39,173 nt of DNA from Opitutales bacterium (lineage in GTDB: Bacteria; Verrucomicrobiota; Verrucomicrobiia; Opitutales; JABSRG01): the NCBI GenBank assembly GCA_028280845.1, contig JANQKZ010000026.1, forward strand, positions 1-39,173, given 5' to 3'. A program made the position numbers and the translations under genes. Of the stretch, positions 1-39,173 are shown in pieces; position 1 is the stretch's first letter, and each line of letters opens with the position of its first letter. The notes below the pieces were generated by a model, which worked only from the letters and a program-made list of their open reading frames with translations, made no database searches and was not told the DNA's origin.

Positions 1-1
1 A

Positions 2-913
2 GCCCAAGTGCTGGACATGGTCTCTCCCCCGAAAGAACAAGGTGTGCCGATACCTGGTCCGAGGGGTAAGTGGTTGGATGACTCGGTGCTCATCCAATAT
101 GCCGAACAAATCCGTTTATTCAGCAAAATCGATCTGCCAATCCGCATCCTCAATCCCGATCCTTATGTATCCCAGGTGCATCACGAGTTAGACGATGGTC
201 GGAATGTGTTTTTTGTTGTAAATCTACATCCTACGGAGGCTCGGCAGGTGGATGTCGGATTCAGTGATGGGGCTAGTAAGCTTTCCATTTGGGACACGGC
301 GACCGGAGGGCGTTCCGTATTTGGAGGTGATCGCCTCAGCCTGGGACCGCTTGGGTCAGTAGTATTGGTAAACGATTCCCTCGAAGTAAATGGAACAGAA
401 ACACGCTATCCCTCCGACCGGGATCGGGTTGTAGCAGGAGCAGCGTCGCCGGTTCAGCCACTTGAGTCCCGATGGGAGGTGGAGTTTCTGCCAGCGGGGG
501 AGGGTGAACCTTTTCAGCGGGTTTTGGATACTCTCGAAGATTTCAGTTTGTCCCCCGATCCGGGGTTGGCCTCATTTGGGGGGACGCTGGTTTACCGGCA
601 AACCTTTTCGGGGGATCCCGCGCTGGGTGAAGGAACGGGTCTCTTTCTGGATCTTGGGACCGTGCATGGATCCACCTCGGTGGTGGTGAATGAAAAGGAA
701 CTCGGCTCAGCTTGGTATGGTAAGCATGTATATTCTCTAGAGGGCGCTTTAAAACCCGGAGCCAACAGGATCGAAATCCGAGTATCCACTGTCTTGGCCA
801 ATTTAATGCGTCAGCAATTTAATGACACGCCATGGCGCCGATGGGCCTTCTGGTTTGACCCCATCCCGATGGGGCTGGAGGGGCCGGTCATGGTGGTTAC
901 GCCGGATTCTTAA
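2..913 (+). CDS. C-terminal part of a GH106-like glycoside hydrolase (partial)
   Basis: The frame is open to the left edge, so the gene starts before the window and only about 303 C-terminal residues are seen. The last 150 residues form a galactose-binding-like beta-sandwich of the type found at the end of GH106 alpha-L-rhamnosidases and GH2 relatives. The visible signs are a YRQTF strand, then LFLDLGTVHG and VVVNEKELGSAW, then a LKPGANRIEIRV stretch close to the family pattern of an aligned lid and 'LrpG.N.lev.v'. The catalytic module is outside the window, so the substrate cannot be assigned. A sulfatase and a sugar kinase further along fit polysaccharide breakdown. The family call is by pattern memory; another jelly-roll glycosidase is possible. 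Confidence 0.7.
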   Translation, partial: AQVLDMVSPPKEQGVPIPGPRGKWLDDSVLIQYAEQIRLFSKIDLPIRILNPDPYVSQVHHELDDGRNVFFVVNLHPTEARQVDVGFSDGASKLSIWDTATGGRSVFGGDRLSLGPLGSVVLVNDSLEVNGTETRYPSDRDRVVAGAASPVQPLESRWEVEFLPAGEGEPFQRVLDTLEDFSLSPDPGLASFGGTLVYRQTFSGDPALGEGTGLFLDLGTVHGSTSVVVNEKELGSAWYGKHVYSLEGALKPGANRIEIRVSTVLANLMRQQFNDTPWRRWAFWFDPIPMGLEGPVMVVTPDS

Positions 914-978
914 AAGTTGTCTGGTTAAATTGAAATAGGTCTAGCACGTCGCGCCCGAATACTCACGCTTTCACGGAT

Positions 979-1036
979 CGAGGGGCAAGTCCCTCGCTTT
1001 CGCCTGTGTCCGGAGACACTGTCGAACGGGACAGTG
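979..1036. repeat. Cluster of perfect short inverted repeats before the ThuA gene
   Basis: Two perfect hairpins lie here. Positions 979-984 (CGAGGG) pair with 991-996 (CCCTCG). Positions 1017-1023 (CACTGTC) pair with 1030-1036 (GACAGTG). A small TGTC/GACA stem between them competes with the second. There is no T-run, so a rho-independent terminator is unlikely. They could be a REP-type dispersed repeat or a structured leader of the next gene. Confidence 0.5.
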
Positions 1037-1083
1037 GATGTTCTGGATGGAATCAGGTTGCCCAGAAGGGAGGAAGGAGAGAG

Positions 1084-1091
1084 AAAGGAGG
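1084..1091 (+). promoter_or_regulatory. Strong Shine-Dalgarno (AAAGGAGG) for the ThuA-like gene
   Basis: AAAGGAGG ends two bases before ATG 1094. The match is long but the spacing is short. It favours ATG 1094 over the in-frame ATG at 1034, and it places a hydrophobic signal segment at the N-terminus. Confidence 0.6.
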
Positions 1092-1093
1092 AC

Positions 1094-2095
1094 ATGTATA
1101 TTCCCACGTTCCTACGCCTTCTCAAAGTGAATGTTGTCATCGGATTTGGCGGACTTATTCTGTCTTCCATGGCTTGCGTTGGATCTGAAAGTGCCTCGCT
1201 CCGTGTCATGATCCTGACCGGGCAAATGAATCGGTACCATAGTTGGGAAGTCACCTCCAAGGTGTTACAATCCCAGCTGGAAGAAACGGGTTTGTTCGAA
1301 GTCGATCTGGTAGTAGCGCCGCCCATGGGAGAGGATATGACCCACTTTCGCCCGGATTTCTCTGCTTATGAGGCCGTGGTGATTGTCTATGACGGAGATG
1401 ACTGGCCGCCCGACACGCGCGAGGCTTTTATCGAATATGTGAAACAGGGGGGAGGGGTGGTTACGGTCCATTCGACCAATAACGCCTTTGTGCACTGGAA
1501 GGAGTGGAACGATGTTATCGGTGTTGGCGGATGGGGGGGATCCGGGGCCTATCCGGTGCCCATGCCTGAACGGTTAAAAACCACGGGGGGCGAAGCGGAA
1601 TGGGGAGGTCGTAACCAGAAGCATGGACCGATCATCCGATGGCGGCATGGAGAGATGGTTCAGGATGATGGTCCTGGCGGGACCTTTCACCCCCCCAAGC
1701 ATGATTTCCTGATTACGGTTCGGGATTACGATCATCCGGTGACCCAGGGCTTACCCGAGACCTGGTATCACGCCTTCGATGAGTGTTATAGCCGACTGCG
1801 GGGCCCAGCCGAGAATCTGTCCATCCTCGCTACCGGTTTCGCCAATCCCGCGGTAAAGAATGCCTCTATGGAGCACGAACCCGTCTTGATGGCGATCCGT
1901 TATGGGGAGGGGCGGGTGTTCCACTCCACTCTCGGGCATGTCGGAAAAAAAGATGAGCACCCTGTTCGTTGTCTCCAATGCGTTGGATTCAGTACCACCT
2001 TTCAACGCGGGACTGAGTGGGCGGCTTCCGGAAAAGTAACCCAGCCGGTTCCCGAAGATTTCCCAACGGCCTATGAGGTGTCTGAACGCGAGTAG
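1094..2095 (+). CDS. Secreted ThuA-domain protein (trehalose-utilization / glutamine amidotransferase-like fold)
   Basis: The product is 333 residues. An N-terminal hydrophobic segment (about residues 10-28) ending near SSMAC suggests export; the lipobox is weak. The rest matches the ThuA family. Signs are a VIVYDGDDWPPDTREAF stretch, GGGVVTVHS, a central VGGWGG loop, a DHPVTQGLPETW motif preceding DECYSRL, and a C-terminal GEGRVFHSTLGH strand. ThuA-like proteins have a class I glutamine-amidotransferase-like fold and are common in Planctomycetota and Verrucomicrobiota near sugar-catabolism and sulfatase genes, but their reaction is not settled. The start was chosen by the Shine-Dalgarno and signal segment; an ATG at 1034 would add 20 charged residues before the signal. 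It follows the glycosidase on the same strand. Confidence 0.8.
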   Translation: MYIPTFLRLLKVNVVIGFGGLILSSMACVGSESASLRVMILTGQMNRYHSWEVTSKVLQSQLEETGLFEVDLVVAPPMGEDMTHFRPDFSAYEAVVIVYDGDDWPPDTREAFIEYVKQGGGVVTVHSTNNAFVHWKEWNDVIGVGGWGGSGAYPVPMPERLKTTGGEAEWGGRNQKHGPIIRWRHGEMVQDDGPGGTFHPPKHDFLITVRDYDHPVTQGLPETWYHAFDECYSRLRGPAENLSILATGFANPAVKNASMEHEPVLMAIRYGEGRVFHSTLGHVGKKDEHPVRCLQCVGFSTTFQRGTEWAASGKVTQPVPEDFPTAYEVSERE

Positions 2096-2189
2096 GGCAT
2101 AGGAGAGCTTGTTGGGGATGAGAGCTCCTTCCCGGGCGGGCCTGCCGGTTGACCTGGAGGGCTTCCCGGTTCCAGAAAGCTATCCCCGC

Positions 2190-3467
2190 TTACCGAATTA
2201 GCTGGGCGAGGGGAGCTGACATCGAGGAATCGATTGGAACGCCGCCCTCAGCGGCGGGGAAGAATTTTGCCTGCCGGAGAAGTTCCTCCACTTTGGCTTG
2301 GATGGCGGGGTCGGGGATATCGAGATCCACCTTATCCACGAAGCCCATCAGGTTGATTTGTAATCGGGCGATGGCGCGGTTGAGCTCATCTTCTGTCATA
2401 TAGGCGAGGAAGTGATCGCGCTTCAGAGGTTTAAACAGTTGAGGGGAGTGGGAATGATCACCGAGGGAGGAGACAAAGTCAGCATAGAGGAAGTCGAAGG
2501 CCTCTGCTTCGGAAAGCGGCAGCCGTTGTTCGGAAAAATCGGTCGGTATTTCTTTAGGTCCCGAATAGAGATGATACGACATTTCCTGAATTTGGGGACC
2601 TCGAGTGAATCCACTCAGGATGAAGCTCAGTTTACGCTCCTCTCCACCAGCAAGACGGCCGATTTCCTGGGCGTGCATGGCGGAGCGGAGTCCTTCCTCA
2701 TGGAGTTCAGGGTCGTAGTCCCTGTTGGGGAGATAGCGCGCCCGGACAATCAGGTAGCAGTTCTCGAGGGTTTCTCTTGGTTTGAGTTTTAAGTTTACCC
2801 GCAAGGCATCGAAACGGTCCTCGGTGTCGGCAATGTCGTTTTCAAGTGCTTCGAGTTGATCCCGGAAGCTGTCGATATTCGTGGCAAGATCTCCTTCCAG
2901 TCCGGACAAATCGCCTCGGTCAAAGGCGGCTTCCTGATCCGCTGTCATATTGGGAAAGTCGCGACCGGCCACCAAATTGCGCATGTTTAACTCCTCCTGG
3001 GCGAGTCGCGCCATGGTCTGGTTAAATTTATCAATGTAGAGTTGTTTCTCGCTGGAAAGCGGGCTGGTACTGAGATCGTAGATGGAAATGAAGCGGTCAC
3101 TATGCTTGATCGACTTTTTCACCGTGACCGTGCTGCGATAAGAAACCCATCGCTGGGTTCCCCCATCATCGACTAACCACCGCCCGGTCTCAAAGCCAAC
3201 CACCGGCAGAAACTGGTCCCCTACTTTTACCGTGACCATCATCCCCATAAATATCGAATCGGTCATATCCGCTTCCAATGCAGCATCCTCCACTTGACCC
3301 ATAAGGCAGGAGAGTCCACACAGGGAAGCGATCCACCAGAAAATCAGCTGGCGGTTACCTCGAGGCCGTCGCTTGAATCGACGATTTAACTCTGAGATAG
3401 AGGGCTTCAATGGCTGGTATCGAACTAATTTGGAGGGAGCGTTCGAGGAAGGGCAAGGCTTCGTCAT
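2190..3467 (-). CDS. Uncharacterised exported protein closing the TonB operon
   Basis: I do not recognise a family for these 425 residues. A hydrophobic segment at about residues 40-57 (LIFWWIASLCGLSCLMGQ) looks like a signal peptide or anchor. A central region near residues 185-220 (FRDQLEALENDIADTEDRF) is predicted coiled coil, and the C-terminal half is mixed alpha/beta. The gene overlaps the end of the TPR gene by 113 bases if ATG 3467 is the start. GAGGAG lies seven bases before that ATG, which supports it, although those bases also encode part of the TPR protein. A shorter start near 3360 would remove the charged N-terminal extension but lacks an ATG. As last gene of the operon it may assist TonB-dependent transport. 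Confidence 0.65.
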   Translation of the reverse strand: MTKPCPSSNAPSKLVRYQPLKPSISELNRRFKRRPRGNRQLIFWWIASLCGLSCLMGQVEDAALEADMTDSIFMGMMVTVKVGDQFLPVVGFETGRWLVDDGGTQRWVSYRSTVTVKKSIKHSDRFISIYDLSTSPLSSEKQLYIDKFNQTMARLAQEELNMRNLVAGRDFPNMTADQEAAFDRGDLSGLEGDLATNIDSFRDQLEALENDIADTEDRFDALRVNLKLKPRETLENCYLIVRARYLPNRDYDPELHEEGLRSAMHAQEIGRLAGGEERKLSFILSGFTRGPQIQEMSYHLYSGPKEIPTDFSEQRLPLSEAEAFDFLYADFVSSLGDHSHSPQLFKPLKRDHFLAYMTEDELNRAIARLQINLMGFVDKVDLDIPDPAIQAKVEELLRQAKFFPAAEGGVPIDSSMSAPLAQLIR

Positions 3468-4749
3468 AGCGCCGCTCCTCGATTAGAACCTTTGAGTAAA
3501 GTAAAAGGGCTTTTAGTTCCCCGGGATTGGCTTGAAGCGCACGGTCCAGATAGAGAATAGCTAGTGGATGGTCACTCTGCGCGACAGCAACCTCCGCGGC
3601 GAGGAGTAGAGCCGGGACATAAAAGGGATTCGATTGGAGGACAGTCTCCAAGGAGGATAGGGCACGGTCCTGGCTTCCCTGCCATAAGGCGAGCTCTGAG
3701 TCCGCCAGGCGGTAGCGCAAGATATCATCCTTTCCCCATTTCCCCTTTTCAGTCGACAGCGCATTGAAGAGTTGAAGCGCAGTGTCGTGGCGATCGAAAT
3801 CAATAAACTGGTCAATGGCCTTGAGAATGAGGGCAGGGTCGGGGACTTCGTCGCCCGACATAGCCAGTTTGTAATTATCGAGGGACCGTTCGGGAGCATC
3901 ATTCAACGCATAGATATTGCCGAGCAGGACCAGTTCATTAGGGCCGGCGTTACCCATTGATTTCAGAATTTCAATATTTCGTGCTGCCTTGAGCGGTTGT
4001 TCCATGCCAAGGTAGGCATTGGCCTGAAGTCTCCAGTAGAGGGGGTTGGTCGGGTCTTCATCCTGGAGGTCAGCCAGGGTGGCACTCGCCATCTCGAACT
4101 TTTTATTGTCAAGGTAGCACTTGGCCAGACCTCGGAGCCAGTCCGGGTTTTCCGGGTCGTGCATGATGGCAAACTGGTAAGCGGATTCGGCGGCTCGATA
4201 TTTTTGCAATTGCAGATAAGCATAGGCAAGGGATCCGTAGATGTAGCCCCTGTTCTCTCCCAGAGCCAGGGATTTTTTGATGGCATCTACGGCTTCTTCC
4301 CATCGCTTGAGTCGAATGAACATGATTCCCAGGTTAGTCCATGCCCGTCTGAAATCGGGAAACTTATCGATAGCAATATTGTATTCCTTTTCGGCCAATT
4401 CGTAGGCGTTGGCACTATAGTAGATATTGGCGAGAATCATGTTAAAGGTGGCGCTGACCGGTGTATCTTCGCGAAGCATACCCTCTAACATGACCTGGGC
4501 CAGGTTCGGATTGCGGTCAAAAATGGGACCAAGCTTTTCGAGGAGTGCGATCTCCACTTCAGAAAGCTCGGGTTCTACGTCGGAAAGGACACCATAGCTG
4601 GCGGTAAAGCGCTTTTGGAACTCGGATTTTTCCACATCGGCCTTCCCCATGTCTTCGTATTCCTTCCACAGGTCTTCATCGGGCTGAGCGGGAAGCGAAA
4701 GCGAAGCCGTGATGAGGAGCAACAAACAATAAGCATGAAGTCGTCTCAT
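3355..4749 (-). CDS. Exported tetratricopeptide-repeat protein of the TonB operon
   Basis: The product is 464 residues with a signal peptide (MRRLHAYCLLLLITASLSLPAQ). About ten TPR-like helical pairs follow, visible as ANIYYSANAYELAEKEYNIA, LGIMFIRLKRWEEAVDAIKK and AYAYLQLQKYRAAESAYQFA. The start codon overlaps the tonB stop as ATGA, which argues against a longer start 126 bases upstream. In the Vibrio TonB2-type systems a periplasmic TPR protein is encoded in this same position, after tonB. It is thought to act with the transducer or receptors in the periplasm. Translational coupling suggests stoichiometric production with TonB. The TPR fold is certain; the role is by analogy. Confidence 0.85.
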   Translation of the reverse strand: MRRLHAYCLLLLITASLSLPAQPDEDLWKEYEDMGKADVEKSEFQKRFTASYGVLSDVEPELSEVEIALLEKLGPIFDRNPNLAQVMLEGMLREDTPVSATFNMILANIYYSANAYELAEKEYNIAIDKFPDFRRAWTNLGIMFIRLKRWEEAVDAIKKSLALGENRGYIYGSLAYAYLQLQKYRAAESAYQFAIMHDPENPDWLRGLAKCYLDNKKFEMASATLADLQDEDPTNPLYWRLQANAYLGMEQPLKAARNIEILKSMGNAGPNELVLLGNIYALNDAPERSLDNYKLAMSGDEVPDPALILKAIDQFIDFDRHDTALQLFNALSTEKGKWGKDDILRYRLADSELALWQGSQDRALSSLETVLQSNPFYVPALLLAAEVAVAQSDHPLAILYLDRALQANPGELKALLLYSKVLIEERRYDEALPFLERSLQISSIPAIEALYLRVKSSIQATASR

Positions 4750-5435
4750 AGAGCGAAAGGACTGAGGTTGCGACTCTGGTTGAGGATGAAGGCATGTTCG
4801 ACCCATACCTTCACCCGCCTGTTTCCCTTGTAGGCGGGCTTGAATCGCCAACGCTTGATATTTTCGATGATCCATTTATTTAACGCTTCGTCAGTAGAGT
4901 CCATGACGAAGATCTTGTCGGCGCGGCCCTTCTCGGTAACGACATACATCACATGGAGTCGCATTTTTGAGCCACGAAATTCGTTGGGCACCCTGGAGGT
5001 GGGGGTGTAGAGGCGCTCGGGTTTTTCGTCGACCTCCTTGTTCTCAAATATCCCGGGCTGGGCGAAAGGATTGTCCAGCTCGCTACGGCGGTAGCTGTCG
5101 ACATTGAGGTCCACGACGATCGTCGTATCCATCCCGATCTCGAAATCAACATCGAGGAAATCGAGTTTCATCTCCGTGGTCGGCGCCATCTTTGGGATTT
5201 CCATGGTGATGGGGGTGACGTCGGGCAGGGGTTCCACTTCCTCCCGTTGTGGAGGAGGTGGTGGGGGAGGGACAAAAAACTCGACCAATTCCGGTTCGGG
5301 TTCCGGAGGTTCGAACTCGGTATTCTGCTGCCCGAGAATGACTAAACCAAAGAGGAGCCCGGTCAAGACGAGGGCACCCAGAGAGGCGAGCCAGGAGTTG
5401 GCTTTTCCAGTAAGTTGTTCTCTCGGGGCTTTCAT
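4746..5435 (-). CDS. tonB: TonB energy transducer
   Basis: The 229-residue protein has the TonB layout. It has a short cytoplasmic N-terminus, one membrane helix (about residues 16-36), and a Glu/Pro-rich periplasmic stretch at 42-72 containing seven consecutive prolines. A C-terminal domain (about 152-220) carries RWRFKPAYKGNRR, resembling the family's WRF.PA pattern. TonB carries proton-motive-force energy from ExbB/ExbD to outer-membrane receptors. It starts eight bases after exbD stops and overlaps the TPR gene by four bases. The proline segment is short, so its reach across the periplasm is limited; this is typical of TonB2/TonB3-type proteins. No TonB-dependent receptor gene is in the window. 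Confidence 0.9.
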   Translation of the reverse strand: MKAPREQLTGKANSWLASLGALVLTGLLFGLVILGQQNTEFEPPEPEPELVEFFVPPPPPPPQREEVEPLPDVTPITMEIPKMAPTTEMKLDFLDVDFEIGMDTTIVVDLNVDSYRRSELDNPFAQPGIFENKEVDEKPERLYTPTSRVPNEFRGSKMRLHVMYVVTEKGRADKIFVMDSTDEALNKWIIENIKRWRFKPAYKGNRRVKVWVEHAFILNQSRNLSPFAL

Positions 5436-5443
5436 ATTTCGGG

Positions 5444-5857
5444 TTAACGGTCTTCGCGGGTGGAGAAGTGGACAATTCTGGCTCCGGCTGCTCGGGCTTC
5501 GCCGTAGACCTTGGAAAAGGTGCCGTGGGTCGCATTGCGATCAGCCTGGATAACCACCGGGAGGTCGTCTTCCTGGCTGAAGACACGGGTCAGGGTGGGT
5601 CGGATCCCGGTAATTCCAATTTCCCGCCCACCATAAAACACGCGATCATCAGCGGAGATGGCGATGAGGATAGGTTTTTCTTCGACGGCGCGGGAACTGG
5701 CGGCTTCCGGTTTTTGCACCTGGATGCCGGTTTCTTCAACGAACACCGTGGTGACAATAAAGAAGATAAGCAGAATAAAGATGCAATCGATCATAGGGGA
5801 GAGGTTGATCTCCACCTTTTCTTCACTTTCCGATTCCATGCGGCGTCGAATGATCAT
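5444..5857 (-). CDS. exbD: ExbD/TolR biopolymer transport protein
   Basis: The product is 137 residues. A short cytoplasmic N-terminus precedes a single membrane helix, LSPMIDCIFILLIFFIVTTV, containing Asp24. This matches the essential membrane aspartate of ExbD/TolR. The periplasmic domain ends with VVIQADRNATHG, the conserved ExbD/TolR strand. It forms the proton channel with ExbB in the inner membrane. The start overlaps the exbB stop by four bases, which fixes the start codon. Length is normal for the family. Confidence 0.92.
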   Translation of the reverse strand: MIIRRRMESESEEKVEINLSPMIDCIFILLIFFIVTTVFVEETGIQVQKPEAASSRAVEEKPILIAISADDRVFYGGREIGITGIRPTLTRVFSQEDDLPVVIQADRNATHGTFSKVYGEARAAGARIVHFSTREDR

Positions 5858-6363
5858 GATCGAGATTTCAATGCGGTTTGGGGGCCAGTCCCCAGAAATT
5901 CGAAATACTCGGATTCCCGGCGAGAGGAGATCCGGTTGATCCAGTAGGTGCAGAACAAGGCCGGGATGGCGATGGTCAGGCCGGTCTGGGTTGTAATCAG
6001 AGCCATTGAAACTCCATCCGCCACCTGGCTTGCGGTGTCCTGCCCGCTCCGTTGGGCGAGGCTGTCGAAGGTGCTGAGCATTCCCATGACGGTGCCCAGC
6101 AGGCCGACGAGGGGGGAGGCGGCGATCAGCATGCCGGCGGTTTGAAGGCGTTGCTTGAGGGCCTTACGAAACTGGATCAAGGTGCGTTCGTAGGCTTCCT
6201 CGGGCAGGTCTAGGAGCACTTTGGGAATCCGCACCTGATAGACCCAGAAGAGGGTAGAAAGGACGGACCGATAGAGAAAAAAGGAAAGAAAAGCCAGGGC
6301 GATCATTAAAGGACCGCCACCCGCCAGGGCATCGAGGAGGTCAACCTGAAAGCTATCACTCAT
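5854..6363 (-). CDS. exbB: ExbB/TolQ/MotA-family proton channel protein (short form)
   Basis: At 169 residues this is the compact ExbB2-type subunit. A first helix lies at about 18-40, and a second block AGMLIAASPLVGLLGTVMGM and a third ALITTQTGLTIAIPALF carry the conserved MotA/TolQ/ExbB signature. With ExbD it converts proton flow into TonB movement. The gene overlaps the upstream long ExbB-like gene by eight bases (ATGAGTGA), so the two are translated together. Having two different ExbB-type proteins in one operon is the hallmark of TtpC-containing TonB2 systems. Confidence 0.9.
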   Translation of the reverse strand: MSDSFQVDLLDALAGGGPLMIALAFLSFFLYRSVLSTLFWVYQVRIPKVLLDLPEEAYERTLIQFRKALKQRLQTAGMLIAASPLVGLLGTVMGMLSTFDSLAQRSGQDTASQVADGVSMALITTQTGLTIAIPALFCTYWINRISSRRESEYFEFLGTGPQTALKSRS

Positions 6364-7762
6364 TGGCGACCGGTTCCTTTAATTTGCCATTCCAGCTGAG
6401 GAGGAGATCGGCGGCGGCAGTCTCCATGGTATTGAGGTTGTTTTTGACGAGCCGGCTGAAGGTGCCGTGTAGGAGTAGAGCCGGGATCGCGACAAAAAGA
6501 CCGAGTTCCGTGGTAATGAGGGCCTCGGAAATGCCGGAGGACAAGGCCTTGGCGTCACCTGATCCAAACACTGTGATTAAGGTAAAAGTCTTAATCATTC
6601 CAACCACGGTTCCAAGCAGTCCCAGCAGGGGAGCGGCGGCGGCGGTCATAGCAAGGAAGGGGAGGAAGCGTTCCGATGCGGTTTTCCGTTTAAGGATTAC
6701 GCCCAGCATGATTTCTTCGGTTTGGTCGATATGTCCCAAGCCATCCCTTAAGCCGGTTTGGATCATATCGCTTACTACGCCGGGAAAGTCCTGGGAGGCC
6801 TGAACCGCGTCTTCGGTCTCTCCTTTAGACAGCGAGGTGGCGACTTTTTCCAAGGCCCCGATAGGCGGGGTTGAGACCGGCCGCAGATCCCAAAGCTTGA
6901 TCAAACTGATGAGAAGGGCGAAGCCCCCAAGCGCTAAAATAGCCGCACCCACCGGGCCCCCCTTCTTGATATGTTCGGCGATGGAGGTGCGCGTGGCAGC
7001 GATGTTTATAGCTCGACCCAATGTGGGGTCGAGTGGCAGAGAGCCGGACAGAGTGGACTTGAAGTCGCGGATGGATTCACGGTCCCTATCATTGAGTAGG
7101 ATGAGGTTGGGTTCGAGGCTGTTGGGTTGGAAGGCGAGTAGGCCTTGGTCGGCTTCATTTTCCCCGCTGGAAAAGATTGCAGTCGGCCCGATGAGGTAGA
7201 CCTGGCCGGTGAGGAGGGATCCATCATCCATGAGCGCGCGGCTTTCCAGAGTCTGTCCTCCAATGGCAAGCGGAAGGCGTTCGAGGCTCATTTCAATGCT
7301 GCGGAGCAAGAGGTCGGCCCGGGTCTCAGAGTCAAGATTGACCGTCTCCAAGGCCTCCCGCACATCGACCAGGCGATCTGCGTAGAGTTGGTCTTCGGCC
7401 ACATGCAGCCGGCTTTCAAAGGTATTCAGATACTCGCGAAGGATGCCTTCGGTGTATTCGGTCTGTGATTCAAATGCACTGATTTCGTCCCGAAGGTCGG
7501 CGACCTGGAGGTCCTCCCGGCGAGCATTTTCTTCAATGGAGCCCAATTCGATTTCCAGGTTCCGGATTTCCTGTTCCAGTCGGGAGATCGATTGGACCAG
7601 GGGGAGTTTTTCCGTACTGATCCCATTGACGATGTCCTGAAATTCAGCAAGGGAAGCATCGATTTTAACTTCCAGATCAGCAATGGCTGCTTCCACATCG
7701 GAGTCCTGGCCAGAGAGGGCGAGGGGGAGGAGAAAGAGGAGTAAAGCAGAGCAGGATCTCAT
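6356..7762 (-). CDS. TtpC-like ExbB-family protein with long periplasmic coiled-coil domain
   Basis: The 468-residue protein starts with a signal peptide (residues 1-19). About 240 periplasmic residues follow, with a coiled coil at roughly 22-120 (many Leu/Glu heptads). Then comes a membrane helix at 270-290 (GAAILALGGFALLISLIKLW) and a C-terminal MotA/TolQ/ExbB domain. That domain has AAAAPLLGLLGTVVGMI at 374-390 and ISEALITTELGLFVAIPALL at 411-430. This is the architecture of Vibrio TtpC, which stabilises the TonB2 complex and is needed for its function. Its start overlaps the stop of the DUF3450 gene by one base (TAATG). The coiled coil probably pairs with the DUF3450 protein; that is inference from their constant adjacency. 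Confidence 0.88.
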   Translation of the reverse strand: MRSCSALLLFLLPLALSGQDSDVEAAIADLEVKIDASLAEFQDIVNGISTEKLPLVQSISRLEQEIRNLEIELGSIEENARREDLQVADLRDEISAFESQTEYTEGILREYLNTFESRLHVAEDQLYADRLVDVREALETVNLDSETRADLLLRSIEMSLERLPLAIGGQTLESRALMDDGSLLTGQVYLIGPTAIFSSGENEADQGLLAFQPNSLEPNLILLNDRDRESIRDFKSTLSGSLPLDPTLGRAINIAATRTSIAEHIKKGGPVGAAILALGGFALLISLIKLWDLRPVSTPPIGALEKVATSLSKGETEDAVQASQDFPGVVSDMIQTGLRDGLGHIDQTEEIMLGVILKRKTASERFLPFLAMTAAAAPLLGLLGTVVGMIKTFTLITVFGSGDAKALSSGISEALITTELGLFVAIPALLLHGTFSRLVKNNLNTMETAAADLLLSWNGKLKEPVANE

Positions 7763-8556
7763 TACTCCGTTCCTCCTTTTAGATTTACCGGGAGAGAGAC
7801 AAGTCCAGGCTCTCTGCGTTTTTCAAACACTTCGATAGCCCGGGCGATGGCAGGGGCGGCTTCATCATTGCGCTGCCAGTGCCAGCCTTCCATCGTCGCA
7901 TTCAGAATCCAGGCCTTGTTTTGTTGGGGCAGGAAGGCGTATCCTGTGCCCAGACCCCAGTAGAGAACCTCCACCTGGTATTCGGTGCCGTTTTCTTCGA
8001 AAATTTCCCGGTTGATCGTGATCGTGTTATTGAACCGCTCCATATTCGTCAGGACGAAGAGAACCCCTTGAAGCCTGCGGGCCACACTGGAGGTGGTTTC
8101 AGCCCCCTGGTTTTCTTTCATCCGGGTAAGGGTTGAAGCCAGTTCTTTGCGTAGTGGGGGAGGCAGGGCGGGCTCCATGGCGAGGATTCTGGATTCAATC
8201 CCGGGGAGGGCCGCCTCCAGCCTATCCAGCAGCAGGCGTTCCTTATCGAGAGAGGCCGACAATTCAGCAATAAGCGTAGAGGAAGAGGTCAACTGGGAAT
8301 TCACGGTGTCGAGTTGGGTCTGCAGGACGCTCTTTTCGGCCTCGAGAGCGGCGATATGCTGCCCTGAGACTTCCTTCTCGATTTCCCATTCTCTGAGGGC
8401 TTTGGCCTGGTCCAGTTCCAGCTGGATCCATCGGTCCGTCAAGTTTTCCAGACGCTGAAGCCCAGTCAGGCTTTCATCATTGTTAAATTGTGAAAACACC
8501 GCTGCCGGAACAACGAAGGTAAGGAGTATAGACAGAGGGAAAACTGGCAGTTTCAT
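7762..8556 (-). CDS. DUF3450-family exported coiled-coil protein, first gene of the TonB operon
   Basis: The 264-residue product has a clear signal peptide (MKLPVFPLSILLTFVVPAAV). A long coiled coil (about 35-115) comes next, then a globular half with VEVLYWGLGTGYAFLPQQN and AGILNATMEGW-like strands typical of DUF3450. DUF3450 proteins stand first in TonB2-type operons, before ttpC-exbB-exbD-tonB-tpr, exactly as here. Their mechanism is not known; a periplasmic scaffold for the TtpC coiled coil is plausible. The start was placed at ATG 8556 because the signal peptide begins there; the in-frame extension to 8631 adds unlikely sequence. The operon promoter should lie in 8557-8830, but I see no convincing -35/-10 pair. 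Confidence 0.85.
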   Translation of the reverse strand: MKLPVFPLSILLTFVVPAAVFSQFNNDESLTGLQRLENLTDRWIQLELDQAKALREWEIEKEVSGQHIAALEAEKSVLQTQLDTVNSQLTSSSTLIAELSASLDKERLLLDRLEAALPGIESRILAMEPALPPPLRKELASTLTRMKENQGAETTSSVARRLQGVLFVLTNMERFNNTITINREIFEENGTEYQVEVLYWGLGTGYAFLPQQNKAWILNATMEGWHWQRNDEAAPAIARAIEVFEKRREPGLVSLPVNLKGGTE

Positions 8557-8830
8557 GCGCGAATCTGCAAATGAGGGGATGGAAAGAGGTATAACTTGGG
8601 GTAGAGGAGGGGAGATCCAAGCTTGGGTCAATCATTGGATGTGTTTTTTGGTAAAGCTATTCCGGAGGGTTCTACAAGTCATTTTATGTTGAGGGGGTCA
8701 GTCGGTTTGCGGGGAAGCTCTAAAATTTGGCGGAAGCACGGGATCTGATGAAACCCTGGTTCCTATGCTTGAAACCGTTATCTTAGTCAGCCGAATCTAT
8801 ATTCCCTCCCGCGATCCTGCCGTATAGCGT

Positions 8831-9772
8831 TTACTGTTGGGCTCGGTTCATACCGAGACTGGCTGCTCCCACCGCTGGGGGATGCAAGGGATCCTTCCAT
8901 TGGAGATCACAGTGTTCGTTGCCGGCTGTGGCCTGGTCCACGACATGGATAATAGCCTCCAGGTATTCACGGAACTGGGTCATGCCTCCCACGATGCTCA
9001 CAGGGACCGGATTTCCGGAATATTGCTCAATGGCAGAAAGGATTAATAAGGCGGTCTCCCGGGTGGCCTCCTGGATTTGAAACAAGGCGTATGCATCGCC
9101 CGCATTGGCCAGGTCGAGAAGAATGGTGGCCAGGCCGGCGATTCCGGATTTTCCGAAATCCGCACCATTGATTTTTGATATTATATCCCGCGGGCCCTTT
9201 ACCTCGAGCAAATCCAGGACTGTATCGGCAAGTTGGGTGCGCTCTAAGCGTCCATCGAGCATTCTTACTGCGATCATCAGGAGACGCCTCCCCAAGTCAT
9301 AGCCACTTCCAACGTCATCAACCAGGTGTCCCCATCCTCCGACCCTGATGATTTTCCCCTGGTCATCGATTCCCTGGCAGGAAGAGCCAGTCCCCAGAAT
9401 CGTCAGGATACCCGGACCTCCATTGAAGGCCCCCGCGTGGGCGGTTGCCACATCATGGGTGATACTAATCGATGCCGGGTCGAAGGAAAAAATGGATGGC
9501 AAATTGGAGCGAAGCTCATCGTGGTCCCCATCGGACAGGCCGGCCAATCCGATTCCAATACCCTGGAGCTGGTCTTCGGTTACTGCATTTGGCTCCAGGG
9601 CGAATTGAGTTGCTTCCTTAATATGGTCCAACACCTCCCGCAGGGATTGGATATAGTAGTTCGATGGTCCGGAGATTCCGCGGCAAAGGACATTCAACTG
9701 CTCATCACAAAGCACGGCCTCGGTCTTGGTGGCCCCGCCGTCTATGCCGAGGTAATATTGAGAAGAAGGCAT
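8831..9772 (-). CDS. BadF/BadG/BcrA-family ATPase, N-acetylglucosamine-kinase-like
   Basis: The product is 313 residues with the ASKHA (actin/sugar kinase/Hsp70) fold. Residues 10-17 carry DGGATKTE, the phosphate-1 loop of eukaryotic-type N-acetylglucosamine kinases. ILTILGTGSSCQGID is the phosphate-2 motif, GGWGHLVDDVGSGYDLGRR follows it as in NAGK, and SIVGGMTQF is the adenosine motif. The likely reaction is ATP-dependent phosphorylation of GlcNAc or a similar amino sugar in the cytoplasm. BadF-type relatives also activate radical enzymes, but those carry cysteines for a 4Fe-4S cluster that I do not see here. It sits next to the divergently transcribed sulfatase, consistent with use of amino-sugar polymers. 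Confidence 0.82.
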   Translation of the reverse strand: MPSSQYYLGIDGGATKTEAVLCDEQLNVLCRGISGPSNYYIQSLREVLDHIKEATQFALEPNAVTEDQLQGIGIGLAGLSDGDHDELRSNLPSIFSFDPASISITHDVATAHAGAFNGGPGILTILGTGSSCQGIDDQGKIIRVGGWGHLVDDVGSGYDLGRRLLMIAVRMLDGRLERTQLADTVLDLLEVKGPRDIISKINGADFGKSGIAGLATILLDLANAGDAYALFQIQEATRETALLILSAIEQYSGNPVPVSIVGGMTQFREYLEAIIHVVDQATAGNEHCDLQWKDPLHPPAVGAASLGMNRAQQ

Positions 9773-9889
9773 AATGAAATGACTAAATTCTAATGTCTAA
9801 GCCCTAAACAAATCTAAAATCTGAAATTGAATTAAATTCGACCGAATCTCAGGTCTTGCCGTCGATTGGAGACTTTTGAAAATGGATTT

Positions 9890-11338
9890 ATGATCTGTTT
9901 CCGCTCAATCGTTGTGCTCGTATTCATGCTTATCGGGACCGCCCTGTCCGGGAAGAGCCATCCCAATATTGTCCTGATCTATTTAGACGACCTTGGTTAT
10001 GGCGACCTGGGGTGCTATGGCTCCGAGAAAAATGATACCCCACATGTGGATGAGCTGGCTGCGGAGGGGATGCGATTCACGGATTATTATTCGGCCAGCC
10101 CGGTGTGCACGCCGTCCAGAGCTTCCCTGTTGACTGGTTGTTATCCAGGTCGGGTGGGGTTCGACGCGTTTACGGAGAAGCGGCAGGCCTGGGTTCTTTT
10201 TCCCGGGTTTTCAGAAGGGCTTCACCCGAATGAACTGTTGCTCCCTGAATATCTCAAATGGCATGGGTATGCTACCGCGCATGTGGGTAAATGGCATTTG
10301 GGAGACCAGGTGGAGCACTTGCCTACCCGGCATGGATTTGATTCCTATTATGGCATTCCTTACAGCAACGACATGGCCATCATGCCGCGGCGCCCCAATA
10401 GCCCACCCTTACCGCTGTTGCGCGATGAGGAGGTAATCGCAGAGCAACCGAAGCAGGCCCCCCTGATCCAGAGTTACACGGAAGAGGCCGTGGCCTTCAT
10501 CCGCGATAACCGGGACCGGCCCTTTTTCCTCTATTTTGCCCACATGCATGTGCACCTCCCCCACTATGTGATGGATCCGTTTCTCGAGGCCTCTCGAAAT
10601 GGCCTCTATGGGGCGGCGGTGGCCGCTGTGGATTGGAGTACGGGTGTAATTATGGCAGAGTTGGAGCGCCTCGGGTTAGAGGAGAATACCATTGTAATCT
10701 TCACTTCAGACAACGGAAGCCGGGTAGATGAGCACGGGGGAAGTAATGGCGTATTGCGTGGCCGAAAAGGCCAAACCTGGGAAGGGGGGATGCGAGTGCC
10801 CTGTATCGTGAAGTGGCCTGCCGCAATCAAAGCTGGAAGCACTTCTTCAGAGTTAGTGACAGCGATGGATTTTTATCCGACTATCGCATCCATTCTGGGA
10901 CAACCGCTGGGGGATGAACCAATACGCGATGGTCACGATGTGAGCGCTATCTGGAAGGGCGAACCAGGGGCGCAAAGCCCCTATAGTGCTTTTTATTATT
11001 ATCTGGTGGATGAGTTGCAGGCCATTCGGGTGGGGGACTGGAAATTGCGTTTCGCCAGTGCGGAGGGGCGCCATATCGACCCATCCAACCCGCAGCTCTT
11101 TCACCTGGCGACAGACTTATCTGAGCAGAATGATGTTGCCGCGAATCACCCGGAAATGGTTTTGGAACTGATTCGTAAAATGGAAGCGATGGGGAGCCGG
11201 ATTGGCAACAGGTTCCAGGATACCTTGGGAACTGAGCGCCGGCCTCATGCGGAAGCCGAGGATCCCAGGCCCTTGACTGAGTTTGATTCGGACTACCCCT
11301 ATATCGAGCCCAGTTACCTGTTGGATCAGGCGGGCTAG
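9890..11338 (+). CDS. Secreted arylsulfatase-type sulfatase (S1 family)
   Basis: The 482-residue enzyme has a signal peptide (residues 1-20). The alkaline-phosphatase-like sulfatase core follows: NIVLIYLDDLGYGDLGCYG (metal Asp33 and Asp34) and the CTPSR motif at 73-77, whose Cys73 is the residue oxidised to formylglycine. Further signs are GYATAHVGKWHLG, FTSDNGSR (metal Asp/Asn) and RGRKGQTWEGGMRVP. All catalytic elements are present and the length is normal. It should remove sulfate from sulfated polysaccharides in the periplasm or outside the cell. ATG 9890 is preferred because the signal peptide starts there; a TTG at 9866 is in frame but adds charged residues, and neither has a good ribosome site. 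No sulfatase-maturing enzyme is in the window. Confidence 0.9.
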   Translation: MICFRSIVVLVFMLIGTALSGKSHPNIVLIYLDDLGYGDLGCYGSEKNDTPHVDELAAEGMRFTDYYSASPVCTPSRASLLTGCYPGRVGFDAFTEKRQAWVLFPGFSEGLHPNELLLPEYLKWHGYATAHVGKWHLGDQVEHLPTRHGFDSYYGIPYSNDMAIMPRRPNSPPLPLLRDEEVIAEQPKQAPLIQSYTEEAVAFIRDNRDRPFFLYFAHMHVHLPHYVMDPFLEASRNGLYGAAVAAVDWSTGVIMAELERLGLEENTIVIFTSDNGSRVDEHGGSNGVLRGRKGQTWEGGMRVPCIVKWPAAIKAGSTSSELVTAMDFYPTIASILGQPLGDEPIRDGHDVSAIWKGEPGAQSPYSAFYYYLVDELQAIRVGDWKLRFASAEGRHIDPSNPQLFHLATDLSEQNDVAANHPEMVLELIRKMEAMGSRIGNRFQDTLGTERRPHAEAEDPRPLTEFDSDYPYIEPSYLLDQAG

Positions 11339-11346
11339 GGTTTTTG

Positions 11347-11384
11347 GAGGGCGGAGATCGGAAGTCGGAAGGCGGAGGGCGGAC
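11347..11384. repeat. Family A degenerate repeat (GGAAGTCGGAAGGCGGA type)
   Basis: A purine-rich string of GGAGATCGGAAGTCGGAAGG-type units fills the start of the spacer after the sulfatase. The same texture recurs at 28631-28655, 34253-34300, 35321-35406, 37869-37985 and 38604-38640. Looser AT-rich versions lie at 9795-9845 and 22653-22715. Confidence 0.6.
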
Positions 11385-11412
11385 ACTGGATGTTGTAATC
11401 CCCTTGGGTTGA

Positions 11413-11480
11413 TGTGGGAGCGCCCTTGCCTATCGAGATGATCCTTGGCCTGGGTTTCGCGACGCGAGGTCGCTCCTACA
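11413..11480. repeat. Family C element bounded by TGTRGGAGCG inverted repeats
   Basis: TGTGGGAGCG at 11413-11422 pairs with CGCTCCTACA at 11471-11480 (nine of ten bases). They bound a 68-bp unit with GC-rich inner arms. This resembles the widespread REP-type TGTAGGAGCG repeats. Its right end supplies the stop codon (11476-11478) of the patatin gene on the other strand. A half copy (TGTAGGAGCTTG) lies at 37357-37368. Confidence 0.6.
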
Positions 11481-12693
11481 AATTTCGGTTTGCTGTTGAT
11501 TCCTCAGGACCTTCCAGGTCTACGGTTCTCCAGCTTTCCCGGTCGCGCCCCAATTCGAGTCCGCGGTCGAACAGTTTGTTCATGTAGGCTTTATCAAAAG
11601 GAGCGCCGGTCTTGCGTTCAAAATCGGCGGGAACGGAGTGGTAGTATAAGTCAAATCCGAGTTCTTCAGTAACCAGAAAGACTCGCACCACATCCCACCG
11701 GCTCATGTTTTTGAGCATCGTGAAGAGGGTATGGGAGCCGATTTGAGTTACCTTTCGGGGAACGGCCACATATTCAGAGATGAGCGGATTATTGATCACG
11801 AGATAAACGTTTCTGTTCTTCGTCGCATTTTCCCAAAGGCTATCGCTGAACAGGAGGCTGATTCCGATGGAGGGAGCAAAAATGCCTCCATCTACGTGGA
11901 GTTCATCATAGGCTTGGCCATTATGTTCTACATTGAAAAGAACGGGAGGAAAGACTACGGGTATAGAAGCCGAGGCGAGCATGATTTTATGAATCAGGTC
12001 GAGGGCGTCATCCCGTCCGCTGTTGGCAATGGCTCCTATGTCCCAGACGACGAAGCGTTGATCGTCCAGATAAGAGGAAGCCATGTAAAGTCGTCGTCCC
12101 TCCCGGTGTCCCCGGGCGATACCTTCCATCATTTCCAGTGTCATGACGCGCTCGATCATCTGGAACAGGGGCTCTGAGCTGGCTACCGATTCGGGCTCAC
12201 CTCTGAGGTAAGTCCCTAAATTATAGATGCGGTAGATATCCTTTGCGGAAATGGTAGTATAAGCCTCCCGTAATATCCCATCATACTCTGGACCGAGGAA
12301 GGCCATGGGTGCGCTCAGGGCTCCAGTACTCACCCCAGTAACCATGTCGAAAACCGGCCGCTTCCTGGTTTCGGTCATACCATTGAGAAGGCCGGCTCCG
12401 AAGGCACCGAATTCACCACCTCCGGAAAGTTGAAGTAAGTTGAAGACTCCATCTTTACCGCCCGAAAAATCCAGGCCCCGGAAAAATGCATCGTAATCCT
12501 CGGTCCGCTCTCCCCTCTCCAAAGCATCCATCTGGAGCACCATGCGGATATCTTTAGGATATCCGGGAAGCAGGGAATCATTGGACAGGCCAGGGGGCAG
12601 GGGATTCCTGGGCAAGGTGGAGCATCCTGATGCCAGAATTGCGAGTGCAGCAATCAGCAAACCAGCTGAAAAACGGTTGGGCAGTAATGACAT
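11476..12693 (-). CDS. Patatin-like phospholipase lipoprotein
   Basis: The 405-residue protein is a predicted lipoprotein. Its signal sequence ends in LASGC, so Cys24 would be lipidated. The patatin fold is clear. GGGEFGAFGAG at 91-101 is the oxyanion loop, GVSTG at 120-124 carries nucleophile Ser122, and DGG at 268-270 carries the catalytic Asp. It should hydrolyse acyl esters of lipids at the outer membrane or periplasm. The start at ATG 12693 was chosen because it begins the signal peptide. The last residues and the stop codon fall in the edge of a dispersed repeat, so the native C-terminus may have been altered. Confidence 0.87.
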   Translation of the reverse strand: MSLLPNRFSAGLLIAALAILASGCSTLPRNPLPPGLSNDSLLPGYPKDIRMVLQMDALERGERTEDYDAFFRGLDFSGGKDGVFNLLQLSGGGEFGAFGAGLLNGMTETRKRPVFDMVTGVSTGALSAPMAFLGPEYDGILREAYTTISAKDIYRIYNLGTYLRGEPESVASSEPLFQMIERVMTLEMMEGIARGHREGRRLYMASSYLDDQRFVVWDIGAIANSGRDDALDLIHKIMLASASIPVVFPPVLFNVEHNGQAYDELHVDGGIFAPSIGISLLFSDSLWENATKNRNVYLVINNPLISEYVAVPRKVTQIGSHTLFTMLKNMSRWDVVRVFLVTEELGFDLYYHSVPADFERKTGAPFDKAYMNKLFDRGLELGRDRESWRTVDLEGPEESTANRNL

Positions 12694-12722
12694 TGGGTGG
12701 ATGCGGGATGTTGTCACACTTC

Positions 12723-12740
12723 GTCCCATGTGTATGGGAC
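12723..12740. repeat. Perfect hairpin in the leader of the patatin gene
   Basis: GTCCCAT (12723-12729) and ATGGGAC (12734-12740) form a perfect 7-bp stem with a GTGT loop, 30 bases before the patatin start. A second stem, CTTTC/GAAAG, lies at 12755-12768. It may be a dispersed palindrome or an operator between the divergent patatin and KefF-like genes. Confidence 0.45.
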
Positions 12741-12905
12741 TCCGAGGGGGTCTCCTTTCGGTCGAAAGTGCAGGATGCAGGATGGGTGATACGGAAGGCA
12801 AGAAGTGAGTTCTTAGCGATGGCGCAAGCTGACTGTGGAATCTTGTGCCTTGCAGCCTTCAAGCGACCCCTTGCCTTTTTATGATTATTCAGTTTCTTGG
12901 GGCAC

Positions 12906-13523
12906 ATGGTGGAAAATAAGGTCCTGGTTCAATTTGCTCATCCTGCCCTTGAGCACTCAAAGGTGCATCGTCGGATGATTCGTGCAGCGTCAAACATACC
13001 TGGAGTGACGATAAATGATTTGTATGAGCTCTATCCGGAGTTTCTGGTAGATGTGGAGCGGGAGAAGTCATTATTGGAGGAACATAATGTGCTGATCTTT
13101 CAATGTCCGGTTTTCTGGTACAGCACCCCGAGTCTTTTAAAAGAATGGCAGGACCTCGTCCTGGAATATGGATGGGCCTATGGGTCGACGGGATTGGCCC
13201 TGAAGGACAAGGCCTTCCTGGCGGCAATCTCTGCAGGTGGCGGAGAAGAAGCCTACTGCCCGACCGGGCGCAACTGCTACTCTATGTATGAATTCCTGAA
13301 GCCCCTCGAGCAGACCGCCCGTCTGTGCAACATGAGGAATATGGATCCCTTTATTTACTTTGGGGCAGTCGGGGCTTCCGACGCTGAATTGGAATTCATG
13401 TGCCATCATTACCGCGATTTTCTGGAGCGGCTCACCCAGGGATATATTACGCTGGATGCCATCGAACGCCAGAGCGGAAAAGACCGGAATATCTTGGATA
13501 TGATGAAGAAAGGAGAGCTGTAA
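12906..13523 (+). CDS. kefF: KefF-like NAD(P)H oxidoreductase, ancillary subunit of the K+ efflux system
   Basis: The 205-residue protein has the flavodoxin-like quinone-reductase fold. Visible signs are NKVLVQFAHPALEHSKVHR at the N-terminus (flavin phosphate loop region), IFQCPVFWYSTPSLLKEWQD as in KefF, and LAAISAGGGEEAYCPTG. KefF-type flavoproteins bind KefC in the cytoplasm and are needed for full activity of the glutathione-gated potassium/proton antiporter during electrophile stress. It stops one base before the kefC start, so the two form an operon. ATG 12906 was chosen; a TTG at 12897 is in frame. KefG or a stand-alone MdaB-like quinone reductase is the alternative, but linkage favours the ancillary role. 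Confidence 0.85.
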   Translation: MVENKVLVQFAHPALEHSKVHRRMIRAASNIPGVTINDLYELYPEFLVDVEREKSLLEEHNVLIFQCPVFWYSTPSLLKEWQDLVLEYGWAYGSTGLALKDKAFLAAISAGGGEEAYCPTGRNCYSMYEFLKPLEQTARLCNMRNMDPFIYFGAVGASDAELEFMCHHYRDFLERLTQGYITLDAIERQSGKDRNILDMMKKGEL

Positions 13524-13524
13524 T

Positions 13525-15429
13525 ATGGACGATAGCTTCCTCTACATGGCTTTTGTCTTTCTGATGGCGGCAGTGATCTCTGTCCCAATAGCCAGTCGCC
13601 TGGGGTTGAGCTCGGTCTTAGGATACCTGGTCGCCGGGGTGATCATTGGTCCCTTTGTTCTGGGATTTATTGGAGAAGAGGGAGAAGACATCATGCATGC
13701 GGCGGAGTTCGGGGTGGTCATGATGCTATTCCTTATCGGTCTGGAACTGCAGCCATCCGTGCTCTGGAAGATGCGGACGTCGGTGTTGGGTTTGGGGGGA
13801 TTGCAGGTCGGCCTGTCGGCTGCCGTTATCTGTGCGGCCTGTATGGTGTTTGGGATGGCTTTCAAGCCGGCCCTGGCGATTGGATTGATTCTCGCGCTGT
13901 CCTCAACGGCGATCGTGGTCCAATCCCTTAACGAAAAGGGGTGGTTCAAGACCAGCGGAGGGCAGGCCGGTTTCAGCATTCTGCTGTTTCAGGATATTGC
14001 CTTTATCCCCATCCTCGCGATGTTACCCTTGTTGGCTCCCGAAGTGCTGGACCCCGAACTGGTAATGGCGGCTGCCCCTGCAGCCGGCGGGGAGGCCGTT
14101 GGAGACCCACAGCCGGCCTGGTTTGTTACCCTGAAAGTTCTGGTGGTTCTGGGAGGAATCGTTGTCGTCGGTCGATATGTCATGCGCTACGTGTTTCGGG
14201 CAATTGCATCGACCGGGATATCTGAGGTATTTACGGCCGCTGCCCTGGCTCTGGTGATCGGAGTCGCCCTCCTGATGAATTTTATTGGTTTGAGCCCTGC
14301 GCTGGGAACCTTCCTGGCTGGCGTCGTTCTGGCGGATAGTGAATATCGGCACGAGCTGGAGAGTGACGTCGAGCCGTTCAAAGGCCTGCTGCTTGGACTC
14401 TTTTTTATCGCGGTTGGAGCCACGGTGGACTTCAATCTGATATTTGAGAATCCGCTGACGATTGCCTTGATTGTACTGGGCTTGATGGTGGGGAAGGCCG
14501 TTGTCCTCAATATTCTCGGCCGGATTTTTGGGTTGAAGGGAGCACAGCTCTGGTTGGTCACGCTTGGCCTGAGTCAGGGAGGCGAGTTCGGGTTTGTTCT
14601 GTTTTCCTATGCAGGGCAGCTCGAGGTTGTGTCCAGAGATACCCTGGGGCTATTCGTGGCCGCTATTGCCGTGACCATGGCCCTGACGCCACTGCTGTTT
14701 GTGTTATATGAGAAGGTCATTCTGCCACGATCCGGGTCGAACCAGAGTGAATCGGATCGGGAGCCGGATGAGGTCGAAGAACAGGGCTCTGTCATCATCG
14801 TTGGCTTTGGACGTTTTGGCCACCTGATTGGACGGATGCTCAGGTCAAAAGGCATTCGTCCCACGATTATGGACAATGATGCCGAACATATCGAGTTCTG
14901 GCGAAACCTTGGGTTTAAGGTCTACTTTGGGGATGCTACGCGGCATGAGCTACTGACAAAGGCGGGAGCCGCCGAGGCCAAGCTGCTGGTGATTACCACC
15001 AACCAGCACGAGACGAATATGCGTATCCTCGAAGCGGCAAAAAAGCACTTTCCCAAGCTAAAGGTGTTTGTGAGCGCGGCGGGGCGGCCGGAAACTTATG
15101 CCCTGATGGAAGGTGGGGCAGACCGGGTTTTCCGGGAATACCTGGGCACCTCACTTCTGATGGGGATTGAGTCGCTGCAGGCACTTGGGGTGCGGCGGTT
15201 CAATGCGCACCGGACTGCCTGGCGTTTAATGCGGTACGACGAAGAACATATGCAGGAAGGATTGCAGATGTGGAAAGACCGACCGACCTATTTCAAGCGG
15301 GCGAAGGAACGCATCGAGCAATTTGAAGAAGGAGAGTTGCGCCAGGTCGCTAAAGAAGTGGCGGGTGATAACGAGGCCTGGGATCCAGGGAAATTTGTCG
15401 AGCGAACCGATGTAGAGCTGGACAAGTAG
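13525..15429 (+). CDS. kefC: Kef-type CPA2 potassium/proton antiporter with TrkA-N domain
   Basis: The 634-residue protein has an N-terminal Na+/H+-exchanger module of about 12 membrane segments (residues 1-405), with SSVLGYLVAGVIIGPFVLGF and SSTAIVVQSL in conserved places. A cytosolic RCK/TrkA-N domain follows from about 420, with SVIIVGFGRFGHLIGRML as the Rossmann dinucleotide loop. A charged C-terminal tail ends it. It exports K+ in exchange for protons and acidifies the cell as protection against electrophiles. The one-base gap to the kefF-like gene and AGGAG at 13511-13515 fix the start. KefB and KefC cannot be separated by eye, and glutathione gating is inferred from the family. Confidence 0.9.
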   Translation: MDDSFLYMAFVFLMAAVISVPIASRLGLSSVLGYLVAGVIIGPFVLGFIGEEGEDIMHAAEFGVVMMLFLIGLELQPSVLWKMRTSVLGLGGLQVGLSAAVICAACMVFGMAFKPALAIGLILALSSTAIVVQSLNEKGWFKTSGGQAGFSILLFQDIAFIPILAMLPLLAPEVLDPELVMAAAPAAGGEAVGDPQPAWFVTLKVLVVLGGIVVVGRYVMRYVFRAIASTGISEVFTAAALALVIGVALLMNFIGLSPALGTFLAGVVLADSEYRHELESDVEPFKGLLLGLFFIAVGATVDFNLIFENPLTIALIVLGLMVGKAVVLNILGRIFGLKGAQLWLVTLGLSQGGEFGFVLFSYAGQLEVVSRDTLGLFVAAIAVTMALTPLLFVLYEKVILPRSGSNQSESDREPDEVEEQGSVIIVGFGRFGHLIGRMLRSKGIRPTIMDNDAEHIEFWRNLGFKVYFGDATRHELLTKAGAAEAKLLVITTNQHETNMRILEAAKKHFPKLKVFVSAAGRPETYALMEGGADRVFREYLGTSLLMGIESLQALGVRRFNAHRTAWRLMRYDEEHMQEGLQMWKDRPTYFKRAKERIEQFEEGELRQVAKEVAGDNEAWDPGKFVERTDVELDK

Positions 15430-15528
15430 GTCAGACTGAGGGTTTGGGGGGAAGTGGTGAGTGGCTCCTGAAATCCCCAATACTCATTTACAAATAACAG
15501 CGCTTTCTCCCCGAGTTACGTTTTGGTG

Positions 15529-15538
15529 ACCACGTGGT
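15529..15538. promoter_or_regulatory. Candidate operator: palindrome ACCACGTGGT before the ring-cleavage cluster
   Basis: ACCACGTGGT is a perfect 10-bp palindrome in the 188-bp spacer ahead of the cluster, about 80 bases before its first gene. Its place suits a repressor or activator site. A weak promoter-like pair lies downstream (TTGGGA, 17 bases, TAGTCA). No regulator gene in the cluster is an obvious partner. Confidence 0.35.
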
Positions 15539-15617
15539 GGTGCTGGAAAATGGCTTGGGAACTGCTTAAGCTTAGGATAGTCAAATATTTAGCGACTCAC
15601 GGAAAGCTACCACCACT

Positions 15618-17204
15618 ATGAAAGGAAATTTGAAAGGTTCCGACGTGCCACCGCACGCGCATAATTCAGATCTGGTCAGACAGATTGAAGAATTCATTGA
15701 GTCCGCGCATCAATATCACCCCGAAGATGATTTGGACCGGCCGGCCTTTGGCGTCACGTTGTATATTGCGAAGACGAAGGTTGAGATGCAGGTGGGGACC
15801 TTCACGGCCTACATCTTTCAGGATATCATCCATAAGGGCTATATCGTTGCGCTGGCTTACGGTGGTTACAACCAAGGGGGTGAATTGTACACCCGGATTC
15901 ACTCGTCCTGCGTCACCAGTGAAACCCTTCGCGGTTGCGATTGCGATTGTGTCCAACAATTAGAAGGAGCCATTCAGAAGATAGCCGAAACCGGAAAAGG
16001 GGTGTTATTTTACTTGCTGCAGGAAGGACGCGGGGTGGGCTACACGGCAAAAGCGCGGGACCGGATGTTAGTTCAAGCGAGCCAGGATACTGTCTCCACC
16101 TTTGATGCCTACCGCATGTTGGGTCTCCGCAAAGACTACCGTCAGTATCGGAACATCCGGGATATCTGTACGATTCTCAGCCTAATGAAGGCGGACTGGG
16201 TGGTGTTAACCAACAATCCTGACAAGGTGGAGGCCTTGCAGGGGTTAGGGCTGAATGTGGCACGGTCCGAATCCCTCGAATATGAACCGCAGCCGTACAA
16301 TTTAGCCTATCTCAAATCAAAGGCAGAATCCGGCCATGAGTTAAAGAATCCTAAGGTGAGCACCCTGGAAAGTGTGCAAACCCCAGAGTTGGTGGTTCCT
16401 TTTAAGCCCCGCGCAATTGAGAACGCCCGGCGCTTTGTCTACATGGCGCGCTACTACCTGCCGATTCGGCCGGTGGATGACAATATCGTGGTCACCCCGG
16501 GAGATTACCAGCAGGTATTTCCGCAAAACGGGATTGATGATATGCTTGACGATCCTGAATCCGGGATCCTCTCGGCAGAGAATTTGAGGAATAACCGGCT
16601 CCTGATTGAAATTGATCGAGCAGTTCTGGACGCCCGACGGTTGCGGAATCCCGAAGATCCTGTCTGCAGACTGCTTTACATGCCGTATTGGTTTAAGGCT
16701 CACGTCTATTTTGATATTGTAAGTGGAAACGACTTCGTGGTGCTGACGCATGGGACAATGAAGATCGATGACTATCCGGTAGTCCGGATTCAAAGTGAGT
16801 CGATCATGAACCGTTTTCCGCTCCAGAATACAGATAATCGCGTGAAGTATATCCGAACCCTGGAGGAGATCATCGACTATGGATCCGGCGCCATCATCTT
16901 AAACTATCATGATGGTCGGGGAGCCGGCTTCGGGGCATTTGCCACGGACCGCATGATGATGCAGGAGGGGAGTTCTGCCAATTCCAAGGAAAGCTACCAG
17001 AAGCTGGGCGTCGGTTATGATGAGCGCGACTATGATGGTCTTTTCATTGTGTTAAAAGAGCACCTGCCTTCTAATCGGATACAGATGGTCATGAATTCGC
17101 CGACCAGCCTGGTGACGAAGCCGGAATATGCTGAGGCGTTAAATCGACATGCATTAGAGGTGGAAAACTGGATATTTCTGGATGAACCTACCACGGAAAG
17201 GTAG
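15618..17204 (+). CDS. Tandem GTP cyclohydrolase II-like protein with altered active site
   Basis: The 528-residue protein holds two RibA-like domains. Domain 1 (about 43-222) keeps RIHSSC with Cys98, then Cys109 and Cys111 at the spacing of the E. coli zinc ligands 54/65/67. It also keeps QEGRG at 135-139 and TNNP at 198-201. The position of E. coli Tyr105, important for normal product formation, is Arg149. Domain 2 (about 350-505) repeats the fold: QSES at 392-395 where the first cysteine should be, HDGRG at 431-435, MNSP at 492-495. It has no zinc cysteines. Canonical RibA has one domain of about 200 residues, and no other rib gene is present. It heads a degradative cluster, so opening of a purine, pteridine or pyrimidine ring is more likely than riboflavin synthesis. 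Fungal URC1 is a precedent. Confidence 0.85.
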   Translation: MKGNLKGSDVPPHAHNSDLVRQIEEFIESAHQYHPEDDLDRPAFGVTLYIAKTKVEMQVGTFTAYIFQDIIHKGYIVALAYGGYNQGGELYTRIHSSCVTSETLRGCDCDCVQQLEGAIQKIAETGKGVLFYLLQEGRGVGYTAKARDRMLVQASQDTVSTFDAYRMLGLRKDYRQYRNIRDICTILSLMKADWVVLTNNPDKVEALQGLGLNVARSESLEYEPQPYNLAYLKSKAESGHELKNPKVSTLESVQTPELVVPFKPRAIENARRFVYMARYYLPIRPVDDNIVVTPGDYQQVFPQNGIDDMLDDPESGILSAENLRNNRLLIEIDRAVLDARRLRNPEDPVCRLLYMPYWFKAHVYFDIVSGNDFVVLTHGTMKIDDYPVVRIQSESIMNRFPLQNTDNRVKYIRTLEEIIDYGSGAIILNYHDGRGAGFGAFATDRMMMQEGSSANSKESYQKLGVGYDERDYDGLFIVLKEHLPSNRIQMVMNSPTSLVTKPEYAEALNRHALEVENWIFLDEPTTER

Positions 17205-17238
17205 GTTTTGATACAAGCACTCCGTCCCCCTTTCCTCT

Positions 17239-18324
17239 ATGGAAGATAATTCAGCACAATCCCTTGGTCACTCATTGCTGAGAGACCGAGTCGCCCTGGC
17301 GCAAACCGAGTTGGTCAAATTGCTGGACCAACCGGAGGGAGCCTTTTCGGGACCTGAGTTCCACATGGATCGGCCGGTAGTCATTACAGGGTTGGGCAGT
17401 TCCGCTGCCCACGCGCAGTTTTTACTGTTTTATCTGCAGGCAGCGGGATTCTCTGCTCGGTATTGTCCGATTACTCAGTTCTTTCATGGTGAGGTTGACC
17501 TCGAGGGGCATACCTTAATTGTTTTTTCCCAGGGATTATCTTCCAACGCGCAAATTGCATTGGGACAACGTCACCAAGCAGAAGGGCTAGTCCTCTTTAC
17601 CTCCTCCACCATGGAGGGACTGAAGACCGCAGGAAAGCCGGATTGCGTTGCGCTGCTCCAGTCTCTGCTGGCTGAGGGCGCTCATATCGTATCCTATCCC
17701 CTGGAGGATGAATATACCCTGTTTGTCCGGGTGGTCGGTCCCCTGTGTGGATTTGGGGCGGTAATCCGTTATTTGCATGACCAGGAAATCGTCCGATTTG
17801 AAATGCCGAGTGGCGAGACCCTCCATCAATTGATGGAACTGGCGGTGACCGATGCGGCGGCTTTTGACCTGGAAGGTCTGCCTATCCCCGACCTCGGTTT
17901 CGATTTTGTTTTTGGAGATCCGCTCTTCCACTTTGGCCAGAATTTGTCGCTGAAATGGGTCGAGGGCGCATTTATGGAACCTCCTGCCTGCATCGATGCC
18001 TTTGATTTCAGTCATGGTTTCTTCCAGCTCCGTACCACTCGGCCCAAACCCGTGTGGCTGTTATCCTCAGAATCAGAATCGGGAGAACCCCTGGATGAAG
18101 CTCTCACTGCCCTTTTTGAATCCGGGGAACTGCCGGGATACTTTCTCAAAGCCCCGGTGACGGCACCCTGGTCAATATTCTATTTCGAGTGCTTCTTCAA
18201 TGCGCTGCTGGTTCGATATATTGTCGAGTACCAGATCGATCAGATCAATTGGCCGGGAAAAGGTCTGGATGGTCCCATGTATAAGCTCAAGCAAGCATAC
18301 TCCTATGATTCGGCAGAAAACTGA
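17239..18324 (+). CDS. Double SIS-domain protein (GlmS-isomerase-like sugar-phosphate enzyme)
   Basis: The 361-residue protein looks like two sugar-isomerase (SIS) domains in tandem. The first begins VVITGLGSSAAHAQFLLFYL and continues TLIVFSQGLSSNAQIALGQ, the equivalents of the G.GSS and S.SG.T loops. The second contains LSLKWVEGAFMEPPACID followed by FDFSHGFFQ, which mirrors the LKE...AEA...HGP pattern of the GlmS/AgaS isomerase half. SIS domains bind phosphosugars. In this cluster it could handle the ribose-phosphate part released when a nucleotide-like substrate is opened. It starts 34 bases after the cyclohydrolase-like gene and overlaps the next gene by 20 bases. Substrate unknown; the fold call is moderate because the serine loops are divergent. 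Confidence 0.65.
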   Translation: MEDNSAQSLGHSLLRDRVALAQTELVKLLDQPEGAFSGPEFHMDRPVVITGLGSSAAHAQFLLFYLQAAGFSARYCPITQFFHGEVDLEGHTLIVFSQGLSSNAQIALGQRHQAEGLVLFTSSTMEGLKTAGKPDCVALLQSLLAEGAHIVSYPLEDEYTLFVRVVGPLCGFGAVIRYLHDQEIVRFEMPSGETLHQLMELAVTDAAAFDLEGLPIPDLGFDFVFGDPLFHFGQNLSLKWVEGAFMEPPACIDAFDFSHGFFQLRTTRPKPVWLLSSESESGEPLDEALTALFESGELPGYFLKAPVTAPWSIFYFECFFNALLVRYIVEYQIDQINWPGKGLDGPMYKLKQAYSYDSAEN

Positions 18325-19126
18325 AAACGGATGGCTCCTCCTCGGGCACCAGGACCATGCCCGGTTAGCCGGTGCCTTCGCCCAGGCATGGGGCAATGCC
18401 ACTTTTATCCGTCCTGAACCGTTTGACCCCATCGGTCAGGCAGTCGCGATGCACGATGACTCCTGGGCGGAGCGGGATGCCCGGCCCCTGGTTACGCCTG
18501 AAGGATTCCCCAGTGCTTTTTCCAAAGAACTCGTGGGGACTTACGATGCATTTGAGGAGATCGACTTAGAAGGCTATCTTCGAGTTCGGGGGCGGGCGAC
18601 TGAGGCGGTGGCGGAGGTGAGTCCGTATGCCGCCATCCTGGTTTCCATGCACACCGTTAATCTATTGACGGAGCAGGCGGATCTGAGTGGTTTGTCGGAA
18701 GATGCCCTTGCGGTTCATGGGGCTTTCGTGGAGGGCCAACGGGAGCGTCAGGAAGCGCTCAAACAAACCGTCCGCGCGTCCACCAGTGATCCGGTTTATG
18801 CGTCGGAGGATACCCTGGCTACGGGGTTTCGTTTCCTGCAATGCTGCGATAGCCTTTCCCTGATGGTGTGCACCGATTTCCCCCATGACTTGCCCCTTCG
18901 GCATGCTCAGCCGACTGCGGGTGGGAAGGCCTTGGAGCTGCGCTATGAGCCCCTGAGCGGGAACCGCTACCGGGTGGCTCCCTGGCCGTTCCGGGAGGAG
19001 GAGACCCTGGACTATGAAATTCCGGCTTTGCGGGTGAAGGGGAATCACTTTGCCGATCAACCCGCCTTCGATGTTGCGTGTGCAGCAGGGGAGCAAATTC
19101 GATTGTCCTTTTCTCTGGTTCCCTAG
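18305..19126 (+). CDS. DUF3891 family protein, function unknown
   Basis: The 273-residue product matches DUF3891 by its start (MIRQKTENGWLLLGHQDHAR) and by DPIGQAVAMHDDSW at 41-54. His15, Asp17, His18 and His50, Asp51, Asp52 recall the H...HD pattern of HD-type metal hydrolases, so a metal-dependent hydrolase is possible, but no function is established. ATG 18305 is chosen since the family begins here; the in-frame extension to 18200 lies wholly inside the SIS gene. It overlaps that gene by 20 bases and stops two bases before the amidohydrolase. Its place inside a catabolic operon is the best clue to its role. Confidence 0.75.
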   Translation: MIRQKTENGWLLLGHQDHARLAGAFAQAWGNATFIRPEPFDPIGQAVAMHDDSWAERDARPLVTPEGFPSAFSKELVGTYDAFEEIDLEGYLRVRGRATEAVAEVSPYAAILVSMHTVNLLTEQADLSGLSEDALAVHGAFVEGQRERQEALKQTVRASTSDPVYASEDTLATGFRFLQCCDSLSLMVCTDFPHDLPLRHAQPTAGGKALELRYEPLSGNRYRVAPWPFREEETLDYEIPALRVKGNHFADQPAFDVACAAGEQIRLSFSLVP

Positions 19127-19128
19127 CA

Positions 19129-20358
19129 ATGCCTGAAATTCGTGATTGTGTGGTCCTGGCCGGAGAGGAGCTGATGCCTCGCCGGTGTCATCGTCTGGTA
19201 TGGGACAGCCACATCGAAGTGATGGAACTGGGGGAACCGGTGGATGAAGCAAAGGACGGGTCATTGGTCCTTCTCCCAGGTTGGATTAATGGACATACGC
19301 ATATTGGGGATTCGATCCTGCCGGATGGTTCCATTGGTTTAACACTGGAAGCGGCCTTCTTTCGTCCAGATGGATTAAAGTATCGAGAATTGGCTAAGGC
19401 GACAGAGCTCGAGATTTCGACCAGCATGCAACATATGCATGAAGTTATGCTTGGGTCGGGAACCGTCTGCCACGTGGATTTCCGCGAACAGGGCGTGGCG
19501 GGCGCTCAACGCTTGCGGTCGGTGAGTGAGTCTACCGGGGTTTCAGCAGTGATCCTTTCGCAGCTGGATCGTTCTCCCTTCGATACAGATACTCTGAATG
19601 CAAACGAAAAGCAGCTTCCATCTTTCAGCCTGGATGAGTTGAGAGAGATTCTGACGGTTGCTGACGGGTTCAGTGAAAGTACGATGAACGATCTGACTGA
19701 TCCGGCCTGGGAGCAGGTGCAGGCGGAAACCCGGTCCGCTGGACGATTGCGGGCTATTCATTGCTTAGAAAGTGAGGACTACCGGAACACCAGCATAGGG
19801 CGGACTGGTAAGGGAGATCTTGAACGTGCGCTTGACTTGTATCAGCCCCACCTGGTGGTGCATATGACCGTGGCGAACTCGTCGGAAATCGAGAGGGTGG
19901 CAGCGGCCGGGATCCCGGTTGTGATCAACCCGCGGGCCAATGCCGCCCTGGGCCTTCCCTTGCCGCCGGTGGCTGAGATGATGCGGGCCGGCGTTCGGCT
20001 GTTGCTGGGGACGGATAATGTAATGCTCAACTCGCCGTCCTTATTTGCTGAACTCGATTTCACCTGGAAGGTGGCCAAAAGCCAGGGAGGAGACCCCGTC
20101 TTCCCCGAACCGCTGGAACTGCTCAAAATGGTCACCGTGCATGGACGTGGCGTTGTTCCCGGTTATTCGGGAATTCTGGAAACAGGCGAACCTGCCACCT
20201 TTTTTGGGCTGGATTTCTCGCAGCCCCCTCTGCTTGGATCCAGGAATATTGCAGCGGCCATAGTGGGTCGTGCAACTCCTCAGCAGGTAGCGTTTACGCT
20301 TGTGAATGGATCCATGCGTTATGAAGGCCAGCCAAACTTTAAGGAGGTGTTTGCGTGA
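19129..20358 (+). CDS. Amidohydrolase-superfamily metal hydrolase, deaminase-like (SsnA/TrzN group)
   Basis: The 409-residue protein has a composite beta domain at the ends around a TIM barrel. The metal site is visible: GWINGHTHIGD with His56 and His58, IHCLE with His211 and Glu214, LVVHMTV with His245, and LLLGTDN with Asp296. The HxH...HxxE...H...D set is that of the cytosine/guanine deaminase, SsnA and s-triazine hydrolase branch, which replaces amino or halide groups on heterocycles. Here it would act on a ring amino group or a ring amide. The cyclohydrolase-like and creatininase neighbours fit that. It begins two bases after DUF3891 ends; a GTG at 19078 is possible but would overlap that gene. 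Confidence 0.82.
   Translation: MPEIRDCVVLAGEELMPRRCHRLVWDSHIEVMELGEPVDEAKDGSLVLLPGWINGHTHIGDSILPDGSIGLTLEAAFFRPDGLKYRELAKATELEISTSMQHMHEVMLGSGTVCHVDFREQGVAGAQRLRSVSESTGVSAVILSQLDRSPFDTDTLNANEKQLPSFSLDELREILTVADGFSESTMNDLTDPAWEQVQAETRSAGRLRAIHCLESEDYRNTSIGRTGKGDLERALDLYQPHLVVHMTVANSSEIERVAAAGIPVVINPRANAALGLPLPPVAEMMRAGVRLLLGTDNVMLNSPSLFAELDFTWKVAKSQGGDPVFPEPLELLKMVTVHGRGVVPGYSGILETGEPATFFGLDFSQPPLLGSRNIAAAIVGRATPQQVAFTLVNGSMRYEGQPNFKEVFA
20341..20348 (+). promoter_or_regulatory. Strong Shine-Dalgarno AAGGAGGT deciding a GTG start
   Basis: AAGGAGGT sits six bases before GTG 20355, inside the last codons of the amidohydrolase gene. It is the best ribosome site in the cluster and supports the GTG start. 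It also suggests high translation of the metal-less creatininase paralogue. Confidence 0.7.
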
Positions 20359-20927
20359 ATCCCCTTTGTCATGGAAAAATGAATACAGGATGGGAACTGC
20401 GTCCATGGCCCTGGTTTAAAGCCTTTCAAAACGATCCGAAGCGAATCGCTATCCTGCCGCTCTATGGGATGGGGAATGGGGGGACGGGCTACCCTTTGGA
20501 TTACGAGGAGCAGATTGGATCAAAGGTTCTCAGCGAGGCCGTTAATTCATGGAACAAGGGCCTGGGTGGCCTGATTACCCTTCCGCCGGTGCGCTATCTC
20601 CCGCCTGCGGGATCCCACTCTCGATTCGGGATCAGTCTTGAAGCTGCGCATCGACAACTGGAAGACATCCTGGTTGGAGTGAAGGGGGCGGGATTTAAGA
20701 AAGTGGTTTTATATTCCACGTCCTCTGCGATGCGTTCCTTTGCTGATGTGGCCGCACGGGACAATCGAATCGCTTTGGCTCTGCAAGTGTTTTGTATTAA
20801 CCTGCTTTCCCTCGGGGTTTGCCTGGGGCGGGATCTTTCGGCGGAACAGCTAGAGCGTGGGGGAAATCTGCTGGTGCAGGGTCTCGAGGAAATTATGCAA
20901 AAGCCTCTGGAAAGGGATATGGTATGA
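20355..20927 (+). CDS. Creatininase-family paralogue lacking the metal ligands
   Basis: The 190-residue protein shares the creatininase fold with its downstream neighbour. AILPLYGMGNGGTGYPLDYE aligns with VIPIGAIEQHGPHLPVGVDS of the neighbour, and GFKKVVLYSTSSAMRSF aligns with GFRSIVLFNHHGGNTPHL. In the first block the ligands Glu, His and Asp become Gly, Gly and Glu; in the second the histidines are gone. It is about 70 residues shorter at the C-terminus. It is therefore probably a non-catalytic subunit or scaffold. It is translationally coupled both ways: GTGA overlap with the amidohydrolase stop and ATGA overlap with the intact creatininase. That tight pairing suggests a hetero-oligomer. 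The reading frame is intact and has its own strong ribosome site, so it is not simply decayed. Confidence 0.7.
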   Translation: MNPLCHGKMNTGWELRPWPWFKAFQNDPKRIAILPLYGMGNGGTGYPLDYEEQIGSKVLSEAVNSWNKGLGGLITLPPVRYLPPAGSHSRFGISLEAAHRQLEDILVGVKGAGFKKVVLYSTSSAMRSFADVAARDNRIALALQVFCINLLSLGVCLGRDLSAEQLERGGNLLVQGLEEIMQKPLERDMV

Positions 20928-21715
20928 GGCGGTATCCATCGCATCCATCCCGTTACCTTCCAGGTCTATCTGAGGAGGAAATCATTCAATGCGCCCGGCA
21001 GCCCGGGGCCACAGCTGTCATTCCTATTGGAGCGATCGAGCAACATGGACCACACCTACCGGTGGGGGTAGATTCCATCCTGGCGGAGGGATGGGTGGAT
21101 GCCGTTCTTGGCCGATTACCCGCGGACTGTCCGGTATTCCTTAGCTTACCGATTCACCTTTCAAAGAGTAACGAGCATCTCGACTTTCCCGGAACGCTAT
21201 CCCTGGATAAGCATACGCTGAGCGCGCTATTCGAGGCTAACGTCAGTCAGTTAATGGCATGGGGGTTCCGTTCCATCGTTCTGTTTAATCACCACGGGGG
21301 GAATACGCCGCATTTGCGGAGCCAGCTCCTGGAGCATCGCCAAAAGGCGCCGGACTGTGTTATTCGATTCCTCGATTTTGAAGATGTGACCTGGGGTATT
21401 TCAGCCCTTGAGCAGCAATACGGGTTTCATGCGGGCGAATTGGAAACCTCCTGGATGCTGCATTTTGCGCCGGAGTTGGTCGATATGTCCAAAGCGGTAA
21501 AGGAATTTCCAGCATGGGCGGATACGCTTCAGCTCTTGCAGCCTGAGGATGCGCCGGCCACGTTTGCCTGGAAATCCAATGACCTATCTGCTTCAGGAGT
21601 CATGGGGGATGCGATCCTCGCAAATGCTGAAAAAGGAAGATTGTGGGTTGAGCAAGCCAGCCAGCACCTGGCAGGTAAATTGGTGGAAATGGTAAAACTC
21701 CAACGTGAATCATGA
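20924..21715 (+). CDS. Creatininase/ArfB-family amidohydrolase
   Basis: The 263-residue enzyme carries a complete metal site. IEQHGPHLPVGVD holds Glu39, His41 and Asp50, NHHGGN holds the bridging histidine, and HAGELETS holds a conserved Glu. The family includes creatininase and MftE. It also includes archaeal ArfB, which hydrolyses the formamide of the formamidopyrimidine made from GTP. With a cyclohydrolase II-like enzyme in the same cluster, an ArfB-like deformylation of a ring-opened intermediate is an attractive but unproved role. The start overlaps the stop of the metal-less paralogue as ATGA, and the gene ends three bases before the formamidase. Longer starts would run inside the paralogue. 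Confidence 0.85.
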   Translation: MRRYPSHPSRYLPGLSEEEIIQCARQPGATAVIPIGAIEQHGPHLPVGVDSILAEGWVDAVLGRLPADCPVFLSLPIHLSKSNEHLDFPGTLSLDKHTLSALFEANVSQLMAWGFRSIVLFNHHGGNTPHLRSQLLEHRQKAPDCVIRFLDFEDVTWGISALEQQYGFHAGELETSWMLHFAPELVDMSKAVKEFPAWADTLQLLQPEDAPATFAWKSNDLSASGVMGDAILANAEKGRLWVEQASQHLAGKLVEMVKLQRES

Positions 21716-21718
21716 GAA

Positions 21719-22651
21719 ATGGGTAAGTCACACTATTTAGATCGGTCGGTTACTATCAGTCGCTGGAACAATGCAGCCGAGCCCCGACTGGAAATCGAAT
21801 CCGGGGATGAGGTTACTTTAGAAATGCATGATGCCAGTGGGGGGCAGGTTCATCCGGGGATGTCGGCGGAGGCTTTCGGGCAAATGGATACGACCCGGAT
21901 TCATGCTCTGACCGGTCCGGTGCTGGTCAAGGGCGCGACCCCCGGGGATGTCCTGAAGGTGGAGATTCTGGAGCATCAACACGAGGGATGGGCCTGGACG
22001 GGCATCATCCCGGGGTTGGGTCTGTTGGATGGGCGGTTTGATCAGCACTTTCTGCATCACTGGGAGCTGGATGAGACGGTCACCCGCAGCATGCCTGGAG
22101 TGACCCTGGATCTGGCTCCCTTTTGTGGGGTGATGGGAGTCCAACGGGAAGAAGCGGGTGAATTCCGTACTCGCCCTCCCGGGCCGTGGGGAGGCAACAT
22201 GGATGTGAAACACCTGGTTGCCGGAACGACCTTATACCTGCCGGTTTTCACGGAAGGGGCGGGGTTTTGTGCGGGAGATTCCCATGGGGCTCAAGGGGAT
22301 GGGGAAGTGTCGATCAATGGCATGGAAGCGCCCATGCGGGCTACGTTCCGCCTTGCGGTGGAAACGGGATGTAGTTTATCAGCCCCGCAAGCGGTGGTGC
22401 CCAGGATTGAGTTATCATCGCGCTACGCAGCGGCGCCTTGGGTGGCCTTCATTGAATCGGACGAAAATCCCCGGACCGCCTGCCAACGAGTTGTAGAGCG
22501 GGCCATGGACTGCCTGGTCGATCGTATCGGTATTAGCCCCGAACAAGCCTATGTTCTGTGTAGTGTGGTGCTGGATATCAAAATCAGTCAGCTGGTGAAT
22601 GTGCCGGTGACGACCGTGACGGGCTATTTGCCTGAAGGGATGTTTGAGTAA
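21719..22651 (+). CDS. Acetamidase/formamidase family amide hydrolase
   Basis: The 310-residue protein matches the FmdA/AmdA family. Early GDEVTLEMHDASGGQVHPGM, central GPWGGNMDVKHLVAGTTLYLP and VFTEGAGFCAGDSHGAQGDGE are all characteristic. The family hydrolyses formamide or acetamide to acid plus ammonia. Length is typical. It follows the creatininase by three bases, so is co-transcribed. In the cluster it would dispose of formamide or a small amide released by ring opening. Substrate choice between formamide, acetamide and a larger ureide cannot be read from sequence. Confidence 0.85.
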   Translation: MGKSHYLDRSVTISRWNNAAEPRLEIESGDEVTLEMHDASGGQVHPGMSAEAFGQMDTTRIHALTGPVLVKGATPGDVLKVEILEHQHEGWAWTGIIPGLGLLDGRFDQHFLHHWELDETVTRSMPGVTLDLAPFCGVMGVQREEAGEFRTRPPGPWGGNMDVKHLVAGTTLYLPVFTEGAGFCAGDSHGAQGDGEVSINGMEAPMRATFRLAVETGCSLSAPQAVVPRIELSSRYAAAPWVAFIESDENPRTACQRVVERAMDCLVDRIGISPEQAYVLCSVVLDIKISQLVNVPVTTVTGYLPEGMFE

Positions 22652-22727
22652 GGATTGAAAATTGGGAATTTAAAATTGAAGATAAGATGCACCAGAAATT
22701 TTGAATCTTTAGTTTTAAATTACTCCG

Positions 22728-23192
22728 ATGAGCCAAATTGAATCCAAACTTGCTGAAATGGGGTATACCCTGCCCGCTCCGCCGGCTCCTGGCGGCATGT
22801 ATCTTCCTTATCGCCGCCATGGAAGTGTGTTGTATCTCGCCGGAGTCATCTGTGTGAAAGACGGAGTGATGACACATACCGGGCAGGTCGGGGATATTCA
22901 AACGGTGGAGACAGGATTTGAAGGCGCGCAAATTTGTGCGCTAAATGCTCTCTCCAATATTAAGGCGGCGATTGGCGATTTAGATAAGGTGGAGTCCTTC
23001 TTGTATGTGGGAGGGTATGTGAATGCCGTGTCCGGATTTGCCCAGAGTCCTCAGGTGATCAATGGGGCGAGCGAGTTATTCAACACCTTGTATGGGGATC
23101 GGGGTCGCCATGCGCGAGCCGCGGTGGCTGTAGCGGGTTTACCGGCGGATTCCACCGTGGAAATCCAAGTGAATGTCGCCGTGATGGATTGA
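22728..23192 (+). CDS. RidA (YjgF/YER057c/UK114) family protein
   Basis: The 154-residue protein has the RidA fold. LYLAGVICVKDG and TGFEGAQICALNALSNIKAA form the core strands and helix, and ARAAVAVAGLPADSTVEIQV carries Arg130 at the place of the conserved RidA arginine that binds carboxylates. RidA enzymes hydrolyse reactive enamines and imines to ketones plus ammonia. At 154 residues it belongs to a longer subgroup than E. coli RidA (about 128). It lies 76 bases after the formamidase, the spacer being AT-rich degenerate repeat. A role in clearing unstable amino intermediates of the pathway is likely by analogy with RutC of the Rut pathway. Confidence 0.85.
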   Translation: MSQIESKLAEMGYTLPAPPAPGGMYLPYRRHGSVLYLAGVICVKDGVMTHTGQVGDIQTVETGFEGAQICALNALSNIKAAIGDLDKVESFLYVGGYVNAVSGFAQSPQVINGASELFNTLYGDRGRHARAAVAVAGLPADSTVEIQVNVAVMD

Positions 23193-23279
23193 TTCGCGAT
23201 GCGGAATGAAGTTTGTTCCTCTAATCGTTTCTCCTTCTGATAAAGAATCCCGGATCCCGAAACTCGGATCCATAACCAT

Positions 23280-24473
23280 ATGAATTTGGAAAACACGTTT
23301 AACTATTGGCAGTCCCTGGACGATGATGCCTGGGTAGCCGAGGTGCGGAGGAGGCTGGATACCCTTTCTGACTTTGAACGCCGGGCAGTGATTGCCCATG
23401 AGTTGACCGAAACGGAATGGCGCGAGCAATTGGCGGAATCGCGTGGACCTCTGGCCCGGATACCGACGGGCCTGAAAGATTTATTTGATCTACAGGGGAC
23501 ACCGACTACAGCGTCATCTACCTTTTTGACCGAGGTGCGCGGCGATGTCGCAACGGAGGACAGCGAGATCGTTATGGCTTTAAGGCAGGCTGGGGCGGTG
23601 TTTGTGGCGAAGACACACCTGGTGGAGTTTGCCTATGGTTTGGATGGGCGGAATCCACACTATGGCGATTGCCCTAATCCAGTGGTGCCGGGACGGGTAT
23701 CCGGCGGGAGCAGTAGTGGGTCCGCCTTTTTAGTCGGCCGTGGCATCCTGCCTTTTACCATTGGTACCGACACCGGTGGCTCGGTCCGGGTGCCTGCTTC
23801 CTTCTGCGGGGTCTATGGGTATCGGGCCCACGCGCATTGGAAAATGGAAGGGTGTTTTCCGCTGGCTCCCAGTTTTGATACGGCAGGATGGTTTGTGAGT
23901 AATGAGGATGATCTGCGCCTCACGCTGGATGCCATGGAAGCGCCCGGTCGAGAAATCCTTAAATCGGATAGGGGTGTAGGCCTGGACTTTTTTGATGACA
24001 CTTATTCCGGCCCCGTTAATGGGTGTTTGAGTCAGTTTCATTGTGCACCTGGAGACATTTCGGGCCTTCGTGAGCGAACCGATAAGTGGGCTGCCGCGTA
24101 TTCGGTGTTGCAAAGCACAGAAGCCTACCAGGTTCATGCGGAGTGGTTGGATTTCCATAAGGAACGTTATGACCCGGTTGTCTGGCAACGGATTGATCGG
24201 GCTCGCACCTGGACTCAAAAGGATTGGGATATGGCCACGGAGGGGGTTATGGATTACCGGGCCTGGCGGGATACCATGAAGCAAGAGTTTGATTACGTTG
24301 GATTACGCGCTGCGCCCACACCTCCACCGGATCCGGAGGCGGCTTTAACGGAACCCATCCGGCATGGGACCCTCGCGGCCGGAGCGATTGGCAGTATGGC
24401 CGCACTACCGGTGATCATCTTTCCCATCCCCGGAATGGATGAACCCTTAGGCGCACAGTTTGTGGTGCTCTAG
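23280..24473 (+). CDS. Amidase-signature family hydrolase
   Basis: The 397-residue enzyme shows the Ser-Ser-Lys triad of amidase-signature proteins. These are Lys66 in PTGLKDLFD, a cis-serine in VSGGSSSGSA (about 144-145) and nucleophile Ser168 in GTDTGGSVRVPA. Relatives include AtzF/allophanate hydrolase, GatA and plant indoleacetamide hydrolase. At 397 residues it is at the short end of the family, and it begins almost directly with the core. It is the last plus-strand gene of the cluster, 87 bases after RidA, and could finish the pathway by hydrolysing an open-chain amide. Whether it shares the promoter of the first genes is not certain because of the spacers around RidA. Confidence 0.85.
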   Translation: MNLENTFNYWQSLDDDAWVAEVRRRLDTLSDFERRAVIAHELTETEWREQLAESRGPLARIPTGLKDLFDLQGTPTTASSTFLTEVRGDVATEDSEIVMALRQAGAVFVAKTHLVEFAYGLDGRNPHYGDCPNPVVPGRVSGGSSSGSAFLVGRGILPFTIGTDTGGSVRVPASFCGVYGYRAHAHWKMEGCFPLAPSFDTAGWFVSNEDDLRLTLDAMEAPGREILKSDRGVGLDFFDDTYSGPVNGCLSQFHCAPGDISGLRERTDKWAAAYSVLQSTEAYQVHAEWLDFHKERYDPVVWQRIDRARTWTQKDWDMATEGVMDYRAWRDTMKQEFDYVGLRAAPTPPPDPEAALTEPIRHGTLAAGAIGSMAALPVIIFPIPGMDEPLGAQFVVL

Positions 24474-24511
24474 AGGCTCGGGATACTAGATTTGAGATGC
24501 ATGGTGTGGGA

Positions 24512-25180
24512 TTAACCCTTTGGCGAGATTCGGTAGGCGCAGCGTCGGTCGCCGGCCAGAATGTGCTCGGTCCGTTCCACGCGGACGGATTTTCCGAGCG
24601 TTTTTTGAAAGATTTCTAATTCGTTATGGCAAAGACTCTGGCAGGTTCTGGCCGCATCACATATCGGGCAGTGATTTTCTACAAACAAGAGGGCCCCATC
24701 CTTGAGCCGTTCTACCTCTGCCATATATCCTTCCAGGGTACGGGCGGCCGCGAGGGACTTGGCTTTAGCGGCTAAGGTTTTTTTATCTTTGGCAGCCTCT
24801 TTGTATTTTTCGGTAAGTTGTTGGCCCCGGGATTTCAGCAGGGCCTGCATCCCTTCATCCCCGAAGGTGGATCGAATGTTCCCCAGGATATCGACCATCA
24901 GGTCATTGTGCCGGTCAGGAAATAAGCGATCCGCCCGAGGCGTCAGTTTCCATCGTCGTTTGGGACGCCCCCGGCCATGTCCGTGATCCTCGAAGGTTAC
25001 CAATTTTTCTTCCTCGAGGGCATAGAGATGTTGACGGATGGCCATGCCGGTGAAGCCTAATTCCCCACTGATTTCCTCTGCTGCGCTCGCTCCGGAGGTT
25101 TTCAGATAGTCCAGGATCTTTCGCCGCGTGACAAAGGCGGGTTGTTTGGGGTTCTTGCGAGCGGGAGGCTTCAGGGCCAT
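24512..25180 (-). CDS. SufR-like winged-helix regulator with C-terminal cysteine cluster
   Basis: The 222-residue protein has an N-terminal winged helix-turn-helix (about 17-80, RRKILDYLKTSGASAAEEIS and GFTGMAIRQHLYALEEEKLV, then a GRGRPKRRWKL wing). The C-terminal part carries Cys171, Cys174, Cys180, Cys184 and Cys214. Cys171 and Cys184 are separated by twelve residues, the spacing of the first two cluster ligands in SufR, and VERTEHILAGDRRCAYRI resembles the SufR end. SufR binds an iron-sulfur cluster and represses suf genes; no suf gene is here. It may sense redox or iron for other targets. It is convergent to the amidase gene, so control of that cluster is possible but not shown. Confidence 0.75.
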   Translation of the reverse strand: MALKPPARKNPKQPAFVTRRKILDYLKTSGASAAEEISGELGFTGMAIRQHLYALEEEKLVTFEDHGHGRGRPKRRWKLTPRADRLFPDRHNDLMVDILGNIRSTFGDEGMQALLKSRGQQLTEKYKEAAKDKKTLAAKAKSLAAARTLEGYMAEVERLKDGALLFVENHCPICDAARTCQSLCHNELEIFQKTLGKSVRVERTEHILAGDRRCAYRISPKG

Positions 25181-25185
25181 GTTTT

Positions 25186-25215
25186 AATATAAAGATAATT
25201 CTGTATAAATTTCAA
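25186..25215 (-). promoter_or_regulatory. Candidate promoter of the SufR-like gene, giving a nearly leaderless mRNA
   Basis: On the minus strand TTGAAA (25215-25210) and TATATT (25191-25186) are 18 bases apart, five of six matches each to the sigma-70 boxes. The -10 box ends five bases before ATG 25180, so transcription would begin at or next to the start codon. The region is strongly AT-rich. Confidence 0.45.
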
Positions 25216-25335
25216 GTGAACTGTGAAATGTGAGTGGGAAACTGTGAGTTGAGAACTGAGAAATTTGGAGGGCGTCCAGGGTGTGTAACCTCCAAACCGA
25301 TGGAGCGAAGCGGAGATGGCAGAGCAAATCAGACT

Positions 25336-25364
25336 GAGATTGCTTCGCTGATCGCTCGCAATGA
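25336..25364. repeat. Dispersed palindromic repeat (GAGATTGCTTCGCT...CGCTCGCAATGAC)
   Basis: This is the common bacterial interspersed motif, read on the other strand as GTCATTGCGAGC...GAAGCAATCTC. Its arms are partly complementary (TTGC/GCAA ends). It sits in the spacer between the SufR-like gene and the zinc-ribbon gene. Confidence 0.6.
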
Positions 25365-25407
25365 CATTTTCGGACCGATATCGGGATCGAGAGAGAAGGT
25401 AGCCCGC

Positions 25408-25629
25408 TCAGTCCTCCCATGAACCGCCCCAGGTAAAAGGGACCTGATTTGCTTTGAGGGGTGAAGCTTGAAATTCCCATTGGGAGAGTTCTCCACAACC
25501 GCCGCATTCCAACTGGCACCCTTTTGGGTGTTCAGAGAGGACGAGGGAGTTACCGTCATGGGCCATTTCATTGCCGCACTTTGGGCAATGAATGAGGAGG
25601 CCAAGGGATTCGAGGTTGAAGTCGGACAT
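25408..25629 (-). CDS. Small zinc-ribbon protein
   Basis: The 73-residue protein has CPKC (Cys15, Cys18) and CGGC (Cys42, Cys45), with an extra Cys38, which would form one zinc ribbon. The rest is short loops ending in an aromatic, acidic tail (TWGGSWED). It has an ATG start and no recognised family. Small ribbons of this type may bind nucleic acid or a protein partner. It is separated from both neighbours by repeat-bearing spacers, so probably has its own promoter. It could be missed by size filters. Confidence 0.65.
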   Translation of the reverse strand: MSDFNLESLGLLIHCPKCGNEMAHDGNSLVLSEHPKGCQLECGGCGELSQWEFQASPLKANQVPFTWGGSWED

Positions 25630-25709
25630 TGCGATGGGGGGTAGGTGATTCGGGATCCGGGGTGCGAGATGAGTAGGATTTTGTTAGCATTGAAAATTAT
25701 TCAGCCACG

Positions 25710-25735
25710 CGCCCACCTTCGCCAAGGCTACGGCG
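25710..25735. repeat. Family B REP-like hairpin, copy 1
   Basis: CGCCCACCTTCGCC followed by AAGGCTACGGCG is nearly identical to copy 2 at 28664-28691 (CGCCCGCCTTCGCCTTAAGG then CTATGGCG). Arms GCC/GGC make an imperfect hairpin. It lies between the zinc-ribbon gene and the GGCT-like gene. Confidence 0.6.
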
Positions 25736-25795
25736 AGGCAAGCTAGCTCGGGCCCTACAGGGTCATTGCCCGATTCACGTATCTCGAACCTCGAA

Positions 25796-26260
25796 TCACG
25801 TGTCGCGGATCGCGTCTGTGGCCCAGCGGGCTTCATAAATATTGGCTACGGTGAGGAAGGATGCCCCGAGGAAGACCGGGATGAGGATCCGGATATAGTT
25901 GTCGCCTTCAAAAAAATCGAGCCGGGACCAATGGTTGGGTAAATCGGGGGACTTGAGTAAGTGGGTGGAGAGTTTGTTTTGCCCGGGGGTCCAGACCATG
26001 GCGGGGTAGCCCATGTCGATGCCCCATCCGAGCTCGAAGACCCGGCCTTCGACCGTGGTTTCGAGCCATTCCTGGTCATGAATGGGGTTGACGATGTGGT
26101 GATTGCTCGCCCCCGGGGCCAGACTCCCATAGATAGCCAGTTTACAGGATGCCTCAAAGGCCTGTTCCACATCACGTTCATCGCGGAGTGCACAGGACCC
26201 CCCCTCACGCCGATTCGCGTTGATGACTTGGAGGAGGTCGATGATTTCAGAGTAAGTCAT
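25796..26260 (-). CDS. Gamma-glutamylcyclotransferase/AIG2-like protein
   Basis: The 154-residue product contains LAIYGSLAPG (44-50 YGSLAPG), the substrate-binding loop of the GGCT-like fold. Glu118 in LDFFEGDNY matches the catalytic glutamate. Relatives cyclise gamma-glutamyl groups to 5-oxoproline or act on gamma-glutamylamines. An N-terminal extension of about 40 residues precedes the core and is not usual for the shortest members. There is no linked peptide-metabolism gene, so substrate is unknown. The start ATG is followed by a plausible helical segment and was kept. Confidence 0.75.
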   Translation of the reverse strand: MTYSEIIDLLQVINANRREGGSCALRDERDVEQAFEASCKLAIYGSLAPGASNHHIVNPIHDQEWLETTVEGRVFELGWGIDMGYPAMVWTPGQNKLSTHLLKSPDLPNHWSRLDFFEGDNYIRILIPVFLGASFLTVANIYEARWATDAIRDT

Positions 26261-26294
26261 AAATTAACCACAGATAAACGCAGATTTATTTTAT

Positions 26295-26408
26295 GAAACT
26301 ACGAAAACCGCGAATCTCGCGAATAAAATCAAGACTTGGTTTCAGCTCAAAACTTAGTGCTACTGGAAGGGAAAGAAATTTCGTGTCTTTCGTGTGTTTC
26401 GTAGTTTC
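26295..26408. mobile_element. MITE-like element with perfect 12-bp terminal inverted repeats
   Basis: GAAACTACGAAA at 26295-26306 is the exact reverse complement of TTTCGTAGTTTC at 26397-26408, bounding 114 bp with no reading frame. Inside is a small CGCGA/TCGCG stem (26309-26321). It fills the spacer between the GGCT-like gene and the GT39 gene. The phrase with TTTCGTGT repeats resembles widespread intergenic repeats. No target duplication was seen. Confidence 0.5.
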
Positions 26409-26421
26409 AATCCATTAAGAC

Positions 26422-27981
26422 TTGAATCCTTTAACTCCAGAAAATCAATCTGCTCCGGTGAGCGAAAGAAACTTGATTGGCATCTTTGCCGCTCTTGTTG
26501 CTTGGCGCATTTTATATTTATTGATTACTCCTCTGAGCCTGGTAGGGGACGAGGCCTATTACTGGGATTGGGGGCGCCAGTTATCGTGGGGTTATTTTTC
26601 GAAGCCACCCGGGATAGCCTGGTTGATGGCTCTGGCGGGTTTTTTCGGAAATCCGCATGACTGGGGGATTCGTCTGTGGGCGGTGATTTTCAGCAGTGGA
26701 AGTTTGATCTGTTCCTACTTGCTTGGGCGAGTGTTGTTTGGGCCCCGGGTCGCTTTCTATTTTGGGGCTGCACTGGCTTTGGCTCCGGCTGCCGTCGCTC
26801 AGAACCTGTTACTGACAATCGATGCCCCACTTCTATTTTTCTGGATGGGCTCTATGCTGATGTTCTGGAAATGGACGGAGAGCGAGTCTGCAAAGGAACG
26901 GTTTATTCTCGTAATAGGTCTGACTCTGTTTTGGGGCCTTGGAAACTTGAGTAAGCAGATGATGATGGTGTTCCCTGCGCTGGCCCTGCTCTTTCTTGCG
27001 CTCGAGCCCGGACACCGGCACCGTTTGAAATCGCCGGCCATTTATCTAGCGGCCCTCCTTGGGCTGTCTTTCCTCATGCCGACTCTGGTCTGGAATTCTC
27101 AGAATGACTGGATCACGATTAGTCATACCGCGCACCACTTTGAGAGTGCCTCCATGCACCCTCTGGCGATGCTGAGTCGGCTGGGCGAATTGGTCGGAGG
27201 CGAATTGGGCATCCTGGGTCCGGCGATCGGCATCATGGTGTTCGTTGCCTTGTATTCTTCCTATCGACGTGTATTGCGCAAGGAGCTCAATCGTAAGGAG
27301 CTATTCCTGTTTGTATTCAGTGTTCCCGCGATCACGGTGATGCTCTTCATGTGTCTGCGCCAGCGCATCAATATGAATTGGCCCCTGGTCTTTTTTCCCC
27401 CGCTGCTGCTGCTGACCATTTATTGGGCGCTGCAACCCAGGGAGAGTGGGAAGCGGCTGGCCCTGGCCGGTTGGCTTAAACCCGGGCTGTGGATTTCAGC
27501 CGGGTTAAGTGCCATGGCCTATCTCCTGACAATCCTGATTCCGTTGGTGGGGTTAAACGGAACGAAAGTCGATCCGACCGTCCGTTTACGAGGTTGGAAG
27601 GAGGCCGCCTATGGGGTGCATCAGACCGTCGAGGAGCTTGGGTGGGAGGAGCCGTTTATTATGACTTACGGGCACCGGTATGTCACCGGACACCTGGCCT
27701 TTTATTTACCCGGTCAACCTCGGGTTTACCGTTGGCCACGATATACGGACTCGATTGAATCTCAGTATGAACTCTGGGGGGGATTGGAGAAATTTGTCGG
27801 CCAAGATGCCCTGATTGTTCAAGATGTACGAACGAGCCAGACGGAGCTTCCCGAGGATCTCTTGATGGCTTTTGAGGAAGTAGAGTACTTAAAGACGGTT
27901 TCAACCCATCTCGGGGCCGACTATTACCGGGATGTGAAGTTGTATATTGGAAAAAACCTACGCCATGGACCCAAAGGTTAA
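26422..27981 (+). CDS. GT39/ArnT-like membrane glycosyltransferase
   Basis: The 519-residue polytopic protein belongs to the dolichyl-phosphate-mannose mannosyltransferase (PMT/ArnT) group. LVGDEAYYWDWGRQL carries the paired acidic residues Asp43-Glu44 of the first periplasmic loop, and WGYFSKPPG follows as in ArnT. About 11-12 hydrophobic helices and a C-terminal periplasmic region follow. Such enzymes move a sugar from an undecaprenyl-phosphate carrier to lipid A or another acceptor in the periplasm. The GT2, PAP2 and LAB_N genes downstream fit making and recycling that carrier lipid. The start is uncertain: TTG 26422 or GTG 26458, neither with a good ribosome site. Confidence 0.82.
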   Translation: MNPLTPENQSAPVSERNLIGIFAALVAWRILYLLITPLSLVGDEAYYWDWGRQLSWGYFSKPPGIAWLMALAGFFGNPHDWGIRLWAVIFSSGSLICSYLLGRVLFGPRVAFYFGAALALAPAAVAQNLLLTIDAPLLFFWMGSMLMFWKWTESESAKERFILVIGLTLFWGLGNLSKQMMMVFPALALLFLALEPGHRHRLKSPAIYLAALLGLSFLMPTLVWNSQNDWITISHTAHHFESASMHPLAMLSRLGELVGGELGILGPAIGIMVFVALYSSYRRVLRKELNRKELFLFVFSVPAITVMLFMCLRQRINMNWPLVFFPPLLLLTIYWALQPRESGKRLALAGWLKPGLWISAGLSAMAYLLTILIPLVGLNGTKVDPTVRLRGWKEAAYGVHQTVEELGWEEPFIMTYGHRYVTGHLAFYLPGQPRVYRWPRYTDSIESQYELWGGLEKFVGQDALIVQDVRTSQTELPEDLLMAFEEVEYLKTVSTHLGADYYRDVKLYIGKNLRHGPKG

Positions 27982-28681
27982 GCTCGTTGATATCGTATTC
28001 TGGTCTCTAATGGGGTTGGCTTTCGTCGCGCTGTTGGTCCTGAGTCTGAAACCAGAGTGGGAGATCGCTGTATCGGCCCAGTTTTTTGACCCGAACCGGG
28101 GTTGGATCTTTAATGAATATGAATGGGTGCAGGGGATTTATTTTATTGGAGGGAAACCGGCCCTGGTCCTGGCTATTTCAGGAGTCCTCATTTTGATAGG
28201 GGCGTTCTTCTGGGAACCGTTAAAGGCTTTTCGGCTGGTTTCGGGCTTCTTTGTCATCAGCATGATCCTGGGTCCGGGATTAATTGTGAATGCCGGGTTT
28301 AAGGATCACTTTGGAAGGCCTCGGCCCCGGGATATTCAACAGTTTAATGGGGACTTTGAATATATGCGGGTAGGTCAACCCAATTGGGGTGGCCCGGGAA
28401 AATCCTTCCCCTCCGGACATGCCTCGATGGGATACTTCATTGGCATTCCCTATTTTATCTTTCGGAAACGAAACCAGATCCTGGCCTTGGGCTTTCTCCT
28501 GGCCGGGGTAGCCGGGGGAGCCCTGGTTGGCGGTGGGCGCATTGTCCAGGGGGGGCATTTTCTGGGTGATGTGATTGCTGCGGGCCTCTGTGTGTTCTTC
28601 TCAGCAGGGGTAGTCTGGTGGGGTTTGAATCGAATCGGAAATCGGAAATCGGAATGGGGCAATCGCCCGCCTTCGCCTTAA
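27965..28681 (+). CDS. PAP2-family membrane phosphatase
   Basis: The 238-residue protein has about six membrane segments and all three PAP2 motifs: KDHFGRPRP at 113-121, PSGH at 149-152 and GGHFLGD at 196-202 with the catalytic histidine. It likely dephosphorylates a lipid pyrophosphate or lipid A/PgpB-type substrate in the membrane. It overlaps the GT39 gene by 17 bases from ATG 27965. Beyond LNR (221-223) the tail, with residues IGNRKSEWGNRPPSP, is encoded by a family A repeat and then a family B repeat that supplies the stop codon. The native C-terminus was probably about 15 residues shorter or different. Confidence 0.85.
   Translation: MDPKVKLVDIVFWSLMGLAFVALLVLSLKPEWEIAVSAQFFDPNRGWIFNEYEWVQGIYFIGGKPALVLAISGVLILIGAFFWEPLKAFRLVSGFFVISMILGPGLIVNAGFKDHFGRPRPRDIQQFNGDFEYMRVGQPNWGGPGKSFPSGHASMGYFIGIPYFIFRKRNQILALGFLLAGVAGGALVGGGRIVQGGHFLGDVIAAGLCVFFSAGVVWWGLNRIGNRKSEWGNRPPSP
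28631..28655. repeat. Family A repeat inside the 3' end of the PAP2 gene
   Basis: GGAAATCGGAAATCGG-type units are read through as NRKSE codons. The tandem spacing of nine bases (AATCGGAAA) keeps the phase and encodes part of the protein tail. Confidence 0.6.
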
Positions 28682-28691
28682 GGCTATGGCG
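28664..28691. repeat. Family B REP-like hairpin, copy 2, at the stop of the PAP2 gene
   Basis: This copy matches 25710-25735 except for an extra TT and two base changes. The TAA stop of the PAP2 gene (28679-28681) lies in it. The two copies are in the same orientation on the plus strand. Confidence 0.6.
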
Positions 28692-28739
28692 TGGTTACCG
28701 CTTCGCTTCGAGAAAGTTGAGCGGTCATTTTTTTTGATG

Positions 28740-28758
28740 GGCGCAGCAGGTCTGCGCC
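28740..28758. repeat. Perfect 7-bp hairpin before the GT2 gene
   Basis: GGCGCAG (28740-28746) and CTGCGCC (28752-28758) pair perfectly across a five-base loop. An eight-T run precedes it. It ends 16 bases before the GT2 start, so could be a repeat or could affect translation of that gene. Confidence 0.5.
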
Positions 28759-28774
28759 GCTACATTAGAATGTG

Positions 28775-29566
28775 ATGGATCACTTTCATATACCTGGACG
28801 ACTGGAATTGCCGGAGGGCGTGACGCGGGAGGTGTATATACACCAATTGAAGGAATCAGGACGACCGGCGATCACCGTGGTCATTCCCTTCTACAACGAG
28901 GAAGCAAACGTAGTGGGAGTCCTGGAGGAGGTGAAACAATGCCAACCCGAGGCGGAAATCATAGCAGTGGATGATGGAAGCAAGGACAGTACCTGGGAAA
29001 AGATTGAGAGTGTGAATGGGGTAACCGGGTTAAAGCATGTCATGAATATGGGGCAGAGCGCCGCCATGTATAATGGGATGAAGCATGCGAGTGGGGAGTT
29101 TGTGGCTCTAATGGATGGGGATGGGCAAAATGATCCGGCCGATTTTCAAAAGTTAATGGATACCTGGGTGGCAGGTAGCGCCGACGTGGTGGTGGGCTAC
29201 CGTGAAAAGCGGAAAGACACCTGGAGCCGACGCTATGCATCCAAGATTGCGAATAATATCCGGCGCATGTTTTTGAATGATGGGGTACGCGACACGGGAT
29301 GTTCCCTGAAGCTGTTTCGCAAAGAAGCCGTGGAACTGCTGGTCTGTTTCAATGGAATGCACCGCTACATTCCGGCCACCTTTTTGAAAGCGGGCCTGAC
29401 CTTTGACCAGGTTCCGGTCAACCACCGGCAGCGTGCTCACGGGGAATCCAAGTATACCAACTTTAATCGGGCCATGCGTGGAGTTTACGACTTGATCGGG
29501 GTGGGGTGGTTGCTGAACCGAAAAGTCAGTCCGCAGTTGCCGCCCAAGGATTGGTTTGGGAATTAA
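28775..29566 (+). CDS. Family 2 glycosyltransferase, dolichyl-phosphate mannosyltransferase-like
   Basis: The 263-residue enzyme has a GT-A fold. VVIPFYNEE at 35-43, VDDGS at 65-69 and the metal-binding LMDGDGQND at 112-120 are visible, followed by DTGCSLKLF and HRQRAHGESKY, as in DPM1 or polyprenyl-phosphate sugar synthases. No membrane helices are seen. It probably makes a polyprenyl-phosphate sugar on the cytoplasmic face, the donor for the GT39 enzyme. It begins at ATG 28775 (GTG 28772 also in frame), 93 bases after the PAP2 gene. A closer substrate call is not possible. Confidence 0.86.
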   Translation: MDHFHIPGRLELPEGVTREVYIHQLKESGRPAITVVIPFYNEEANVVGVLEEVKQCQPEAEIIAVDDGSKDSTWEKIESVNGVTGLKHVMNMGQSAAMYNGMKHASGEFVALMDGDGQNDPADFQKLMDTWVAGSADVVVGYREKRKDTWSRRYASKIANNIRRMFLNDGVRDTGCSLKLFRKEAVELLVCFNGMHRYIPATFLKAGLTFDQVPVNHRQRAHGESKYTNFNRAMRGVYDLIGVGWLLNRKVSPQLPPKDWFGN

Positions 29567-29643
29567 CCCCTTCAATACCCCCAATCTATTTCAGAAAATT
29601 TTAGTGAAGTTTAGCGGTTAGCAAATTAGGGTGATAAGCCGTT

Positions 29644-30870
29644 ATGGAACTTACAAGCGGTGGAACGGTGCTTCAGGTCAGCGCGATGGTGGCGGTTACT
29701 TTCGGGATTGTCGTCTTATTCCTGGGTAAGCGGCTTAACGAGAAAATCCGGTTTTTGCTTGAGTTCAGTATTCCTGAGCCGGTGTCGGGTGGGTTGGTAA
29801 TGTCGATTCTGTTGACCCTGGTCTATGCTACCACGGGAATTGAGGTCGCCTTTGATTTGCAGCTTCGGGACCTGCTGCTCATATACTTTTTCACCACGAT
29901 TGGGATCAATGCGAGTTTGGGGGACCTCCTTTCCGGAGGGAAGCCCCTCATCATCCTGATAGTTATAACAGTGGGCTATATGTTTATCCAAAATCTGACT
30001 GGGATCGGAGTGGTCAGTCTCTTCGGGCTACAGCGGGAAACCGGCTTACTGGCGGGAACGATGTCGTTAATAGGGGGTCATGGGACGGCCATTGCCTGGG
30101 CACCACGGGTGGCCGAGCAATACGGGATTACGAATGCCATGGAGATCGGAGTTGCGTGTGCAACCTTTGGACTGATCCTGGCCAGTCTGCAAGGCGGACC
30201 CATCGCCCGTTTCCTGATCAACCGGTATAAATTGGAGCCAGAAAAAAGAGGCGAGCCCATGGATGTGGGCATGGAACACGATCAGGAGGAAGTGAGGGTG
30301 AGCCAGTACGATTTCCTTGATGCGATCCTGGCTATCCACATCTGTGCGATCCTCGGGTTTTTTATTGGAGAAGGTTTGGAGCAGGTAGGGGTTGAACTGC
30401 CCTATTTTGTATCTTGTCTCTTCGCCGGCATCTTGATGACGAACCTGATTCCCAAGAAGTTCCCTCGGCTTACGGGTCGGGTCTGGCCAAGCAGGCAACC
30501 GGCTATGGCCCTGATTGCGGATATGTCGCTGGGTACTTTTCTCGCGATGTCGCTCATGAGTATGCAGCTGTGGGCCATCGTAGACCTGGCCGGGCCGATC
30601 GTGACCGTGTTGGCGGCCCAAGTCATCGTTGCGCTTCTGATCAACCTGTTCATCGTTTTTCCGGCCATGGGGAAGAATTACGACGCGGCGGTGGTATGCG
30701 CAGGCTTCGGAGGGATATCGCTTGGGGCAACGCCGACTGCTATGGCTAACATGGCGGCGGTGACGAAGAAGTATGGGCCGTCGCACCTGGCTTTTATTGT
30801 AGTGCCGCTGGTCTGCGCTTTCTTTATCGATATCGCCAATGCATTTATCATCCCGTTTTTCTTAGGTTGA
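29644..30870 (+). CDS. gltS: Sodium/glutamate symporter
   Basis: The 408-residue protein has about ten membrane helices in two halves and matches GltS by LEFSIPEPVSGGLVMSILL near the N-terminus, GLLAGTMSLIGGHGTAIAWA and the repeated GGISLGATPTAMANMAAV of the second half. It imports glutamate with sodium across the inner membrane. It is not obviously part of the glycolipid genes around it, having a 77-base spacer before it and a repeat-poor spacer after. Sodium use fits a marine habitat but does not prove it. The ATG start is supported by family length (about 400). Confidence 0.9.
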   Translation: MELTSGGTVLQVSAMVAVTFGIVVLFLGKRLNEKIRFLLEFSIPEPVSGGLVMSILLTLVYATTGIEVAFDLQLRDLLLIYFFTTIGINASLGDLLSGGKPLIILIVITVGYMFIQNLTGIGVVSLFGLQRETGLLAGTMSLIGGHGTAIAWAPRVAEQYGITNAMEIGVACATFGLILASLQGGPIARFLINRYKLEPEKRGEPMDVGMEHDQEEVRVSQYDFLDAILAIHICAILGFFIGEGLEQVGVELPYFVSCLFAGILMTNLIPKKFPRLTGRVWPSRQPAMALIADMSLGTFLAMSLMSMQLWAIVDLAGPIVTVLAAQVIVALLINLFIVFPAMGKNYDAAVVCAGFGGISLGATPTAMANMAAVTKKYGPSHLAFIVVPLVCAFFIDIANAFIIPFFLG

Positions 30871-31023
30871 GTTTTCAAAGCACTGAAGGGCACTGAATTT
30901 ATGAGGGATTACCAATTCTCGCTAATCTTCTGAAATCGGTTTTATGTTAGTAAGTTTTTAGTGCTGATTCGTGGTTCAAGAATTTCCTCGCTTGTGGCCG
31001 AGGCCAGCGGCTATGAGGATCTC

Positions 31024-31437
31024 ATGCATGAAGTCATTTTTGAAGGCTACGGGTTAGTTGTTACCCCGTGGAAGTTAGTCGGGTATTTAGGCGTGGCGCT
31101 GTTTGGTGGTCGTTGGATTGTCCAAACGATCAGTTCCCACAAGATGAAACGTCCCTACTTCCCTGGTTTGTTCTGGTATATGAGTTTCTTCGGTAGCTTA
31201 TGCCTGCTCTCCTATTTTATCTGGGGTAAAAATGACTCGGTTGGCGTGTTGTCGAACCTGATGCCCAGTGGGGTGGCGGCGTATAATCTATACCTTCATG
31301 TGACGCATCGGAAAAAAACCAATCTCGAACAAGAGCAAGCGCGCGCGGAGGAGGTGAAGCAGCTTGACTCGGTAGAGACCGAGTCAAATGACGAAGAACC
31401 CAAGAATCCAAAAACTCAAGGAGATTCCAATTCCTAG
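31024..31437 (+). CDS. LAB_N-domain (lipid A biosynthesis N-terminal) membrane protein
   Basis: The 137-residue protein has PWKLVGYLGVALFGGRWIVQ (15-34), then FWYMSFFGSLCLLSYFIW, and PSGVAAYNLYLHV. This is the LAB_N layout of three short membrane helices. A charged, Glu-rich tail follows (about 98-137). LAB_N domains occur free-standing beside GT2, GT39 and PAP2 genes and in front of LpxB. Free ones are thought to aid lipid-linked sugar transfer or act as flippase-like parts. GAGGA at 31015-31019, four bases before ATG 31024, supports this start over GTG 30961. Confidence 0.82.
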   Translation: MHEVIFEGYGLVVTPWKLVGYLGVALFGGRWIVQTISSHKMKRPYFPGLFWYMSFFGSLCLLSYFIWGKNDSVGVLSNLMPSGVAAYNLYLHVTHRKKTNLEQEQARAEEVKQLDSVETESNDEEPKNPKTQGDSNS

Positions 31438-31500
31438 CCTCTTTCTACTTATAATACTCTATAAAGGAGAGAAAGCACGGACTTGTTATCGGGCTTTGAC

Positions 31501-32379
31501 CTACCACTGCAGAGTAAGGAAGGCTCGCGGGCCATGGTAGCGGTATTCAAATAGTCCTTTCCAGTCATCGCGGTCGTAGTCGATGCTGATAGAGAAAAAC
31601 TTGTAGCCGAGGCCGAGGGCCCATTCCTTCTTTTTCCCTAAGAGATAACCGACATTGGCTTGACCGCTGTAGAGCTGGCCTCCCCAATTTTCGATCTCAA
31701 TGAAAAAGAGATCTCCGCGGAGATTAATATAGAAGTCTTTAACCGGCATGTAATTGAAATCGAGCCCGATGGCAGGCAGTGGCCAGGGTCCCCCCGTCTC
31801 GGCGACCCCGGCTTCGTCAAAGATAGGCGTATCATTGATGGATAAGATGCCGGCAATGCCTGCCTTGGCTTTGGTCAGATGGGCTCCGACCGTGCCGGCG
31901 AGGACCCATTGGTCACGCTCCAAGATGCGATAACCCAAACCAACCCGGGCAATAGTGGCATCAAAAAGGGCTCCGAATAACGCCCCGGCTTGATAGGTAA
32001 CCGGCGGATCACCCCAAACGATTTCCCGTTGGAAAATACCGGTTGAAGTTCGTGAGAGGGAAACATAGTCCGCTTCCACGTACCATTTTTCAGAAAAGTT
32101 CCAAGTGAATTCCGCATCAAAAATAGTCGAGTTGTCAGAGAAATTTAAATCGTCCTCAAATTTCACTTCAGTGCCCAATCCTATGGGGGAATCAATGCGG
32201 ACCTTGGTCGATAAAGTCGGCCAATACCCTCCCAGATCCAAATGGAAACCCTTGCGGTAGTCGCTGATTTTGTAAGAAACCTGTCTGGGCTCCGCACTCG
32301 TTGAACCTTCATCTTGCGGGAAAAGGGGGAGCGCTAATATTCCCAGGAGTAAGGGGGGGACGAGGGGCTTAACATTCAT
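31501..32379 (-). CDS. Outer-membrane beta-barrel protein
   Basis: The 292-residue protein starts with a signal peptide (MNVKPLVPPLLLGILALPLF). It then alternates short amphipathic strands rich in Trp, Tyr and Phe, such as FHLDLGGYWPTLS, FDAEFTWNFSEKWYVEADY, INLRGDLFFIEI and FEYRYHGPRAFLTLQW. The last residue is Trp, a usual C-terminal signal for barrel insertion. The pattern fits an 8-10 strand barrel of the OmpW/OprF-like class, but no specific family is named. ATG 32379 (shorter than GTG 32391) begins the signal peptide. It is convergent with the LAB_N gene. Confidence 0.75.
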   Translation of the reverse strand: MNVKPLVPPLLLGILALPLFPQDEGSTSAEPRQVSYKISDYRKGFHLDLGGYWPTLSTKVRIDSPIGLGTEVKFEDDLNFSDNSTIFDAEFTWNFSEKWYVEADYVSLSRTSTGIFQREIVWGDPPVTYQAGALFGALFDATIARVGLGYRILERDQWVLAGTVGAHLTKAKAGIAGILSINDTPIFDEAGVAETGGPWPLPAIGLDFNYMPVKDFYINLRGDLFFIEIENWGGQLYSGQANVGYLLGKKKEWALGLGYKFFSISIDYDRDDWKGLFEYRYHGPRAFLTLQW

Positions 32380-32413
32380 AATCGGACTCACAAAGAGAGT
32401 GTGGCTAAATCAT

Positions 32414-32434
32414 TAACTATGCGAGACTTAGTTA
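32414..32434 (-). promoter_or_regulatory. Inverted repeat TAACTA-N9-TAGTTA before the barrel gene
   Basis: TAACTA at 32414-32419 and TAGTTA at 32429-32434 are perfectly complementary with a 9-base gap, about 35-55 bases upstream of the minus-strand start. The spacing suits a two-fold symmetric regulator site. No promoter boxes are convincing. Confidence 0.3.
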
Positions 32435-32494
32435 GCATCTATTAGGGGGCTCCTTTTGTGCTTTTTTAGTTGAAGGGGCAGGGGGCATTTTTCC

Positions 32495-34240
32495 ATGCTA
32501 GCGAGTCATCTGCTCCCCCCTATGATTCGCTTTTCGCTACGCTTCATATCCTTAGCGGCTTTGATATCCCCTTTCAGTAAGGAGCATATGGTGGCGGCTG
32601 AACTTGAACTCGGGGTAGATGTAAACGGGGACGCTCTTATTGTTTTCGAAGAAACGGACCAGGAGGGTCGCTTTCCGGTGGATACAACAGCCCCGGATCG
32701 ACCTTTTCTATTTTGGTACAACTACGATCAGGATGATGTTCCGTTTTATGAGACCTGGCCGATTGCCCGGAAGGACTATGAGACGGACAATGTGGACTCC
32801 TCGCGGGACATGGAGGATTTTTCGCGCCTGCATCTTCGGTTCAAGGATTGGGCCCCGTATATGGGGCGGCCTGATGTGGAAATAGAGTTCCACCTGACTT
32901 CCACTGATGCGGGCCCTCCGCCTGGTATTCAAATGGTCCGATCCGCCGATCCGGAAGGCGGGCGAGCCTATCTTTTGGACAAGGAGGCCGCCGAACTCCA
33001 AAAAGCCCCTCCTTTTGGAAATCGAAAAGTTCTCTTAAAGGACGGTGAGCCCTGGAGTGTGACCACCGAAGCGTTTGATGGGTCAGACCTGGGCAGTAAA
33101 GGGACCCTGATCTGCCTGTTATTTGAAGGGGCAAAGCCGGGCAAGGGGCAGTTGGTTGTTCGCCTGAAGGAAAAAGGAGCGGTCGTTGCAGAATCGGACC
33201 CTCTCTATTTGGAGATCCGTCATGTCAAAACGTTCTTCCGTCGAGTTACGACAAAATGGCCGGAAGATATCCAGGCTCCCTATAAGTATCGGGTGGAACC
33301 ACCAGTTCCCGACCTGAAATGGGAATTTGAACCGATGGGGTATCCCTACCAGCCGGCCTGGTACGACGACGGGCATACAATTGTGTGGATTCACGGGTGG
33401 GTCGACCACACGAAGGACAATTATAATAAGAATATGACCCATTCGACAGAGACGATCTTCAAGCGACTCTTCCACCAGGGGTTTAGAGGGGAGTTTTGCT
33501 TCTACCATTGGCCGAGCATCAAGACTTATGTGACCCTCGGGATGAACGGGAGTGAATACCGGGCCTATAAGGTGGCCCAGCCGTTGATGGATTACTACGA
33601 GACCATTCCGGACGACCGGATCGTCCACTTTACGGCTCACAGCTTGGGGAATGTGGTTTTAATTGAATGTCTGAAGCTTGGACTCGAGGTGGAAGAGGCC
33701 ATTTTTCAATCGGCAGCGATCCCGGTGGAAATGCTCGATGATCGGGATGTTCTGAAGATACCCAATATGGAAAATGCGAAGACCCCGGAGGAAGCCGAGG
33801 AGATGGGATATGAAGGCTATCTGAGATCCAGTAAGACCCGTATTTATGCGCTTTATAACCCGAACGACTTCACATTCTGGGCTTACAATCTTCTGCAGAA
33901 GGATGTGAAGCCGTTTGGCACTTTGATGAAGCAGTACAAATACAAGCCGAACAAGCCGGAGGGGGAACGGATCCGGCTGCGTTACTGGTTCTTCTTTTCA
34001 CGTCCGGTTACAGATCCACACGAAGCGATGGCTTATGCCGCCCGGGCCCGAACCCATGCCCTGGGAGCAGAGTCCCGCACACGTGGGTTGGTTCACGAAG
34101 TCTACAACCTGGACGCCCCCCCTTTCGAGTATGGAACCGGCCATGTGGTGGCGTGGAGCTGGAATCCGCAGCGGACCATGGCTTATTACAACTTGCTTCT
34201 GGATTTGATGAATATTCCCCACAACTCGTTGGCGTTTTAG
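32495..34240 (+). CDS. Exported alpha/beta-hydrolase with N-terminal beta domain
   Basis: The 581-residue protein has a signal-like N-terminus (MIRFSLRFISLAALIS from residue 10). About 280 residues of beta-rich domain follow, then a C-terminal alpha/beta-hydrolase from about 300. VWIHGWVD is the oxyanion strand and AHSLGN (381-386, Ser383) is the nucleophile elbow. A histidine in GTGHVVAWSW near the end could complete the triad. It resembles DUF900-type or plant-like lipase hydrolases, but no substrate is known. It stops at 34240, immediately before the next gene, so the two are a transcription unit. Whether 32495 or 32522 is the start is open. Confidence 0.7.
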   Translation: MLASHLLPPMIRFSLRFISLAALISPFSKEHMVAAELELGVDVNGDALIVFEETDQEGRFPVDTTAPDRPFLFWYNYDQDDVPFYETWPIARKDYETDNVDSSRDMEDFSRLHLRFKDWAPYMGRPDVEIEFHLTSTDAGPPPGIQMVRSADPEGGRAYLLDKEAAELQKAPPFGNRKVLLKDGEPWSVTTEAFDGSDLGSKGTLICLLFEGAKPGKGQLVVRLKEKGAVVAESDPLYLEIRHVKTFFRRVTTKWPEDIQAPYKYRVEPPVPDLKWEFEPMGYPYQPAWYDDGHTIVWIHGWVDHTKDNYNKNMTHSTETIFKRLFHQGFRGEFCFYHWPSIKTYVTLGMNGSEYRAYKVAQPLMDYYETIPDDRIVHFTAHSLGNVVLIECLKLGLEVEEAIFQSAAIPVEMLDDRDVLKIPNMENAKTPEEAEEMGYEGYLRSSKTRIYALYNPNDFTFWAYNLLQKDVKPFGTLMKQYKYKPNKPEGERIRLRYWFFFSRPVTDPHEAMAYAARARTHALGAESRTRGLVHEVYNLDAPPFEYGTGHVVAWSWNPQRTMAYYNLLLDLMNIPHNSLAF

Positions 34241-35311
34241 ATGAGCACTCTAAAGTCAGCAGTCAGAGATCAGAAAAGTTTCGAGTTTCGGACTGAGGAT
34301 TCGGGGGGACTTCCTTTTCGGAAGACTCGAGCCGTAGGTCACAGATCCCGTATTCTTCTCTTGCTTGGCTGCTGCATGGCTCTATCTGGCTGCGTGAGCA
34401 CTGCTCAGAAGCAGACTGACTCACGAGAAGTGCGCTTTCTGCAAAAAACCGGTCCGGAGGGAGCCTGGGATGTCCTCGAAGTTTTTACTGACGGGGACTT
34501 TGAGGAGAACCTGAAGAAGGCCGTGGATAACGAGTTTACCTTTTATGGTTCTGTTATCGATGAAAACGGAGAACCCCTGGCAGATGTCCCCATCCTGGTG
34601 ACCGCATTTGATCATGTTCTCGACCCTTTCATGTTCCCCTTCATTGGGTGGACCGATATCGAGAATGTGAAAACGGGCGAGGATGGGCGGTTTGAGATCA
34701 AAAACAGAAAGGCAGCAGCCATCGTGGTGGATGTGGATGAAGATGGATACTGGGAAGAAGAAACTGGTTTTCGCGGCTACGCGTATGCCGAGGAGCTGCT
34801 GTCTGAGAACGAGTATCCCCTTCCCACCAAAGACGAACCCGCCGTTTTCCGGCTTACCCCCAAACCTGCAGATGCGATTCTCAATCCCGTGTCCACGGGA
34901 GCTGTTCGTATTTCTCCCAATGGGGGTCCGATCTACCTGGAACTGGATGATTATTCCGGTTATTCCCTGCCTATGGGGCAGGGGTCGATGCGGGTGTTCT
35001 TGACCAAGGGTGAGCCCAACTCCGAAGGAAAATATGATTGGAGCTGCCGCTTCGAAGTACCTGGCGGAGGAGTTCAACCACGGACTCAACTGTTTATCAA
35101 GCAAGCTCCGGAAGATGGTTATGCACCCTTTATCGAGTTTGGATATGAGGCGGATGATCCGAATTGGGATCACCGGGAGGAGTTTCGTTTATTTGTCCGG
35201 ACGAAGGATGGTCTCTACGCATACTTTGAACTGCGCGCGCGGACCAAACACGATCCCTTCATTTCCGCATGGGGGGTCTTCAACCCAACGGGGGCTCGAT
35301 ATGGAGATTAG
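34241..35311 (+). CDS. Lipoprotein with carboxypeptidase-regulatory-like beta domain
   Basis: A lipobox MALSGC places the lipidated cysteine at about residue 51. The N-terminus before the signal helix, SAVRDQKSFEF and following, is unusually long and encoded by family A repeat-like DNA (34253-34300). After the signal, FYGSVIDENGEPLADVPILV and TGEDGRFEIKN form a carboxypeptidase-regulatory-like Ig fold, followed by an uncharacterised beta-rich region. It begins the base after the hydrolase stop, suggesting coupled translation. The protein may help the hydrolase at the membrane, but function is unknown. The native start could be later in the 34290-34370 area. Confidence 0.65.
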   Translation: MSTLKSAVRDQKSFEFRTEDSGGLPFRKTRAVGHRSRILLLLGCCMALSGCVSTAQKQTDSREVRFLQKTGPEGAWDVLEVFTDGDFEENLKKAVDNEFTFYGSVIDENGEPLADVPILVTAFDHVLDPFMFPFIGWTDIENVKTGEDGRFEIKNRKAAAIVVDVDEDGYWEEETGFRGYAYAEELLSENEYPLPTKDEPAVFRLTPKPADAILNPVSTGAVRISPNGGPIYLELDDYSGYSLPMGQGSMRVFLTKGEPNSEGKYDWSCRFEVPGGGVQPRTQLFIKQAPEDGYAPFIEFGYEADDPNWDHREEFRLFVRTKDGLYAYFELRARTKHDPFISAWGVFNPTGARYGD

Positions 35312-35320
35312 GGGCCTGTC

Positions 35321-35406
35321 CGAGTCGGAAATCGGTGGCCGATTGTTGAGGGTTGAGATACAGGAGGCCGAAGCTAGAAATCAGAAATACGAAATTGAAA
35401 ATCAGC
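35321..35406. repeat. Family A repeats in the spacer between the two lipoprotein genes
   Basis: GAGTCGGAAATCGG, GGTTGAGATACAGG, AGAAATCAGAAATACG and AAATTGAAAATCAG follow one another. They share a roughly 7-9 base period of purine-rich AATC-type units. This is the longest intergenic stretch of the family in the window. Confidence 0.6.
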
Positions 35407-35428
35407 TTCGAATAGGAAAGATAAAAGA

Positions 35429-36007
35429 ATGAAATTCAAGTTACTGGTTTTCCTCTGCCTAATCGTAACGGCGGCTACCTGGACAGGTTGTAGCAATAAT
35501 GTCTTATCCAACGTTGGGTATGAATATGACCGGGATTATGATCTGGAGGCCTACCAGACTTTTGCCATCATCGAGCCGGATATGGTCGGAGAATGGAGTG
35601 CCATCGCGCGGAAGCGTGTTTTAGAAGAAGTTGCTCGACAACTGGAGGATAAGGGATTTGAGCGCCAGACCGACATGTCAGATGCGGATTTCTGGGTGAC
35701 CGTCCATGCCACCTCGAAAACGGTCATCGATACGTATGACTATGGCATGTATGGGGCATACGGTTATCGCCGTGGTGGATGGTATGGTGCCGGTATGTAT
35801 CCTTATGGGGGCACCCAAATTGAATCCTATGAAGAGGGAACGGTGTTTCTCGATATTGTGGACACTCAGGCCAAGGAACTTGTCTGGCGGGGTAAGGGCA
35901 GCCGACGGATATCCAGTGGCAATCAGCCAGCCAGCGACGAGCAGCTCCAGCAGGGGGTTGCCGAGTTGATTGCTAATTTCCCGCCTCCTCCTCCAGAAGA
36001 AAAATAA
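35429..36007 (+). CDS. DUF4136-family lipoprotein
   Basis: The 192-residue protein has a lipobox TWTGC (Cys21) and then YDLEAYQTFAII, RKRVLEEVARQLEDKGFER and a DFWVTVHATSK strand, as in DUF4136 lipoproteins. A Gly/Tyr-rich stretch (YGMYGAYGYRRGGWYGAGM) lies in the middle, followed by EGTVFLDIVD and ELVWRGKGSRRI, the second half of the family. Function is unknown; such proteins are outer-membrane or periplasmic and common in this group. An AGGAAA at 35414-35419 is near the ATG. The C-terminus is a proline-rich PPPPPEEK tail. Confidence 0.8.
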   Translation: MKFKLLVFLCLIVTAATWTGCSNNVLSNVGYEYDRDYDLEAYQTFAIIEPDMVGEWSAIARKRVLEEVARQLEDKGFERQTDMSDADFWVTVHATSKTVIDTYDYGMYGAYGYRRGGWYGAGMYPYGGTQIESYEEGTVFLDIVDTQAKELVWRGKGSRRISSGNQPASDEQLQQGVAELIANFPPPPPEEK

Positions 36008-36085
36008 GATCTTTAGAGGATTCTAGGGAGTGCTGGGTAAGTGAAGTTCAGGCAATACTCCGTCATTCCGGTCGACGTAGGTGGT

Positions 36086-37066
36086 CTACTTCCACTCCCA
36101 GGTGTCTTGTTTGACGAGGATGGCATGGGGGGCATCCGATTGTAGCCAGGCCAGAGAAACTTCATCTTGTTTCAAGTAGGCATTTAAGAAGTGGGTAGTG
36201 ATCTCCTGAATCGCTGGATGGAAGCGGGGATCACGGTATTGCCGAGGTCGTTGGGATTCAGAGAAAATCATGTGCGCTCCCTCGAAAAAATTGACTTGGT
36301 ATTTATCCCCGGCAGGAAGGTGCTCAAACACGCGCAATCTTGACTCGGCAGTGACGTCGGGGGAAATCGCGCTGGTATCAAGGGTGCCTGTCATGCAGAG
36401 GACGGGTTTTGAAATATGTCCAAAGGCCTTTTTGTCCGATATCCTTTTGCTGGCTGAAGGGCTCATGGGAATGAAGCAGTCCAAGCGATCATCCGAAAGA
36501 TCCGGGCTCATGATCCGAAAGTGTTTTTGTCCCATCATCCCCTGGGTAGTAGCCGCTCCAAAGCTGTGACCGGTCATCGCGATGTGATCCATATCTAAGC
36601 GGCCTTTTAGAGGAGATGCAGGGTCGATGTTGGTCGATTCCAGGAAATCGAGGACAAAGGGAATATCCACCACTCGATTTTTATACGATTCTGCGCTGGC
36701 TGCCGCTTTGAGAGCCTCCATTCTTTTTTCCCTGGGCAGATCCTGCCACACGGATTGATCACTGCCAGGATGCTGGACAAAGACACAAATGAAACCCGCG
36801 GCAGACCAATGGTGGCCAAGATAGCTGGACCCCCCCAGACCATGAGAAAAGAGGACTAGCGGAAGAGGTCCGGTCTGTTCATCAGGAAAGTATACTTTTA
36901 ACGGAACTACCCGATCGCGGGTCTCATCCACAGGGTCGAAGTAAACTTCCCCCACCTCCGCGGTGGAAGCGGAAGCGATGGAGATCCCGAGAATTAGGAA
37001 ATAAATCAGGAATAAGGGGAAGGCTTCAAGCCAGGTTCGGTAAATGGGGTCAGTCTGTCGTCTCAT
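36086..37066 (-). CDS. Exported alpha/beta-hydrolase (PAF-acetylhydrolase/dienelactone-hydrolase-like)
   Basis: The 326-residue protein has an N-terminal hydrophobic segment (about 14-33) as signal or anchor. VLFSHGLGGSSY at 71-82 is the oxyanion loop, GHSFGA at 166-171 carries nucleophile Ser168, and EGAHMIF carries the likely histidine. Overall layout is that of platelet-activating-factor acetylhydrolase-like or DLH-type hydrolases. Substrate is unknown. It stands alone, convergent with the DUF4136 gene. Start ATG 37066 is followed by MRRQTDPIYRTWLE and then the hydrophobic segment. Confidence 0.78.
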   Translation of the reverse strand: MRRQTDPIYRTWLEAFPLFLIYFLILGISIASASTAEVGEVYFDPVDETRDRVVPLKVYFPDEQTGPLPLVLFSHGLGGSSYLGHHWSAAGFICVFVQHPGSDQSVWQDLPREKRMEALKAAASAESYKNRVVDIPFVLDFLESTNIDPASPLKGRLDMDHIAMTGHSFGAATTQGMMGQKHFRIMSPDLSDDRLDCFIPMSPSASKRISDKKAFGHISKPVLCMTGTLDTSAISPDVTAESRLRVFEHLPAGDKYQVNFFEGAHMIFSESQRPRQYRDPRFHPAIQEITTHFLNAYLKQDEVSLAWLQSDAPHAILVKQDTWEWK

Positions 37067-37415
37067 GTATGGTGAAACGGCAGAACGACGAAAAAGTTGA
37101 TAGGGTTATTCCGGGTGCTTGCCCTTCACCCCAGATGGTTTGAGTGACACCGGGCACATAACTTCCTATGTGGTATGCAATAAGCCTAATCCTTTATGCG
37201 GAAGTGAATGGAATAAAAGCTAATGATCATATGGTAATTAGGTGTTTTGGAAGGAAGTAGAATGCGGGGTGGTTGTCGGAATCTGAGTTCAGGATATTGG
37301 AGGTGGGATAGGTCTGTGATCACTTGAAAGCCAAACACCTAGGGAAAACCGTTCAATGTAGGAGCTTGTCATGGAAGTTGCCCTGACATAGGACGAGGCT
37401 AGAAAGAAATTTGAT
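37067..37415. other. 349-bp gene-free spacer before rlmN, with an MITE-like inverted-repeat pair
   Basis: No reading frame of note lies here. TAGGTGTTTTGG at 37239-37250 and CCAAACACCTA at 37331-37341 are inverted repeats with one bulged T, bounding about 103 bp without a gene. A half copy of family C (TGTAGGAGCTTG) follows at 37357-37368. Promoters for the divergent hydrolase and rlmN genes should be here, but I see no convincing boxes. Confidence 0.5.
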
Positions 37416-38645
37416 ATGGATTCCACTGCTCAGAAGCCGTCGGCCCTGGATTTCACTCTGCGTGAGTGGGAGCAGTGGTGTCTGGATGGTGGATTGAAAC
37501 CGTTCGTGGCGAAACAGATTAGGGAGTGGATCTTCGGGAGAGGGGTGTTGGACCCTATTCTTTTTTCGAATTTATCAAAAGCGGTAAGGGATCGGTTGAA
37601 GGAGACCTTTGAATGGTCCCTCCCCGAGGTGGATACGACCCTGCGCAGCACTGATGGGAGTGAGAAACTTCTCTTTCGGACGAGGGATGGCCTATTTGCG
37701 GAGTGTGTGCTCATGCCAAGTGAAAACCGGATAACCCTTTGTGTATCCAGTCAAGTGGGGTGCCGTTGGGGATGCACGTTCTGCCAAACCGGGAAAATGG
37801 GGCTATCCCGCAGTCTGTCATCGGGTGAAATTCTGGGGCAAGTCCTGATGGCAAACCAGCGGCTTAGGGATAGTCAGAAGCCAGAAGTCGGAAATCGAAA
37901 TGCGGATCATGCGACCCGGGATACGGAATACGAGATACGGGGTGGTGTAGCGGATAGTGAAAGCCGAAAACCGAAAAATGAAAGCCTGTCTCAAGTGACG
38001 AATGTTGTCTTCATGGGAATGGGGGAGCCGCTGGATAATTATGATGCAGTGGTAGAGGCTTGCCGGGTGATGACGGATGCGCGCTTACTGGGTATGTCCA
38101 GGCACCGGGTGACCGTTTCCACGGTAGGGTTGGTGCCAGAGATTGAGCGTCTGGGCAAGGATGTGGCCGTGGGTCTGGCGATATCGCTTCACAGTGCCGA
38201 TGATGAGCGCCGGGGGTCGATGATGCCAGTGAATCGAAGGTACCCGTTGGGTGTATTGAAACAAGCACTCCGGGAGTACCCGGTACAGACCCGGCATGGA
38301 ATCACCTTTGAATATGTGATGATTCACGGGGAGAATGACTCTATTCAGCATGCCAAGCAGCTGGTGAAGTTTATCCATGGCTTGAAGGCCAAAGTTAACC
38401 TGATTCCCATGAATCCTCACCCGGGGAATCCGATGCGCGCAAGTGAATCGGAAGCGTTAAAGGCATTTCAAAAATACCTGTCTGATCGATCGATCCCTGC
38501 GCCGATCCGCTACAGCCGGGGGCAGGATGTGAGCGCAGCCTGTGGTCAGCTCGCGATGAAGCGTGCGGAGGAGTTGAACCTGAAGCCGAGGGAGGTTATT
38601 CGAAATCGGAAGTCTGAAATCGGAAGTCTGAAATCAATCGATTAG
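37416..38645 (+). CDS. rlmN: 23S rRNA (adenine-2503-C2) methyltransferase RlmN with in-frame repeat insertion
   Basis: The 409-residue radical-SAM enzyme has CRWGCTFC (Cys116, Cys120, Cys123) binding the 4Fe-4S cluster. Cys109 seven residues earlier and Cys376 in SAACGQLA match the catalytic pair of E. coli RlmN. NVVFMGMGEPLDNYD and PMNPHPGN are also conserved. It methylates A2503 of 23S rRNA and A37 of some tRNAs. Between GQVLMANQRLR and VTNVVFMGMGEP there are about 35-39 extra residues (about 152-190) made of repeat-like codons, and the tail NRKSEIGSLKSID is again repeat-derived. All key residues remain, so it is probably active. The stop overlaps the convergent MscS gene by four bases. Confidence 0.9.
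   Translation: MDSTAQKPSALDFTLREWEQWCLDGGLKPFVAKQIREWIFGRGVLDPILFSNLSKAVRDRLKETFEWSLPEVDTTLRSTDGSEKLLFRTRDGLFAECVLMPSENRITLCVSSQVGCRWGCTFCQTGKMGLSRSLSSGEILGQVLMANQRLRDSQKPEVGNRNADHATRDTEYEIRGGVADSESRKPKNESLSQVTNVVFMGMGEPLDNYDAVVEACRVMTDARLLGMSRHRVTVSTVGLVPEIERLGKDVAVGLAISLHSADDERRGSMMPVNRRYPLGVLKQALREYPVQTRHGITFEYVMIHGENDSIQHAKQLVKFIHGLKAKVNLIPMNPHPGNPMRASESEALKAFQKYLSDRSIPAPIRYSRGQDVSAACGQLAMKRAEELNLKPREVIRNRKSEIGSLKSID
37869..37985. repeat. Family A repeat insertion inside rlmN
   Basis: GTCAGAAGCCAGAAGTCGGA, then AATCGAAATGCGG, GATACGGAATACGAGATACG and GAAAGCCGAAAACCGAAAAA are the same texture as the intergenic family A. The stretch is in frame with no stop codon. It lies between the cluster loop and the GMGEP strand of the enzyme. 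Confidence 0.65.
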
Positions 38646-39172
38646 AATCTATCCTGGTGGGGCCTCGTTTCGATCATGTCGGGGGGCGGCTGCATCTGGT
38701 ATTCGATTTGGGTGGGGTAGGGGATCGAAATGTTGTTGTCTTTTAGTGCTTTGAGGATCCGCTTATGCAGTTCGCCCTTCATTCCAAGCCGGTTGTCGAG
38801 GCTATCCAGATACGCGTAAATATTAAATTCCAGGGCATAATCATCGATATTGTTAAAGACGACAAAGGGGGCAGGGTTTTGGGAGACTTCTGGATGACCG
38901 GCCACTGCTGAACGGAGAATTTCTGAGACCTTTTCGGGTTCGGAATCAAACCCGACCTTAATGCTGAACGTGAGTCGGGTGACGGAATCACTAAAGGACC
39001 AGTTTACCAGTTGGTTGGTAATAATATCTTTGTTGGGAACAATCAACTCGGTGCGATCCCATTGACGAAGTGTGGTGGCCCGGATCCGGATACGACTCAC
39101 AATACCGGTGGTGTTGTTAATGGTGACGACATCTCCCACCCTCACTGGTCGCTCAAACAGGACGATGATACC
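38642..39172 (-). CDS. C-terminal part of an MscS-family mechanosensitive channel (partial)
   Basis: The frame is open to the right edge, where GIIVLFERPVRVGD is readable; this is the conserved start of the MscS beta domain. The visible 176 residues cover the beta domain (VTINNTTGIVSRIRIRATTL, LIVPNKDIITNQLVNWS) and the alpha/beta C-terminal domain, ending in a short tail with Pro and Arg. The pore helices are outside the window. MscS channels open under membrane tension on osmotic downshock. The last bases overlap the end of rlmN by four. The subfamily (large YnaI/MscK-type or small MscS) cannot be told from this part. Confidence 0.9.
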   Translation of the reverse strand, partial: GIIVLFERPVRVGDVVTINNTTGIVSRIRIRATTLRQWDRTELIVPNKDIITNQLVNWSFSDSVTRLTFSIKVGFDSEPEKVSEILRSAVAGHPEVSQNPAPFVVFNNIDDYALEFNIYAYLDSLDNRLGMKGELHKRILKALKDNNISIPYPTQIEYQMQPPPDMIETRPHQDRF

Positions 39173-39173
39173 G

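Follow-up and report, generated by a model that had tools for sequence, protein, structure and literature searches.

Nine plus-strand open reading frames (A-I; positions 15618-24473) were found to form a real functional unit in the window, the 39,173-nucleotide contig of an Opitutales bacterium analysed here. The set probably encodes a hydrolytic, nucleotide-level pathway of purine catabolism, a reading to which we assign a probability of roughly 0.66. The known bacterial catabolism of purines proceeds via xanthine and mostly via uric acid, and requires molybdenum or selenium hydroxylases. The more far-reaching proposal, that the genes provide a complete, non-oxidative route from the nucleoside monophosphate, appears evenly poised. 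Such a route would employ a paralogue of GTP cyclohydrolase II (GCH2) to hydrolyse the imidazole ring and a SIS enzyme to recover ribose 5-phosphate, and would turn purines into pentose phosphate, ammonia, and formate, bypassing xanthine dehydrogenase, uric acid, and allantoin.

An open reading frame check of the window recovered all nine genes in the order and on the strand given by the first-pass annotation (A, B, C, D, E, F, G, H, I). With corrected starts, A and B are separated by 34 bp, B and C overlap by 20 bp, C and D lie 2 bp apart, D-E and E-F each overlap by 4 bp, and F and G are separated by 3 bp. The first seven genes are thus tightly packed, as had been noted, either overlapping or 2-34 bp apart, and gaps of 76 bp (G-H) and 87 bp (H-I) follow. 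The gene order had also been read as the order of reactions; this interpretation was dropped because the order is shuffled between genomes, and it is the set, not the order, that is conserved.

A phyletic survey of 288 Verrucomicrobiota genomes was combined with a survey of 95 A loci. Full-length tandem A was found in 15 of the 288 genomes, and B, C, and D each in 14; these 14 are the same genomes throughout and all fall within the 15 A carriers, including those whose genes are dispersed and unlinked. One genome (G080) has A and the permease without B, C, and D. Congeners of carriers have none of the four genes A-D (G039/G048 versus G108; G210 versus G131). The co-occurrence of A and B has a hypergeometric probability of 7e-23 when phylogeny is ignored. 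B lies no more than 10 kb from A in 55 of the 95 loci, and no B is found in that range in the remaining 40. The first-pass annotation had proposed a nitrogen-ring catabolic route opened by the GCH2-like enzyme, and had named a lack of conserved linkage in related genomes as a refutation. Since the genes proved to be strictly co-inherited and often linked, the general idea survives, with the substrate and each of the steps remaining putative.

Gene A (15618..17204) encodes a tandem GCH2-like protein of 528 residues, with two PF00925 stretches in a Pfam profile search. The N-terminal GCH2 domain (about 15768-16265) keeps the GCH2 active-site residues except Tyr105, which is Arg149 here, and the C-terminal GCH2-like domain (about 16692-17111) lacks the zinc cysteines. 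In 13 aligned A proteins, the zinc cysteines and the catalytic Asp126/Arg128 of GCH2 are preserved as the invariant residues C98, C109, C111, D173, and R175, and the zinc motif is present in 95 of 95 A proteins. The same 95 proteins all carry arginine at the switch position, whereas Tyr105 is kept in E. coli GCH2 and in 15 of 15 canonical relatives. Residues that handle the GTP triphosphate are retained, and GTP may therefore still be the substrate; because the switch tyrosine is replaced by arginine, A probably stops at the formamidopyrimidine nucleotide. Like RibA and Streptomyces SCO6655, A has intact zinc and catalytic residues, and it shares with SCO6655 a changed switch residue, which, according to Spoonamore et al. 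in 2006 (cited in PMC3509567), reportedly leaves the formamidopyrimidine. A differs from these proteins in having Arg rather than Tyr or Met, a second, degenerate GCH2 domain, and a purine catabolic context, and its genome encodes a separate, canonical RibBA (PF00925, 132 bits, G000:C18:47148-47597). A search of plasmids for A returned ordinary RibA-type partial matches only.

Gene B (17239..18324; 361 residues) was assigned as a double-SIS protein of the phosphosugar isomerase/deaminase fold on the basis of its fold and conserved residues. It has no Pfam or NCBIfam match, and sequence comparison with solved structures gave nothing significant; fold comparison alone found a match. The predicted structure (pLDDT 80) has a double-SIS fold (Foldseek 4e-11), and aligned with the isomerase domains of GFAT/GlmS with a VIA Z of about 26 over about 315 residues. 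Glu242 and His259-Gly260 are invariant in 13 B proteins, and Lys341 is also conserved. E242, H259, and K341 resemble the GlmS catalytic set, and the motif suggests equivalence with GlmS E488/H504. B thus shares its fold and Glu-His-Lys motif pattern with the GlmS isomerase domain, NagB-II, and the FraB deglycase, but is only about 10-15% identical to them, and its presumed substrate is a ribosylamine 5-phosphate.

The product of E (20355..20927) was identified through its fold, a gene fusion, and its profile as a creatininase-fold protein without the usual metal-binding motifs. It has no match in Pfam or NCBIfam, and its predicted structure, with a pLDDT of only 72, matches creatininase at 12-15% identity (Foldseek 2e-5). 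The earlier calls of B as a double SIS protein and of E as a creatininase agree with these predicted folds. E is sometimes fused to F, as in a natural fusion at L166:9674-11254, and is likely to be a partner of F. The F protein (20924..21715; start corrected from 20819; PF02633, 200 bits) is a creatininase-family amidohydrolase with an intact motif (IEQHG...D / HHGGN), in which Glu122, which follows His120 in creatininase proper, is missing (NHHGGN versus NGHYEN). F is a candidate formamide hydrolase. The first-pass annotation had drawn a chemical link from a GCH2-like enzyme to a formamide hydrolase of the creatininase family; a bacterial precedent for this link is BrbF, a creatininase-family enzyme that deformylates the GTP-derived formamidopyrimidine nucleotide (PMC9478397). 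Unlike BrbF and ArfB of riboflavin synthesis, F, whose activity is putative, has a metal-less paired subunit and belongs to a catabolic set.

Of the remaining genes, C (18305..19126; start corrected from 18200) encodes a DUF3891 protein, which matches PF13030 with 148 bits. D (19129..20358; start corrected from 19078) is an amidohydrolase of the deaminase/chlorohydrolase superfamily, with PRK07213 as its best NCBIfam model, and is a candidate aminopyrimidine deaminase. G (21719..22651; 310 residues; PF03069) is an FmdA/acetamidase-family amidase that matches acetamidase/formamidase structures, and I (23280..24473; PF01425) is an amidase-signature protein in which GGSSSGS is present. H (22728..23192; PF14588), previously called RidA, does belong to the Rid family, but is nearest to the PA0814/3d01 group; it is a candidate imine/enamine hydrolase.

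We infer the following steps and their order. Purine bases would enter via an AZG-type permease, be interconverted by deaminases, and be coupled to PRPP by a phosphoribosyltransferase of the hypoxanthine/xanthine type to give the nucleotide, whose imidazole ring would be opened hydrolytically by the GCH2 paralogue A. Either F, together with the pseudo-enzyme E as its partner, or G would remove formate. B, whose fold relates it to Amadori deglycases and to deaminases of amino sugars, would split the ribosylamine into ribose 5-phosphate and a free diaminopyrimidine, which D would deaminate. G, I, and possibly C would then hydrolyse cyclic and linear amides, and H would clear imine products. The presumed substrates (adenine, guanine, hypoxanthine, and xanthine) are those of oxidative purine degradation by xanthine dehydrogenase, uricase, and allantoin, but the proposed route has no oxidation step and would use nucleotide-level intermediates rather than the free base. 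XdhB of xanthine dehydrogenase was found above the cut-off in none of the 15 carriers, with the positive control detected; allantoinase-like amidohydrolases are present in all 15 at 192-261 bits, below the cut-off of 358. If correct, the pathway would be an equivalent, for purines, of the URC pathway in yeast. It would also provide functions for DUF3891, for a metal-less partner of a creatininase, and for a new family of double-SIS proteins, and would account for the possible use of purines by many Opitutia without xanthine dehydrogenase. Nothing on the gene set was found in the open-access literature searched on DUF3891, GCH2-like purine catabolism, the URC route, and purine use by Opitutales, in keeping with the earlier statement that it is undescribed, most subscription journals being beyond the reach of the search.

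The purine substrate class was inferred from the genomic context of relatives, which narrows it. Purine genes lie near A in about 40 of the 95 loci, and the recurrent neighbours are an AZG-type permease, HGPRT/XPRT, adenine deaminase, adenosine-deaminase-type proteins, and NUP (the purine nucleoside permease/phosphorylase family). The AZG-type adenine/guanine permease is found at 26 of the 95 loci, in 24 of them within 2.5 kb of A and usually adjacent; it matches plant AZG1 (2e-70) and AZG2 (6e-52), and no match to uracil carriers was obtained up to E 1. A 21-kb locus (L049) contains D, E, F, G, I, H, A, and B together with HGPRT, NUP, the permease, an Ada-type protein, and adenine deaminase, and in two others (L071 and L102) HGPRT stands between B and D in the operon order A-B-HGPRT-D. 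TonB receptors of the outer membrane and purine permeases of the inner membrane are linked to A loci, and two genomes have a cytosine deaminase near D. The window cluster has no purine transporter or salvage gene beside it, its purine context coming from relatives; an AZG-type permease and HGPRT are present on other contigs of the same genome. A search for riboswitches as a clue to the ligand found no Rfam family except a tRNA in the window and seven relatives. CTP synthase adjoins A in five loci, apparently a case of local synteny among related MAGs.

This context bears directly on a URC-like pyrimidine route, in which uracil would be converted to UMP, a GCH2-like protein would open the pyrimidine ring, and downstream amidases would finish the breakdown. 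In base catabolism the GCH2 homologue that has been described is URC1, to which A is similar in concept; as far as described, it too begins the breakdown of a nucleobase after phosphoribosylation. The URC pathway (URC1-6) is that of uracil catabolism in Lachancea kluyveri (PMC7530994). URC, however, has uracil as its substrate and depends on URC4 (DUF1688), which was found in none of the 15 A carriers in a search without a positive control. A has a tandem architecture, belongs to a different subfamily, and is accompanied by a different downstream set. A scores only 19 bits, against a cut-off of 403, with PRK07198, which we take to be the model covering URC1, and this is the weakest of its GCH2 models in NCBIfam. 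The AZG-type permease, the hypoxanthine/xanthine-type phosphoribosyltransferases, and the recurrence of adenine deaminase and NUP near A also speak against a pyrimidine route, which we consider improbable.

Similarly doubtful is a biosynthetic cluster, in which A would divert GTP to a formamidopyrimidine, the precursor of a product resembling flavins, pterins, or toxoflavin. Streptomyces has GCH2 paralogues whose switch residue is changed, toxoflavin synthesis begins with GCH2, and a RibD-C-like reductase is present at one locus (L043). Genes for ligases, methyltransferases, NRPS/PKS, and lumazine/riboflavin synthases nevertheless do not recur among the frequent neighbours of A, where importers, base deaminases, and several amidases are found instead. 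Removal of damaged nucleotides or of reactive riboflavin or pterin intermediates would also employ Rid, formamidase, and SIS functions, and ribosylaminopyrimidine hydrolases are known in metabolite repair; such a role is quite unlikely, since a nutrient pathway better fits both the linkage to TonB receptors and purine permeases and a distribution that is patchy, at 15 of 288 genomes. A chance gathering of unrelated hydrolases, to which the variable gene order might point, is contradicted by the identical A-B-C-D profiles and is highly improbable. Among the best 80 of 96 A matches, the named, non-MAG carriers include Coraliomargarita sp. SDUM461004 and Cerasicoccus maritimus.

The nine plus-strand genes A to I (15618-24473) were found to form a conserved unit. 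All nine open reading frames that the first-pass annotation had described are present in the window, which lies on contig C30 of a 4.79-Mb genome. The tight packing claimed for the first seven genes was upheld: once the starts of C, D and F are corrected to 18305, 19129 and 20924, neighbours in this series either overlap or are separated by 2-34 bp, which fits a single transcript. Family scans identified two PF00925 stretches in A (GTP-cyclohydrolase-II-like, GCH2), DUF3891 in C, an amidohydrolase (PRK07213 nearest) in D, and creatininase-family, FmdA-family, Rid-family and amidase proteins in F, G, H and I, respectively. B and E had no match in these scans, and their structures were predicted from alignments that included their orthologues. 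The predicted fold of B is double-SIS (Foldseek, 4e-11), in agreement with its earlier naming as a SIS protein; the model matches the GFAT/GlmS isomerase domain (VIA Z 26, ~315 residues) and also NagB-II, with FraB deglycase further down the list. The model of E, of moderate confidence only, has the creatininase fold, and the usual metal-binding motifs are absent, as expected for the metal-less creatininase proposed.

Genes A to E were searched in one set of 288 genomes of the phylum. Full-length A occurs in 15 genomes (54-60% identity), whereas B, D (counted at E<1e-60) and DUF3891 each occur in 14, the identical 14, all inside the 15 with A. E was detected in all 15, with four further weak matches. 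The probability of the A-B overlap by chance is ~7e-23 in a hypergeometric test, which ignores kinship. The carriers belong to several families in at least two classes; two congeners of carriers lack all four genes A to D (G108, compared with G039 and G048; G131, compared with G210). Co-inheritance holds without linkage: in G039, G048, G085, G088, G143, G260 and other genomes, A-B lie at one site and C, D, E and F, among others, at a second. Linked sets in G157, G210, G045, G140 and several MAGs have shuffled gene orders. The suggested co-occurrence of A with B and DUF3891 therefore stands, A to D sharing 14 genomes and often being linked, but the meaning read into gene order does not, since content is conserved and order varies.

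When contigs of bacterial genomes were searched with a profile, the best 80 of 96 matches were all from Verrucomicrobiota or Kiritimatiellae/PVC/unclassified MAGs, judged by record descriptions. Genome G080, in which A lies at locus L047 and an AZG-type permease is also encoded, lacks B, C and D and represents either a reduced version or another use of A. Two MAGs have two A genes each (L067/L102 and L097/L098) with differing neighbours, possibly paralogues with different partners. In G045, an extra A copy (L048; C1:483292-484124), with a Rid gene close by, is broken across several frames and apparently degraded, and a RibD-C-like reductase gene (L043:16791-17483) lies at the end of the cluster.

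Neighbours were clustered over 95 loci with A, some genomes being counted twice. B was present in 55 and not nearby in 40, contigs often being short. Amidase (27), a PF00860 permease (26, adjacent in 23), Rid (24), TonB receptors (17), DUF3891 (16), an adenosine-deaminase-type protein (13), HGPRT-type PRTases (9), NUP (purine nucleoside permease/phosphorylase family; 9) and adenine deaminase (7) were also found. The neighbour permease matched the Arabidopsis adenine/guanine permease AZG1 (2e-70), and no uracil carrier matched up to E 1. By score, the PRTases are of the hypoxanthine or the xanthine type. Three genomes in which D is separate from A also have adenine deaminase next to D. The clearest example is L049, from a MAG whose A protein branches next to that of the window in a tree of A; this locus has D-E-F-G, I, H, A, B, HGPRT, NUP, an AZG permease, an adenosine-deaminase-type protein and adenine deaminase within 21 kb. 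In L071 and L102 the operon order is A-B-HGPRT-D, successive genes overlapping or lying very close together. In the window genome, an AZG-type permease lies beside transport genes on contig C7, and HGPRT on C62. The neighbours in relatives, from which the substrate class is drawn, point to purine metabolism.

A URC-type route is not clearly indicated, as URC4 was not found in the 15 carriers in a search without a positive control. Oxidative purine degradation is, as far as tested, not the route: no XdhB scored above cut-off in the 15 carriers, the positive control having worked, and allantoinase-like matches in carriers were below cut-off. A role in riboflavin synthesis was rejected, canonical RibBA being located elsewhere in the genome.

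The favoured reading is nucleotide-level purine breakdown by ring hydrolysis. A retains equivalents of GCH2 R49, C54, C65, C67, E92, D126, R128, T149 and K154; the zinc cysteines have been lost from its C-terminal GCH2-like domain. Arg149 of A stands in the place of E. coli Tyr105, reportedly the switch residue in the study by Spoonamore et al. (2006), which PMC3509567 cites. All 95 A proteins have Arg at this site, where E. coli and 15 canonical relatives have Tyr. An alignment to PDB sequences gives the same residue pairing and agrees with the E. coli residues used. In SCO6655, Met in place of the Tyr reportedly leads to release of a formylated pyrimidine. Because the switch Tyr is replaced and catalytic residues are kept, A would open the imidazole ring and leave the formamide on (step 1). 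Its substrate would be among IMP, XMP, GMP and GTP, with XMP, via 5-amino-6-ribosylaminouracil phosphate, the simplest on paper only.

Such a formamide would require a hydrolase next (step 2), for which F is the candidate deformylase, probably with E as partner, and G the alternative. Like F, BrbF of Sinorhizobium belongs to the creatininase family, and it performs this deformylation (PMC9478397), an activity that is putative for F. F carries HHGGN where creatininase has HYEN. E is the likely partner since its gene adjoins that of F and since L166 of G088 (9674-11254) carries a natural 526-aa fusion of metal-less E and intact F; second E-type matches occur in long open frames in several other carriers. 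Double-SIS enzymes work at a phosphosugar, on amino-sugar and Amadori substrates, and, by matching to this chemistry, B may free ribose 5-phosphate from the ribosylaminopyrimidine (step 3). D would then deaminate, G and I would hydrolyse amides, and H would clear imines (step 4).

A fumarylacetoacetate-hydrolase-family gene (PF01557), absent beside the window cluster, recurs in L034, L035, L039, L043, L044, L059, L102 and L155 and may act late in the route, in a hydrolysis or decarboxylation. An MFS transporter lies beside purine genes in L167 (5993-7384) and L153 (6236-7585); the L153 copy is weakly similar to oxalate/formate antiporters. Formate would be among the expected products.

Just upstream of the cluster (12897-15429), the gene for a flavodoxin-fold quinone reductase ends within 2 bp of the next one, whose 634-aa product, read by eye, resembles a KefB/C-type K+/H+ antiporter, making the pair KefG-KefB-like. 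Just downstream, a convergent SufR-like regulator gene (24512-25180, minus strand) matches TIGR02702 at 119 bits, below cut-off. Two ORFs of 296 aa (minus) and 581 aa (plus) at 31501-34240 have no Pfam match. An ExbB/TonB/DUF3450/TPR energy-transduction cluster occupies 3358-8631 (minus strand), and sets that by eye look similar adjoin purine genes in L153 (G039) and in L167 on contig C7 of the window genome.
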